The notes beneath the pieces are model-generated. The model was not told where the DNA came from. It was given only the letters and a program-made list of their open reading frames with translations, and ran no database searches. From a virus: a DNA stretch of 49,901 nucleotides. Of the stretch, positions 1 to 49,901 are shown piece by piece; within the stretch, counting starts at the first letter, position 1; every line of letters begins with the position of its first letter. The translations under genes and the position numbers were made by a program. The stretch is from IMG/VR virus record IMGVR_UViG_3300027977_000050, positions 1-49,901 of that record; one strand, written 5' to 3'.

Positions 1-7
1 ATGGCAT
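1..7 (-). CDS. Start of a gene running off the left edge
   Basis: An ATG on the minus strand at 7-5 follows GAGGATAACACC, the same kind of leader (purine-rich site then AACACC or CACACC) that precedes the genes starting at 935, 1531 and 1650. Only the start codon and one further codon lie inside the window, so the product is unknown. If the window's right end were joined here, the frame would stop after two codons, which argues against simple circularity of this sequence. Confidence 0.25.
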
Positions 8-11
8 GGTG

Positions 12-593
12 TTATCCTCTCATAAGGTTAATTAATTCAGTAAGGCGTGTTTCTTGCGCTTCAGTCGTGCCAGCACGATGGTATTCTGTTTCGTATGGGC
101 AGAAGTCACCATGTGAGCTAGTACGCTCTGAGAGCTTACAAAGTAAATCCCTATGCACATCATCATGCTTTTCAAATTGAAACAGTATACAGTCGAATAG
201 GGTACCTATTTCATTGTGATCCCATTCAGCAAGCGGCTTTTCTAACCATTTCAAAACATCATTAGAATAGTTAGATATAAACCCACTGCGAGTGGTAAAC
301 CGTTCTTTGATGCATGTCGCAAGATCACCTTGATTACAAGCATTTAATAACTTCTTTACGTCATCGGGCGATAGTTTCACAAATACCCTATCTGTTTCAA
401 AATTATATTCTCGCGGGGATTCAATCGAATCAAATTCCATACTTGGTAAATCTAATTCGCATTCTTCCTTTAGATAATCCTTAAATTCCACAACGTATTG
501 CTTTGCAATATCGTGAAAAATTTTAGAATAATCCACAATGCTATTGCACAATTCGGACAATTCGCGCCCTTCTTTTTTTGGCAATTCCTCCAC
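12..593 (-). CDS. Unknown acidic protein, possibly with a frameshifted N-terminus
   Basis: This is a 193-codon frame with a GTG start, and I do not recognise the family. The product is acidic and rich in Glu, Asp, Leu and Lys, with no membrane segment. The start is doubtful: the same frame stays open upstream to 674 and looks protein-like (GFYETSLSTIPDDII), but has no start codon there. An ATG at 678, overlapping the stop of the upstream gene as ATGA, lies one base out of frame and stops after 13 codons. A one-base indel between about 640 and 678 would join that ATG to this frame. The gene may therefore be a frameshifted version of a longer gene starting at 678, or may start at the GTG. Confidence 0.6.
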   Translation of the reverse strand: MEELPKKEGRELSELCNSIVDYSKIFHDIAKQYVVEFKDYLKEECELDLPSMEFDSIESPREYNFETDRVFVKLSPDDVKKLLNACNQGDLATCIKERFTTRSGFISNYSNDVLKWLEKPLAEWDHNEIGTLFDCILFQFEKHDDVHRDLLCKLSERTSSHGDFCPYETEYHRAGTTEAQETRLTELINLMRG

Positions 594-674
594 ATCCCGT
601 TCAATAATATCATCCGGAATCGTTGATAGGCTTGTTTCATAAAACCCTGCGAAGGGTATGGTTGATAGTTCTAA

Positions 675-935
675 TCATGATGCTATTTTATTAAGTAGTT
701 TATACTCTCTTTCTAGATCAACAGCGTTCAATGTTCTAAATACTTCCACAGTTTTTTTAATAGCTTTTACTAGCCTTTCAGCTTCACGCAATGTTAAACA
801 CGATGCAATTGTATTACGTCTGTAAAAGCCCTCTTCAGGGTTACGCGTGTAGATATTTATATAATAAGTGCCTTTATAATGATCCTCACCATTGTAAAGG
901 GATACATGGTCAAAATGTAATAGATCAAGTTTCAT
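675..935 (-). CDS. Small unknown protein, 86 aa
   Basis: The ATG is preceded by AGGGAGAAGCACACC, a strong ribosome binding site of the style repeated through this cluster. The product is basic in its C-terminal half (REAERLVKAIKKTVEVFRTL, probably helical) with a beta-like N-terminal half. No family is recognised. Its stop overlaps the next start as ATGA (678-675), which suggests translational coupling to the gene downstream. Confidence 0.65.
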   Translation of the reverse strand: MKLDLLHFDHVSLYNGEDHYKGTYYINIYTRNPEEGFYRRNTIASCLTLREAERLVKAIKKTVEVFRTLNAVDLEREYKLLNKIAS

Positions 936-949
936 GGTGTGCTTCTCCC

Positions 950-1531
950 TTAGTTAAACATTGAATACGGTTCACGTTGCCACTTGGTGATCGTGCGCCG
1001 GTCGTGTTTGATACTCTTTAGCAAGCTTGCCACTTGCGCACGCAATGCGTCGCAGATGGAAGGCGGCGCTTGTGTCGTTTGACGCATCTTGCGCATATCG
1101 GCACAAAGTTTAATGATGCTTTGCCGTGTTGCGCTAATCGAATCTTTTAATTCCTCGATAGCGTAGGCGGCTTGATCTTTTAGCCATTCTTCTTTGTCCC
1201 TTTCAGCGCGCAATTGTGCAAAGCGGTCCGCTTGGTGAGCCGCTGCAATCTCGCACGTGTTAATTGTGGAAAAGTCTAACAAAGCACAATCATCGTTGCA
1301 CGGATCAGCGTATCCACTAATAAATTGTGGTTCACCATTGCGTGCGGGCAATTGGTAGACGATGCCCCGATAGACGGTGTCTTGCCAATAATCAGCACAC
1401 CAACCGTTATGGCGGATACGTGTTGAGATTGTATCAGCAAAGCCTTTAATCCTTAACCCTTGACTCGCGTTTTCAATCCAACGCACGCCATTGGTTGCGG
1501 GGTTATAAATGATATATTTAACTTTTTTCAT
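950..1531 (-). CDS. Unknown protein, 193 aa
   Basis: The frame is open from 1615, but the ATG at 1531 follows GGAGAAGCACACC and is chosen as the start (product begins MKKVKYIIYNPATNG). The C-terminal half is charged and probably a helical coiled coil (about residues 95-190). No family is recognised. It lies in the minus-strand cluster that ends at the left window edge. Confidence 0.65.
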   Translation of the reverse strand: MKKVKYIIYNPATNGVRWIENASQGLRIKGFADTISTRIRHNGWCADYWQDTVYRGIVYQLPARNGEPQFISGYADPCNDDCALLDFSTINTCEIAAAHQADRFAQLRAERDKEEWLKDQAAYAIEELKDSISATRQSIIKLCADMRKMRQTTQAPPSICDALRAQVASLLKSIKHDRRTITKWQREPYSMFN

Positions 1532-1545
1532 GGTGTGCTTCTCCG

Positions 1546-1650
1546 TTAGTTTAAATATCCACACGCCATGCCGAGGGCAATGAGCGCGAGGATAAGGGTT
1601 AAGAGTTTTAAACACTGATTAGTGTTTAAAAGTGGGTCACTGTTGCGCAT
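1546..1650 (-). CDS. Small single-span membrane protein, 34 aa
   Basis: A 34-codon frame starts at ATG 1650 after AAGGAAAATAACACC. The product has a polar N-terminus and one hydrophobic helix (LTLILALIALGMACGYL). It ends 15 bases before the start of the next gene. The spacing and binding site support it, but small size keeps confidence moderate. Its coding sequence holds a perfect inverted repeat (1606-1631). Confidence 0.45.
   Translation of the reverse strand: MRNSDPLLNTNQCLKLLTLILALIALGMACGYLN
1606..1631. repeat. Perfect 11-bp inverted repeat
   Basis: The arms TTTTAAACACT and AGTGTTTAAAA are separated by GATT. The repeat sits inside the small membrane-protein gene. It could be an operator, a processing hairpin or chance in AT-rich coding DNA. 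Confidence 0.4.
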
Positions 1651-1677
1651 GGTGTTATTTTCCTTGTCTGTGTTGAA

Positions 1678-1863
1678 TTAATAAAAACTGCGCGGTGTTG
1701 AGTAAAATTCAATATGCGTTTGCGCGGCAGCTTCACGTGCTGCGATTTGACCGCGTTTTTTTAATTCTAAGCGATACGCCGCGCGTTCCTCTTTTGTCAT
1801 ATTGCCCATTTTTATTGAATGAGCAATTGCTGCCTCTTTGGCTTTTTTTTCTGAATCGGTCAT
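1678..1863 (-). CDS. Small charged helical protein, 61 aa
   Basis: The ATG at 1863 follows GGGAGAACAAC. The product is rich in Lys, Glu and Ala (MTDSEKKAKEAAIAHSIK), predicted helical and soluble, with no recognised family. It is the first gene behind the operator-bearing promoter at 1900-1928 and so probably the first product of this transcript. Confidence 0.6.
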   Translation of the reverse strand: MTDSEKKAKEAAIAHSIKMGNMTKEERAAYRLELKKRGQIAAREAAAQTHIEFYSTPRSFY

Positions 1864-1899
1864 GTTGTTCTCCCTGGTTTTATTGACTTGATATATAAT

Positions 1900-1928
1900 G
1901 TTATATTCGTATCGCGCGAATCTTGCAA
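1900..1928 (-). promoter_or_regulatory. Sigma-70-like promoter with dyad operator in the spacer
   Basis: On the minus strand TTGCAA (1928-1923), a 17-base spacer and TATAAC (1905-1900) form a good promoter. It would start RNA near 1893, about 30 bases before the ATG at 1863. The spacer is filled by the ATTCG-N7-CGAAT dyad, the arrangement expected for repression by occlusion. Confidence 0.6.
1905..1921. promoter_or_regulatory. Operator candidate ATTCG-N7-CGAAT, copy 1
   Basis: A 17-bp dyad reading ATTCG TATCGCG CGAAT lies in the promoter spacer. The same half-sites and spacing recur at 34146-34162, and in weakened form at 45775-45791. Confidence 0.55.
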
Positions 1929-1935
1929 GGATTAT

Positions 1936-1952
1936 TTTCGTATCGCGCGAAT
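1936..1952. promoter_or_regulatory. Operator candidate, copy 2
   Basis: TTTCG TATCGCG CGAAT repeats copy 1 with one changed base, 31 bp upstream of it (about three helical turns). Two sites on the same DNA face suggest cooperative binding. Confidence 0.5.
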
Positions 1953-1988
1953 TATTTTATTGATAGGGGCTAAAGTGTTGCGTTTGAG

Positions 1989-2501
1989 TCACAGTGGGTT
2001 AACAATTGCTTTGCCCGCTATGAGCGCACGGGCCCCGCCAATTGATTCGAGTGTGACGCGCCGATATGTCCTCTTGTTAATAGTTTTATAACCAATGCGT
2101 TTGTTCAGGTGATTGCTGAGGCGGGAAGGCGCTATATTATGGGCAATTGCACAATCGTGTGCGGTTTTGAACACCTCCAAAGTCTCATTGCACAGCACAA
2201 TGCCGCCTTTTGACATATGTAACACTTTGTTAAAAATGGGCATGTGGCCGTTAGCTTGGCATGCCTCGCCCTGCGCATTGAGGGCTTGCCAGCGTGATTC
2301 GTGCGTTGAAAGTGATTCGATTCTATACCGCAAGGACTTATTGAAAAGTGGATTGCCGGCCAATTGGTAAAGTTTCGTGACATTGTGAAATTCCGACAGG
2401 CCAATGAATAGCACTTCAGGATTAGGCGGCTGAGTCACTTTGTAAACCACCCACATATCCGGCGCGCTGGCAGGTATCGTTTCAAGGATAATCTTAAGCA
2501 T
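1989..2501 (-). CDS. Unknown protein, paralogue of the upstream gene
   Basis: The 170-codon frame starts at ATG 2501, overlapping the stop of the upstream gene by 8 bases. An alternative start at 2456 (MWVVYKV) aligns with the N-terminus of the neighbour (MWKIYQI). The C-terminal 65 residues are clearly similar to the neighbour: both have PSRLSNHLN followed by a basic R/K stretch and a GGA.AL.AGK tail. That C-terminal part resembles a small DNA-binding module of the NUMOD/HTH kind, though no nuclease motif is visible. The middle region (about residues 30-95) is unique to this copy. Confidence 0.6.
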   Translation of the reverse strand: MLKIILETIPASAPDMWVVYKVTQPPNPEVLFIGLSEFHNVTKLYQLAGNPLFNKSLRYRIESLSTHESRWQALNAQGEACQANGHMPIFNKVLHMSKGGIVLCNETLEVFKTAHDCAIAHNIAPSRLSNHLNKRIGYKTINKRTYRRVTLESIGGARALIAGKAIVNPL

Positions 2502-2823
2502 GTGGCGCCTGCACTTTGCCGGCTGCAAGGGCCTGCGCGCCGCCAACACGGGACAAAGGGACACGTTGATAAGAGCGGCCACGAATGGCGCGATTGCCCG
2601 GCCGTGCATTCAAATGATTGCTAAGTCGGCTAGGTTGTATCCCATGCGCTTTACATGCCGCCGCCGCCGTTGGAAATAATTCATATGTTTCACAACACAT
2701 AATAACTATCGGTTCACGTGAATCATGAAACGTTAGATTGCGGCAATTGATTGTGTCTGAGTGAATCAGGCACTCAGCGTAGAAAGTTTGGTCATTGGTT
2801 TTAATTTGGTAGATTTTCCACAT
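2494..2823 (-). CDS. Unknown protein with PSRLSNHLN module, 109 aa
   Basis: The frame is open from 2871, but ATG 2823 with AAAGGAGTCCAAA just upstream is the likely start. The N-terminus (MWKIYQIKT) and the C-terminal PSRLSNHLN...GGAQALAAGK segment match the downstream gene, so the two are tandem paralogues. The segment 'TAAAACKAHGIQPSRLSNHL' has helix-turn-helix character, so DNA binding is inferred, weakly. It is the first gene of the leftward transcript from the divergent control region. Confidence 0.6.
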   Translation of the reverse strand: MWKIYQIKTNDQTFYAECLIHSDTINCRNLTFHDSREPIVIMCCETYELFPTAAAACKAHGIQPSRLSNHLNARPGNRAIRGRSYQRVPLSRVGGAQALAAGKVQAPHA

Positions 2824-2842
2824 TTTGGACTCCTTTGTGTTG

Positions 2843-2871
2843 ATTTTAGCGAAAATGAATAATGTTAGCAA
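2843..2871 (-). promoter_or_regulatory. Leftward sigma-70-like promoter
   Basis: On the minus strand TTGCTA (2871-2866), 17 bases and TAAAAT (2848-2843) precede the gene starting at 2823. The -35 box overlaps a TAACATTA octamer that recurs on the other side of this control region. Confidence 0.55.
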
Positions 2872-2946
2872 CTAGATTCGTGTGGAACGTGTGGAAAATG
2901 TGTAACGTGTTGAAAACTAAAGATAAAATGTAGAAAATGTAGATGC

Positions 2947-3087
2947 TAACTCTTATGTAAGATATAAGATGAAAAAACGACGTTCTTTTAGAGTAAGACT
3001 TGTTGTCATTAATTATATAAATACCCCCACATAAAATGTTTTCTGTGGGAGTGCGTTTTTTTCATCTTATATCTTACATAAGAGTTA
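2947..3087. repeat. 33-bp inverted repeat with internal hairpin
   Basis: The left arm 2947-2979 and the right arm 3054-3087 are complementary over 33 bp, with one extra T in the right arm. The 74-bp spacer contains a second hairpin, CCCACA (3026-3031) with TGTGGG (3044-3049). No gene covers the region 2872-3393, which lies between the leftward and rightward transcripts. Confidence 0.8.
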
Positions 3088-3104
3088 CATGTGAATCAAG
3101 TTAC

Positions 3105-3204
3105 TAACATTATACACGTTGACGCGAGGAATGAGTGTCCTATAACATTACACCCGCCAGTGATCAACAGCGAGCCAATGAACCACATTGTATAACATTA
3201 TACA
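3105..3204 (+). repeat. TAACATTA octamer copies
   Basis: TAACATTA occurs at 3105, 3143 and 3193 (each followed by a T/C-A-C-A/C context), again at 3521 inside the small terminase gene, and inverted at 2860-2867. Five copies within 670 bp are more than expected by chance. They may be protein binding sites for the divergent promoters or for packaging. Confidence 0.45.
3119..3146 (+). promoter_or_regulatory. Rightward sigma-70-like promoter
   Basis: TTGACG, a 16-base spacer and TATAAC form a plausible promoter facing the terminase gene 250 bp away. The -10 box overlaps one of the TAACATTA copies. Confidence 0.4.
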
Positions 3205-3266
3205 TTCGGCCCACGTTAGCCGCTGGGTGGATATTGGTACGTGTGGCTAGGGTGGGGCGGGGGGCC

Positions 3267-3294
3267 CCTCCCCCACGTTTTCGGTGGGGGGAGG
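3267..3294. other. GC-rich hairpin upstream of the terminase gene
   Basis: CCTCCCCCAC (3267-3276) pairs with GTGGGGG-G-AGG (3284-3294, one bulged G) around a GTTTTCG loop. No T-run follows, so it is not a typical terminator. Its place just upstream of the small terminase gene fits a cos/pac or replication signal, but this is inference. Confidence 0.45.
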
Positions 3295-3393
3295 TCAACC
3301 CGACAAATTTTGGCAAAAGTGAAAAACATTTACCACACGCCCCAGCTCCCACCCCGCTTGACCAAGTTCACCACATTCTGTTATCGTACAATT

Positions 3394-3996
3394 ATGACTA
3401 ACCTTGTCCCGACCACAGCCTATGATCTGCTCGAACCACTGGAACGAGCCGCCGTTGACGAATACGTTAAGTATGCTGTAGAAAAGCAAGTGCGTTCCAA
3501 CCAACGGATCGCCAACGCTATAACATTACCAATTCCCGCTGAGTACATACGCCGGTCACGCGATGCTTTGTACAAGCCGCTCCTACGTGCCGCCATTACC
3601 GAGCGGATCACTGAGATTGCCCGTAGTTATGACATAAGTCCCGATCGGGTCATTGATGAACATGCTAACATTGCATTCAGTACCATCTCAGACTTTTTGG
3701 AACCAGGTCATTACGGCGAAGTGACGCTCAAAGACCTCAAATCGATACCGAAACATAAGATGCAAGCCCTCAAGTCCATTGAGACGAGGCCTGGCAGTTA
3801 TGGGATGGCGATCAAAGTGGTCATGCACGATAAATTTCCATCACTTAAGGCGTTGGGCGACTATATGGGTCTCGTATCACCTGACGCTCCGCCCCCTTTG
3901 CGCAATTATGTGGCTGAGAAGTCCAAGGAGAAGATACTAGAGGCTGTGCCGGAGAAAGCTTACCTTGAATTGCTCGAACAATGCACCCAATCCTAG
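3394..3996 (+). CDS. terS: Terminase small subunit
   Basis: The 200-residue product is the DNA-recognition subunit of the packaging motor. The central and C-terminal part shows the Terminase_2 pattern: NIAFSTISDFLE near residues 90-101, LKDLKSIPKHKMQALKSI, then DKFPSLKALGDYMGL. The N-terminal 70 residues replace the usual short HTH with a longer charged region. ATG 3394 is preferred to upstream GTG codons because the extension lies in the GC hairpin region. No Shine-Dalgarno sequence is visible, and a weak TTGACC-N18-TATCGT ends 6 bases upstream, so a leaderless transcript is possible. It overlaps the large-subunit gene by 16 bases. Confidence 0.85.
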   Translation: MTNLVPTTAYDLLEPLERAAVDEYVKYAVEKQVRSNQRIANAITLPIPAEYIRRSRDALYKPLLRAAITERITEIARSYDISPDRVIDEHANIAFSTISDFLEPGHYGEVTLKDLKSIPKHKMQALKSIETRPGSYGMAIKVVMHDKFPSLKALGDYMGLVSPDAPPPLRNYVAEKSKEKILEAVPEKAYLELLEQCTQS

Positions 3997-5702
3997 GCTG
4001 GAATGACAACGACCGACCCACGCTCAAAATGTGGAAGCCGAAAGGCTTGTCCCATGCGGAGTGGCCGCCCGACTATGACGCTGTGTACCGGTGGCGGCAC
4101 GCAACACTGAGCCGCATGACGGCAGACCCCACCATGTTGGCCAGTGCGCGCACTTACTATTCCACCCGTCCGGCGGAGTTCATTATGGACTGGATGGACA
4201 CCTATGACCCACGGCGCGACAAGAATAAATGGACACCTTTTGTCTTTTTTGAGAAGCAGGTCGAGTTTATTCAATTCCTGCGCGACTTGGACATTGAGCA
4301 GGAGAGTGGGTTGGACGAGAAGACCCGCGACATGGGTGCAACATGGGCTTGCTGTGCCTATAGCATCTGGTGTTGGCTGTTCATACCCAATGATGCAACC
4401 GGCTGGGGGTCGCGCAAGGAGCAGCTTGTGGACAAATTGGGCGATGCGGACAGCATTTTCGAGAAGATGCGCCTCATTCTCAAACGGCTCCCCCCGCTCT
4501 GGCTACCCAAAGACTTTAATTGGTCAAGGCACGCCACATTTATGAAATTGATCAACCCTGAGAACGGAGCCAGCATCACCGGCGAGGCTGGGGACAACAT
4601 TGGGCGGGGGGGTCGTAAGAGCCGCTTTTTCAAGGATGAGGCCGCACACTATGAACGGCCTGAGCTGATCGAGGCTGCGCTCGGCGACACCACCAACGTG
4701 CAGATCGACATCTCATCCGTCAATGGGTTGGGCAACGTGTTCCACCGGCGGCGCAAGAACGGTGTCATGTGGCAGCGCGGCGTGCCGCTCCCCAAGGGCA
4801 AGGTGCGGGTCTTCGTCATGGACTGGCGCGACCATCCGCTCAAGACGCAAGAATGGTATGAGCTGCGCAAGGCCAAATATGAGCGGGAGGGTATGGCGCA
4901 CGTCTTTGCGCAGGAGGTGGACCGCAACTATTCTGCGGCCATTCAGAACACGGTCATACCGCTCGACTGGATACATTCGGCCATTGATGCACATTTACGC
5001 ATCCCAGGCTTTAAAGAGGCGGTCGAGGTCAACCGTGGCCGGTGGGTGGCAGGGCTGGACGTGGCCGATGGCGGCATTGACCGCAATGCACTGGCCATGC
5101 GCGAGTGGGTCGTATGGCGCACCTGCGAGGAGTGGGGCAGCCGCGACACAGGGGTCACTGCGCGCAAAGCCGTCACAGAGTGCCGCGACATCAAAGGTAT
5201 CATCGAGTGCCAATATGACTGCATCGGCGTGGGGTCAGGGGTCAAATCAGAGTATAACCGGCTGGTGGACGACAAACTCATCGACAAAGAGCGACTCCCC
5301 TTCATACCGTGGAACGCAGGTGCAGCAGTGACTCGCCCCTACGACCGCATCATTCCCGACGACAGTGAGAGCATTCTCAACAAAGACTTTTATGAGAACT
5401 TCAAGGCGCAAGCATGGTGGTCGCTGCGCACGCGCTTCTACAAGGTGCATAAAGTGGTCACTGCTGGTGAGATTTACCCCTTTGACGAGCTGATTTCACT
5501 TGACAGCCGCATGCCTTTGATTGAACAGTTATGTCAAGAATTAGCACAGCCCACACACGGCAAATCGACTAAGTTGAAACTCTTGATTGAAAAGACACCT
5601 AAAGGTACGAAATCACCAAACCTTGCTGATAGCGGTGTAATGATGTATTATCCTGCGGACATCAATTCCTCTCAAGTGGAGACAGGTTCCTATGGCTACT
5701 AG
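3981..5702 (+). CDS. terL: Terminase large subunit
   Basis: This 573-residue packaging ATPase-nuclease translocates DNA into the prohead. Near residue 112 EKTRDMGATW is a variant Walker A of the kind found in terminases. SRFFKDEAAHYE (about 213-224) is Walker B with the catalytic acidic pair. VAGLDVADGGIDRNA (about 355-369) carries the first metal-binding Asp of the RNase H-like nuclease. Base composition is more GC-rich than in the genes to the right. It overlaps the small subunit gene and, by 11 bases, the portal gene, as expected of a packaging operon. Confidence 0.93.
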   Translation: MHPILGWNDNDRPTLKMWKPKGLSHAEWPPDYDAVYRWRHATLSRMTADPTMLASARTYYSTRPAEFIMDWMDTYDPRRDKNKWTPFVFFEKQVEFIQFLRDLDIEQESGLDEKTRDMGATWACCAYSIWCWLFIPNDATGWGSRKEQLVDKLGDADSIFEKMRLILKRLPPLWLPKDFNWSRHATFMKLINPENGASITGEAGDNIGRGGRKSRFFKDEAAHYERPELIEAALGDTTNVQIDISSVNGLGNVFHRRRKNGVMWQRGVPLPKGKVRVFVMDWRDHPLKTQEWYELRKAKYEREGMAHVFAQEVDRNYSAAIQNTVIPLDWIHSAIDAHLRIPGFKEAVEVNRGRWVAGLDVADGGIDRNALAMREWVVWRTCEEWGSRDTGVTARKAVTECRDIKGIIECQYDCIGVGSGVKSEYNRLVDDKLIDKERLPFIPWNAGAAVTRPYDRIIPDDSESILNKDFYENFKAQAWWSLRTRFYKVHKVVTAGEIYPFDELISLDSRMPLIEQLCQELAQPTHGKSTKLKLLIEKTPKGTKSPNLADSGVMMYYPADINSSQVETGSYGY

Positions 5703-7149
5703 TGCATATATTCACCCACTCATGCGCCGTTCAAGTGACATCGATTCGATGGTTCCATATTGGGACAAAGTTGAGGACATTGTTGAAGGTCAACATCGCA
5801 TCAAGGGCGCGTCTAAACAATACTTACCGATGTTCCCAGATGAGGCTGGTGAAGAATATAAATTCCGCCTCAGCCTAGCCAAATTCACCAACATCTACCG
5901 CGACGTGCTTGAGGGTCTGGCGTACAAACCCTTTGAGGAAGAAATTACAGTCATTGGTGGTGATAGCGTACCAACCGAGGTACATGAGTTTATCGAAGAC
6001 GTGGACGGAGCGGGTAATAATATCTCTGTGTTCTCAGCGTTAACATTTTTCAACGGCATTAACAATGCGATCGATTGGGTATTGATTGATTATCCTGCAC
6101 CAGACGTATCAATCGTCACGGTGGCCGATGCCAAACGTGCCAACATCCGACCATTTTGGAGCCACATTCTTGCGAAGAATGTTTTGGAGGTTCGCACGGC
6201 GGTGATCGGTGCGAAAGAGGTCATCAGCTATTTCAGAGTATTTGAACCATCGTTGACACTTGATAAAAACGACTGCGTTCGCGTCTTTGAACGTGAAGGT
6301 GATACGATCACATGGACGCTTTATGAGAAGGTCGAACAACCCAAGAAACCTGAAGATGGGTTTGTTAAAATTCAAGAAGGTGTTCTGAGCGTCAATCTTA
6401 TTCCTGTCGTTCCATTTATCACAGGGCGCAGGGAAGGTAAGAGTTATAAATTCATGCCTGTGATGCGCGATGCTGCGGATTTGCAAATCACACTTTATCA
6501 AAACGAATCGGCTTTGGAGTTTATCAAGACGATGGCCGGTTATCCAATGCTTGCTGCGAACGGGATGAAACCGAAGAAAGCGCAAGACGGTAAAACCGAT
6601 GAGAAAGTAGCAGTGGGCCCAATGCGCGTGCTCTACGGTGTACCAGACGGCGCAGGTGGGCATGGTGAGTGGAAGTTCATTGAACCCAATGCTAACTCGA
6701 TGGAGTTTTTGCAGAAGAACATCGACAAAACCAAACAGGATTTGCGCGAACTGGGTCGTCAGCCGCTCACTGCACTGTCGAGCCAGTTGACCAACACGAC
6801 AACGGCGATCGCTGCGGGTAAAGCGAAGAGCGCGGTGACATCGTGGGCGTTGGGTCTCAAAGACACACTTGAGAACGCAATGCGAATCACAATGTTATGG
6901 ATGAAGATTGATTACGAACCAGAGGTGAACGTGTTCACTGGGTTCGACAATGTTTTGGATAACGGTAAAGATTTAGATGCACTCGATAAAGCACGTGCGC
7001 GCGGCGACATTTCACAAGAGACGTTCTTGAGCGAATTGAAACGGAGGAAAGTGCTTTCTCCCGAGTTCAATTTCGTTGATGAACAAAAACGTCAATTGGA
7101 TGAAATCCCTTCGGACGGGGCAGACAGTCCACTAGTTCAACAACCATAA
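5692..7149 (+). CDS. Portal protein (DUF4055-like)
   Basis: The 485-residue product would form the dodecameric ring at the packaging vertex. The N-terminal segment with KGASKQYLPMFPDEAGEEYK and a stretch ending VLEGLAYKPF matches the DUF4055 type of phage portal. The C-terminal third is helical (EFLQKNIDKTKQDLRELGRQ, then TAIAAGKAKS). The start overlaps the end of the terminase gene and follows GGAGACAGG. Position between terminase and scaffold supports the call. Confidence 0.88.
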   Translation: MATSAYIHPLMRRSSDIDSMVPYWDKVEDIVEGQHRIKGASKQYLPMFPDEAGEEYKFRLSLAKFTNIYRDVLEGLAYKPFEEEITVIGGDSVPTEVHEFIEDVDGAGNNISVFSALTFFNGINNAIDWVLIDYPAPDVSIVTVADAKRANIRPFWSHILAKNVLEVRTAVIGAKEVISYFRVFEPSLTLDKNDCVRVFEREGDTITWTLYEKVEQPKKPEDGFVKIQEGVLSVNLIPVVPFITGRREGKSYKFMPVMRDAADLQITLYQNESALEFIKTMAGYPMLAANGMKPKKAQDGKTDEKVAVGPMRVLYGVPDGAGGHGEWKFIEPNANSMEFLQKNIDKTKQDLRELGRQPLTALSSQLTNTTTAIAAGKAKSAVTSWALGLKDTLENAMRITMLWMKIDYEPEVNVFTGFDNVLDNGKDLDALDKARARGDISQETFLSELKRRKVLSPEFNFVDEQKRQLDEIPSDGADSPLVQQP

Positions 7150-7159
7150 GGAAACTAAA

Positions 7160-7915
7160 ATGAAAACATGGAAAACTGATGAATCTGGCGCAATCGTCCT
7201 CAAAGACGGCGATCCAGTGTTCATCGATTCATCGGGTCGTGAGATGGTCGTTTCGACCGATACGATTACCAAGCTTAACGGTGAAGCGATGGCGCACCGT
7301 AAAGAGAAAGAAAGCCTCGAATCAAAGTTGAAACAATTTGACGGTATTGACCCAGACCTTGCTAGAAAATCAATTGAGATCGCTGGTAAATTGGATGCCA
7401 AACAGTTGATCGATGCAGGTAAGGTTGATGAGCTTAAAAAGCAGATCACTGATCAGTTCAATACGCAGTTGAATGAAAAATCCAATTCACTGAGCCAACT
7501 TCAAGCCAAGATTGACGCAATGCAGATCGATGGTATCTTCTCGAACAGTGATTTTGTTCGTAATTCGGTGGCAATACCACATGACATCTTCAAGGACAGC
7601 TTTAGCAAATACTTCAAGGTTGAAGATGGCCAGATCGTTGCTTATGATAAGGCGGGTAATCGTCTCTTGAGCAAGATCAAAGCTGGGGAACATGCAACAC
7701 CTGAAGAGGCGTTCCAAATTCTTGTCGAATCACACCCTCAAAAGGATACCTTGGTGCGCGCCGATACCGGAGCTGGCAGTGGCAGCAAGGGAGCAGGTGG
7801 CGGTCGCCCCAATCGAGCTATGGGACGTGATGAGTTCTCTAAGTTGGCTCCGAACAAACAGGCTGAGATTGCCGCAAAAATTAAAGGCGGTGAAATGTTA
7901 CCGTTGACTGAGTAA
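7160..7915 (+). CDS. Scaffold-like protein
   Basis: The 251-residue product has a long charged helical region (about residues 40-105) with coiled-coil character, then a Gly/Ser-rich linker (GAGSGSKGAGGG, about 208-219) and a basic helical C-terminus. This layout and the place between portal and coat protein are those of capsid scaffolding proteins, probably of the DUF6651 kind. AAGGAAAC precedes the start. Confidence 0.75.
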   Translation: MKTWKTDESGAIVLKDGDPVFIDSSGREMVVSTDTITKLNGEAMAHRKEKESLESKLKQFDGIDPDLARKSIEIAGKLDAKQLIDAGKVDELKKQITDQFNTQLNEKSNSLSQLQAKIDAMQIDGIFSNSDFVRNSVAIPHDIFKDSFSKYFKVEDGQIVAYDKAGNRLLSKIKAGEHATPEEAFQILVESHPQKDTLVRADTGAGSGSKGAGGGRPNRAMGRDEFSKLAPNKQAEIAAKIKGGEMLPLTE

Positions 7916-7931
7916 TAGAATAATGATACGT

Positions 7932-8045
7932 TACTATCTGCTAATTCTTGGATGAGAAGAAGCGCACCGGCTGGATGGCCCTGAAAAGTCAACAATCGGT
8001 GCGTTCTTTTTAATGTTCGCACCTTCAATATGAAAGGTTACGAAC
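7932..8045 (+). promoter_or_regulatory. Structured leader of the coat protein gene
   Basis: TACTAT (7932-7937) is a -10 candidate; the only -35-like TTGACT (7904-7909) is 22 bases away, so the promoter is weak by eye. The leader has hairpin A, TTCTT-GGAT-GAGAA (7945-7958), and hairpin B, GGCT-GGAT-GGCC (7969-7980). CGCACC (7963-7968) and an identical CGCACC (8018-8023) compete for one GGTGCG (7998-8003). The first pairing is followed by TTCTTTTT and looks like a terminator. The module recurs before the major tail protein gene. Confidence 0.7.
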
Positions 8046-9200
8046 ATGGCTAATACCCTAACTGGTTTAATCCCCGATCTTTTTGCAGCGGTAGACGTTG
8101 TTTCACGCGAAACAGTTGGTTTCATTCCTTCTGTTACACGTAATGCTTCGGCTGAACGCGCTGCTGTCAACGAATATGTTACCTATCCCGTCGCTCCGTC
8201 GCTGGCTTCGGCAAACATTTCTCCTGCAATGACTGTTCCTGAACCAACTGATCGCACGATTGGTTATGGTCAGATTGCGATCACCAAGGCTAAATGTGTT
8301 GAGTTTGGCTTCGTAGGTGAAGAACAAAAGGGTTTGAACAACGGTCCAGGCTACCTCACGGTACAAGGCGACCTCATTGCTCAAGCACTTCGCACGCTCA
8401 CCAATGAAATCGAAGTTGATCTTGCAACGGCAGCTTATGCTGCTGCTTCTCGCGCATACGGTACGGCTGCAACCACCCCGTTCGGTACGAACACTGGTGA
8501 AGCTGCTCAAATGCGTAAGATTTTGACAGACAACGGCGCACCCCCAAGCGAACGCTCACTCATCATCGATACCGCTGCTGGTGCATCATTGCGTACCCTG
8601 ACCCAATTGACCAAGGTCAATGAAGCAGGTACAGCGATGACACTGCGTGACGGTGAGTTGTTGAACTTGAGTGGTTTCTCGATCAAGGAATCTGCTGGTA
8701 TCCAAACCCACACCAAGGGTACTGCGGCTTCTGCAACCACCAATAACGCTGGTTATGCTGTTGGAGCAACGACCATTACCTTGGCTTCTGCTGGTACAGG
8801 TACGATCTTGGCTAACGATCTGATAACCTTTGCTGGTGACACTAACATCTACCAAGTTGTAACGGGTGATGCTGACGTTTCTGGAGGCGGTACAGTTGTT
8901 CTGGCTGCTCCTGGTCTGCGTAAAGCATTGGCAGCTTCCACCGTAGCGATTACGGTTGTTGGTAGTGCTACTCGCAACATTGCATTCTCCAAGGATGCTT
9001 TGCACTTGGTTGCTCGTGCTCCTGCTCTTCCACAAGAAGGCGATAACGCAATGGACAGCATGATGATCACTGATCCTCGTTCTGGCTTGACCTATGAAGT
9101 TCGGATGTACGGTGGATACCGTAAGATTCGCTACGAAGTAGGCTTGGCATGGGGCGTTAAAGCTGTTAAAACGAACCACATTGCTACCCTCCTCGGCTAA
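8046..9200 (+). CDS. Major capsid protein, P22 coat-like
   Basis: The 384-residue product is the shell protein. It begins ANTLTGLIPDLFAAVDVVSRE and contains NEIEVDLATAAYAAASRA, both typical of the P22 coat protein family, with the usual C-terminal RSGLTYEVRMYGGYRK. A Thr/Ser/Gly-rich beta region (about residues 230-310) probably forms the inserted domain. GAAAGG is the ribosome binding site. It is followed at once by a strong terminator, so it can be expressed as a short, abundant transcript from the structured leader. Confidence 0.9.
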   Translation: MANTLTGLIPDLFAAVDVVSRETVGFIPSVTRNASAERAAVNEYVTYPVAPSLASANISPAMTVPEPTDRTIGYGQIAITKAKCVEFGFVGEEQKGLNNGPGYLTVQGDLIAQALRTLTNEIEVDLATAAYAAASRAYGTAATTPFGTNTGEAAQMRKILTDNGAPPSERSLIIDTAAGASLRTLTQLTKVNEAGTAMTLRDGELLNLSGFSIKESAGIQTHTKGTAASATTNNAGYAVGATTITLASAGTGTILANDLITFAGDTNIYQVVTGDADVSGGGTVVLAAPGLRKALAASTVAITVVGSATRNIAFSKDALHLVARAPALPQEGDNAMDSMMITDPRSGLTYEVRMYGGYRKIRYEVGLAWGVKAVKTNHIATLLG

Positions 9201-9208
9201 TCGACTGA

Positions 9209-9241
9209 AACAGGCGGGGCGAAAACCCCGCCTGTTCTTTC
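9209..9241 (+). terminator. Rho-independent terminator after the coat gene
   Basis: AACAGGCGGGG (9209-9219) pairs perfectly with CCCCGCCTGTT (9225-9235) and is followed by a T-rich tail (CTTTCTT). It starts 8 bases after the coat stop codon. Confidence 0.85.
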
Positions 9242-9259
9242 TTATGAAAAGGAAAAATA

Positions 9260-9505
9260 ATGTCTGATTCTCTTCCAACTGTGGTCATTTCGACAACTAA
9301 CGGTCCTGTCATAATCAATGAGAGTGACTTTGACCCAAAGATTCATGTGCTCTTTGAAGCACCTGCTCAAGAAGCAGACGCATTCGACCGTAAAGGTGCG
9401 AAGGAATATCTCGATTCTTTAGGCGTGCAATACGCAAAGAACATCAAAGATGACGCTCTTGCACAATTGGTTGAAGATACCAAGAAAACAATGGCTGGTG
9501 TTTAA
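9260..9505 (+). CDS. Small head-region protein with HeH/LEM-like C-terminus
   Basis: The product is 81 residues. The C-terminal segment KEYLDSLGVQYAKNIKDDAL resembles the helix-extended-helix (HeH/LEM) fold often found in small proteins next to phage capsid genes. The N-terminal half is probably beta. AAAAGGAAAAATA precedes the ATG. A role in head completion is inferred from position only. Confidence 0.6.
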   Translation: MSDSLPTVVISTTNGPVIINESDFDPKIHVLFEAPAQEADAFDRKGAKEYLDSLGVQYAKNIKDDALAQLVEDTKKTMAGV

Positions 9506-10011
9506 TGAGCTACGGTACGGCCAGTGGATTCAGAGACTATCATGTTTCCAGAGGTCGTGTCGTTTCTTCTGATTGGGACGATTCAATCATAACTGCTGCA
9601 TTGCTCGTGGCTTCAGAATGGCTCGACACTGCATATGATCATCTATGGTATGGTTACGCTGTTGGCGGCTATACCCAGACGCGCAAATGGCCAAGAGCCG
9701 CTGCGCAGACCAATACCAACCCTGTACATGTATTCTCTGAGAGCGCGATCCCCGATCAAGTGCTCTACGCTACCTATGAGGCGGCGTTCAGGGAAGCCAC
9801 CACTGCTGGCGCACTCACTGTTGACCACACGCCTCTCAAGTACAAGAGCGCGATGGTAGACGGAGCGGTGGATGTTGAATACATCATTCCCAACGATGCT
9901 TCTGAGATACAGCTACAGATGCCAATTATAGGCACGCTGATGAACGTGCTGATCGACCCTCGTGTCGGGTCATCGCGCAACGGTTATTCGAGCGGATCGG
10001 TGAGAACGTGA
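9505..10011 (+). CDS. Head-tail adaptor, DnaT-like family
   Basis: The 168-residue product starts MSYGTASGFRDYHVSRG and has a helical middle (AAFREATTAGAL) and a Ser/Gly-rich tail. Proteins of this kind are labelled 'DnaT-like ssDNA-binding' in phages but lie at the connector position, where an adaptor ring protein is expected. The start overlaps the previous stop (TAATG). Confidence 0.7.
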   Translation: MSYGTASGFRDYHVSRGRVVSSDWDDSIITAALLVASEWLDTAYDHLWYGYAVGGYTQTRKWPRAAAQTNTNPVHVFSESAIPDQVLYATYEAAFREATTAGALTVDHTPLKYKSAMVDGAVDVEYIIPNDASEIQLQMPIIGTLMNVLIDPRVGSSRNGYSSGSVRT

Positions 10012-10370
10012 CCATCTATGATGACCTGCAACAACTGACCAAAGATTTGATGAAAGAGTTTAAGCAGGGTACTGCTAAACTTATCACGATCACACCTGGC
10101 ACGGGCCCTGCTGATAATCCTGGTACATCAACCGAAACAACCTACACAATCGAAGCTGTTGCTAAGGGTGTGTCGAAGAAATACATGGACAATTCCTCGG
10201 TTGTAGCGTCCGATCTTGAGGTCATCTCTTCAGTGCTTGATGGTGTCACACCGAGTGAAAAAGATTTCATTGAGCTTGATGGAACAAGATATAAGATAAT
10301 CAGGGACATTTCAGTTCCTGCAATGGGCACAAAAGTCGCATGGAAGTTCATCGTCCGCAAAGGGGGATAA
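10008..10370 (+). CDS. Head-tail connector or stopper candidate
   Basis: The product is 120 residues with a GTG start overlapping the previous stop (GTGA). It has a helical N-terminus (TIYDDLQQLTKDLMKEF) followed by beta-rich sequence ending in WKFIVRKGG. Size, fold pattern and position between adaptor and minor head gene fit a head-closure protein. No family is recognised with certainty. Confidence 0.65.
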   Translation: MTIYDDLQQLTKDLMKEFKQGTAKLITITPGTGPADNPGTSTETTYTIEAVAKGVSKKYMDNSSVVASDLEVISSVLDGVTPSEKDFIELDGTRYKIIRDISVPAMGTKVAWKFIVRKGG

Positions 10371-11408
10371 ATGAACATCGATAAACTTTATCAACTGACA
10401 TATCCACAGGTGCAAGAGATTTTTCTTGAGGTAATGCAAGGAATTGTTGACCGCGCCATGCTTAATGAGATGGTCAAAGCGATTGTGGATAACGATGTGG
10501 ATGCTTTGCTCAGAGCGTCCGGCTTCACCCCCGCGACATTGGGTCCTATTCTCGACGGTATTGAAAACGCTTACCAAAAAGCCGCTGAGACCACTGTCGA
10601 AAGCTGGCCGAAGGTGATCCAAAGCCCGATCGGACCGGTCGTATTTACCTTTGATATGCGAAATCCAGAGGTTGAACAGAATATCCGTACCGCTTCATCG
10701 CTTTTAATAACCCGAATCAGTGATGAAGTGCGCGAAAACGTTCGAGCGACCCTCGAATCAGGTGTGATTCGGGGTGAGAACCCGCGTACCGTGGCTTTGG
10801 ACATTGTGGGGCGCATCAACCCGTCCACCAAGCAGCGTGAAGGCGGCGTGATTGGTCTCACCGAAAGACAGACGAAGGCGGTCGATAACATCAGAAGGTC
10901 TCTTGAACAAGGTCAAAAGAAGTATTTTGAATATGAGCTTCGTGATAAAAGGTTTGATAAATTGGTCAAAAAGTCCATTGACACTGGGATCAAACTTAAA
11001 CCCGAAGAGATAGAGAAGCTCGTTACAGCTTATAAAACGAAGGCTTTGCGTTATCGCGGTGAAATGATTGCGCGTACTGAGACCGCTCAGGCATTCGGGC
11101 GCGCAGAGTGGGACTCAATCCAACAAGCCATAAAAGAAGGTATTATCAAGCATAAATTTGTGGAGAAGTCTTGGCAGGACACGAGTGACGGTCGAACGCG
11201 CACTACGCACCGTGTGATGGGTGAAAAATACAAATACAGTAAGCCTATCGGTATTGATGAACCGTTTGTATCTCCATCTGGCGCGCGCCTGAACTTTCCT
11301 GGCGACACCTCGCTTGGCGCACCCGCGGCTGAGGTTGTGGCTTGCCGCTGTAGAGCGGATTACAACGTGCGATGGATTGATCAGGCAAAGGAGGCTGCAA
11401 ATGGCTAA
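10371..11408 (+). CDS. Minor head protein (SPP1 gp7 / Mu gpF-like)
   Basis: The 345-residue product carries the C-terminal signature of phage head morphogenesis proteins: MIARTETAQAFGRAEW, then KSWQDTSDGRTRTTHRVMG, then GDTSLGAPAAEVVACRCR near the end. These proteins are packed in the prohead near the portal. The N-terminal 200 residues are helical. Unusually it lies after the connectors rather than directly after the portal. Confidence 0.85.
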   Translation: MNIDKLYQLTYPQVQEIFLEVMQGIVDRAMLNEMVKAIVDNDVDALLRASGFTPATLGPILDGIENAYQKAAETTVESWPKVIQSPIGPVVFTFDMRNPEVEQNIRTASSLLITRISDEVRENVRATLESGVIRGENPRTVALDIVGRINPSTKQREGGVIGLTERQTKAVDNIRRSLEQGQKKYFEYELRDKRFDKLVKKSIDTGIKLKPEEIEKLVTAYKTKALRYRGEMIARTETAQAFGRAEWDSIQQAIKEGIIKHKFVEKSWQDTSDGRTRTTHRVMGEKYKYSKPIGIDEPFVSPSGARLNFPGDTSLGAPAAEVVACRCRADYNVRWIDQAKEAANG

Positions 11409-11817
11409 CTTTTCTGAAAAGGTGGATAAGTTCATCATAGATACCGAGGATAAACTCTTGGCGGTGGTGCGCACGTCGATAAAGAAGACAGTGCGAGACG
11501 CTCAGGATTTTGTAACGGTTGATACTGGGTTTCTCAGGCGTTCAGGCGCGGCAATGTTGAATGACATACCCAGAGGCCAAGGTAGGGGTCGCAAGAGACG
11601 ACCTGGTGAAGCAGGTGTCTTGGCGGAATATAATTCAGACAATTATGGCAGCTTCCTAGAGGCGACACTAGCTCGTATGAAATTGGGAGATGTTTTTTTC
11701 TGGGGTTGGACAGCTAAATATGCTAAATATGAAAATCTTCGTAGCGGTTTCTTTGACATAGCGGTTCAGAACTTTCCGCAACACGTCAAATCCGCAGTGC
11801 AGGAGTTCAAAAAATGA
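11401..11817 (+). CDS. Tail completion protein, HK97 gp10-like
   Basis: The frame is open earlier, but ATG 11401 preceded by AAAGGAGGCTGCAA is a clear start, giving 138 residues. The pattern VDTGFLRRSG near residue 40 and the closing helical VQNFPQHVKSAVQEFKK are typical of the HK97 gp10-like neck/tail component. It overlaps the minor head gene by 8 bases. Confidence 0.75.
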   Translation: MANFSEKVDKFIIDTEDKLLAVVRTSIKKTVRDAQDFVTVDTGFLRRSGAAMLNDIPRGQGRGRKRRPGEAGVLAEYNSDNYGSFLEATLARMKLGDVFFWGWTAKYAKYENLRSGFFDIAVQNFPQHVKSAVQEFKK

Positions 11818-12233
11818 TAGATCATGAACGCTATATCATTGAAGCTTTGCAAAAAGCGGTTCTTGCTCTGAACCTGACTATTCCGGTCAAGTATATCGGT
11901 AGGACCTTTGATCCCCCGAGCGCGGGGAAATGGTTAGAGATTGTGTTCATTCCGAACAATATCGAGGGTGAATTTTGGTCAGAAGGTAAAACATACAGGG
12001 GCATTCTGCGTTTGATATTGCATTGGCCAATGAATAATGAAGGTATTTATCCGGCGATGGAAGTAGCGAAGACGATTGCTGCGGGTTTCACCAAGGGTTC
12101 TAAGTTCGCCAACACCGGTAACAATGTGCTGGTAAAAATCACCGATCATCCTAATTTGAGAGAAGTCCTTGAATCACCACCTGATATACTGATACCGCTT
12201 TCCATACGTTATTCCTATTTCTCAGGAGGTTAG
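11814..12233 (+). CDS. Tail terminator (DUF4128-like)
   Basis: The 139-residue product has the alpha-beta pattern of DUF4128 proteins, which cap the tail tube at the neck. It has an N-terminal helix (IIEALQKAVLALNLTIPV), a LILHWPMNNEG segment near residue 66 and a terminal beta strand (PLSIRYSYFSGG). Its start overlaps the upstream stop as ATGA. Confidence 0.72.
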   Translation: MIDHERYIIEALQKAVLALNLTIPVKYIGRTFDPPSAGKWLEIVFIPNNIEGEFWSEGKTYRGILRLILHWPMNNEGIYPAMEVAKTIAAGFTKGSKFANTGNNVLVKITDHPNLREVLESPPDILIPLSIRYSYFSGG

Positions 12234-12234
12234 A

Positions 12235-12582
12235 ATGTCCGATTATGATATGACCATTAAACAAGGCGCGACTTTTACAAGGGTTATAACTTGGTATCAA
12301 TCAGACGGTACGACACCGAATGACCTGACCGGTTATACCGCTAAAATGCACCTTAAGCGTAAATACACTGACGAAACGGAAGAGTTTGCTCTAACGACTG
12401 AGAACGGTCGGATTACTCTTGGTGGTACGGCTGGCACTGTGACTCTGAGCATCCCCGCGACCAACACGGATGATTTGAACGGGAAGTATCGTTATGAACT
12501 CAAATTGATTAGCGGGTCTTATGTTAAGAGTTTAATCGAGGGTGAGATCACGATCAGCCCAGAGATCACCAAACTGACTTGA
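12235..12582 (+). CDS. Tail-region protein, BppU/Ig-like fold candidate
   Basis: The 115-residue, beta-rich product has the pattern QGATFTRVITWYQSDG..PNDLTGYTAKMHLK, ending EGEITISPEITKLT. This pattern is common to small phage structural proteins near the tail tube, some annotated as BppU-like. AGGAGG precedes the start, immediately after the tail terminator gene. Confidence 0.65.
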   Translation: MSDYDMTIKQGATFTRVITWYQSDGTTPNDLTGYTAKMHLKRKYTDETEEFALTTENGRITLGGTAGTVTLSIPATNTDDLNGKYRYELKLISGSYVKSLIEGEITISPEITKLT

Positions 12583-12607
12583 CAATGAGATGTGATTTAA
12601 ATACTAT
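12579..12607 (+). promoter_or_regulatory. Strong sigma-70 promoter for the major tail protein
   Basis: A consensus TTGACA (12579-12584), 17 bases and TACTAT (12602-12607) give a near-ideal promoter. The predicted start is near 12613-12614, so the transcript begins with the conserved leader sequence. Confidence 0.75.
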
Positions 12608-12612
12608 GTAGT

Positions 12613-12687
12613 CTGCTAATTCTTGGATGAGAAGAAGCGCGCCGGTCGGATGACCTCGATTTAACTTTTGAAAAAGGGCTTCTCATC
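12613..12687 (+). promoter_or_regulatory. Structured leader of the major tail protein gene
   Basis: This leader repeats the coat leader over CTGCTAATTCTTGGATGAGA and beyond. It has hairpin A, TTCTT-GGAT-GAGAA (12620-12633), and hairpin B, GGTC-GGAT-GACC (12644-12655). Stem B differs from the coat copy at two positions but still pairs. GATGAGAAG (12626-12634) is also perfectly complementary to CTTCTCATC (12679-12687), the nine bases directly before the ATG, so an alternative fold would cover the start site. Confidence 0.7.
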
Positions 12688-13437
12688 ATGGCGAATACAA
12701 ACGCAGCATCAAAAATTTATATCTGCGCTACAGCGCAAAACAGTGAACTTGACCAAACCGGATATGAAGCCCTGACGTGGGTAGAAATTACGGGTATTGG
12801 TCGTCGCGGTGAAATTGGTAAAAACACCAACATCGTGAATTACAATACTTGGGACACTAATGTAATTCAAAAAGCTAAGGGTATGACTGACGCAGGTTCA
12901 CCTGAGCTTGAAGTTGCACGTTCGGCTACCGATGCAGGTCAAATCCTTCTCCGCACTGCTGCTGCTGTTGGACATAATAGTAATTATGCTTTCAAAGAAG
13001 TGCGCGCTGACGGTGTATCCGGTGCAACTGGCACCGTGATTTACAATCGCGGCCTTGTAGTTGGCCCAAAGCGTCCAGGCGGCGGTAATGAAGACTTTGA
13101 TCTTGAAATCTTCATGTTGGCATTTCAACAAGAAGAAATTGTAGTAGCTCCAAGTTCTGCTGGTACTGCACCATACGTTACCGCTGTTCCAACGATCAGT
13201 GGTACGGCTACGGTCGGTCAAACGCTCACCGGCGCAAACGGTACATGGGCTGGCGACGCAACAATCACTTACGCTTACCAATGGTACGCAAACAACATCG
13301 CAATCTCTGGCGCGACCTCCGGCACTTACGTGCTTCTGGCTGCTCAGAGCGGCAAACGCATCACTCTGCGCGTAACGGCAAGCAACGCTTCCGGTAACGC
13401 AAGTGCAACCACATCTCCAACATCGGCAGTCGCTTAA
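12688..13437 (+). CDS. Major tail protein with C-terminal Ig-like domain
   Basis: The 249-residue product is the likely tail tube protein: it sits between the terminator gene and the chaperones and has its own strong promoter. Residues 1-155 are the tube domain (NTNIVNYNTWDTNVIQKAKG, then EDFDLEIFMLAFQQEE). From about 165 a bacterial Ig-like domain follows (VPTISGTATVGQTLTGANG, YQWYANN, then RVTASNASGNAS). Such domains decorate the outside of tail tubes. AAAGGG is the binding site. Confidence 0.8.
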   Translation: MANTNAASKIYICATAQNSELDQTGYEALTWVEITGIGRRGEIGKNTNIVNYNTWDTNVIQKAKGMTDAGSPELEVARSATDAGQILLRTAAAVGHNSNYAFKEVRADGVSGATGTVIYNRGLVVGPKRPGGGNEDFDLEIFMLAFQQEEIVVAPSSAGTAPYVTAVPTISGTATVGQTLTGANGTWAGDATITYAYQWYANNIAISGATSGTYVLLAAQSGKRITLRVTASNASGNASATTSPTSAVA

Positions 13438-13814
13438 TGGAAATCCTAGAAATAAAAGCTAACGAACGTGTCATCGAGATAATGCACCCTAAGACTGATG
13501 AACCCATTGGTCTTAAGGTGTACCTCGTTTCTTTTGATGATGAAAAAGTCAAAAAGGTTCGTCGCAAATTTTTGGATGAAAAGTTGCGTTTAGAAGCGCG
13601 CAACAAGCACTTCAATGCGGAAGAGATTGAAGAAAACAATCTCGCTATGATGTTCGCTGCAATGACCGGCTGGGAGTGGAGCAATGACCTCACTCTCGAT
13701 GGTGATAAGCAACCAGCGTTCAATCAGAAGAACGTCTATACGGTTCTCAAGAAGATTCCTTTCGTCGCCTCTCAGATTGAGAAAGAGGTTGTAGATGAAA
13801 AGGCTTTTTTTTAA
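13437..13814 (+). CDS. Tail assembly chaperone G
   Basis: The 125-residue zero-frame product sits between the major tail protein and the tape measure gene, the position of lambda gpG. The frame ends GCT TTT TTT TAA within a run of eight T (13805-13812). The -1 frame is open straight after the run, so this is the short member of a G/GT pair. The start ATG overlaps the previous stop (TAATG). Confidence 0.8.
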   Translation: MEILEIKANERVIEIMHPKTDEPIGLKVYLVSFDDEKVKKVRRKFLDEKLRLEARNKHFNAEEIEENNLAMMFAAMTGWEWSNDLTLDGDKQPAFNQKNVYTVLKKIPFVASQIEKEVVDEKAFF

Positions 13815-14221
13815 CACTCAAAACATCTCTTGTTGAAGCTGTCCGTGTTTTCACACGGTACGACATACCTGATGATCGCGGTGAGACCCGTCGTGAGAGA
13901 AACGAACGGGTCGGTGAATATAGCCCTGAGTTTAAAATCCCTGAGTCTGGAAAATATATTTGGAACTGGTTCAATGAATTAAACCAGTCCATATCGCGCA
14001 CCCGTGAAGGTCTGTGCTATCTGCTCCCACCGAGCGAAGTGAAAGCGTGGATAGAACTTACTGCGAACCTTGTTTATTCTTGGGAATATGATATTATCGT
14101 AGCTATGGATCAGGCGTTTTGCGAAGAAACGAATAAAGAAATACTGAGTATAAGATCGAGGAACGAAGAGGCGCAGAAAAGACAGGCTGAGAACGCTAGA
14201 TCGAAGAAGGGTAGACGATAA
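13437..14221 (+). CDS. Tail assembly chaperone GT, -1 frameshift product
   Basis: Slippage by -1 on T TTT TTT (13805-13811) would join the G frame to an open frame that runs from 13811 to 14221, adding about 136 residues for a total near 261. The T part includes VFTRYDIPDDRGETRRERN and ends in a basic tail (RSKKGRR). The end overlaps the tape measure start. Fused G-T chaperones produced by -1 frameshifting are standard in long-tailed phages, and both frames here support it. Confidence 0.75.
13805..13811 (+). promoter_or_regulatory. Slippery heptamer for programmed -1 frameshift
   Basis: T TTT TTT in the zero frame is immediately followed by TAA, so slippage bypasses the stop. The XXXYYYZ rule is met by a homopolymer. 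The exact stimulatory structure downstream was not established. Confidence 0.7.
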
Positions 14222-16470
14222 TGACTGAGATTGCCGAACTCATTTTTAGTGCACAAACTAAGGAACTTCAGGAAGCAACTATAGAGTTGAATAAAGTTCG
14301 TCTTGCCGCACAAGGTTTAGAAAAAAGTTCGCTTGCTGCCAAAGTTATTGTGGAAAAGTCTGCTGCAATTATTGCTAAAGCTGAAACACAACTTGCGCGT
14401 GAGATATACAATAAAACTAAAGCTACAAAGACGGCAACCGAGGCCGAGATTGCGCAAGCTAAAGTAAGGCTCAATGCCGCAAGAGAAGATGAAAAAAGAA
14501 TAGAGATAATGCGTCGTTCGATCTCTGTTGCTCATGCGCTTGAGAAAGCAAACCTTGCAGTGCGCGCATCTGAAACCGGTCTGTCCGGTGCAGCCGGTGT
14601 TGGCAGACCTACGCCGGTGACAACGCGGCGCGGCGTTGGCGGTATCGCAAACGATCAGCTCCCTAACCGTTTTAACACGTCAAACATTGCCGCACAGTTC
14701 CAAGATATTGCGGTGACGGCTTCGATGGGTATGAACCCACTGCTCGTAGCGATGCAACAAGGTACACAGGTTGCGGCTATCATGAACTCGATGAAAAACC
14801 CTCTACAAGGTCTTGCGGCGGCGTTCACGCAGGTAATCAACCCTGTGTCCATCCTATCCATTGCACTAACCGGTCTGGCTGTAGTCGGCTTACAAATGGT
14901 CGATTGGCCTACGGTTGGCGCAAATGCTCTTGGATTGTTGGCAGACTCGATACAGTATCTCGCACCGCTTGTAGTCGCTCTCGGTGCTGCGCTCATAGCC
15001 TTGAATTGGTCTGCTGTGGTTTCGGGTGTAACCGCTGCGACTGTAGGTATCGGTTCACTCACCGTTGCGGCAGGTGCGGCCACTCTTGCCTTTGTTCGTA
15101 TGGCTGCTGCATGGGTCATTACGCCAATAGGTGCTTTAACGACTGCTGTAGGGCTTTTAGCAGGTGGTCTTGCTTATGTGTATAAGGTGTTTGATAAAGC
15201 AGGTGACGCTGTTCGTGGTTGGGCTGATGATATAAGGGCTTCAAAAGGTGAAACAACTGATTTAACTGATAGGTTGTTCAAACAGACGGTAGAACTTTAT
15301 AATCAAATTGAAGCGATGAAACTCCATGGAGTAGCAAGGCGCGCATATATTATCGAACAAGAAGAAGTCAACAGACTAATTGATGAAAACATTAAAAACG
15401 GAAAAAAAGCCACTGACGGTCTTGCTGAACGTCTTCCTATAATCAAATCAAGTGCCATGAGGCTTGCGGAAATGCAAGCCGTATCAGATAAACTGAGGGA
15501 GTCAGAAAATAAGAGAAACAAAACAACCAAAGAATCGACCAAGATCGAAGTCGACCATTACGAGAAACTTATTGAAGGTACGAACTCAAAAATAGCAGCG
15601 TTGGAAAACGAACGGATAGCCATTGGTCTGTCCGGTAAGGCCGCTGCTGAACATAAATATCAGACTGAGTTGCTCAACGAAGCAAACAGTAAAGGTATCG
15701 AGCTTGGTCCACAGGAAATTGAAACATTGACCAACAAAGCAAAAGTTATGGCTGAGTTGTCAGTAGCAAACGATAATTATCGTGAAGGTGTCGATTTCGC
15801 AAAGAGCGCATCGAAGAGTTTCATCACCGACATGATATCCGGTCTTTCATCGGGTAAATCCGCATGGGAATCGTTCGGTAACTCCGTACTCAACATACTC
15901 AATAAAATCTTCGATAAACTTATAAACAGCGGGTTAGAAACTCTATTCGGTGGCGACGGAGGTTTATCGAGCGTAGCAGGTGGGTTCTTCGGTGATCTCT
16001 TCGGCGCATCAAGTGGATCATCTTATACGGATATGGGCAACTTTAACGCTGACTTGTCATCCGGTTTCAGTTTCTCACAAGGGCTGACAGGTGCATATGC
16101 CAAAGGCGGCGCGTTCACCAATGGCATCTATAACAGCCCCACAATGTTTAGGTTCGCCGGCGGAGGCAAATTTGGCCTCATGGGAGAGGCTGGTCCTGAG
16201 GCTGTTATGCCTCTCAAGCGCGGCGCGGACGGGTCGCTGGGCGTGGCTCTCAATGATGCTGGCAGCGGTGCAAGCGGCAACGGTAACGTTGTAGTCAACG
16301 TGTATAATAATTCCGATAGTTCAACGAAGGTTGAACAGCGTCAAACTTCACAAGGTGTTGAGATTGATGTTATGATTGATCGCATTGTGAGTGAGAAGTT
16401 AGGTACACAGGGTACAGCAACGAACCACGCGCTCAATACGTATCAACAACGCAGACTGATAACGAGGTAA
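14221..16470 (+). CDS. Tail tape measure protein
   Basis: The 749-residue product sets tail length and leaves the virion with the DNA. The N-terminal 110 residues form a coiled coil. FQDIAVTASMGMNPLLVAMQ (about 163-182) is the recognisable GpH-type segment. Hydrophobic stretches follow at about 200-240 and 245-325. A second coiled coil spans about 350-540. The C-terminus is Gly-rich and includes MGEAGPEAVMPLKRGADG, the hallmark of lambda-family tape measures. Confidence 0.9.
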   Translation: MTEIAELIFSAQTKELQEATIELNKVRLAAQGLEKSSLAAKVIVEKSAAIIAKAETQLAREIYNKTKATKTATEAEIAQAKVRLNAAREDEKRIEIMRRSISVAHALEKANLAVRASETGLSGAAGVGRPTPVTTRRGVGGIANDQLPNRFNTSNIAAQFQDIAVTASMGMNPLLVAMQQGTQVAAIMNSMKNPLQGLAAAFTQVINPVSILSIALTGLAVVGLQMVDWPTVGANALGLLADSIQYLAPLVVALGAALIALNWSAVVSGVTAATVGIGSLTVAAGAATLAFVRMAAAWVITPIGALTTAVGLLAGGLAYVYKVFDKAGDAVRGWADDIRASKGETTDLTDRLFKQTVELYNQIEAMKLHGVARRAYIIEQEEVNRLIDENIKNGKKATDGLAERLPIIKSSAMRLAEMQAVSDKLRESENKRNKTTKESTKIEVDHYEKLIEGTNSKIAALENERIAIGLSGKAAAEHKYQTELLNEANSKGIELGPQEIETLTNKAKVMAELSVANDNYREGVDFAKSASKSFITDMISGLSSGKSAWESFGNSVLNILNKIFDKLINSGLETLFGGDGGLSSVAGGFFGDLFGASSGSSYTDMGNFNADLSSGFSFSQGLTGAYAKGGAFTNGIYNSPTMFRFAGGGKFGLMGEAGPEAVMPLKRGADGSLGVALNDAGSGASGNGNVVVNVYNNSDSSTKVEQRQTSQGVEIDVMIDRIVSEKLGTQGTATNHALNTYQQRRLITR

Positions 16471-16472
16471 GA

Positions 16473-16808
16473 ATGACAACGTGGCCATCCACACTTGTGA
16501 TACGCCGCGATGCGTTTAACGAAACCCCTCCTGCTCGTCAACTGCGTTCTTCAATGGACGTGGGTCCTGACAAGGTGCGCCGCCGCACCACATTGGCTCC
16601 TCGGAACATCACTATTCAGATGTTACTGACCGATGCGTTGTTGGATACGTTTGATGATTTTTACGTTGCCAATGACACAGGGATTTTTGACTTTGTGCAT
16701 CCGCGCACGACTGAAACAATGACTGCGCGCTTCACCGACGAACCACCAACGTATGAATCAATGGATAACCTTTGGAACGTTAAGGTGACATTGGAGTTGT
16801 TACCATGA
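16473..16808 (+). CDS. Minor tail protein, gpM-like
   Basis: The 111-residue beta-rich protein directly follows the tape measure gene and overlaps the next by 4 bases (ATGA). The pattern FYVANDTGIFDFVHPRTTET then RFTDEPPTYE, ending in a VTLELLP strand, is typical of the small minor tail proteins at the lambda gpM position. Confidence 0.72.
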   Translation: MTTWPSTLVIRRDAFNETPPARQLRSSMDVGPDKVRRRTTLAPRNITIQMLLTDALLDTFDDFYVANDTGIFDFVHPRTTETMTARFTDEPPTYESMDNLWNVKVTLELLP

Positions 16809-17308
16809 CAGATGTCACTGATGATTTTAAATCTTCGGTATATGCACAAGAAACTGATGATGTTTTCATCGTGCTGGTCACGCTTTACAGTGATGAACTG
16901 GCGGAAGATATTCTCTTGTCCAATGTGGCGCACGAAAAATTTGATGACCTTGGCGACAACATTTACGGCGTAACCAGCAATGGTGATAGGTACATTTATT
17001 GCCCGTTTAAAATATCCCTTCCGAGAGATGATAAAACTGGAACGGTGTCTGCCAAACTGTCCATTCAGAATGTTGACCGGAGCATCGTGAGTTACGCACG
17101 CTCGGTGCAAAGGTCGATCACTGTTAAAATCCAAGTCGTTTTATCGAGAGACACTGATGTGGTCGAACTTGAGTTCGACAATTTTAGACTGTCCAGTGTC
17201 TCGTATGATGCTCTGGTTGTTGAGGGTGCGCTCACTTTGGATTATTGGGGTTTAGAACCTTTTCCATCGGGTCGTTTTACACCTTCAAAGTTTCCTGGGC
17301 TTTTCTAA
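16805..17308 (+). CDS. Minor tail protein, DUF1833-like
   Basis: The 167-residue product corresponds to the lambda gpL position at the distal tail. It carries the DUF1833 pattern: LSNVAHEKF in the N-terminal half, FKISLPRDDKTGTVSAKLSI in the middle and GALTLDYWGLEPFPSGRFTP near the end. The stop overlaps the next start (TAATG). Confidence 0.78.
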   Translation: MTDVTDDFKSSVYAQETDDVFIVLVTLYSDELAEDILLSNVAHEKFDDLGDNIYGVTSNGDRYIYCPFKISLPRDDKTGTVSAKLSIQNVDRSIVSYARSVQRSITVKIQVVLSRDTDVVELEFDNFRLSSVSYDALVVEGALTLDYWGLEPFPSGRFTPSKFPGLF

Positions 17309-17736
17309 TGTGGAGCAATGATTACATCCACGTGCAATTCAAAGATCACGGGAGAAGCAAAGTCGGTGCGGACTGTTGGGGTTTAGTTAGGATAATTTAT
17401 CAGGAGCGATTAGGAATTATCCTACCCTCTTATGATGAAGTTTACACCGATGTTTTAGACCGTCAGGGAATCGCCGATAATTACCAACAGCACCGTCAAG
17501 ATTGGTTGCCAATTGAGCAAGGTTTTGAAAAAGAATATGATTTAGCGGTGTTTAGGATGCTCAACCTACCGACACATGTGGCTGTTGTAATTAAGCCTAA
17601 TTTGATGATACATTGTGAGCGCGGCTGTGGAACTTGTGTCAGCGATTACAAGGAAGAAAGACAGTGGTCACGAAGGCTAGAAGGGTTCTACAGGTATGCG
17701 GCAAGTTCAGACATCTCTTCTACCGTTTCACCTTGA
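17308..17736 (+). CDS. NlpC/P60-type tail peptidase, gpK-like
   Basis: The frame is open from 17245, but ATG 17308 overlapping the upstream stop is chosen, giving 142 residues. GADCWGLVR supplies the catalytic Cys, THVAVVI the His and MIHCERG the third-position region of the NlpC/P60 fold. These enzymes cleave peptidoglycan peptides and act at the tail tip in assembly or entry. It overlaps the tail tip gene by 41 bases. Confidence 0.82.
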   Translation: MWSNDYIHVQFKDHGRSKVGADCWGLVRIIYQERLGIILPSYDEVYTDVLDRQGIADNYQQHRQDWLPIEQGFEKEYDLAVFRMLNLPTHVAVVIKPNLMIHCERGCGTCVSDYKEERQWSRRLEGFYRYAASSDISSTVSP

Positions 17737-20700
17737 TCGCAAGACAATTCTTGTTGATGAGGGTATGTCTGTAGAGCGTGTTATCGACAGTCTTTTCCCG
17801 CAAAATATAAAAGTTCAAGTGATGATCGATGATAAAACCGTCGAGCGAGAACTGTGGGCAGAATTAATTCCGCCTTTAGATTCACATTTTTCAATTATAG
17901 CAATTCCGGCGGGTGGTAAAGGTAAAAACCCTCTTGCTATCATCCTAATGCTTGCTGTGGTGGTTGCTGCGGCTTGGGCTGCACCTATTCTTCTTGCTGG
18001 AACTGCGCTTGCGGGTTCAGCAGCAGCGATCGCAGGTGTTACAGCAGCTATCGGCGCGGTCGGGTCTCTATTGGTCTCAATGATTGCTTCAACACCTCTA
18101 CAATCATCTTCGAATAGAAACTCTGATGTCAAAGAATCAACGACTCAATTTATCGAAGGTGCATCGAACGCTATCGATCCTTATGGTGTGATACCGATTA
18201 ATCTCGGTACAAACCGCATGTTCCCTAAACAAGCTGCGAGACCTTACACTGAAACAAGTTCAAACCTGCAATATGTGCGCCAACTTTTCACTTATGGGTT
18301 CGGAAAACACGTTATAACAGACAGAAAGTTCGGTGAGACACCTATAGGTGAATATAGTGATATAGATTTAGAAGATAAATTGAATGGTGATCTTAGCGAT
18401 GGAACATCTATTTATTCAAACGATGTATATCAGGAAAGTATAAGTACAGTCGTAGCAGCGAGTGAAGGTTATATTTTGAGAACGACTCAAACCAACAGCA
18501 ACGAAGCTGAGATGGATTTAACTTTCGGAAGAGGTTTGACGATCTACAATGATGCAGGTAACAGAACTGAAGCATCGGTTGAATTTGAACTTCAATTTGC
18601 ACCAACTGGTACGTCCGATTGGAGTTCAGGTTCAGCAGGGATTAGTTATTCATCTAAAAACGTAACGATACCTTCAAGATATATTGGTCAAGTATTGATT
18701 CATAGACAGGGGTACTTCAGCGTATTCTATAGAAACTCCCATGTGGTGTTTCTTAATTACTATACCGGTGAAGTAGTTCTTAAATCCTATACGTCGGCTA
18801 ACTCTGTTTTACCATCTGATCCTGTACCGCCGACACCTTATGGTCACATACGTATTGCTTCAATCTTGGTCACGGACTCAGGTGCTACAGTGACCGACGA
18901 ACGTATCAACAATGTACCTGAGTATTTTGCTGATCTGACACATTTTACACCGTCAGTATCAAGTATGACGCTGACCATTGGGGCAGGTACGATAACATCT
19001 AACAAGTTTAGAATTACAGCAAGCACTGCTGAACCTTTAAGGATTTCTAAGCGTATGGTCTTTCCCTCAGCAGCTCAATATGACGTGCGTATAAAGCGTC
19101 TTACTGCGGATTCGGTAATTGATAAGCAGATTGATGAATGTACTTTGACCGCTCTGAAAAGTATTAGATATATTCAACCAGTAGCACAAGAGGACATCTC
19201 TGGTACTGCGATGCGTATACTTGGTACAGATCAGCTCAACGGGTCTATACAAAATTACAATGTGATATGCTCAACAATCATACCTTTTTACGATGTGGAC
19301 ACCGATAGTTGGGTAGAGGGTGTTTCTTCTGATCCTGCTTCTATTTACAGATATGTTTTACAGTGCGATGCGTTTGTAGAGAGCAAGCGTTTGCCTGACG
19401 CGCGCATAAACATATCCAAGTTGGAAGAGTGGTCAGATTATTGCCGTGAGAAAGGTCTCACTTACAATCGCGTTATAGATTATGAAGCGAGCATTGACGA
19501 TGTGCTGAATGACATTTGTGCTGCGGGTATGGCCACTAAACATTACGTGGATGGTGTTTACAGTGTGATCGTCGATAACGAACGAGACACGGTTAAGGGT
19601 CTTGTAACACCGCGCAATAGTTGGGGATATAAAGGAATAATCACCTATCCAGAATTACCACATGCTTTTCGTGTTGAGTTCCGTAATCCTGATAAGGGTT
19701 ATCAGATAGACGAAAGGATAGTTTATCAAGACGGGTACAATGAGAGTAATGCAACAGATTTTGAACGCATAGAATTGAGTAATTGCACAAGTGCTTCTTT
19801 GGCTTACTATTACGCTCGTAGATATTTAGCCACTCTGAAATTGCAACCAGAAGTGCACACCTTTAACATGGACTTTGAGAACCTAGCGTTCAACAGAGGG
19901 GATCGTATTCAGCTCGTGAACGATGTCGTGTTAGTCGGCGTAGGTCAAGGTCGCATCACTGCGCTGACGGATAATGGTACACACGTTACATCATTCACCA
20001 TCGATGAAACGTTGACCATCCCGACAGTGACCAACTTCGGCGCGCGCATACGACACGCAGACGGTTCAGGATGTCTATGGTACGAGATTGTCAATGTGCC
20101 TGGTGAAAGAAACACGTTCACCTTTGTCACACCTGTTTTGATAGCCAGCGCACCTGGTCTTGATAGTTTGTGTGCGTTTACCGATTTTTCTTCTCAGTTG
20201 GATTTGGTCGTTTCATCGATAACCTTAGACACGAACCATAATGCTCAGATCAACGCGATTAATTATGCACCATCTCGGTTCAATGCTGATACAGAAGTTA
20301 TACCTGATTTCACAAGCAACATCATCCAACAGATTGGTGCATACACACCAGACGCTCCGATTTTAAATGGTGAAATAGCTTCAGATGAAACTGTCATGAG
20401 TAAGAATAGCGATGGTTCTTACACGTCACGCATGATCATAAATCTCACCAATACGAATGAAGCAACGGTTCAGCCGATTATAAAATATCAAAGAGTTGGT
20501 GATACACTGTGGTCTCGACCTGACACTCTAATCCGCGACGCTGATCGGGTAGTATTAACTAACCTCGAAGATGGTAAGTTCTATAATTTTGAAATCCGTT
20601 ATCAGCGTCAAACAGGGCAGATGCTTTTGTCCCAGCCTTTACGTCTGAATAACGTGAAATTTCTGGGAGCGAGTTCAATACCTGATGATGTATCTACGTT

Positions 20701-21709
20701 CAAGGTTTCGATCATTGGTGCTACAGGCTATTTTAATTGGACAGGTGTGAGTGACGTTGACCTATCGCATTACGTGATCAGACACTCATCTCTGACCAGT
20801 GGAGCCACGCGCTATAATTCGCAAATCGTGCGTTCTGACATCAAAGGTAATTCCATTGCTCTACCCATACAGGTCGGTACTTATCTGATATATGCTGTGG
20901 ATATTTTGGGTAATGAGAGTGCTTCAGCAACAACGATTGTCAATTTCAACTCCGGCGTTGAGAACAACCTTGTCACGACACTTATCCAAGAACCAACATG
21001 GTCGGGAACTAAGGTTAATTGTCATGTGATAAACGATCAGCTTTATTTAATCGATCCTACGGAAATTGGGTATTATTATTTCACACCTTCACCTTATGAT
21101 CTCGGTGATGTTTATGATTCAATTATGTCCGCAAAATTGGAAATGTATGGGTCATTTTATTTGAGAGTGCGCGACATAGCGAGTATCAGATCGGTCGCTT
21201 CTTTCAGAGGCACAGGTGGTCCAAACATTCGTTCGCTGACATCGGTTCGTTCTGTGTCATCACTCAGAGGTATCGATCAGAACGCATGGTTTGTGACGCT
21301 TCAAATCAGCACTAGTGAAGATAATATCACCTACACTGACTGGGAAGAGATGGAAAACGCTTCCTACAGGTGGAGATATGTCAAATTAAGGTTGAAACTT
21401 GCATCGAACGATGAGAGCATAAGCCCAAGGGTTGTAATGGCTCAGGTCAAGATCGACATGCCTGAACGACAAGAAAAAGGTGTAGATGTAACGATTCCTT
21501 CCACTGGTTTAACTATTACATATTCCTCACCTTTTAAAGAAGAACCGGTGGTTTTGTTCACCTTGCAAGACGGTGCTGTTGATGATAGACTTGAGTACGT
21601 TTCAAAGACTGCAAGCGGCTGCACGGTGAAGGTTTATAATCAAACGGCAGCGGCTTATGTGGAAAGAACGACAGATTATACCATAACTGGTTTCGGAAAG
21701 GCCATCTAA
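17696..21709 (+). CDS. Tail tip / host-specificity protein, gpJ-like with gpI-like N-terminus
   Basis: The 1337-residue protein is the largest of the window and takes the lambda J position. Residues 1-65 are beta-rich. About 75-135 form a long Ala-rich hydrophobic region (LAIILMLAVVVAAAWAAP) similar to that of lambda gpI, so I and J functions may be fused. The middle is the hub-like region (WVEGVSSDPASIYRYVLQ). From about 880 FnIII-like strands follow. Near 1160-1200 a short repeat of the pattern SIRSVASFRG / SVRSVSSLRG occurs. The C-terminus is beta-rich. It probably determines receptor choice. Confidence 0.85.
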   Translation: MRQVQTSLLPFHLDRKTILVDEGMSVERVIDSLFPQNIKVQVMIDDKTVERELWAELIPPLDSHFSIIAIPAGGKGKNPLAIILMLAVVVAAAWAAPILLAGTALAGSAAAIAGVTAAIGAVGSLLVSMIASTPLQSSSNRNSDVKESTTQFIEGASNAIDPYGVIPINLGTNRMFPKQAARPYTETSSNLQYVRQLFTYGFGKHVITDRKFGETPIGEYSDIDLEDKLNGDLSDGTSIYSNDVYQESISTVVAASEGYILRTTQTNSNEAEMDLTFGRGLTIYNDAGNRTEASVEFELQFAPTGTSDWSSGSAGISYSSKNVTIPSRYIGQVLIHRQGYFSVFYRNSHVVFLNYYTGEVVLKSYTSANSVLPSDPVPPTPYGHIRIASILVTDSGATVTDERINNVPEYFADLTHFTPSVSSMTLTIGAGTITSNKFRITASTAEPLRISKRMVFPSAAQYDVRIKRLTADSVIDKQIDECTLTALKSIRYIQPVAQEDISGTAMRILGTDQLNGSIQNYNVICSTIIPFYDVDTDSWVEGVSSDPASIYRYVLQCDAFVESKRLPDARINISKLEEWSDYCREKGLTYNRVIDYEASIDDVLNDICAAGMATKHYVDGVYSVIVDNERDTVKGLVTPRNSWGYKGIITYPELPHAFRVEFRNPDKGYQIDERIVYQDGYNESNATDFERIELSNCTSASLAYYYARRYLATLKLQPEVHTFNMDFENLAFNRGDRIQLVNDVVLVGVGQGRITALTDNGTHVTSFTIDETLTIPTVTNFGARIRHADGSGCLWYEIVNVPGERNTFTFVTPVLIASAPGLDSLCAFTDFSSQLDLVVSSITLDTNHNAQINAINYAPSRFNADTEVIPDFTSNIIQQIGAYTPDAPILNGEIASDETVMSKNSDGSYTSRMIINLTNTNEATVQPIIKYQRVGDTLWSRPDTLIRDADRVVLTNLEDGKFYNFEIRYQRQTGQMLLSQPLRLNNVKFLGASSIPDDVSTFKVSIIGATGYFNWTGVSDVDLSHYVIRHSSLTSGATRYNSQIVRSDIKGNSIALPIQVGTYLIYAVDILGNESASATTIVNFNSGVENNLVTTLIQEPTWSGTKVNCHVINDQLYLIDPTEIGYYYFTPSPYDLGDVYDSIMSAKLEMYGSFYLRVRDIASIRSVASFRGTGGPNIRSLTSVRSVSSLRGIDQNAWFVTLQISTSEDNITYTDWEEMENASYRWRYVKLRLKLASNDESISPRVVMAQVKIDMPERQEKGVDVTIPSTGLTITYSSPFKEEPVVLFTLQDGAVDDRLEYVSKTASGCTVKVYNQTAAAYVERTTDYTITGFGKAI

Positions 21710-22773
21710 TGTCCCAGAATAGTGTAGATTTTTCAGCCGATCCGAATGGTACTGTTCTCCTCGATACGCTGTTGACAAATCAAAAACAAAATATCTTGAC
21801 GAACAATAGTGGTTCATCGAGACCAACTTATGTGCTTGCGGGGACGCATTGGATAAATACAACTACTAATCCTTGGGTTGTGAATTATTATGACGGTTCA
21901 TCAGATGTAAAGATCGGTGAAATAAATACCAGCACGCATATTTTCACGCCTTATTTCGGTGACGGAAGCGCAGCTACCCCGTCTATGACGTTCGATTCCG
22001 ATAAGGACACAGGGTTATATCGTATCGGTACAAACATTCTCGGTATTGCAACGAATGGTGTAGAGCGAGTCCGCATTGATGCTTCTGGTGATATGACATT
22101 GCAGAATTATCTTAATGCTAACCTCGGTATTCGGGCGAACACGGTAGCAGTGAACGGTTTCGGAGTACGAGTCACACAACCTTCAAGCGGAACTACCGAT
22201 GCAATTTTACAATTTACGGATTATGCACAAACTACTCAACGCGCTTCGATTCAAGGTACAAATGATGGTGATTTAACCCTTAACCCGTCTTCTGGTCGAG
22301 ACATCCTCTGTGTAACAAGGTTTGCTCCTAATTCAACTTTAGGCATTAAAGGTACGACCACAAATGACAGCGCACAGGCCGGTTCGGTTGGTGAGTACAA
22401 ATCTAGTTTCTTAACATCTGGTTCGGCGGTTAATATAGCAACTGCAACAGCAACAAATCTGACATCTCTGTCTTTGGAGGCTGGAGATTGGGATGTGTTT
22501 GGTGAGGTTAGAGTTATCGTTCCAAACACTAAAGTAATGAGTTTATTCTACGCAAGTTCGAGCACTGTTTCAGCCACCACAAATGCCGACGTTGCTGGAT
22601 TCGCTTCATGGATTGGCTCATTTACGGGAGATGGTAGCACTATTTTAAGTATTCCATTGCCTTTAAAGCGTGTTTCAATTGCATCCACAACCACGGTTTA
22701 TGCTTGTGTCTACCACAACGCAAATGCAACCAGTCCCTTTTACGGTGGCATTTATGCAAGGAGGGTACGTTAA
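21709..22773 (+). CDS. Tail fibre protein
   Basis: The 354-residue product opens with PNGTVLLDTLLTNQKQNILT and THWINTTTNPWVVNYYDGS, a module common at the N-terminus of phage fibres that attach to the tail tip. The middle is beta-rich and repetitive (STHIFTPYFGDGSAATPSMT, DTGLYRIGTNILGIATNGVE). The start overlaps the tail tip stop. The C-terminus (YHNANATSPFYGGIYARRV) would be the receptor-facing or trimer end. Confidence 0.75.
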   Translation: MSQNSVDFSADPNGTVLLDTLLTNQKQNILTNNSGSSRPTYVLAGTHWINTTTNPWVVNYYDGSSDVKIGEINTSTHIFTPYFGDGSAATPSMTFDSDKDTGLYRIGTNILGIATNGVERVRIDASGDMTLQNYLNANLGIRANTVAVNGFGVRVTQPSSGTTDAILQFTDYAQTTQRASIQGTNDGDLTLNPSSGRDILCVTRFAPNSTLGIKGTTTNDSAQAGSVGEYKSSFLTSGSAVNIATATATNLTSLSLEAGDWDVFGEVRVIVPNTKVMSLFYASSSTVSATTNADVAGFASWIGSFTGDGSTILSIPLPLKRVSIASTTTVYACVYHNANATSPFYGGIYARRVR

Positions 22774-22940
22774 TGACTTTATACGAAAAGATAAAAGCTA
22801 TTTATCCAAGCTTAACAATCGCAGATTTTGACCCTATGAACGGGACGATCAATCTCATATGTGAAGATGGGGTGGAGAGTATCCGCAAATGGGAACATCC
22901 AACATTAGAACGACCTACGGATGAAGAGTTAGATGGATGA
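22773..22940 (+). CDS. Small tail-associated protein, 55 aa
   Basis: The frame extends upstream, but ATG 22773 overlapping the fibre stop (TAATG) and following AAGGAGGG is clear. The acidic product (INLICEDGVESIRKWEHP, PTDEELDG) resembles small proteins found between fibre genes, possibly fibre assembly chaperones. It overlaps the next gene by 8 bases. Confidence 0.6.
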   Translation: MTLYEKIKAIYPSLTIADFDPMNGTINLICEDGVESIRKWEHPTLERPTDEELDG

Positions 22941-24525
22941 CACAATTGAAATCGTAGAACAGGCACCGGAAGTAATATCGCTTCTAGAGGCGAACGATGA
23001 TACACATGTTACAGTTGTTGAAGAGAACCTTGTAGTCACCGGTGAAGTTGTCAGTGAGATCGTTGAGACAGTTGATCCGACACCCATCACTATAACTGAA
23101 TTGGGCGCACAAGGTCCAAAGGGTGATACGGGCGCGGTTGGAGCACAGGGAGAGCAAGGAGATACAGGCATAGGAGTGCCAACGGGAGGCACAACCGGAC
23201 AGGTTCTTACCAAAAAAACTAACGCTGATTATGATACGGAATGGGAAGATGTTGAAGGTGGTGTCACGTCCGTATTCGGGCGCACAGGCGCGGTCACGGC
23301 GCAAACTGGGGATTACACCACCGCGCAGGTAACGGAAATTACTAATTTGTATTTCACCAATGCGCGCGCGGTTACAGCGTTGACTGGACAAAATGTAAGT
23401 TTGTTTGTGAATGATGCGGGGTATGTTCAATCATCCCGTACACTATCAACCACCGCGCCTTTATCTGGTGGCGGGGATTTATCAGCGAATCGTACGCTGT
23501 CAATTGCGGATGCGGCGGCGGATGGCACAACCAAGGGCGCGGCGACATTTAATGCTTCGGATTTTAATTCAGCATCCGGTGTTATATCGATTGATTACAC
23601 GAACGGACAAGCAGCGAGCGCAGGCACAAAGGGTTTTTTAACCGCTGCGGATTGGACAACGTTTAATGGGAAGTTCAACTTACCCGCATTGACTAGTGGC
23701 TCATTGCTATTCTCAAATGGTTCAACAATCGCCCAAGATAATGCCAATTTATTTTGGGATGATACAAATAATCGGTTGGGGATTGGGACGGCATCACCCT
23801 CTAAAGTCCTTCATGTTGCTGATTCCACAAAAGGTTTTATGACTTTTGAGGGAAATATCGGCAGCGGCGTTTATTCTGGGGGTGCTCTCTTATCCGTATC
23901 TGTGGGGGCGTCTTCTGGTGCTCAAGCTGGCGCGTATATGAGCTTTGCCGGAAAATTTGAAGCGTGGATTGGTGTTCAGGCTACTAATAACGCCGCTGGT
24001 TATAAGTATATGCGATTTGGCAATTCAACCAATAATGTTATTGATACAACAAATGGCACTTTTGCGATCCAAAGATTAAATGATGCGGCTACGGCAGTAT
24101 CTGCTACTCCATTTCAAATGTCTAATGCTGCGCCATCCAGCTCGCTTATCATAACCTCCGTAGGTAATGTAGGTTTTGGGGCGGGTACAACGCCTTCGGC
24201 ACGTATTCACGCAATAGCAACAACTGAACAGCTTCGTGTAGGGTATAATGCTTCAAATTATTATTCAACCACGGTAGGTTCAACTGGCGGTGTTACGTTT
24301 GATGCAGTTGGAAGTGGTGCTGGGTTTACGTTTAGCGACAGGGTTATAAACAATTCAACTGTTAGATTAAAAAACTATACGGTTGCAACTCTGCCAGCAG
24401 GAACACAGGGTGACATGGCGTATGTAACCGATGCTCTTGCACCAACATATCTAACTGCTGTTGTAGGAGGCGGGGCAGTGGTTTGTCCTGTGTTTTATAA
24501 TGGAACAAACTGGGTAGCTCATTAA
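22933..24525 (+). CDS. Collagen-like tail fibre protein
   Basis: The 530-residue product has an acidic N-terminus (1-55) and a short Gly-X-Y collagen-like stretch, GPKGDTGAVGAQGEQGDTG (about 62-80). GRTGAVTAQTGDYTTAQVTE follows, a module common in phage fibres. A GDLSANRTLSIADAAAD region and a long beta-rich part with RLGIGTASPSKVLHV come next. The C-terminus (VKNYTVATLPAG-like, then VCPVFYNGTNWVAH) resembles fibre tip domains. Confidence 0.8.
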   Translation: MDDTIEIVEQAPEVISLLEANDDTHVTVVEENLVVTGEVVSEIVETVDPTPITITELGAQGPKGDTGAVGAQGEQGDTGIGVPTGGTTGQVLTKKTNADYDTEWEDVEGGVTSVFGRTGAVTAQTGDYTTAQVTEITNLYFTNARAVTALTGQNVSLFVNDAGYVQSSRTLSTTAPLSGGGDLSANRTLSIADAAADGTTKGAATFNASDFNSASGVISIDYTNGQAASAGTKGFLTAADWTTFNGKFNLPALTSGSLLFSNGSTIAQDNANLFWDDTNNRLGIGTASPSKVLHVADSTKGFMTFEGNIGSGVYSGGALLSVSVGASSGAQAGAYMSFAGKFEAWIGVQATNNAAGYKYMRFGNSTNNVIDTTNGTFAIQRLNDAATAVSATPFQMSNAAPSSSLIITSVGNVGFGAGTTPSARIHAIATTEQLRVGYNASNYYSTTVGSTGGVTFDAVGSGAGFTFSDRVINNSTVRLKNYTVATLPAGTQGDMAYVTDALAPTYLTAVVGGGAVVCPVFYNGTNWVAH

Positions 24526-24535
24526 GGAGTAAACT

Positions 24536-24832
24536 ATGACTAAACAAATCATCACAACAATCGAATATGCTTATGTTCAAACAATCGAGTTTTTACCAAA
24601 CATTGCCTTTACATCCAACGAAGGTGGTGCTGGTTATAAACATAGAATATCTATCGCATATGAGCTCAAGGATGTTGATGGCAAGTTAGTAGGACTAGAG
24701 CGTAGAGAGCATTATTCAAATCTTTATGAAGCGATGCAGACCTATGAAGAATACTCTACATGGCGGACAACAAATGAAGCCGGTTTTATCGCCGCCGATA
24801 AACTTGACCTTGCTGGATATACAGGAGATTAA
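24536..24832 (+). CDS. Unknown protein after the fibre gene, 98 aa
   Basis: ATG 24536 follows AAGGAGTAAACT. The product is a mixed alpha-beta protein (MTKQIITTIEYAYVQTIEFL, GYKHRISIAYELKDVDGKLV). No family is recognised. Position suggests a fibre accessory protein or chaperone. Confidence 0.6.
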   Translation: MTKQIITTIEYAYVQTIEFLPNIAFTSNEGGAGYKHRISIAYELKDVDGKLVGLERREHYSNLYEAMQTYEEYSTWRTTNEAGFIAADKLDLAGYTGD

Positions 24833-24835
24833 ATC

Positions 24836-24997
24836 ATGGCGAACGTACCTGATGACATTAACGTACGTATTGGCGATGAGTTTAAAATCGAGTTTGGCTT
24901 TATCGCAACCGAGGAAGGCTTGCATACGGTGGCAATCTTCAAGGGTGCGGATAGGCATCACTTGCAAATTATCAATGCGTTTAGATCGGAGATTTAG
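24836..24997 (+). CDS. Small unknown protein, 53 aa
   Basis: A 53-codon frame starts at ATG 24836, 4 bases after the previous stop, with AGGAG upstream. The product starts MANVPDDINVRIGDEFKIEF and is acidic to neutral. Its last codons overlap the upstream border of the HNH remnant, so its C-terminus may have been changed by that insertion. Confidence 0.5.
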   Translation: MANVPDDINVRIGDEFKIEFGFIATEEGLHTVAIFKGADRHHLQIINAFRSEI

Positions 24998-25001
24998 CCA
25001 T

Positions 25002-25223
25002 GTGCCTGATCGGGGAAAGAAGAAGTTTGGGATTGGTAAGAGTAAAAGCAAAACGCTGAAAGAAATACTCAAAGAGTTAAGAAAATGCGATCTGGTTTGC
25101 TCAAACTGCCACAGGACACGGACGTACTATCGGGCGCGGAATCGGTTTATAATCATGCAAGCCATGCTAGATCGAACGGACTTTAAAGTGCCGAAGAAGT
25201 TTAGGGAATACACGTTGAAATAA
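25002..25223 (+). pseudogene. HNH endonuclease remnant (C-terminal half)
   Basis: This frame encodes HVPDRGKKKFGIGK, then LKEILKELRKCDLVCSNCHR and TRTYYRAR. These match the second half of a family of phage HNH nucleases: the HV of the active site, then the Cys-X2-Cys-His-Arg segment. The expected N-terminal half with the first Cys pair is missing: upstream the frame runs through the coding DNA of other genes. A GTG at 25002 could start a 73-residue product. The most likely reading is a decayed, truncated homing-type nuclease. Confidence 0.65.
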
Positions 25224-25271
25224 GGCAGCTTTTGTGGTTTAATTCCTAAACGCTTAAAGAAGGGTTAATCT

Positions 25272-25580
25272 ATGACACCAATTCCCGAAGACATTCAGAT
25301 AGGCGCAGCCATTGGCTCGGTGTTTTTTATGCTGCAAAATAGCAATATACCACTTTGGAAACGCCTTGTATTTTGTGCTATCGGTTTTGCCGCCTCCGCA
25401 CTTACCACAAACGCACTTGTGAATTATTTTAGTCTTGGTGCTGGTATGTCTGGAGGTATTGGTTTTTTTGTCGCAGTGACGGTTATTCCACTTGCTGATA
25501 CCATGATTAACTTTGCGAAAAACCCCGCAAGTTTGGTTGATCTCGTTCTTAAAATTATGGGAAAAGGTGAAGGAAAATGA
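25272..25580 (+). CDS. Holin candidate, 102 aa, three membrane segments
   Basis: The product has hydrophobic segments at about residues 9-25, 31-52 and 57-76, and a charged C-terminus (KIMGKGEGK). This topology and its place at the head of the lysis cassette suggest a holin. GAAGGG precedes the start. No specific holin family could be assigned by eye. Confidence 0.6.
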   Translation: MTPIPEDIQIGAAIGSVFFMLQNSNIPLWKRLVFCAIGFAASALTTNALVNYFSLGAGMSGGIGFFVAVTVIPLADTMINFAKNPASLVDLVLKIMGKGEGK

Positions 25581-25903
25581 CACTCGAATCCGCATATCAC
25601 GAATTTCTAAACACTGTTATTTGCATATCTGCCGCCATTAATTTTGCTATGTTGGCGTTTTTTTATAAGCGCAAATGCCCGACATCGTTCTCAAGATTAT
25701 ACAGTCTCGCCGCGTTCATGATTGTAGGCGGTCAAATCTATTACGTTATTAAGGGTTTAAATGGCGGTTTGGAAGGATCATTCCTAATCGCCTTATCACA
25801 AATTGGGCTATCAATTATTCTCATTAAAACCAACGGCAACGTGAAAAAGGCGGGTGAGGTGATGACCTATCACCACCCCGTGAAACTCAAAAAGGTGGCG
25901 TGA
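25577..25903 (+). CDS. Second small membrane protein of the lysis cassette, 108 aa
   Basis: Its start overlaps the previous stop (ATGA). Three hydrophobic segments are visible at about 12-30, 42-59 and 69-84, with a basic tail (YHHPVKLKKVA). It may be a holin, an antiholin or a partner of the preceding gene product. Confidence 0.55.
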   Translation: MTLESAYHEFLNTVICISAAINFAMLAFFYKRKCPTSFSRLYSLAAFMIVGGQIYYVIKGLNGGLEGSFLIALSQIGLSIILIKTNGNVKKAGEVMTYHHPVKLKKVA

Positions 25904-25904
25904 C

Positions 25905-26366
25905 ATGAAGATTCTTCTTATGCGTGAACCATCGCAAAATGGTTGCACTATCGGCAGTTTATATGTGGAAGGCGAGTTTCAGTGTTACACGTTGGAAGAT
26001 GTTATTCGTGAAGTGCAGGGCGTGCCTGTTGAGCAATGGAAGATTAAAGGCGAAACAGCCATTCCCGAAGGTGATTATCCAGTTGAAATAACCCAAAGTG
26101 TTCGCTTTGGCAAACCACTACCTATCATTTTAAACGTCAAAGGTTTCACAGGTGTGCGTATTCATACGGGCAACGTGGCAGCCAATACCGAAGGCTGTAT
26201 TCTGGTTGGCAATAAGGTTGCAACGGACAAACGCAGCATTTTAAATTCAAAGGATGCTTTTGTGCCACTTTATGCTAAGATACAAGAAGCCCTTGATGAC
26301 GGGGATAATGTGTGGCTCACGATTAATAACCCTGAGATAACCGATGCTGTCGCTTCTACTCGCTAA
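25905..26366 (+). CDS. DUF5675-like protein, endolysin candidate
   Basis: The 153-residue product shows the DUF5675 pattern: CYTLEDVIRE near residue 27, AIPEGDYPVEITQSVRFGKP near 51-70, then GVRIHTGNVAANTEGCILVG (about 82-101). The His and Cys of that last motif recall the H...GC site of L,D-transpeptidase-like enzymes, though I cannot prove homology. Position between membrane proteins and spanins makes a cell-wall role likely. No signal peptide is seen. Confidence 0.65.
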   Translation: MKILLMREPSQNGCTIGSLYVEGEFQCYTLEDVIREVQGVPVEQWKIKGETAIPEGDYPVEITQSVRFGKPLPIILNVKGFTGVRIHTGNVAANTEGCILVGNKVATDKRSILNSKDAFVPLYAKIQEALDDGDNVWLTINNPEITDAVASTR

Positions 26367-26787
26367 CTGGAAAATTGCAATAATCGTTGGGCTTGTCACT
26401 GCCCTGGCGTGGCAGTCATGGGTAAGTAACGAGCGCGGTCATGCCATTGAAAGCATGAAAATAACGATAGCGGAACTAGCCCAATACCGCGAGACATGCG
26501 AAAAGAACAAGAAAATAACGGAGGATGTCAGCTATGAATATCAGGGGAATCTTGCTCGGCTTAATACTCACCTTGCCAAGCTGCGCCGGACAGCCAATAA
26601 ATGCCCCGTGCCAGTTGCCAGCAATCCCGCAGGAGCTTCTAATCCCACCGGACAAGCAAAGCCAGCTCGACAAACTGGAGTTGATCCTGAAGCCTTATTT
26701 GACCTCGCGGGGCAGGGTGACGAATACCGTATCCGATTGATTGGGTTGCAAAGCATTATTAATCAGTTGCGCAGTGGGGAACGATGA
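26344..26787 (+). CDS. Inner-membrane spanin, Rz-like
   Basis: The 147-residue product has one N-terminal membrane helix (LANWKIAIIVGLVTALAWQS) followed by a charged coiled coil (about 35-85) and a Pro/Ala-rich stretch. This is the i-spanin layout, which bridges to the outer membrane during lysis. It overlaps the endolysin candidate by 23 bases and contains the o-spanin gene in another frame. Confidence 0.75.
   Translation: MLSLLLANWKIAIIVGLVTALAWQSWVSNERGHAIESMKITIAELAQYRETCEKNKKITEDVSYEYQGNLARLNTHLAKLRRTANKCPVPVASNPAGASNPTGQAKPARQTGVDPEALFDLAGQGDEYRIRLIGLQSIINQLRSGER
26534..26740 (+). CDS. Outer-membrane spanin lipoprotein, Rz1-like, nested
   Basis: This frame lies wholly inside the i-spanin gene in the +1 frame. 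The product, from ATG 26534 (GGAGG 10 bases upstream), is a 68-residue lipoprotein. It has a hydrophobic signal, the lipobox LPSC, then a Pro/Gln-rich region (PCQLPAIPQELLIPPDKQS). A nested Rz1 within Rz is the classic lambda arrangement, so overlap here supports the call. Confidence 0.75.
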   Translation: MNIRGILLGLILTLPSCAGQPINAPCQLPAIPQELLIPPDKQSQLDKLELILKPYLTSRGRVTNTVSD

Positions 26788-27308
26788 TTATGTTATGGGC
26801 AATCATAGGCGCACTATACCGCCGCTATCACGGGGGATGGATTGAGTTCCCACACCCTTCCATTTATAAAAAGTTCACCAAGATATTTTTGTCCTTCGCT
26901 TTGGGCATAGCAGCGTGCTGCATGGCGACAGGCTCTATAAGTTGGCTTGCGTTAGGCATGGGGGTTTGGCTTGGCTATGGGCTTATTTTCATGCCATTTC
27001 ATGCCCTTGGAATGGGGGTTGAAAACGCAGAGCAAGTCCACATGCTTTCACAGCGTTATTTTGACGTGACCTTCCCCATTGGGATATGCTGGTATTTTAT
27101 AGGAGGCGATATTTCGGGTTTGTATTACGCGCCGATAGGCTTACTTATTCCGTGGTGTTACCTTGCGGCAAGAGCAGTGTGGGCGAAATGGGGAGCAAAA
27201 TACGGATGGCCAGTTGAGGACATGGAACGCCCTAATTTTATAAATGGATATACCAGCGTAGGGGAATTATGTTTAGGCGCGATCTTGTTCGGCGGGTTGT
27301 TTTTGTAA
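26784..27308 (+). CDS. Membrane protein of unknown function, 174 aa
   Basis: The product has about four hydrophobic segments (for example FALGIAACCMATGSISWLAL and GVWLGYGLIFMPFHALGMGV) and a short cytoplasmic start (ALYRRYHGGWIEFP). Similar proteins of unknown role close lysis cassettes in other phages. The start overlaps the spanin stop. Confidence 0.6.
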   Translation: MIMLWAIIGALYRRYHGGWIEFPHPSIYKKFTKIFLSFALGIAACCMATGSISWLALGMGVWLGYGLIFMPFHALGMGVENAEQVHMLSQRYFDVTFPIGICWYFIGGDISGLYYAPIGLLIPWCYLAARAVWAKWGAKYGWPVEDMERPNFINGYTSVGELCLGAILFGGLFL

Positions 27309-27310
27309 AC

Positions 27311-27316
27311 TATAAT
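27311..27316 (+). promoter_or_regulatory. Consensus -10 box upstream of the hairpin-rich region
   Basis: A perfect TATAAT lies right after the membrane protein stop. The best -35 candidates (TTGTTC with a 20-base gap, or TTCGGC with 17) are poor, so the promoter is tentative. Confidence 0.35.
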
Positions 27317-27343
27317 TGCATTAAAGCGGTGTTTTAGGATAAT

Positions 27344-27409
27344 ATGCTTACCAATAGAACCCGCCAAGGCTATGACCGCAAGGTTATCCTCAAACCGGTG
27401 GGTCGTTAA
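27344..27409 (+). CDS. Possible 21-residue basic peptide
   Basis: ATG 27344 follows TTAGGATAAT and opens a 21-codon frame with a basic product (NRTRQGYDRKVILKPVGR). It would be the first reading frame after the -10 box at 27311. It may be a leader peptide or chance. Confidence 0.25.
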   Translation: MLTNRTRQGYDRKVILKPVGR

Positions 27410-27543
27410 CTAATTTGGCCGATCTTTTGGCCGATGTTTGAGACCCCTAGAAATAGGATGTCTTTCTGCCCGAAAGGGAGCTGATTGCGGCTCTGCTAAG
27501 CCAGATGTCCGTTACCCCATTCGCACGATGGGGAGTTGATTGG

Positions 27544-27577
27544 CAGCGGCTCATGTTTGCGCATGGCCGCTGTTTTT
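27544..27577 (+). terminator. Terminator between convergent gene blocks
   Basis: CAGCGGC (27544-27550) with further CATG pairing meets GCCGCTG (27566-27572), followed by TTTTT. It ends rightward transcription and overlaps the stop of the minus-strand GcrA-like gene. Confidence 0.8.
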
Positions 27578-28093
27578 CTCCACATACCTCGTCTTAATCT
27601 CATTCCGCATTAACCCAGCCCGTAGCATTGCATCAATGTCCTTTGGCGTTTCTGGCACATGTAGCGGCTTCCAGTCTAGACCGACGTTATCCTTCCACAC
27701 GCTATGATTTTGCTTATTGGTTGTATCGAGTCGTTTCTTTGTGCATTTTGGCATTTCAACACCTTTCTCTTTCAGTCTGTGCATCATACCAACTATGGCA
27801 TTTTTGGTTGTATCGAACGCGGTTGCTATCTCTCTCAGCGTGTAACCATCCTCAATCATTTTGAAGATTGTATCGACTTTGTCTTTCCAAAGTATTTTTA
27901 TGTATCCGCATTTGTTTGATTTTGGTAATGAACCATCCTGCCGCAACCGAAACAACATTCCAGCTATGGCATTGCGCGATTTACCAAAATGCTTGCCGAT
28001 TGTCTTCAGCGGCACTTCTTTGCTGTGCATTTCGATAAGTAGTTTTATACGTTCGGTTGACCACATGTGGTTATCTGCCTCTTCAAGAGTCAT
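27551..28093 (-). CDS. GcrA-like protein with two HTH domains
   Basis: The 180-residue product holds two copies of a GcrA-type DNA-binding module. The first spans about residues 10-52 (MWSTERIKLLIEMH, then IGKHFGKSRNAIAGMLFRLR). The second spans about 68-110 (LWKDKVDTIFKMIEDGYTL, then FDTTKNAIVGMMHRLKEKG). GcrA is an alphaproteobacterial cell-cycle regulator acting on methylated promoters. A phage copy with a doubled reader domain could regulate phage or host promoters. AGGAGCGAAC precedes the ATG. A 510-bp leader without genes lies upstream. Confidence 0.7.
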   Translation of the reverse strand: MTLEEADNHMWSTERIKLLIEMHSKEVPLKTIGKHFGKSRNAIAGMLFRLRQDGSLPKSNKCGYIKILWKDKVDTIFKMIEDGYTLREIATAFDTTKNAIVGMMHRLKEKGVEMPKCTKKRLDTTNKQNHSVWKDNVGLDWKPLHVPETPKDIDAMLRAGLMRNEIKTRYVEKNSGHAQT

Positions 28094-28245
28094 GTTCGCT
28101 CCTATAAAAAGATGGCACTATCGCAGTTCCCGCGCACATGGTGATGTACAATGATTTATGTTGTAAGAAGCTACAAAAACAACACTTACCATCGTGCTCA
28201 TTCGTGGTATTCGCACAATCACCAATTAAAATATAGCCCCTGTAC

Positions 28246-28521
28246 CCACCGTCAAGCACCAGTAGGCACAGGTTTTGGTTTGGCAAGTCCCCCGCTTGAC
28301 TAGGTGGAAGGCGTATAGCAGTAACGTCCCCTCCCCCGCACTTGGCTAAACACACCTTCCGGTGCTTCAACCTCGCTGCCTAAGTGAAATCGTGGCAGGT
28401 GTATGCTAGACCATACACAGTCCCCCATTTCCGCCACGTATCTATCTCACGGGAGATACACGCTGCTAGGGAGCAGCTATGGCGAAACCCTAAAACCAAT
28501 TTCGTGAGGTCACGAAAATGG
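28246..28521. ncRNA. Hairpin-dense region, candidate structured RNA
   Basis: The stretch 28094-28606 holds no supported gene but six strong helices. CCACC+GTCAAGC (28246-28257) pairs with GCTTGAC+GGTGG (28294-28307). CACTTGGC (28339-28346) pairs with GCC-AAGTG (28378-28386). GTGTATG pairs with CATACAC (28399-28418). TTTC-GCCA with TGGCGAAA (28428-28487) encloses GTATCT/AGATAC and GCTGCT-AGGG-AGCAGC (28462-28477). CCA-TTTCGTG with CACGAAA-TGG spans 28496-28521. The strand is not determined. On the minus strand it would be a leader of the GcrA-like gene. Confidence 0.5.
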
Positions 28522-28606
28522 TCAAAAACTTGTGGCTGTGAGAAGCTTGTAAAATGCCTACTATTACGTTTGGCACTATGGATTATTAGCCATTATTAGC
28601 CCATCA

Positions 28607-28975
28607 TCACTTCCCTTCCATGATTTTATCAGCAAGCGCGATGGCGGCACGTGCCTTATCACCACAATTATCTTCATGCTCATATTTATAATATGGAAAT
28701 GGCGTGCAGCAATCTGGATCAGAGCAAGAGTTATCTAGGTCTATGTATGTATTTTTATCGGCATAAAAATTTAACGCCTCACGCGTAACCCGTATTACTT
28801 CATCGCGCTCCATCAACTTCACGGTTAGTATTTCATGCTGTCCGCAATACCAGTTTAGTTTATCATCGCGTGGGTCGATTTCCACTATACGTGCGTTTTC
28901 CCAGCCAGTCGTATTCCCCATCACGTGATTAAGCGCATTGTGCTGATCTGCTGTTGTTGGTTTATCGTTGGTCAT
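28607..28975 (-). CDS. Unknown phage accessory protein, 122 aa
   Basis: The C-terminal half follows a pattern common in small phage proteins: VTREALNFYADKNTY, then a Cys-rich DLDNSCSDPDCCTPF, then DNCGDKARAAIALADKIM. The Cys residues may bind a metal. The N-terminus is polar. It is the last coding frame of the leftward accessory run before the hairpin region. Confidence 0.6.
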   Translation of the reverse strand: MTNDKPTTADQHNALNHVMGNTTGWENARIVEIDPRDDKLNWYCGQHEILTVKLMERDEVIRVTREALNFYADKNTYIDLDNSCSDPDCCTPFPYYKYEHEDNCGDKARAAIALADKIMEGK

Positions 28976-28977
28976 CT

Positions 28978-29097
28978 TTAATCTTTCCTTAACGGTTCAT
29001 AAAGCCCACACGCTGCACAGGTACGTGCGTTACATATTATGCCTTCGCCGTATTCCCAATCGTGCCAGCCGAAGAAGCATAGTATTTTATGTAGCAT
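28978..29097 (-). CDS. Small Cys-rich protein, 39 aa
   Basis: A 39-codon frame starts at ATG 29097 behind a GGGGGAAG site. The product has a hydrophobic start (MLHKILCFFGWHDWEY) and a CNARTCAACG cluster resembling a small zinc-binding knuckle. It fits exactly between its neighbours, with stops and starts within a few bases. Confidence 0.5.
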   Translation of the reverse strand: MLHKILCFFGWHDWEYGEGIICNARTCAACGLYEPLRKD

Positions 29098-29099
29098 GT

Positions 29100-29291
29100 T
29101 CACGACTTCCCCCTGTGAATCCAATCAACAATAATCTTCGTTGTGAATAGCAATATTATTGTAATGCCATATGATGCCATGGTGAGTAGCAAGCCGTTCG
29201 TTCCAAAAAAACAAAAGAACAAAAGACAAATAAACAAAATACCCATAACATGCACCAGCATTTCTCTGTGTGTTTTCTTTTCAAACATCAT
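29100..29291 (-). CDS. Small membrane protein, 63 aa
   Basis: The product has two hydrophobic segments (VMGILFICLLFFCFFGTNGL and ASYGITIILLFTTKIIVDWI) between short charged ends (MMFEKKTHRE, HRGKS). No family is recognised. It overlaps the upstream gene by 11 bases. Confidence 0.55.
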   Translation of the reverse strand: MMFEKKTHREMLVHVMGILFICLLFFCFFGTNGLLLTMASYGITIILLFTTKIIVDWIHRGKS

Positions 29292-29505
29292 ACAAATCCA
29301 ATCGTTCTGTTTCTGTGGTTAGTTCATCGAGTGTGCCTGTGTATGGTTGCAAGCATCGAAGCATTTCTGCGTAAAGTTTATCTAGTGTCACTTCGACATT
29401 AAATCTAATGCTGTCTATATTTTCTGCATCCGTATCAGAAAATAATGGCTCAATTGGCATAACCCTATGCGTGTCCGTGTTGATCGTTACTGTGATTATT
29501 GGCAT
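29281..29505 (-). CDS. Unknown acidic protein, 74 aa
   Basis: The product begins MPIITVTINTDTHRV and continues with a helical acidic part (LDELTTETERLDLYDV). No family is recognised. Gene order and overlaps on both sides support translation. Confidence 0.55.
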   Translation of the reverse strand: MPIITVTINTDTHRVMPIEPLFSDTDAENIDSIRFNVEVTLDKLYAEMLRCLQPYTGTLDELTTETERLDLYDV

Positions 29506-29507
29506 GG

Positions 29508-29663
29508 TTACACCTCGCTTAATACTGCTAGTTGTTCATCCCATTCAGCAAATCCCATTTGCTCAGGGTACGTTTCAGGATATACCGATTGCTGCACAAC
29601 CCACGTTTTTTCAAATGCCGCAAGCTGCTGTTTTTTAGCTTTGGTGTATTCGTGCAGTGTCAT
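29508..29663 (-). CDS. Small unknown protein, 51 aa
   Basis: A 51-codon frame starts at ATG 29663, overlapping the upstream stop (ATGA). The product begins MTLHEYTKAKKQQLAAFEKT and ends QMGFAEWDEQLAVLSEV. It fills the gap exactly between two genes of the cluster. No function can be assigned. Confidence 0.5.
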   Translation of the reverse strand: MTLHEYTKAKKQQLAAFEKTWVVQQSVYPETYPEQMGFAEWDEQLAVLSEV

Positions 29664-29947
29664 TTCGTAGCCTCCCATGCTTTAATCGCGGCGTTCTGCA
29701 TAGCGTCCAATGGGGTTGTTCCGCTTTCTTCAACGCATCTACCGCCAAGGTCTTTTGCTTCCACAACAATGCACAAATAAAGATCGGCTGCTTGGTGAAC
29801 AAGCCGCGATAAAAACCAATTCTCAGGCAAAATAAACCCGCCACGCAAAGCCTTGTTGTCATCCTCAAGGCGCTTTATCGTATCATGCTGCCGAGCGATT
29901 TCTTTGTTCAACTCTTGATACATGGCGGATGAGATTGGGTCGGTCAT
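29660..29947 (-). CDS. Unknown helical protein, 95 aa
   Basis: The N-terminal part is a coiled coil (about 10-35, QELNKEIARQHDTIKRLEDD). A hydrophobic middle and a final helix (TTPLDAMQNAAIKAWEA) follow. ATGA overlaps join it to both neighbours. Confidence 0.6.
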   Translation of the reverse strand: MTDPISSAMYQELNKEIARQHDTIKRLEDDNKALRGGFILPENWFLSRLVHQAADLYLCIVVEAKDLGGRCVEESGTTPLDAMQNAAIKAWEATK

Positions 29948-30120
29948 GGGATTTCCTTATCTGCATATAGAATGCCCGATGTTACACCCCATTTTGAGGG
30001 CTCATAACGTTGCCTGTAAATACGTCCGTCCGCGCTAACTATTACCTTTATATTTTCAGCGGATAAAATCTGCGATGGTGTATGGTTTACAATGTAATAG
30101 TTAAACTCAGTAGCAATCAT
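29944..30120 (-). CDS. Small unknown protein, 58 aa
   Basis: A 58-codon frame starts at ATG 30120, overlapping the stop of the repeat protein gene (ATGA), and ends in an ATGA junction. The product is beta-like (ENIKVIVSADGRIYRQRYEP). No family is recognised. Confidence 0.5.
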   Translation of the reverse strand: MIATEFNYYIVNHTPSQILSAENIKVIVSADGRIYRQRYEPSKWGVTSGILYADKEIP

Positions 30121-31157
30121 TCCCGTTTCTCCTTCTCCAAGCGTTGCGCGATTTTCTTTAAAAGATTGATTGCATCGTGGTAAAGGCTTTCCTTGCCGTA
30201 TTTTTCTTCAATTGCAATTAATATTTTTTCTTCATCGCCAAATCTGCACCCAATCTGAAAACGATAAACATCATCTTCACCATGCCAACAGGATATACCG
30301 CCAGAATATCCAATTGAATGGCATTGAATTATTCTGTTATTCTTAAATTTAAATCCGCCAAAGCTGCACCCCTCGCCAAAGCTGCACCACTCGCCAAAGT
30401 TGCATCCCTCGCCAAAGCTGCATCCCTTGCCAAATCTGTACCGCTTGCCAAAGCTGCACTGCTCGCCAAAGCTGCATTCCTTGCCAAAGCTGCACCACTC
30501 GCCAAAGCTGCACCGCTCGCCAAAGCTGCACCGCTCGCCAAAGTTGCATGCCTCGCCAAAGCTGCACCACTCGCCAAAGTTGCATCCCTCGCCAAAGCTG
30601 CATCCCTTGCCAAAGTTGCACCACTCGCCAAAGCTGCATCCCTTGCCAAATCTGCATGCCTTGCCAAAGCTGCATCCCTCGCCAAAGCTGCATACCTTGC
30701 CAAAGCTGCATACCTTGCCAAATCTGCACCGCTCGCCAAAGCTGCATTCCTTGCCAAAGCTGCACCACTCGCCAAAGCTGCACTGCTCGCCAAAGCTGCA
30801 CCGCTCGTCAAAGCTGCACCCCTCGCCAAAGCTGCACCCCTCGCCAAAGTTGCACCCCTCGCCAAATCTGCACCCCTCGCCAAAGTTGCATCCCTCGCCA
30901 AAGCTGCATCCCTTGCCAAATCTTCTTATATTTGAATAATCAGTAAGGGCTGGGCAAAGCGTAATCCCATCCACCACAGGAAGATTATCAAACTCTTGTT
31001 GTGTGATTGTGTTCATTTTGTTTCCTTCTCCAAGCGTTGCGCGATTTTCTTCTAGTCGTTCGTTGCGGTAAATGTCGTCTGCGTCCGGTTCGCACACACG
31101 TTTCAGCGTTCGCAGGAATGAAGCATCCGATAGGCGGTTTGTTTTAATGGGGGTCAT
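30117..31157 (-). CDS. Hexapeptide-repeat protein (C-x-F-G-E-x repeats)
   Basis: The product contains about 31 consecutive six-residue repeats of the form C[SNR]FG[EK]x (about residues 80-272 of 346), then a C-terminal domain (HGEDDVYRFQIGCRFGDEEK and a final helix). Period 6 suggests a left-handed beta-helix with a Cys and a Phe stacked on each turn, but this is inference. An internal ATG at 31016 with AGAAGGAAACAAA upstream could start a 299-residue form. The 47-residue extension to ATG 31157 is in frame and has its own GGGAGGATG site. Function is unknown. Confidence 0.65.
   Translation of the reverse strand: MTPIKTNRLSDASFLRTLKRVCEPDADDIYRNERLEENRATLGEGNKMNTITQQEFDNLPVVDGITLCPALTDYSNIRRFGKGCSFGEGCNFGEGCRFGEGCNFGEGCSFGEGCSFDERCSFGEQCSFGEWCSFGKECSFGERCRFGKVCSFGKVCSFGEGCSFGKACRFGKGCSFGEWCNFGKGCSFGEGCNFGEWCSFGEACNFGERCSFGERCSFGEWCSFGKECSFGEQCSFGKRYRFGKGCSFGEGCNFGEWCSFGEGCSFGGFKFKNNRIIQCHSIGYSGGISCWHGEDDVYRFQIGCRFGDEEKILIAIEEKYGKESLYHDAINLLKKIAQRLEKEKRE
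30130..31051. repeat. 29-bp direct repeat flanking the hexapeptide gene
   Basis: A perfect 29-bp direct repeat occurs at 30130-30158 and 31023-31051, one near the 3' end of the repeat gene and one just upstream of its internal start. The interval is 893 bp. The two copies are read in different frames. Confidence 0.85.
30355..30928 (-). repeat. 18-bp tandem repeat, about 32 units
   Basis: On the plus strand the unit is near CTCGCCAAAGCTGCACC. Variation is mostly in the third unit positions (CTC/CTT, GCT/GTT/TCT). Because the unit has no stop in most frames, several false open frames appear on both strands; only the CxFGEx frame on the minus strand is linked to non-repeated coding sequence on both sides. 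Confidence 0.9.
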
Positions 31158-31531
31158 TTCACATCCTCCCGTTTACCAGCCGCAGCGATAAGTTCCGCGC
31201 ATTTCTTTTCGTAAACACCTTCTTCCGCTTCACATTCATACTGGCAATCTGGTTTTTTTGCGGCGATAAGTTGCGATTGTATAAGAGCCGTAGCACTTTC
31301 AATGTCATAACTGTACTTGTGCTGGTTTGCACTGGTTAAGCATTCCAAACTAATAAATTCATAAGATGATAATCTTTCAGCAAGCTCCCGCGCACTCACT
31401 TCCGTTGCCTCAAAGAGGGTGGAGAGTTGGTCGAGGGCTTCGTTGCCAGTAAACCTATTTGCGAATGTGTTTGTTCTATTCAGTGCTTCCCGCACTTGCA
31501 CGATCAGTTCTTTTGGGGTTGGGTGGGTCAT
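31154..31531 (-). CDS. Unknown protein, 125 aa
   Basis: The frame opens at 31579, but ATG 31531 overlapping the upstream stop (TGATG) and preceded by AAAGGCGGGG is chosen. The product begins MTHPTPKELIVQVREALNRT, is largely helical, and has a Cys-containing part (KPDCQYECEAEEG). Its C-terminal stop overlaps the repeat gene start. Confidence 0.6.
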   Translation of the reverse strand: MTHPTPKELIVQVREALNRTNTFANRFTGNEALDQLSTLFEATEVSARELAERLSSYEFISLECLTSANQHKYSYDIESATALIQSQLIAAKKPDCQYECEAEEGVYEKKCAELIAAAGKREDVK

Positions 31532-31803
31532 CACACCCCGCCTTTCTTGGATTTTAGCTTGGATATTTCCTGCAAACATCTGTTCACGCCGTACAGGGCG
31601 CCTGGAGATAGCTGGTGCTCGTTTGAGGCAAGATCAGTGCACGCTTTGTGAGCTTCTTCCAAAGCGGCATCCCGCCCATTTTGCTCTGCATAGATCAGCG
31701 CATTACTGGCATGATCGTCAAAAAAATCCGCTTTTGGCACACCATAAGCATCAAACATTTTACGAACAATGCCGATTGCTTCGCTGGATAATTCTTCACT
31801 CAT
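31531..31803 (-). CDS. Unknown protein, 90 aa
   Basis: The acidic helical product starts MSEELSSEAIGIVRKMFDAY, with a basic C-terminus (EISKLKSKKGGV). No family is recognised. ATGA and TGATG junctions link it to its neighbours. Confidence 0.58.
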   Translation of the reverse strand: MSEELSSEAIGIVRKMFDAYGVPKADFFDDHASNALIYAEQNGRDAALEEAHKACTDLASNEHQLSPGALYGVNRCLQEISKLKSKKGGV

Positions 31804-32336
31804 TTCGTTTGCTCCTTTGGTTGCGGTATTTTGGCGAGTGCGGTTTTGGCTCTATCCCATGCAGCTTCACAAATACCAGCATTGGTTGGGTATGTGTCGT
31901 CTTTAGGATTCATGTCGTCTATTAGTTGATCGAGTGCACCATACAGCTCAGCAATCACGCCGCCCTGCAAAGCCGTTGCAAGCTCAAGCGGGTCGATGTT
32001 CATGCGCTCTGCGGCGGATGTGATGGCATCATTAGCAAAGCTCATTACTTGAATGGCTTTGGTTGCTTCTGCTTCGGTGGGTTTCATCACTTTTTCTCCT
32101 TTGTGTGGATTTATGCACTCTCTACCGATCTCGCCTTGCTTCGGGTCGCATCCCAGACAAAAACATTGCTCTGGTTCGCTTGCGGGTGTTTCAGGCTCGG
32201 CAAGTGCGGCGCGGAGTTCACAAAGCGTTTTATAGTAAGAATAATCAGGGTAGCAATTCTTTAACATCATAATGCGTCCAAATCCTTCCAAAGCGGACAT
32301 TGCCTTCTCAATCGTAGCGCGTAGCTCGGGGGTCAT
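31800..32336 (-). CDS. Unknown protein, possibly two joined small proteins, 178 aa
   Basis: The N-terminal half is a helix pair followed by a Cys-rich stretch (QCFCLGCDPKQGEIGRECIN). An internal ATG at 32087 has an excellent site (AAAGGAGAAAAAGTG) and would give a 95-residue protein (KPTEAEATKAIQVMSFANDA). Both forms may be made, or two genes may have fused. No family is recognised. Confidence 0.55.
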   Translation of the reverse strand: MTPELRATIEKAMSALEGFGRIMMLKNCYPDYSYYKTLCELRAALAEPETPASEPEQCFCLGCDPKQGEIGRECINPHKGEKVMKPTEAEATKAIQVMSFANDAITSAAERMNIDPLELATALQGGVIAELYGALDQLIDDMNPKDDTYPTNAGICEAAWDRAKTALAKIPQPKEQTK

Positions 32337-32557
32337 GGGGTTTCCTCCTTATTCGTTGAGCACATTTCTGAAAATGTATAAGGAGAGCAATCCGTTAAAT
32401 AGCTAATCACGCTTTTAAGAATATCCTCCGCCATTTCCAGTTGTTTTTCTTCTGTCGCACCAAATACTATTACAGCATTTGCTGCTTTGTTGAGCTGTTT
32501 TTCAGCTTGTTTTATGTGCATATATAGATCGGCACGTCTTTCAGTTATGCTTTTCAT
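32333..32557 (-). CDS. Small helical protein, 74 aa
   Basis: The product is a helical protein (MKSITERRADLYMHIKQAEK, then QLEMAEDILKSVISYLTDC). No family is recognised. It overlaps both neighbours by 4 bases. Confidence 0.55.
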   Translation of the reverse strand: MKSITERRADLYMHIKQAEKQLNKAANAVIVFGATEEKQLEMAEDILKSVISYLTDCSPYTFSEMCSTNKEETP

Positions 32558-32931
32558 TTCTCATCCTTCCCCGCGAGCCTTGCGGCAACAGCATTGATTT
32601 GAACACGCTCAATCAGGAAATCAACATAAGGCTCGATATTAATATACCAGCGTTGCATCCATTCCTCTACGCTCACCATCTTCACGTCCAGCAGGGCAAG
32701 CTGCTCTTGATCGGATACACCGAGTTGATCTGCTGACCAGATGATGTATTCGCGCAGGTCTTCAAGAGTGTATGGCTCGTTTTTTGTTTCGTGGGGTGTG
32801 GTGTTTACCATAGAGCGCAATCCTATAATACGATCATTAAGCTGAGCGGGTGGAATGGTGTTGTTTGTTTTCTGTGCAGCAAGCAGCGTTTCGAGAACAT
32901 ATTTAATCGTTTCGTGGGGTGTGGTGGTCAT
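32554..32931 (-). CDS. Unknown protein, 125 aa
   Basis: The N-terminal 50 residues contain a small internal repetition (TTPHET at both ends). The rest is helical (LEDLREYIIWSADQLGV, then WMQRWYINIEPYVDFLIERV). Stop and start overlap as ATGA. No family is recognised. Confidence 0.55.
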   Translation of the reverse strand: MTTTPHETIKYVLETLLAAQKTNNTIPPAQLNDRIIGLRSMVNTTPHETKNEPYTLEDLREYIIWSADQLGVSDQEQLALLDVKMVSVEEWMQRWYINIEPYVDFLIERVQINAVAARLAGKDEK

Positions 32932-33101
32932 TTCTCCTGCTCCAATTCAATCGCAGCCAACGTGATAGCAAATACCCCACAATCGTCATTGTCCTTGACT
33001 ATCGCTTTCAGCATTTCCTTACAGTCTTTGATGCGCTTTTGGTCTTCAACTGACATCTCTGAAATGAAACCCTTGACCATTAGTTCTAGTGCTTTACTCA
33101 T
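32928..33101 (-). CDS. Small unknown protein, 57 aa
   Basis: A 57-codon frame with ATGA overlaps at both ends. The product (MSKALELMVKGFISEMSVED, CGVFAITLAAIELEQEK) is helical. It fills the gap exactly, which supports it. Confidence 0.5.
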   Translation of the reverse strand: MSKALELMVKGFISEMSVEDQKRIKDCKEMLKAIVKDNDDCGVFAITLAAIELEQEK

Positions 33102-33589
33102 AGCTTCACCCCATTCAAAAGTTTATCGACGAGTCCAGCGTAACCGGCGATGTCGTGCCAATTGTCTGCATAGTTTGGATCACCGTTCAAAATGCGCCCG
33201 ATCTTGTGAACAATCATCTCTAGTGACTCTTTCTGAGCATCGGACAGCCTTGCCCAACCAGGATGCGCTCGCATAACCCGCTTGAGGTTTTGAGTAATCT
33301 TTGCATGTTCATCGAATGGGTCGTAGCGGTTTCCGCGCTCGGTGAGCGTGTTGTCGACTGAGGGGGTATCATTTGATTTTTCTTGGTATTCTGCTTCGTC
33401 TATCGGCAGTGCAGTCATAGGTCTGCGCCACGCAACGATGTCATAAAAACTGTGACGGTGAACCCAATTGAAATCATGAGTTTTACCATTTTTAATTTCA
33501 CCGTTTCTTAGTATTATTTCGACAGGATGTGCAGCTTTCAATTCTTCAGGATGAGTTCCTTCACCGTTATATGTTTTCCATTCGTCCAT
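33098..33589 (-). CDS. DUF6378-like protein, 163 aa
   Basis: The C-terminal part (about residues 83-160) follows the DUF6378 pattern: GNRYDPFDEHAKITQNLKRV, then SLEMIVHKIGRILNGDPNYA and DNWHDIAGYAGLVDKLLNG. This small helical phage domain resembles MazG-type folds, so a nucleotide-related role is possible but unproved. The N-terminal part (GEIKNGKTHDFNWVHRH) is a separate beta segment. Confidence 0.65.
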   Translation of the reverse strand: MDEWKTYNGEGTHPEELKAAHPVEIILRNGEIKNGKTHDFNWVHRHSFYDIVAWRRPMTALPIDEAEYQEKSNDTPSVDNTLTERGNRYDPFDEHAKITQNLKRVMRAHPGWARLSDAQKESLEMIVHKIGRILNGDPNYADNWHDIAGYAGLVDKLLNGVKL

Positions 33590-33592
33590 AGT

Positions 33593-33703
33593 TCACTTCT
33601 CCATTCTAAAAGCTGGTTCAACGTATCGGTTTTTCTCTATCCAATATGACCAACCGTAAAAGTTGATCACTGCTAAGATGATGCACAGGGCTAGTTTAAC
33701 CAT
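33593..33703 (-). CDS. Small membrane protein, 36 aa
   Basis: ATG 33703 overlaps the upstream stop by 8 bases. The 36-residue product has one membrane helix (MVKLALCIILAVINFYGWSY) and a charged tail. It ends three bases before the next start. Confidence 0.45.
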   Translation of the reverse strand: MVKLALCIILAVINFYGWSYWIEKNRYVEPAFRMEK

Positions 33704-33926
33704 TGTAGCCCCGCCAATATCCTAGTTCAAAAGCTGCTCTCCTGACCTGATCATTATTTGAATGGTACGGCCAATTCGCAGGGTCAGGTGATTTACCTAA
33801 TCTGCGGTCATGTTCGCCCATTTTGAAACCTGATGCTGTTGCCAGCGATCTGAATCTACCAGCCACTTGGTCAACAAGAGGAGCATTATCGGCTGGCCAC
33901 AGTGCATAAGGTGTGAGAAAGATCAT
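33696..33926 (-). CDS. Unknown protein, 76 aa
   Basis: The product has ADNAPLVDQVAGRFRSLATA followed by WPYHSNNDQVRRAAFELGYW. It is soluble, with no recognised family. It overlaps the small HTH gene upstream by 4 bases, so the pair is probably coupled. Confidence 0.55.
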   Translation of the reverse strand: MIFLTPYALWPADNAPLVDQVAGRFRSLATASGFKMGEHDRRLGKSPDPANWPYHSNNDQVRRAAFELGYWRGYNG

Positions 33927-34111
33927 TGTAGCCCCTTATAAACCTTTTCAACTTTAAGATAGCTTTCGAGCAGCGGCTCTTGACCTTGTTCCCATCTGTA
34001 AAATTGGGAAAAGTGGACACCAATCATAAGTGATATTTCTTTGACGCCCTTTTCGGGATAAGCTTCACTGATCTTTTTTAACATTTTTAATGCTTTAGTA
34101 ATTCTACTCAT
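33923..34111 (-). CDS. Small Cro/YdaS-like HTH protein, repressor candidate
   Basis: The 62-residue protein has a helix-turn-helix (KEISLMIGVHFSQFYRWEQG, about residues 23-42) of the Cro/CI/YdaS type. It heads the leftward accessory operon and faces a palindromic control region (34136-34162) just upstream. Autoregulation through that site, and repression at the matching sites at 1905-1952 and 45775-45791, is a reasonable inference. CAGGAGTTACCA precedes the ATG. Confidence 0.7.
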   Translation of the reverse strand: MSRITKALKMLKKISEAYPEKGVKEISLMIGVHFSQFYRWEQGQEPLLESYLKVEKVYKGLQ

Positions 34112-34135
34112 TGGTAACTCCTGTTGTTTGTATCA

Positions 34136-34162
34136 TGCGAATCATATTCGCACACCACGAAT
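34136..34162. promoter_or_regulatory. Overlapping palindromic operators
   Basis: TGCGAAT-CAT-ATTCGCA (34136-34152) is a perfect 17-bp palindrome. ATTCG-CACACCA-CGAAT (34146-34162) overlaps it and has the same half-sites and N7 spacing as the operators near 1905 and 1936. The cluster sits 25-51 bp upstream of the HTH gene and touches the end of the polymerase gene. Confidence 0.65.
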
Positions 34163-36189
34163 CAGATTACAAGAAGTTTTTTCGATTCATTGATATAAAA
34201 ATTATAGTTAACATTATCAAAGCGAAACTGACGCGAATCATTGCAGACCGTTACTTTATAACCGGCATTTATGGCTGTTTCACGCGCTTCATATTTAGAT
34301 TTATTTTTCGTGCAGACCCGTTCATCCCATTGACCGCCTGTTTCGTTCATGACACGTTTATATTCGTGATCTGGGACATCATTGGCTTTTTTAAATTGAC
34401 CCGCTGGTCCTACGCTCGGCATACGCTTGACCAAACTCTCACCATCTGTGCTGATATAAAAACGTGTGTTGCGTTGCATAGGTTGTAAACCCCAGAGCAG
34501 GAGATCACTCCGCTTAACTTTGACAGCACACATAAAATCGAATGAGTTGATACAGTTGCGGATAAACATCTCAATATCGACACCGTGAACCATGTGGGCA
34601 ACAGCGGCACGCACGCTTACCACGTTAGAAAAGTTCTTATGCCATGACACCGGCTGCGCATCGGCAATTGAATGATGGTAATTGCATGGATCGGGAGTCC
34701 AATATGCGCCCTTGAGCTTCAATGAACCGTCAAGTGATTCGGCAATATAGTTATTCACATCCTTAATCCACATACGTTTGTAATCGGTCGATTCGAGCGT
34801 AAGCATGGTCTGGATTTCCCACATGCTACACACGCGCGCGGCTTCGGGTTCATGGTTCTTATCAATGTAATATGTCACACCATCCGTGTTAGCCTGAATA
34901 ATTCTAAGTGTTGGGACTGCGATTAATTTTTCGATCAACATGGACAAGAGTAACTGACCATTGATCGTGACCGACATGGTAAACTGTGGATCATAGAACA
35001 CGCTGTAAATACTATTCGATTTACCATACACGCCGTTGCTGGCCAGCTTGAGAGCATTAGCCTCTGGGCATTTCTTACCCTTCTCCACCTGCCAGCGTTT
35101 GCGCTCCTTGGGTAACTCTGAATAGATTTTTACGAATGGTGCACCAAGATGATGTGGGGCGAGGTTATTCTTAATGGCAATCGATGGATAAAGAGCCGCC
35201 ACATCGATGTCCCGAATGATCCAATCTCCGCCAGCTTCAATACGCTTATTTTCGACACTACCGTGGATACCGCCGACACCGTAGTGAAATTGGACACCAC
35301 CGAGATTAGCACTTAAATCAGTAAAAACACCTTTGGTCTTAATGGAAGTGAACTCATCGATAGACAACTCTTCCGCTCTGAGCACCTGTTCCGACATGTA
35401 CTCATGCACGCGCTTGAACTCAGGCGTATCGAATTTTATGTACGGAAAAATTATATTTTTGAGAGCGATGGTAGAACGTGGTGTTTGGCGCATCTTCCGC
35501 TTACCACTTGATCTATCGTAGCAGAGATCATCACCAAGCTTCTGAATGACGGTCTGTTCACCAATCTTCGTGTCGTTCCAATTAAGCACTTCAAGACCGA
35601 ACTTATCGATCATATTTATTCTGAACTGGATCGCCTCTTCACTGAACAACGTGAACCGTTTTGTCTCGGTGACATCATGTAAGTTATAAGGAATGAGCAA
35701 TTCATCTATCTGCTGTTTGGTCAATACCGTGCCATTCTCAACGGGCATATCCACAACGCTCTCAGAACGCATGTTGATCTGTAAGGACTTCAAGCCGGTT
35801 GAGCGCGCACGGTTGTCAAAGTGGTGCAATTTGAATAGGTCGATCTGTGGTGCAAAACGGTTGTCAGCCCAGATAATGTGACCGAATTTATCATTACCTT
35901 CGATGATCTCCGTCGTCTTTTGATACGCATCGATATATCCTTTGCGTGACCCGCCGTACAACATGTGACAAATCGGATAGTCATAGTTAATGTTGTTAAA
36001 TCCGATCATGGGAACTTGGCATTGCGAGAGCCAGCGGAAAAAATCCATCAACTGTACGCTATCGTCACGGAACTCAGATATTTCCCATGTTGCTTTTGTA
36101 TCGGAGCGCAACATCTCCATTGAAAATGTGAAACAGTTTGGAAAGGACTCGATGTCATAGACAATCGCATTGTCGAGAGAAAAGGTCAT
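34162..36189 (-). CDS. Family B DNA polymerase
   Basis: The 675-residue replicative polymerase candidate starts at ATG 36189; a longer GTG-started frame is less likely. Exonuclease motifs: YDIES near residue 11, GFNNINYDYP near 60, YNLHDVTETKRF near 165. Polymerase motif A: DIDVAALYPSI (about 326-336). Motif B: KLASNGVYGKSNS (about 381-393). Motif C: NTDGV (about 431), where the usual DTD is changed to NTD-G, so one metal-binding Asp is kept in an altered frame. It is the downstream gene of a leftward replication operon with SSB and nuclease. Confidence 0.88.
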   Translation of the reverse strand: MTFSLDNAIVYDIESFPNCFTFSMEMLRSDTKATWEISEFRDDSVQLMDFFRWLSQCQVPMIGFNNINYDYPICHMLYGGSRKGYIDAYQKTTEIIEGNDKFGHIIWADNRFAPQIDLFKLHHFDNRARSTGLKSLQINMRSESVVDMPVENGTVLTKQQIDELLIPYNLHDVTETKRFTLFSEEAIQFRINMIDKFGLEVLNWNDTKIGEQTVIQKLGDDLCYDRSSGKRKMRQTPRSTIALKNIIFPYIKFDTPEFKRVHEYMSEQVLRAEELSIDEFTSIKTKGVFTDLSANLGGVQFHYGVGGIHGSVENKRIEAGGDWIIRDIDVAALYPSIAIKNNLAPHHLGAPFVKIYSELPKERKRWQVEKGKKCPEANALKLASNGVYGKSNSIYSVFYDPQFTMSVTINGQLLLSMLIEKLIAVPTLRIIQANTDGVTYYIDKNHEPEAARVCSMWEIQTMLTLESTDYKRMWIKDVNNYIAESLDGSLKLKGAYWTPDPCNYHHSIADAQPVSWHKNFSNVVSVRAAVAHMVHGVDIEMFIRNCINSFDFMCAVKVKRSDLLLWGLQPMQRNTRFYISTDGESLVKRMPSVGPAGQFKKANDVPDHEYKRVMNETGGQWDERVCTKNKSKYEARETAINAGYKVTVCNDSRQFRFDNVNYNFYINESKKLLVI

Positions 36190-36258
36190 TTTACACCGAG
36201 GATAGATAAAAGAATGGCAGACGTTATACACGCGGTCTGCCAGCGCGCTGCGATCTCC

Positions 36259-37236
36259 CTAGCGTTGAGGCAAGGGTGGTATTCCGTTAGTAGGGTATGA
36301 AGTCACACCTGGCACAGTACCACCTTGCATCTGGGGCACGGGTGGTTGCTGGTACACCGCAGGTGCAGCAGGTTGGGTAAACCCCTGCTGCGGTACACCC
36401 GTTACATTCTGCACAAAGTCATGTGCAGGTGCAGGGAGTTGCGGCTGTGGAGCCATCATCGGAGCAGGAGCGTATTGCTGCTGCGGCTGTGGAGCCATCA
36501 TCGGAGCAGGAGCGTATTGCTGCTGCGGCTGTGGAGCCATCATCGGAGCAGGAGCGTATTGCTGCTGCGGCTGTGGAGCCATCATCGGCATTTGAACACC
36601 AGCAGGAGCCGATGAAGCAGGGATAGATGATGCACCTTGTGGTAATTGATACGTCTTACCGCCGAACAAATCGTTCGGATTACTCATACCAACATAGTTG
36701 ATCTCAGTACCATAACCAACCAGCTCGAAACCGTTCGGGTTGATATAGAGACCACCGTCGCTCGTGTTGTGCGGTTTGATCGTCACATTGGCCACAACGT
36801 AATCGCCGCACTTCAATTCATGTTCTGCGAGTTGACGGTATGCACCATTCTCGTATTTATGAACCGATGGCATAAATGCCTCAGTAGCGATAGTGATGAC
36901 GTAGTGTCCAGGATAACCCTCACGTTGGTTATAAGGTATTTTACTACCCTTTGGTGTTTGAGGTGAATCACCGTCTACATATTTCCAAGAGTAGTCTGGT
37001 GGATAAACACCTTGAGCAATTTCCGGATGGAGCAAGCTTGCCTCACGAACCAATAATGGCCAGACATTTTGCATGAACTGGTCTTTAGGGATCGCAATCT
37101 TACAACGCCATTCAGAGACTTCTTTACCATCCTTGAGAATAGGTTGCTTGGTTTTCATGTTGGTTTTCGTTTCAGTGCGCAACGGATGCCCACCAACAAT
37201 ACGACCAACAGGTAATAAGACTTTTTCGATTGTCAT
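36259..37236 (-). CDS. Single-strand DNA-binding-like protein with PQ-rich tail
   Basis: The N-terminal 200 residues resemble phage DUF2815-type ssDNA-binding proteins: EWRCKIAIPKDQFMQNVWPL, then VANVTIKPHNTSDGGLYINP and NGFELVGYG. Residues about 205-275 form a disordered tail with three to four copies of a 14-residue PMMAPQPQQQYAPA unit. The end is Gln/Pro-rich without the acidic tip typical of bacterial SSB. Place between polymerase and nuclease genes supports a replication or recombination role. Confidence 0.75.
   Translation of the reverse strand: MTIEKVLLPVGRIVGGHPLRTETKTNMKTKQPILKDGKEVSEWRCKIAIPKDQFMQNVWPLLVREASLLHPEIAQGVYPPDYSWKYVDGDSPQTPKGSKIPYNQREGYPGHYVITIATEAFMPSVHKYENGAYRQLAEHELKCGDYVVANVTIKPHNTSDGGLYINPNGFELVGYGTEINYVGMSNPNDLFGGKTYQLPQGASSIPASSAPAGVQMPMMAPQPQQQYAPAPMMAPQPQQQYAPAPMMAPQPQQQYAPAPMMAPQPQLPAPAHDFVQNVTGVPQQGFTQPAAPAVYQQPPVPQMQGGTVPGVTSYPTNGIPPLPQR
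36443..36588 (-). repeat. 42-bp tandem repeat in the SSB-like gene
   Basis: Three full 42-bp units start at 36443, 36485 and 36527, and a fourth partial unit starts at 36569. They are nearly identical at DNA level, which implies recent expansion. They encode the 14-residue PQ-rich unit. Confidence 0.85.
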
Positions 37237-37241
37237 TTTAT

Positions 37242-38315
37242 TTAACCTTTCTTTCCGAAGAGTTTTTCAGCGTTTTTAGAAGCGTCCATACGGACTATTT
37301 TGACACCCTTGTTACGCCGTTCACAAAGAGCATCAATGTTCACACCAAGCTTCTTAGCCTGAGTAGGAGTTACGAGTTGTAATTTACTTAAATCTACACC
37401 TGTCATCAATTTTAACACATCAGGTGTGAGACCTTCTTTCCATTCCAGATTACCTAGTTCAGCGGCCAACCCGAAACCTTTTATCACTTGACCTTGTTTC
37501 AAACGCAACAATGCTAAATCGGTATACGCATCGATACTTTCTTTGAGCACTTTTGATGCGCGCTCCATATTGTTTATCATCTCAGCAAGGATGTCGTTGT
37601 CGATCTCATTATCGTAAACCGATTCACTCACATCGATCGAGTTGGCGATAGCGATTTGAGCAGCCGGACATTGTGTCCTTGAGGGGCATTTGTAACAGTG
37701 TTCACTCGTGTTCAATTTGTCGGATGGATTATCCAACGCATTAATCATATCATCACATAGGGCTTTCATCATTTCTGAATCAATGCACCATTCACGAACA
37801 TAACCGTCTGGGTGATAAGGTCTTGGTTGAAAAATACGGAACACTATTTTCTTAGGCCATACGCCGATCAACTTGATCATAGAATAAGCATGACTGACCA
37901 AAGTCCAGTTTTCTTTCGGGCTCACAATCTTCCAACCGTACTTGAAATCATCAACATACAGAATGTTGTTCTGCCAGAGGATGTGGTCAGCACGTCCACC
38001 AACTCTCCACTGTCCATTTAGATCACTGTGGCTCGTATCATGCTCCACGTGACCACCTTGACCTTGGATAGCTTCGAGAAATGCCTGAGCGTGCTCAACC
38101 ATGCTCGGAGTGATATAGACACCGTTAGGAGCTTTACGATCAACATGCTCCTCTGCTGTCATTACACCTTTAAACACCTGTTCAATCATCCAGTGAACAG
38201 CATTACCCTCATCTCTGACTTGGTTATCTTCGTCAACGGACGGTACGCCACCCATCAAACGTGAACCGTTACATACCATAAAACGTGATAATGCTGTCGC
38301 TGTAATGTTGAACAT
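37242..38315 (-). CDS. Cas4/RecB-like nuclease (DUF2800-like)
   Basis: The 357-residue product has SRFMVCNGSRLMGGVP and DEGNAVHW near the start. GRADHILWQNNILYVDDFKY follows, with the PD-(D/E)XK-type Asp...(D)-X-Lys motif. Then comes a Cys cluster (HCYKCPSRTQCPA) which, with an upstream Cys, could bind an Fe-S cluster as in Cas4/AddB. Phage DUF2800 proteins of this type act in recombination or end processing. It ends four bases before the SSB-like start. Confidence 0.78.
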   Translation of the reverse strand: MFNITATALSRFMVCNGSRLMGGVPSVDEDNQVRDEGNAVHWMIEQVFKGVMTAEEHVDRKAPNGVYITPSMVEHAQAFLEAIQGQGGHVEHDTSHSDLNGQWRVGGRADHILWQNNILYVDDFKYGWKIVSPKENWTLVSHAYSMIKLIGVWPKKIVFRIFQPRPYHPDGYVREWCIDSEMMKALCDDMINALDNPSDKLNTSEHCYKCPSRTQCPAAQIAIANSIDVSESVYDNEIDNDILAEMINNMERASKVLKESIDAYTDLALLRLKQGQVIKGFGLAAELGNLEWKEGLTPDVLKLMTGVDLSKLQLVTPTQAKKLGVNIDALCERRNKGVKIVRMDASKNAEKLFGKKG

Positions 38316-38968
38316 TAGAGACCTGCTTCAATTAGGGTTTGATAGATGGTGTTGCAAACATCAGGACGTGCAGCGTAATCAACAAGGCTCACACCTTGCA
38401 GACCAAATTGACCATTGACCCATGCGATCAACTTTTGAACGTATTCTTGGTTGATCTTGCCGGTCTGCATACCTGTTTGAATTTTTACTATGATGTCATT
38501 CAAACCATACTGTGCAGATTTAGCTGCAATCGGCTGTGGAGCAAACTGTGGAGCGGCAACAGGGACAGGAGCAAACTGTGGAACAGCAGGGTTCACAATC
38601 TCATTAGTGTCTACAGCTTCAAATGCCGCTGCTGGTGTGAATTGTAAACCTTGTGCTTGTGACGGATTGAACACCGCACCGCGCAGTTCAGCTTTCACTC
38701 GGTCGAACTCAACATCGTCAACACCACGACGGCGCGTCCATGATCCGTCTGCTTTCATCTTCTTGTTTGAAGAATGAATGCGTGCGTCCCAAGGTAAACC
38801 ATCTTTATCAAGTTGACCGGTCACATCAATTTCTTCGTCTTCAACAAAAGTCAATTCTGGTTGTGGAAACTGATACTCCTGTGCCGCTGCTAACTTTGTA
38901 GTCAGCTTCTCTACAATGCTCTGTACTTCTTCAATCGTAGCGTCTTTAATCGTAATATCGAACTTCAT
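38315..38968 (-). CDS. Unknown replication-region protein, 217 aa
   Basis: The middle contains LDKDGLPWDARIHSSNKKMK, ADGSWTRRRGV, a pattern seen in many phage proteins next to SSB and nuclease genes. The N-terminal 35 residues are helical, and a PQ/Ala-rich linker (about 128-150) leads to a helical C-terminus. Function is unknown. It is the first gene of the leftward replication operon. Confidence 0.65.
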   Translation of the reverse strand: MKFDITIKDATIEEVQSIVEKLTTKLAAAQEYQFPQPELTFVEDEEIDVTGQLDKDGLPWDARIHSSNKKMKADGSWTRRRGVDDVEFDRVKAELRGAVFNPSQAQGLQFTPAAAFEAVDTNEIVNPAVPQFAPVPVAAPQFAPQPIAAKSAQYGLNDIIVKIQTGMQTGKINQEYVQKLIAWVNGQFGLQGVSLVDYAARPDVCNTIYQTLIEAGL

Positions 38969-38985
38969 GTTTTATCCTTTCAGGG

Positions 38986-39014
38986 TTGACAACTTACGAA
39001 TAATTCTTTACACC
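38986..39014 (+). promoter_or_regulatory. Rightward promoter for the clamp-like gene
   Basis: A consensus TTGACA (38986-38991), 17 bases and TACACC (39009-39014, a weak -10) precede ATG 39042. The spacer contains CGAAT-A-ATTCT, half-sites like those of the proposed operator but with different spacing. Confidence 0.45.
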
Positions 39015-39041
39015 AGTGATAAATTAAACGCAAGGGGTAAA

Positions 39042-39674
39042 ATGACAAATTTCACGATAAAATGCGAAACATTCGTCCGGCTTGCTAACGTGTGTTCATT
39101 CTTTTCACCGTTAATCGATGAGGAAACAAAGAACATTATCAATGTGATAAGGCTGGAAAATACCAATGGTAATCTCATTGCGATTGTGACGAATAAGGCA
39201 GTCGCTTGCATCGAGCGAATCGGTGAAACAAAATTACCCAATGGTCACTGTGATGTAAAGTTAGAACCCGATCTTCTCGTTAAATTGAAGCAAGAATCAT
39301 TGTACGGTTCAACACTTACCATAACAACCATCCCAGAACTTGCAACATCTAACGCTATGACAAGTATGGGTATGCAATTACCCTCATGTTGCGCGTGGCA
39401 CACTGATTCGCCGTTGAACAAGTGGCGCGATTGGGGCGTTGAAAACCCTGTACAAAGTGTCGGTAGTATGTATTGGGACGTTGATGAAGTTGAAATTTTA
39501 TTGCGCGCCAGCCCGACAGGAAAAGTTGTATTCCCAGAGTTTATTGACGTTGATAAACCTGTTACACTGCGTGATCGTTATTCACCTGATTGGGTTGGAC
39601 TATTTATTCCTAAACCTAATGTTGGCGACATCGTAAAACAAAAAGCTGAACTTCCTTCTTGGTGGAGAAAATAA
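39042..39674 (+). CDS. Unknown protein, clamp-like fold possible, 210 aa
   Basis: The frame opens at 38916, but ATG 39042 behind GCAAGGGGTAAA is the likely start. The N-terminal half has the strand-helix pattern of sliding-clamp-type domains (FVRLANVCSFFSP, then NGNLIAIVTNKAVACIERIG). The C-terminus has VTLRDRYSPDWVGLFIPKP. A DNA clamp role beside the polymerase is only suggestive. The next gene starts on its stop codon. Confidence 0.55.
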   Translation: MTNFTIKCETFVRLANVCSFFSPLIDEETKNIINVIRLENTNGNLIAIVTNKAVACIERIGETKLPNGHCDVKLEPDLLVKLKQESLYGSTLTITTIPELATSNAMTSMGMQLPSCCAWHTDSPLNKWRDWGVENPVQSVGSMYWDVDEVEILLRASPTGKVVFPEFIDVDKPVTLRDRYSPDWVGLFIPKPNVGDIVKQKAELPSWWRK

Positions 39675-39886
39675 TGACCTGTCGCGGCTGTGAGTATCTC
39701 GACGTGCCGCTCGATAAGATCGGCAGACGAATACCTAAGACCAATTTTATGTATGGATGTAAAGCACCGATTCCTGCGCCAGACTATCCATCATGCGTTC
39801 GTCTGCGAATCACCGAATCAATGAAGTGCCACATGTCACCCGATGACGGTAAAAATTGTCCAAGCTTCAAGAGCATCATTAAATGA
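39674..39886 (+). CDS. Small Cys-rich zinc-binding-like protein, 70 aa
   Basis: ATG 39674 overlaps the upstream stop (TAATG). Cysteines occur as CRGCEYLD, YGCKAP, YPSCVRL, KCHMSP and NCPSF, consistent with a small zinc-binding protein. The end overlaps the helicase start by 4 bases. No family is recognised. Confidence 0.6.
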   Translation: MTCRGCEYLDVPLDKIGRRIPKTNFMYGCKAPIPAPDYPSCVRLRITESMKCHMSPDDGKNCPSFKSIIK

Positions 39887-42528
39887 TCAAGCTTCACCCT
39901 CATCAAATTACACTCAAGAATGATATTTATTCGAGTTGGAATGCGAACAACAGGAACGTGATTGCCGTGTTGCCAACCGGCGGTGGTAAATCTGTGATCG
40001 TTTCTGACATCACCTATGATGGTTTTAAAAGTAACATGCGCCAAGCAATTATCGCGCACCGCAATGAACTTGTCACACAAATGTCATCGCATATTGCACA
40101 GCGCGGCATTCCACATCGGATCATTGGTTCAGACAGCACCGTGCGGCAAGCCATTGACAAGCATTATAAGCAATTCGGGCGATCATTTATCCACCCATCC
40201 GCACCGACAGCGGTTGTGGGTGTGGACACGTTGATGTCGCGTAAAGACGATCTCGTGTCATGGGCGAAGCAGATTGACCGATGGACAGTTGATGAAAGTC
40301 ATCACGTTATCAAGACGAATAAATGGGGTCAAGCGGTTGAGATGTTCAGCAACGCACACGGTCTCGGTGTAACGGCCACACCGATTCGTGCGGATGGTCA
40401 AGGTTTGGGTCGTCATGCGGATGGTGTATTTGATGCGATGGTTCAAGGTCCATCGATGCGTTGGTTGATCGAGAACGGGTTTCTTGCTGATTACGATATT
40501 GTTTGTCCAAAATCTGATCTCTATGTCGACGATAAAATCGTTAGTAAGAACGGTGATTGGTCGAACCAAACACTGCGTAAAGCCGCTAAAAAATCGCACA
40601 TTGTTGGTGACGTTGTTGAAAATTATGTAAAGCACGCCAGTGGGCGTAAAGCGATTGTCTTTGCGACAGACGTTGAAACAGCCGGAGAAATTGCTAAAGA
40701 GTTCAACGAAGCAGGGATACGCGCTGCAAGCCTGAGTGCGGAATCTTTATCTACAGTTCGTGAAAAATATTTGAGCGAGTTCTCCGATGGTCGATTGAAA
40801 GTTTTGATCAATGTTGACCTCTTCGATGAAGGATTCGATTGTTTAGATTTACAAACTGAAGTGCTCACTCCTAACGGTTGGAAGAATTATGCGGATATGA
40901 AGAGTGAAAAAACTTGTTATGCTTGGAATAGCGATACAGGAGAAGCTGAAATAGTATCAGTCCAAAAATACGGTATTAGACTATTGAGGGACGGTGAAAA
41001 ATTACTAGAGATTAAAAGTCAGCATACAGACATTCGAGTAACTGAAAACCATCGTATATACTCAAAGGATGTAAATTATTATAAATATAATAGTGGTTTG
41101 TCAGATGATGTTAAAATATGCACTGCGGGGGAAATATATTCAAACTCGCGTAATAAGTTTGCATTACCAATATCATCGGAAAAAACATTTAAAGGACTGC
41201 CTCTGTGCGACGATGAGATACGTATTCTTGGTTGGTATATGACCGACGGATATATGACAAAGAACAATGCTCTTGAAATATACCAATCTAAAAAACATCA
41301 GATTAAAAAAATCAGAGACATGTTGGGACGTTTGGGTTGGTATTATACTGAGAGAGAAAGAATCATTAAATCATCTTATACAACGATAGGTAAATTGACA
41401 TGTTTCTATGTTCCAAAGAAGCAATTAGAACATCTATTACCTTACATGGATAAAAAGAATCCACCTTCAACTTTGAACGATTTATCGAAAGAACAATTTA
41501 AGATTCTTTGGGATACGATGATGGATGGTAATGGTTCTAAACAAGGTAATAAAGCGGGGGTATGTGTCACAAGATATAAAGGTCAAGTTGATTTTATAAC
41601 TTCCGCTGCTGTGGTACGCGGGTATGCTACAATGTACGGGACGTATCAAAGTAAGAATAATGTCAAAATGTACAACATGCGAATCCGTGATGAAAAGTGG
41701 ATGAGATTTTATCAGAAAGATAAAAGAGGTGCGAAATTTAAGTTTTATATTCCTAAACAGAAAGAAAGAGTGTGGTGTATAACCAATAGACTGGGAACAC
41801 TGATCACCCGACGTAACGGTAAAGTGATCATACTCGGCAACTGCCCATCCTGTGATGTTGTGATCCTCGCAAGGCCCACCGCATCACTTGGTAAATACCG
41901 TCAAATGATCGGGCGTGCGCTGCGCTATATGGATGGTAAGGTAGCTCGAATCATCGACCACGTGAGCAACGTGATTCGTCATAAACTACCTGATCAACAT
42001 ATCGCTTGGTCGCTCAACCGACGCGACAAACGTGCCAAACAGCTTAAAGACCCAGACGACATTGAGTTAACGGTATGCACCGCTTGTTCAAAACCCTATG
42101 AAAAATTCCGAACCGCTTGTCCATATTGTAACCATCAAAAGCCATTACCTGAGCCACGCAGCAGGAGCATCGAGATGGTCGAAGGTGATCTCATCCTGCT
42201 TGACCGAGCCACATTGGAGAAGATGCGCGGCAAGACCTTACTGGAAGCCCCAGGAGACGTGGCAAACAGGGTTGCTGCTGTCGCCGGTGTCATTGCGGGT
42301 AAGGGCGCGGCGAACCGCCAGATGGCCAAATTTGAGGCGCATCGAGACCTACGTGAATCAATTGCTCAATGGGCCGCTGTGGAGCGCGCGCGCGGGTTCA
42401 ACGATAGTGAAATTCAGCGTAAGTTTTACTTGACTACAGGGGTGGACATATTGAGCGCGTTGGACGCATCGAAGCCAGCTTCAGAGATGACCGAGATGGT
42501 TGAGCGCGTGAAAGGGTGGTATTTATGA
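39883..42528 (+). CDS. SF2 DNA helicase interrupted by an intein
   Basis: The 881-residue precursor holds a DEAD/DEAH-type helicase: LPTGGGKS (Walker A, residues 30-37), VDESHH (motif II), GVTATPIRADG (motif III), then INVDLFDEGFD (motif V) and QMIGRALR (motif VI). A 334-residue intein (residues 320-653) splits motif V. Removing it joins DEGFD to CPSCDVVILARP and leaves a 547-residue helicase. A CTACSKPYEKFRTACPYC zinc ribbon (about 732-749) follows. It would unwind DNA during replication or repair. Confidence 0.9.
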   Translation: MIKLHPHQITLKNDIYSSWNANNRNVIAVLPTGGGKSVIVSDITYDGFKSNMRQAIIAHRNELVTQMSSHIAQRGIPHRIIGSDSTVRQAIDKHYKQFGRSFIHPSAPTAVVGVDTLMSRKDDLVSWAKQIDRWTVDESHHVIKTNKWGQAVEMFSNAHGLGVTATPIRADGQGLGRHADGVFDAMVQGPSMRWLIENGFLADYDIVCPKSDLYVDDKIVSKNGDWSNQTLRKAAKKSHIVGDVVENYVKHASGRKAIVFATDVETAGEIAKEFNEAGIRAASLSAESLSTVREKYLSEFSDGRLKVLINVDLFDEGFDCLDLQTEVLTPNGWKNYADMKSEKTCYAWNSDTGEAEIVSVQKYGIRLLRDGEKLLEIKSQHTDIRVTENHRIYSKDVNYYKYNSGLSDDVKICTAGEIYSNSRNKFALPISSEKTFKGLPLCDDEIRILGWYMTDGYMTKNNALEIYQSKKHQIKKIRDMLGRLGWYYTERERIIKSSYTTIGKLTCFYVPKKQLEHLLPYMDKKNPPSTLNDLSKEQFKILWDTMMDGNGSKQGNKAGVCVTRYKGQVDFITSAAVVRGYATMYGTYQSKNNVKMYNMRIRDEKWMRFYQKDKRGAKFKFYIPKQKERVWCITNRLGTLITRRNGKVIILGNCPSCDVVILARPTASLGKYRQMIGRALRYMDGKVARIIDHVSNVIRHKLPDQHIAWSLNRRDKRAKQLKDPDDIELTVCTACSKPYEKFRTACPYCNHQKPLPEPRSRSIEMVEGDLILLDRATLEKMRGKTLLEAPGDVANRVAAVAGVIAGKGAANRQMAKFEAHRDLRESIAQWAAVERARGFNDSEIQRKFYLTTGVDILSALDASKPASEMTEMVERVKGWYL
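40840..41841 (+). mobile_element. Intein with LAGLIDADG homing endonuclease
   Basis: The 334-residue intein begins CLDLQTEVLTPNGWK (Cys1) and ends VIILGN before Cys+1 of the helicase. Block B is TENHRIY. The endonuclease has two LAGLIDADG-type helices: ILGWYMTDGY and ILWDTMMDGNG. Block F reads WCITNRLGTLIT. The penultimate residue is Gly rather than the usual His. The DNA is visibly richer in A and T than the helicase around it, which fits horizontal arrival. Confidence 0.88.
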
Positions 42529-42908
42529 AAGAATTGGCAGTAAGCAACCATGTGCGATTGCGCGCCGCGCAGCTCGGTATTGATCTGTGGCGCAACAATT
42601 CCGGCGGGTTCTACGATGATAACGGTCGGTTCGTGCGTTACGGTTTGGGCAGCTTTGTGGCTGAGAGAGATAAGAAAGCCTCATCCGATTTTATCGGCAT
42701 CACACCTGTGGTCATTCAACCTTGGATGGTCGGTCTGACGCTCGGTGTGTTCACTGCGATCGAAATGAAGGAAGAAGGATGGGTCTACAGACCATCGGAC
42801 AAGCGCGCCTTGTATCAAAATAATTTTATTGATATAGTGAAAAAAGCAGGAGGATATGGGGGTTTTGCGACTTGCCCTGATGACATCAACAGGATTATTG
42901 GACGATGA
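42525..42908 (+). CDS. VRR-NUC-type nuclease
   Basis: The start at ATG 42525 overlaps the helicase stop (ATGA). The 127-residue product has LWRNNSGGFYDDNGRFVRYG, SSDFIGI, and GVFTAIEMKEEGW with the catalytic E-X-K. FATCPDDI follows at the end. This is the compact VRR-NUC domain found in phages, often proposed to cut branched or Holliday junction DNA. Confidence 0.82.
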   Translation: MKELAVSNHVRLRAAQLGIDLWRNNSGGFYDDNGRFVRYGLGSFVAERDKKASSDFIGITPVVIQPWMVGLTLGVFTAIEMKEEGWVYRPSDKRALYQNNFIDIVKKAGGYGGFATCPDDINRIIGR

Positions 42909-43198
42909 AACACGGTAGCGTTATAAAAGAAAGGATATTGGAAGCAGGTGTTAAGGCTTGGGTCATTGATCCAACCTCCGTCACCGCAGCAAACATTGCA
43001 CGCATTCTCGGTATGCCAGCGCACGGGAATGTTTTATATCATTTCCCAAATGGCTCACTACGAGACGCTATTGCCGAATATGCTGTGCGGAACAAACACA
43101 AACAACTCGTTCCCATTCTCATTGCGTCACGTCATCCTTCTGTAGCAAAGCTAACGCCTTCCGAACGTGATCATTTTCTTCGGGCTTTATCGAGATAA
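42905..43198 (+). CDS. TetR-like HTH protein, 97 aa
   Basis: The N-terminal half has SVIKERILEAGVKAWVIDPT, then SVTAANIARILGMPAHGNVL and YHFPNGSLRDAIAEYAV. That is the three-helix TetR DNA-binding pattern ending in the YHF-N-L-A motif. The C-terminus is short, so the usual ligand domain is absent. Its last 80 bases overlap antisense to the methylase-like gene. Confidence 0.65.
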   Translation: MKHGSVIKERILEAGVKAWVIDPTSVTAANIARILGMPAHGNVLYHFPNGSLRDAIAEYAVRNKHKQLVPILIASRHPSVAKLTPSERDHFLRALSR

Positions 43199-43715
43199 GT
43201 TCTGGTCGTCCTTTGAAGCCAAAGTGCCAAATGTGCCAAGCATAAAATGTTTCACCTTTGGCAATTTTCCAATTGGCATTCATAGCACTCTTTGCGCGCC
43301 GACTAAAATAAGCAACGTATCGTGCAGGTGTATCTTCATAAAATGTTTCGCGTGTTTCGCTTTCTAAGAAGCTCATTTTGAGGAACGCCGCAACAATCGG
43401 TGCTTGCGTGAGAGACTTACGAAGAAATTCAATTGCATGTTTAAATGGTGGGTTCATGATCACAGCATCGTACATCACATTGTCAAATTGAGGCGTGTGT
43501 TGCAGGAAGTCGATTCCCGCGACACCGTAACCTCTATCCACAAGATCGGTGGAGACCACCTGATGCCCGTATAATTCGAGCGGCACAGACAGGTGGCCCT
43601 CGCCGCAAGATGGCTCACGGATCAACCTTGACCTGCCATCGTCAAATCCGAGCACTCTGAGCAAAGCGGGAAGGTTTGCGGGGTATGTTGCGTAGTAATC
43701 ATCTTTTTCACGCAT
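43119..43715 (-). CDS. DNA adenine methylase-like protein
   Basis: ATG 43715 overlaps the upstream stop (TGATG); a TTG at 43718 is less likely. The 198-residue product has REPSCGEGHLSVPLELYGHQ (the SAM-binding motif region) and AVIMNPPFKHAIEFL with the NPPF catalytic motif of N6-adenine and related methylases. The C-terminus lacks a clear target recognition domain. Convergent overlap with the TetR-like gene spans 43119-43198. Confidence 0.78.
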   Translation of the reverse strand: MREKDDYYATYPANLPALLRVLGFDDGRSRLIREPSCGEGHLSVPLELYGHQVVSTDLVDRGYGVAGIDFLQHTPQFDNVMYDAVIMNPPFKHAIEFLRKSLTQAPIVAAFLKMSFLESETRETFYEDTPARYVAYFSRRAKSAMNANWKIAKGETFYAWHIWHFGFKGRPELISIKPEENDHVRKALALLQKDDVTQ

Positions 43716-43897
43716 CAAAAACCTCTACCCAATTGTTTCATCCAGTATCGATATGTCCGGTAAGCGTCTTCTCGTGATGTGCATTCAATTTTTTCTATGG
43801 TTTCAGACATACGGGATTTTTTCTCAGTTACGAGAACGTACCATTTTAATCCATTGAATGATGGTCTATGAACGTACATTAGTCTGGTAACTTCCAT
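43715..43897 (-). CDS. Small unknown protein, 60 aa
   Basis: The product reads VHRPSFNGLKWYVLVTEKKS, then IEKIECTSREDAYRTYRYWM. It is basic, without recognised family. The stop overlaps the methylase-like start (TGATG). Confidence 0.5.
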   Translation of the reverse strand: MEVTRLMYVHRPSFNGLKWYVLVTEKKSRMSETIEKIECTSREDAYRTYRYWMKQLGRGF

Positions 43898-44103
43898 TGA
43901 TAAACTTCGCGCATACGTGATGAACCTGCACCGGCTTTACTACGTCTCAATATCAAACCTCTTTTATACCAATCTCGAAGCATCACTGACACATGCATGC
44001 GTGTTATTCTATCATCCAATTGTTCACTTAATACCAGCACATCCATTGCACTAAGCCAAATATCCTTACTGAGAACGTACATGATTGCTTCGCTTTGCTT
44101 CAT
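43879..44103 (-). CDS. Small winged-helix-like protein, 74 aa
   Basis: The pattern IWLSAMDVLVLSEQLDDRIT, then RMHVSVMLRDWYKRGLILRR, suggests a winged helix (helix pair, recognition helix, strand). DNA binding is inferred. It overlaps both neighbours. Confidence 0.5.
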   Translation of the reverse strand: MKQSEAIMYVLSKDIWLSAMDVLVLSEQLDDRITRMHVSVMLRDWYKRGLILRRSKAGAGSSRMREVYQWKLPD

Positions 44104-44368
44104 TATAAAGTTCCTCTAAGCGTTTAAGATCAGGGTGACTGTGTATCCATGAACCAGTTTCGGGCGAGAAGTTTTCTCTGAACCATTTGTCCAGATGTGG
44201 GCGGGGTGTATCGATTGATAGGTTGACTTTAAGACACTCTTGATCAAATTGGTGATCGCTCACCAGCGGATCATTGGCGACCTCGTAAGCATAAGCCCAG
44301 AGCGCGACATTGATCCGTCGTTTAACTTCCTTTTCTATCGTCGTCTGGTGGTAAAAGAGATTCCGCAT
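44066..44368 (-). CDS. DNA ligase Ia-domain-like protein, 100 aa
   Basis: The product follows a pattern known from phages and related to the Ia region of NAD-dependent ligases: RRINVALWAYAYEVANDPLV, then SDHQFDQECLKV, FFSPETG-like, and SWIHSHPDLKRLEELYNEA. It has no adenylation lysine, so it is not a ligase itself. The start overlaps the upstream gene by 47 bases and has no clear binding site, so the exact start is uncertain. Confidence 0.6.
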   Translation of the reverse strand: MRNLFYHQTTIEKEVKRRINVALWAYAYEVANDPLVSDHQFDQECLKVNLSIDTPRPHLDKWFRENFSPETGSWIHSHPDLKRLEELYNEAKRSNHVRSQ

Positions 44369-44699
44369 CGATAAGTCTAATCTTGATTAAAGCCCTGCGC
44401 GCAATGTTCAACATTTCATCTTTTCGCATCGGCACAGTGTGACCTTTGTCATTGCGTTTATAACCTTTTGCAATCTTCTCCATTGCTTCGGTAAGGATCG
44501 TTTCTCTCATTGGTTCACCTATACTTAAATGTGTGAGCGAATAATTCATTAAGATGTTACGACCAGTTTGATCAACGATGAGATCGTAAAACTCCTTACT
44601 AACGGTTGCACAACGCCCTTCAAGGGGTACACCGGCACGATTGTCTCGATCTTTTTTGCGTAACAGCATTTGATATTCAAGATGATTGTGCATGTTCAT
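44322..44699 (-). CDS. Unknown protein, 125 aa
   Basis: The product begins MNMHNHLEYQMLLRKKDRDN and continues with a helical C-terminus (KDEMLNIARRALIKIRLIDA). No family is recognised. It overlaps both neighbours, by 4 bases upstream and 47 downstream. Confidence 0.55.
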   Translation of the reverse strand: MNMHNHLEYQMLLRKKDRDNRAGVPLEGRCATVSKEFYDLIVDQTGRNILMNYSLTHLSIGEPMRETILTEAMEKIAKGYKRNDKGHTVPMRKDEMLNIARRALIKIRLIDAESLLPPDDDRKGS

Positions 44700-45277
44700 T
44701 GGTTCACCTTTTTGAAGTATTTGATGAAGATTATTTTTAATTCTTCTGCATCACTATTTGCTTTCTTATCAATTGGTTCAAAATTTTCAGCTTTGACAAT
44801 ATCATTGAGTTTAAAATAAATTTTACATGCTAACCACTCTTTGCCGATACACTGCGCCAGATCGACACAAGAACACAATGCTGCCGCTGCTGCACCGATA
44901 TCATTGTGAAGATTTGATAGTGCTGAGTAGGCAGAAAGAAATGTAGCGTAACAATATATGCTATCCACAATTCCATCGATTGAATCTCTTGCTTCTTGAA
45001 TTGCTGTACGAGGAAGTTGATCGTCTGGATACTTTGCTTCATAAAGATGTAAAACAGTTTCAGCACAATCTGCGGCAAAAAGACGTTTCTCTCTATCCAT
45101 ACCATCCACTGCAACCAGACATAAAGCAGCATATTTGACATTCGTCACTTCTAAGATAGTCATTAAATCTAAAGGTTCATTATCAGGTTGACTTCTACCA
45201 AGATAAACCAGAAGTTTAGTAAAAGCTTCTTCGTAAACGATCTTATTATTAATCTTGTTCAGTGTCGTATAGGTCAT
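44696..45277 (-). CDS. Imm-5-like (putative immunity) protein
   Basis: The 193-residue helical product has the pattern of the Imm-5-like family: AALCLVAVDGMDREKRLFAA, DCAETVLHLYEAKYPDDQ, LPRTAIQEARDS. Members are usually called putative immunity proteins because some lie next to toxin genes. No toxin gene is visible here. A role in superinfection or anti-defence is only a possibility. The base composition is more AT-rich than that of its neighbours. Confidence 0.65.
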   Translation of the reverse strand: MTYTTLNKINNKIVYEEAFTKLLVYLGRSQPDNEPLDLMTILEVTNVKYAALCLVAVDGMDREKRLFAADCAETVLHLYEAKYPDDQLPRTAIQEARDSIDGIVDSIYCYATFLSAYSALSNLHNDIGAAAAALCSCVDLAQCIGKEWLACKIYFKLNDIVKAENFEPIDKKANSDAEELKIIFIKYFKKVNQ

Positions 45278-45555
45278 TTTTTCTTCCTGAATAAATATGC
45301 TTTGGCTTTCTCAATCGTGATGGAGTGAGGCGCGTACAACTCTAACAATTCGACCAATCGCTCAATGAGGAAAATATGTTCATGAAATCTTCTGTACTCT
45401 TCGACGATCTGGTAAGGAGTATGAACACCGTGTAGCCATACTGCCTGATTGTCCTCGTTGAACACATGTGCCACATCGTTGTTGATGTAACCCACGTAAG
45501 TGTTGTCCATAAAAACTTTTTCAACGCCTTCTTCTTTTCTCACTGTTACGTGCAT
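45274..45555 (-). CDS. Unknown protein, 93 aa
   Basis: ATG 45555 overlaps the upstream stop (TAATG) with AGGAG just upstream. The product starts MHVTVRKEEGVEKVFMDNTY and ends in a basic tail (AYLFRKKK). Mixed strand and helix content; no family is recognised. Confidence 0.55.
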   Translation of the reverse strand: MHVTVRKEEGVEKVFMDNTYVGYINNDVAHVFNEDNQAVWLHGVHTPYQIVEEYRRFHEHIFLIERLVELLELYAPHSITIEKAKAYLFRKKK

Positions 45556-45764
45556 TAGAGTAACTCCTCTTTCCATTGTTGCACCGGATCGCTTATCAAA
45601 CCCATCGTGCCAATCTGAACCACTTTGTCCCCGCGTCTGAACGTGAATACATTTTCACGACCGACACGTTGAATGTTGGTTAGCACGGTTATTTTTTGGA
45701 GCGATTCAACCAATTGGTTATTGGCTTTCACAAGCTCATCAAATTTTTTGCGGGATATGAACAT
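45555..45764 (-). CDS. Small unknown protein on a likely leaderless transcript, 69 aa
   Basis: The product has a helical start (KKFDELVKANNQLVESLQKI) and then strands (NVFTFRRGDKVVQIGTMGLI). No Shine-Dalgarno sequence is visible. The -10 box of the promoter at 45771-45799 ends six bases before the ATG, so transcription probably starts at or next to the A of the start codon. Confidence 0.6.
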   Translation of the reverse strand: MFISRKKFDELVKANNQLVESLQKITVLTNIQRVGRENVFTFRRGDKVVQIGTMGLISDPVQQWKEELL

Positions 45765-45770
45765 GGTTTG

Positions 45771-45799
45771 AAGTTATGCTATCGCCCGAATCTTGTCAA
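45771..45799 (-). promoter_or_regulatory. Leftward promoter, leaderless
   Basis: On the minus strand TTGACA (45799-45794), 17 bases and TAACTT (45776-45771) end six bases before the start codon at 45764. The spacer contains ATTCG followed by a partial second half-site. Confidence 0.65.
45775..45791. promoter_or_regulatory. Degenerate copy of the dyad operator
   Basis: TATGC-TATCGCC-CGAAT keeps one perfect half-site and most of the middle of the copies at 1905 and 1936 (shared TATCGCGCGAATCTTG-like core). It sits in the spacer of the leftward promoter. Confidence 0.45.
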
Positions 45800-45813
45800 G
45801 GCGATTTTAGGCG

Positions 45814-45842
45814 TTGACAGGCGAAAGTGGGAACAGTAATAA
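45814..45842 (+). promoter_or_regulatory. Rightward promoter, leaderless
   Basis: TTGACA (45814-45819), a 17-base spacer and TAATAA (45837-45842) end six bases before ATG 45849, so the transcript should begin at or next to the start codon. It drives the HTH, methyltransferase and primase genes. Confidence 0.65.
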
Positions 45843-45848
45843 TCCGTC

Positions 45849-46025
45849 ATGCAGAAAAAAACCCTCAATCTCACCGAACTAGCGAAATATATTGGTATTC
45901 CCAAGCGAACCTTGTTTGACATGATTCGTAATGGACGTTTTCCAGTTGATCCGCTTATTAAAGCCACTCCTCGTCTCTGGTCAACTGAACAAGTTGATGC
46001 GTGGTTGAGGGGTGAAGGAAAATGA
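45849..46025 (+). CDS. Excisionase/AlpA-like HTH protein, 58 aa
   Basis: The 58-codon product has LTELAKYIGIPKRTLFDMIR, NGRFPVDPLI, then RLWSTEQVDAWL. This is the MerR/excisionase-type winged helix of AlpA and HTH_17 proteins. With no integrase in view, a transcriptional regulator is more likely than an excisionase. The stop overlaps the methyltransferase start (ATGA). No Shine-Dalgarno sequence is visible. Confidence 0.7.
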   Translation: MQKKTLNLTELAKYIGIPKRTLFDMIRNGRFPVDPLIKATPRLWSTEQVDAWLRGEGK

Positions 46026-47236
46026 GAGTATTGAGCCTTTTTGACGGCATGTCCGGCGGTATGTTCGCATTGCAGCGCGCAGGTGTACAGGTGGACAGCT
46101 ACATCGCAAGTGAGATTGATAAGTACGCGATCAAAGTTTCCCAAGCTAACTTTCCAAACATTATTCATGTGGGTGATGTTCGCAATGTGCGTTTCATGGT
46201 TGAAGCGGGTCTACTCGGCAAGATTGATCTTTTAATCGGTGGGTCGCCGTGCCAAGGGTTCAGTATGGCTGGTAAGGGTTTAGCATTCGATGATCCACGC
46301 AGCGCATTGTTTTTTGAATATGTTGCGGTGTTGAATGTGCTCCGCAAGCAGAATCCTGACCTCCTATTCTTACTTGAAAATGTGAAGATGAAGAAGGAAT
46401 GGTTAGCGGTAATTGATGAGCACATGGGTGTGAAGAGCGTGGTGATAAACTCTGCGTTGGTGAGCGCGCAGAATCGAGTGAGGCACTATTGGTGCAATTG
46501 GCCTGTGTCGCAACCTGCTGATCGTGGTTTGTATCTTCGTGACATTATTGAGACGGGTGAGGTTGATACGCAATGTGTAGCATTTGATGCGCCGAAAAAA
46601 TTGTTCAATGTGAACCCGAGCGGTAATGGGATGAACGGTTGGGTGTACAGCACTGACGCAAAAGCACCGACTGTTACGACCAATAAAGGTGAGGGCAACA
46701 AGATCACAGCACCTAAATACTTACCCGCATCAATCGTTGGCAGAAGATTAAATGAACGCGGTGTGAGGGATGACTACAACAAAGAAGTTCCCATAACTCA
46801 ATGCTTACAAGTTAAACATGACGATAAGAAAATGGGCTGTCTAACTACCGTTGATAAAGATAATGTTTTGTCAACGATGCCACCAGGTAGATACCCGTTA
46901 GTTCTCGCCGGTCATGTTCCTAAGATCACCGGCGGCGCAGTTCGCGGACGCAGCATTATTGACGGGAAAAGAAAAGATTATAAGGGTGCGTCAACTGAGC
47001 AGCGTTTAGAGGTTCGTGATGATGATAAATCAAACTGCGTTACCACTGTGGGTAAGGATAGTGTGCTCACGAATGGTATCACCTACCGCAAGCTGACCCC
47101 GCTGGAATGTGAACGGTTGCAAGGTGTGCCAGATGGAGCAACGGCCCATGTGAGCAACACGCAGCGGTATCGCATGTTGGGCAACGGTTGGCAAATTGAC
47201 ACTGTGGCGCATATTTTTTCGGAGATGCCCAGATGA
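46022..47236 (+). CDS. C5-cytosine DNA methyltransferase
   Basis: The 404-residue product contains motif I (LSLFDGMSGGMFALQRAG), motif IV with the catalytic Cys (GGSPCQGFS), the ENV motif VI (LLENVKMKK), QNRVRHYW (motif VIII) and motifs IX-X (LTPLECERLQGVP, RYRMLGNGW). The target region between them contains two copies of a segment, QCLQVKHDDKKMGCLTTVDK and EQRLEVRDDDKSNCVTTVGK. No restriction enzyme gene is adjacent, so it probably protects phage DNA or alters host marks. It overlaps the primase gene by 4 bases. Confidence 0.9.
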   Translation: MRVLSLFDGMSGGMFALQRAGVQVDSYIASEIDKYAIKVSQANFPNIIHVGDVRNVRFMVEAGLLGKIDLLIGGSPCQGFSMAGKGLAFDDPRSALFFEYVAVLNVLRKQNPDLLFLLENVKMKKEWLAVIDEHMGVKSVVINSALVSAQNRVRHYWCNWPVSQPADRGLYLRDIIETGEVDTQCVAFDAPKKLFNVNPSGNGMNGWVYSTDAKAPTVTTNKGEGNKITAPKYLPASIVGRRLNERGVRDDYNKEVPITQCLQVKHDDKKMGCLTTVDKDNVLSTMPPGRYPLVLAGHVPKITGGAVRGRSIIDGKRKDYKGASTEQRLEVRDDDKSNCVTTVGKDSVLTNGITYRKLTPLECERLQGVPDGATAHVSNTQRYRMLGNGWQIDTVAHIFSEMPR

Positions 47237-49515
47237 TCAAAGAGTACATCGCTGCATTGACCGGATCACCTGACACTGTGATGGATTGGCGCGTCATTAA
47301 TGACCGTGACAAAGGCGCATGGGCCGTCAATCTGCGTGGCTCAATTGATCAAGTTTGGCAACAGCTTTGCGATTACAACCAGAAAGGTTGGGGCATTTTT
47401 GTCAACGTTAATGCAATGGATGGTCAAGGGAGTGAACTCACCAATGTGCATTTTATTAGAACGCATGTGGTTGACCTTGATGACTCGTTGACCTCAGTTG
47501 CAAATTACCAGCGTGCCATTGCTTCACCTTTACCACCGCACTTCGTGGTTCAGACAAGCCCAAATAAATTTCATCTCTATTGGCTGGTTGAACCCTATCA
47601 AGGTAATGATTTCTACACCACCCAACAGCGCAAACTGAACCAAGTGTACGATGGTGATCGTAAGATTGTTGATGCGACTCGAGTGTTGCGCGTTCCAGGC
47701 TTTTATCATTGCAAAGGTGAACCAATGTTGGTCACTTATCAACCATTGCACGCTGGTGCGCGCTACACGGCGCAGCAGATAGCGGATAATTTTACTCATG
47801 TGAATGTTGTTGAGCGTTTGAGCAGCAGAAGCCCTCTCGGTACACCTGATCTGGCCGCCCCTGACCTATCTGTATTGGTGCGCGCACTTCACATGCTCGA
47901 CCCAGCCGAGTTGTCTCGTGATGAGTGGATGAGCATTACCGCCGCATTCAAGCAATCCGGTTGGACAATCGCTTCAGAGCAACAGCTTTATCAATTGTGG
48001 TCAGAGTGGTGCGCCCGATACCCTAAGAACGACCAAGCAGAGAATGCAAAGTTGTGGACGAGTATTAAGGACACAGAGGTGGGTTGGCACGCATTTATGC
48101 GCCGCACCAACATCAAGCCATACACGCTGTTCGGTGAAGGTGCTGCTACCCAGAGGTCGCCGGTGGAGCATTATAACCCTGCGCCGCCAGTGCAAGCCGA
48201 GCGGTCTGTCGACTATGAGTACCCAGAGATTTTAGATGCAGAGGATTGCAAGCGTTATTTTCATAACTGTTTCTGGGTCGAATCAATAGGTGAGATTTTT
48301 ACACCCTCTGGCCGATTTATGAACCCTACCCAGTTTAACGGCACGTATGGTGGACACCAGTTCATCATTGCGCGGCAGGGTGGTAAGACCACCGATGAAC
48401 CGTGGAAAGCATGTCTGCGCTCTACAAATTGGTCAATTAAGAAGGTGGATCACACGCGCTTCATACCCAGCTTACCATCCTTCGAGGTCGTCTTGGATGA
48501 GTTAAAGCGTAAAGGCGTGAATATCTACCTACCCATCGAAGTGGATGCGCGCGCCGGTGATGTGAGCCGCTGGTTGAACCATGTGGATAAGATTTTACCC
48601 AATAAAAATGACCAAGCGATCCTCTTTGCATTTATGGCGCATTGTATCAAGTTTCCAGGCGTTAAGGTGCGTTGGGCATTCCTCCTCCAATCTGCCGAGG
48701 GTATTGGTAAGAGCATATTCAAGTTGATCATGGACCATTGTCTCGGTTCAATGCGTGTGCACTCACCTAACGCAAACGAGTTGACCGAGGGCGGATCGAA
48801 GTTCAACTCATGGGTGCAGCACAAATTGATGATCATCATTGATGAAATCAAAACCGATGAACGGCGTGAACTTGTTGAAATTCTCAAACCCATGATCACC
48901 GATGAACGCATTGAAATACAAGCCAAGGGTCAAGACCAAGAAATGTTTGACAATCCGACTAACTGGATGTTTTTCTCAAACCATAAAGATGCGATCCCCG
49001 TGAGCAGAAATGGTCGACGTTATTCAGTTGCATATTCGTGTTTGCAAACCACTGAACAAATTTTAAACGCTGGTATCAATGATGAATATCTGAACGATAT
49101 GTTCACATGGTTAAAAAAAGGTGGTGGGTTACAGGCTATTGCACATTGGTTCCTGAATTATCCTGTGGAATGTGGTCAACTCCCTTCGCGCGCTCCACAC
49201 ACATCATCGCACGCTGAGGTCATCAAGATCAGCCGTACACCTGTTGAAGCATTGCTCGACAGCAAGATTGAATCGAATGCAAGTGGCTTCAAGAACGGTT
49301 TTGTCAGTGTCACGGCGTTCGTCAAAGCCATCTTGCACCAGAGATTAAAGCCGCCAGCCGAGCATAATATCAAGGCGATCCTTGAGAGCCGTGGCTATCA
49401 TGAAATAGGCTACACCAGCCAACCTGTTACGGGCGAAGAGGTTGATCGGTGCAGCCTGATTTTCCATGTGGACAAAATGGCACGTCCGGATGATTATTTC
49501 ATGGCGCAGACGTGA
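47233..49515 (+). CDS. Primase-helicase (RepB-like primase, D5-like helicase)
   Basis: The 760-residue protein combines two replication activities. The N-terminal part has HVVDLDDS (catalytic Asp pair), NKFHLYWLV and DATRVLRVPGFYHCKG, typical of RepB-like primase-polymerase domains. About 210-250 a PriCT-like segment (LVRALHMLDPAELSRDEWMS) follows. The C-terminal helicase has SAEGIGKSIFK (Walker A, about 486-496), LMIIIDEI (Walker B) and a sensor Asn/Arg (MFFSNHKDAIPVSRNGRR). It would unwind DNA and prime replication, perhaps at the iterons to its right. Confidence 0.87.
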   Translation: MIKEYIAALTGSPDTVMDWRVINDRDKGAWAVNLRGSIDQVWQQLCDYNQKGWGIFVNVNAMDGQGSELTNVHFIRTHVVDLDDSLTSVANYQRAIASPLPPHFVVQTSPNKFHLYWLVEPYQGNDFYTTQQRKLNQVYDGDRKIVDATRVLRVPGFYHCKGEPMLVTYQPLHAGARYTAQQIADNFTHVNVVERLSSRSPLGTPDLAAPDLSVLVRALHMLDPAELSRDEWMSITAAFKQSGWTIASEQQLYQLWSEWCARYPKNDQAENAKLWTSIKDTEVGWHAFMRRTNIKPYTLFGEGAATQRSPVEHYNPAPPVQAERSVDYEYPEILDAEDCKRYFHNCFWVESIGEIFTPSGRFMNPTQFNGTYGGHQFIIARQGGKTTDEPWKACLRSTNWSIKKVDHTRFIPSLPSFEVVLDELKRKGVNIYLPIEVDARAGDVSRWLNHVDKILPNKNDQAILFAFMAHCIKFPGVKVRWAFLLQSAEGIGKSIFKLIMDHCLGSMRVHSPNANELTEGGSKFNSWVQHKLMIIIDEIKTDERRELVEILKPMITDERIEIQAKGQDQEMFDNPTNWMFFSNHKDAIPVSRNGRRYSVAYSCLQTTEQILNAGINDEYLNDMFTWLKKGGGLQAIAHWFLNYPVECGQLPSRAPHTSSHAEVIKISRTPVEALLDSKIESNASGFKNGFVSVTAFVKAILHQRLKPPAEHNIKAILESRGYHEIGYTSQPVTGEEVDRCSLIFHVDKMARPDDYFMAQT

Positions 49516-49704
49516 TTAAGCAGATTTAAGATATTCGTCCCTGCACACTGCGCTGCACCAGCGGCGACTATCGTGTAATGGTACAGCGCAGTTAAGGCAG
49601 ATACCCGTGCCGCACTTAACCACCGGCTCAGGGGCACGTATGGCAATGGCTTGCTGGGTGTGCAGCTCGGCACGTTCGTTTGCTGCGTCGATTATATCAG
49701 TCAT
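49516..49704 (-). CDS. TraR/DksA-like zinc finger protein, 62 aa
   Basis: The product opens MTDIIDAANERAELHTQQAI, as phage TraR proteins do, and has a C4 cluster CLNCAVPLHDSRRWCSAVCR. TraR-type proteins bind RNA polymerase in its secondary channel and alter promoter choice. Its coding sequence contains one extra copy of the iteron core, GTGTAATGGTACAGCG (49573-49588). The gene ends back-to-back with the primase-helicase gene. Confidence 0.72.
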   Translation of the reverse strand: MTDIIDAANERAELHTQQAIAIRAPEPVVKCGTGICLNCAVPLHDSRRWCSAVCRDEYLKSA

Positions 49705-49720
49705 TCTTTCCTATCCTTTT

Positions 49721-49855
49721 GTGTAATAGTACAGCGGTGGTTTGTGTAATAGTACAGCGGTGGTTTGTGTAATAGTACAGCGGTGGTTTGTGTAATAGTA
49801 CAGCGGTGGTTTGTGTAATAGTACAGCGGTGGTTTGTGTAATAGTACAGCAATAC
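49721..49855. repeat. Six 23-bp direct repeats (iterons)
   Basis: Units start at 49721, 49744, 49767, 49790, 49813 and 49836, an exact 23-bp period. Each has the core GTGTAATAGTACAGCGGTGG and holds TGTA-ATAG-TACA, a small inverted repeat. The last unit diverges after the core. A seventh, one-mismatch core lies at 49573 in the TraR-like gene. Exact phasing and place next to the primase-helicase suggest a replication origin. Confidence 0.85.
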
Positions 49856-49901
49856 CCCACTAAACTGGTTGGTTAAATTGCTAAGTCATTGATTTTCCTT
49901 T

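Follow-up and report, generated by a model that had tools for sequence, protein, structure and literature searches.

Repeat array beside a primase-helicase-like gene

The window that we analysed (49,901 bp) is an entire virus record, and its two ends have no sequence in common. Near its right end, a primase-helicase-like gene (47233–49515, + strand) with RepB_primase, PriCT_2 and DUF5906 domains is followed by a 62-aa ORF for a DksA/TraR-like zinc-finger protein on the − strand (49516–49704; phrog_54, 1.5e-7); when pieces of 11 records were compared, this smaller gene had a match in L069 only, and it has weak matches in 15 named phages. Beyond it lies an array in which six identical units follow one another every 23 bp (49721–49850, − strand), each holding the 15-bp core GCTGTACTATTACAC when read on the − strand. 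The innermost core ends 16 nt ahead of the ATG of the DksA/TraR-like ORF, and a perfect IHF consensus (WATCAANNNNTTR, here AATCAATGACTTA; 49882–49894, − strand) is located 31 bp past the outer copy. At the opposite end of the contig, leftward genes (12–2871, − strand) are followed by terS (3241–3996), whose homologue in the related phage G015 matches Terminase_2, and by terL (3981–5702). Given that the Rhizobium phage RHph_X2_24 has the gene order primase, mostly leftward small genes, terminase, synteny suggests that the two ends of the window are probably neighbours across a gap. Elsewhere in the window we observed a long inverted repeat (by eye) between the leftward cluster and terS (2960–3090), with TATAACATTA motifs close by; a GcrA-like protein (27554–28093; Pfam 1.7e-8), which may hint at an alphaproteobacterial host; and an 881-aa helicase gene (39883–42528) with a weak internal LAGLIDADG match, perhaps an intein.

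Tandem Repeats Finder, run on the whole window, reported a repeat at 49718–49850 with a period of 23, 5.8 copies and 100% matches, and a search for TGTAATAGTACAGC recovered six exact copies (starting at 49722, 49745, 49768, 49791, 49814, and 49837) together with a seventh, at 49574, that carries one mismatch. In order-1 Markov simulations (n = 100, 49,901 bp), exact 14-mers spaced 14–40 bp apart formed runs of at most one copy, compared to six in the window, and the consensus core GCTGTACYATYACAC occurred once beyond the array, compared to zero times in 60 simulations. The six copies at a 23-bp period and the additional core within the TraR-like gene, both reported in an initial annotation of this DNA, are therefore real. 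That annotation had also placed TGTA-ATAG-TACA in every copy, which is correct for the six array copies; the lone core within the DksA/TraR-like ORF (GCTGTACCATTACAC, 49573–49587, − strand, oriented as the array) corresponds to TGTAATGGTACA, that is, TGTA-ATGG-TACA. Its description of the repeats as unlike anything else in the window agrees with our survey, as the two other long arrays (30356–30920 and 36440–36588) are both within genes and the sole other non-coding tandem repeat listed (2881–2916) consists of just two copies of an 18-bp unit. One leftward gene of 346 aa (30117–31157) carries ~31 copies of an 18-bp unit, with FGEGCS-like hexapeptide repeats.

Because all units of the array are identical, spacers included, the sequence indicates that it expanded recently via tandem duplication. 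The spacing is exactly 23 bp, as had been noted, but after such duplication exact phasing alone is no sign of selection. The copy number may be misjudged by short-read assembly, and the contig extends just 51 bp beyond the array. We found no matches to Rfam at the gathering threshold, no tRNA, and no sigma-70-type promoter at the array, the region 49000–49901 giving one + strand match at 49469 with 1.5 expected. We also considered TAC[CT]AT as a sigma-70 −10 box and gave this up, since the copies in G015 have no common upstream −35 element (by eye).

The element in related phages

A search with an alignment of the primase recovered 15 viral loci, P106B among them; P0001 as a lone query found no relatives in viral_contigs, yet 481 named phage records matched it by tblastn. 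Two of the relatives, G015 and G004, carry the element. Their kinship to the window phage is evident in terL (66% over 560 aligned residues for G015; 63% for G004 over 388, where the compared piece ends) and in the DNA polymerase (61% and 62%, respectively). When 19 records were searched by BLASTN for the array, G015 alone was significant (E 5.5e-8), followed by four matches in W01, W02, and W04 at E 4.48–4.71; against named phages and plasmids the best E-values were 2 and 6. The plain pattern TGTANNNNTACA was present in three of 18 records (once each in G003 and G004, three times in G015) and was never arrayed. A degenerate core allowing up to two mismatches, run on eight records including the window, matched seven times in the window, nine times in G015, four times in G004 and once in W02 (reverse, two mismatches), and had zero matches in G003, G006, G013, and W01; a control pattern gave 0–1 matches per strand. 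Within viral_contigs, scans of which may leave out records very close to the window, a core-pair search recovered G015 and G004 as well as one repetitive stretch (L095), a complete unit of the G015 type recovered G015 only, and an exact 19-mer had no match. Literature searches on such repeat systems and on Rhizobium phages yielded nothing on this phage group among the papers listed, and none of those listed for Rhizobium phages named P106B; we make no claim that the repeat system is unpublished.

G015 has seven copies between 14380 and 15863, six exact and one with one mismatch, which, read in the direction of the leftward genes, have the sequence GCTGTACCATCACAC-NNACACC. Three of them occupy gene leaders: the G of the preceding gene's TAG stop is also part of the copy at 14449 and of that at 15414, copy 15001 comes after TGA-TAG, and each of the three extends to the RBS of the next leftward gene, which is then followed by the ATG. 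Copies 15795, 15826, and 15849 constitute a small array (31- and 23-bp spacing) ahead of another gene, and copy 14380 is in coding sequence soon after a gene start. The core is kept exactly in two coding sequences, at 14380 in G015 and at 49573 in the window. G004 has six copies, at spacings of 91, 21, 23, 21, and 21, in a stretch (2846–3750) without a leftward ORF of at least 55 aa; the surely non-coding part is ~0.6 kb, given a possible 48-aa leftward ORF (3519–3665) and the extension that a GTG start would give the downstream ORF. This array is not directly ahead of an obvious gene start.

The primase-helicase gene adjoins the array in the window and not in these two relatives, where the distance between array and primase is 8.2 kb (G015) and, if the contig ends join, ~7.6 kb (G004). 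In G004 the orientation of the primase relative to terS is the opposite. Both arrays remain in the leftward small-gene cluster, and a homologue of window 950–1615 is found upstream of the G015 array (G015 17694–18545), consistent with positional homology. The G015 genes that come after its array were matched by tblastn in neither the window nor G004.

An asymmetric unit oriented with the leftward genes

We aligned 17 copies (four of the seven in the window, seven from G015, and six from G004), in which the columns GC..TAC.AT.ACA are invariant and the majority sequence is GCTGTACCATTACAC in the sense of the leftward genes. Including a looser ACACC-like tail, the element is ~22 bp long. The TGTA...TACA dyad of the window is absent from most G015 copies, which have TGTA/CACA, and from the G004 copies; because the dyad is not kept across the 17 copies, we conclude from the alignment that the conserved unit is asymmetric.

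All aligned cluster copies are in the gene-reading direction. When up to three mismatches were allowed, matches followed the leftward-gene sense in seven of eight cases in the window, seven of seven in L091 of G015, and six of seven in L093 of G004, and the exceptions to the cluster orientation (window 3139 and L093 3071) each have three mismatches. Outside this pattern, G015 carries matches antisense in a rightward gene at 11789 (one mismatch) and 12035 (two mismatches), and G004 has a distant two-mismatch match at 45456. Across the three phages, the asymmetric core, sense orientation, IHF consensus, and location in the leftward cluster are conserved, whereas dyad symmetry, the primase neighbour, and the downstream gene are not.

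IHF consensus next to each array

A perfect match to WATCAANNNNTTR, the IHF consensus as printed in PMC10380432, is present past the outer copy and in the same orientation in all three phages, at a distance of 31 bp in the window, 41 bp in G015, and 8 bp in G004. On both strands of the whole records such matches number four in the window, one in the 52.7 kb of G015, and eight in G004. The rough chance of coincidence is 0.004 for the window, 0.002 for G015, and 0.0075 for G004, calculated for a 100-bp stretch at the same-strand density (2, 1, and 4 sites, respectively) for a site that was spotted after the fact. Because the sites were noticed post hoc and the three phages share descent, these coincidences are support rather than proof; the IHF consensus by each array speaks for a complex that would form at the DNA level.

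A putative control element of the leftward gene cluster

Judged from these comparisons, the locus is most likely some kind of protein-binding repeat array. Our favoured interpretation, which we put at about even odds, is that the array represents a control element of the leftward small-gene cluster, oriented with transcription and amplified in tandem, at which a putative phage protein and host IHF would bind. We favour control of transcription because the element has a sense orientation and gene-leader placement and its location tracks the leftward cluster rather than the primase; the fact that in related phages it precedes several genes in the reading direction points to a gene-control signal rather than a replication origin. 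A sequence-specific protein, probably phage-encoded, would bind the copies, and IHF would bend the DNA by the array such that a multi-copy complex could assemble there and control transcription into the downstream genes. Depending on their orientation, single copies may affect RNA polymerase as it passes or the start of each gene, similar to the stoperators of mycobacteriophages, and in this phage the array would have grown to six copies recently. Many short dispersed phage repeats have no known function; if our interpretation is correct, what appeared to be a replication origin becomes a testable gene-control element and a defined probe for its binding protein.

One candidate for the binding protein, which may be of the HTH type as the initial annotation had suggested, is a 97-aa protein with a TetR-like HTH sequence (42905–43198, + strand) that is conserved in relatives. 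It had no Pfam match; its structural model has a pLDDT of 90.4, and the structural matches listed for this model were mostly TetR-family regulators, none below E 0.29. We also considered a 58-aa HTH_17/excisionase-like gene (45849–46025) and rejected it, as it has its own repeats upstream in four relatives. These have a 10-bp period, are just upstream of the homologue of the 58-aa gene in P106B, L054, L055, and L067 (window region 45780–46025), and differ in sequence in each. A tyrosine integrase (PF00589) was matched in none of the three records compared to 14 of 14 controls, so that the lysogenic repressor that stoperators need is not in sight. A search for a single-subunit RNA polymerase (PF00940) likewise had no match in the three records, with the control itself matching 0 of 14 genomes.

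It is conceivable, if rather doubtful, that this phage group without a recognised tyrosine integrase gates transcription through the leftward cluster by orientation-dependent, IHF-assisted repeats, arrayed in that cluster and present singly between genes, and that lineages swap the repeat and its binder together, with a 21-bp GC-rich unit in G005 and G010 and CTTCAC repeats in G013.

Alternative explanations

A replication origin is a weaker rival of the control-element interpretation, and we consider it unlikely. Under this explanation the units would be iterons bound by a putative phage initiator with IHF bending the DNA, and the single copies would serve autoregulation or copy control. Iteron origins that use IHF, such as those of pSC101 and R6K, have an IHF site next to direct repeats that each span about two helical turns. 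The arrays described here resemble them in their direct repeats of this length next to an IHF consensus, with regular spacing (mostly 21 or 23 bp in G004) and a perfect consensus in three of three phages, but unlike these origins they are not AT-rich in G015 and G004 and have no DnaA box or initiator gene nearby there, and single copies occur in leaders. The window array is 60% AT compared to 54% for the record, and stretches of up to 80% AT are found ~400 bp upstream of the G004 array; the arrays themselves are nonetheless 47% AT in G015, compared to 48–51% for the genome pieces, and 55% in G004, compared to 59–63%. Similarly, a one-mismatch DnaA box at 49467 is ~250 bp from the window array, but there are 31 such matches in the window, and within 1 kb of the G015 or G004 array every 9-mer differed from a DnaA box at more than one position. 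Other repeats occur between primase and terminase in relatives (21-bp units in G005 and G010; CTTCAC/GTGAAG with an IHF consensus in G013), and in another phage (L014) a phased TGTAN4TACA array is just upstream of a Phage_rep_org_N replisome organiser gene (PF09681, 4.7e-45), which would fit an origin, although the L014 cores are symmetric and the element of the window, G015, and G004 is asymmetric. The spread of copies over gene leaders in one orientation, and the position of the G015 and G004 arrays away from the primase with no separate initiator gene identified, also argue against an origin. The more specific proposal of the initial annotation, an origin bound by the primase-helicase, is not supported by the comparison with relatives: in G015 and G004, ~8 kb separate the array from the primase, gene-leader copies are in the transcription sense, the arrays of these two phages are not AT-rich and have no nearby DnaA box, and the dyad is lost. 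Binding by the primase-helicase has no support.

The placement of G015 copies between stop codon and RBS in the sense orientation could also reflect a leader element at the RNA level, in which the transcribed unit acts just upstream of the RBS, a mode of action also proposed for start-associated sequences, through a protein, a small RNA, or contacts with the ribosome. We regard this as rather improbable, given that the transcripts have no unusually stable fold (five stretches, z −0.04 to +1.53), two copies are within coding sequence, no obvious gene start comes directly after the G004 array, and the IHF consensus by each array points to DNA. Less probable still is a neutral minisatellite, that is, a lone leader element duplicated by slippage in this phage with a functionless copy number; the complete identity of the window units, spacers included, is what such slippage would leave, but two relatives keep diverged multi-copy arrays in the leftward cluster together with the IHF consensus. 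Lastly, the end of the contig 51 bp beyond the array, together with the direct repeats that IS21-family ends bear according to the excerpted text of PMC11208146 and PMC10122671, raised the very remote prospect that the array represents the terminal repeats of an IS21-like element with its transposase past the contig end, a lead that we dropped after BLASTN and genome searches, as the location in the leftward cluster is kept in three phages, single copies are found between genes, and no transposase was seen by eye among the ORFs listed around the G015 array.

Comparison with known phage repeats

The closest known systems are the stoperators and start-associated sequences (SAS) of mycobacteriophages, and neither fits the putative control element fully. 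Cluster A (L5-type) stoperators are described in the portions available of PMC9283540 and PMC4351075 as asymmetric 13-bp sites that occur genome-wide in promoter regions and short intergenic spaces and are bound by the immunity repressor. As far as these descriptions go, the element is similarly asymmetric, intergenic, and oriented with transcription; in contrast to stoperators it is longer, belongs to one cluster, forms a tandem array by an IHF consensus, and has no integrase match and no known repressor. The SAS and ESAS repeats of cluster K, in the part of PMC3203893 available, are asymmetric, precede non-structural start codons in a near-constant orientation, sometimes contain the upstream stop codon, and have no known function; SAS are 13 bp long, hold the Shine-Dalgarno core, and are typically 3–7 bp from the start (PMC3203893). 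On this partial account the element shares with SAS its asymmetric leader repeats, mostly single orientation, and overlap with the upstream stop codon. Unlike SAS, which are at the RBS, it is upstream of the RBS, the core end being separated from the ATG by 24–29 nt in four leaders of G015 and by 16 nt in the window, and it forms arrays. The 17-bp repeats of cluster O, as they appear in extracts of PMC4351075, are present in many copies throughout genomes in both intergenic and coding sequence, have dyad symmetry, and are of unknown function; the element here likewise has many copies, intergenic and coding, so far as that text describes the cluster O repeats, but it is asymmetric and mainly confined to one cluster.

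Other repeat arrays in phage records

Tandem or phased repeats were found in G004, G005, G010, P106B (at the far end of L008), L064, and L100 among the pieces of primase relatives, most of which had none. The more distant relatives G005 and G010 have in common a 21-bp direct-repeat array (L062 8754–8861; L057 9156–9233), different from the window element; this 21-bp array precedes what, by eye, is a promoter-like sequence of the TTGACA type for leftward genes. In G013, CTTCAC/GTGAAG repeats surround an IHF consensus, and eight of the 24 such hexamers of L065 are within ~290 bp. AT-rich non-coding stretches are present in the leftward cluster of P106B, X2_24, and G004, and no array was found in those of P106B and X2_24. 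In viral_contigs, TGTAN4TACA arrays occurred in 41 stretches, whose motifs were different ones and frequently symmetric; a narrower pattern gave seven. Three matches in genome_contigs were set aside as other array types in other settings. The phased symmetric TGTAN4TACA array of L014 covers 1984–2033, upstream of the Phage_rep_org_N gene, and a further one is within the terminase small-subunit gene of L017 (12205–12258). The contig G010 starts and ends in the same 39-bp tandem array (L062 8994–9131 and the end of L100), which suggests that its assembly broke at the repeats. Finally, TGTAACATTACA/TGTAATATTACA dyads were observed in the phage contigs L022, L035, and L038, with several clusters in L035 and L038, some of them flanking hairpin-like sequences.
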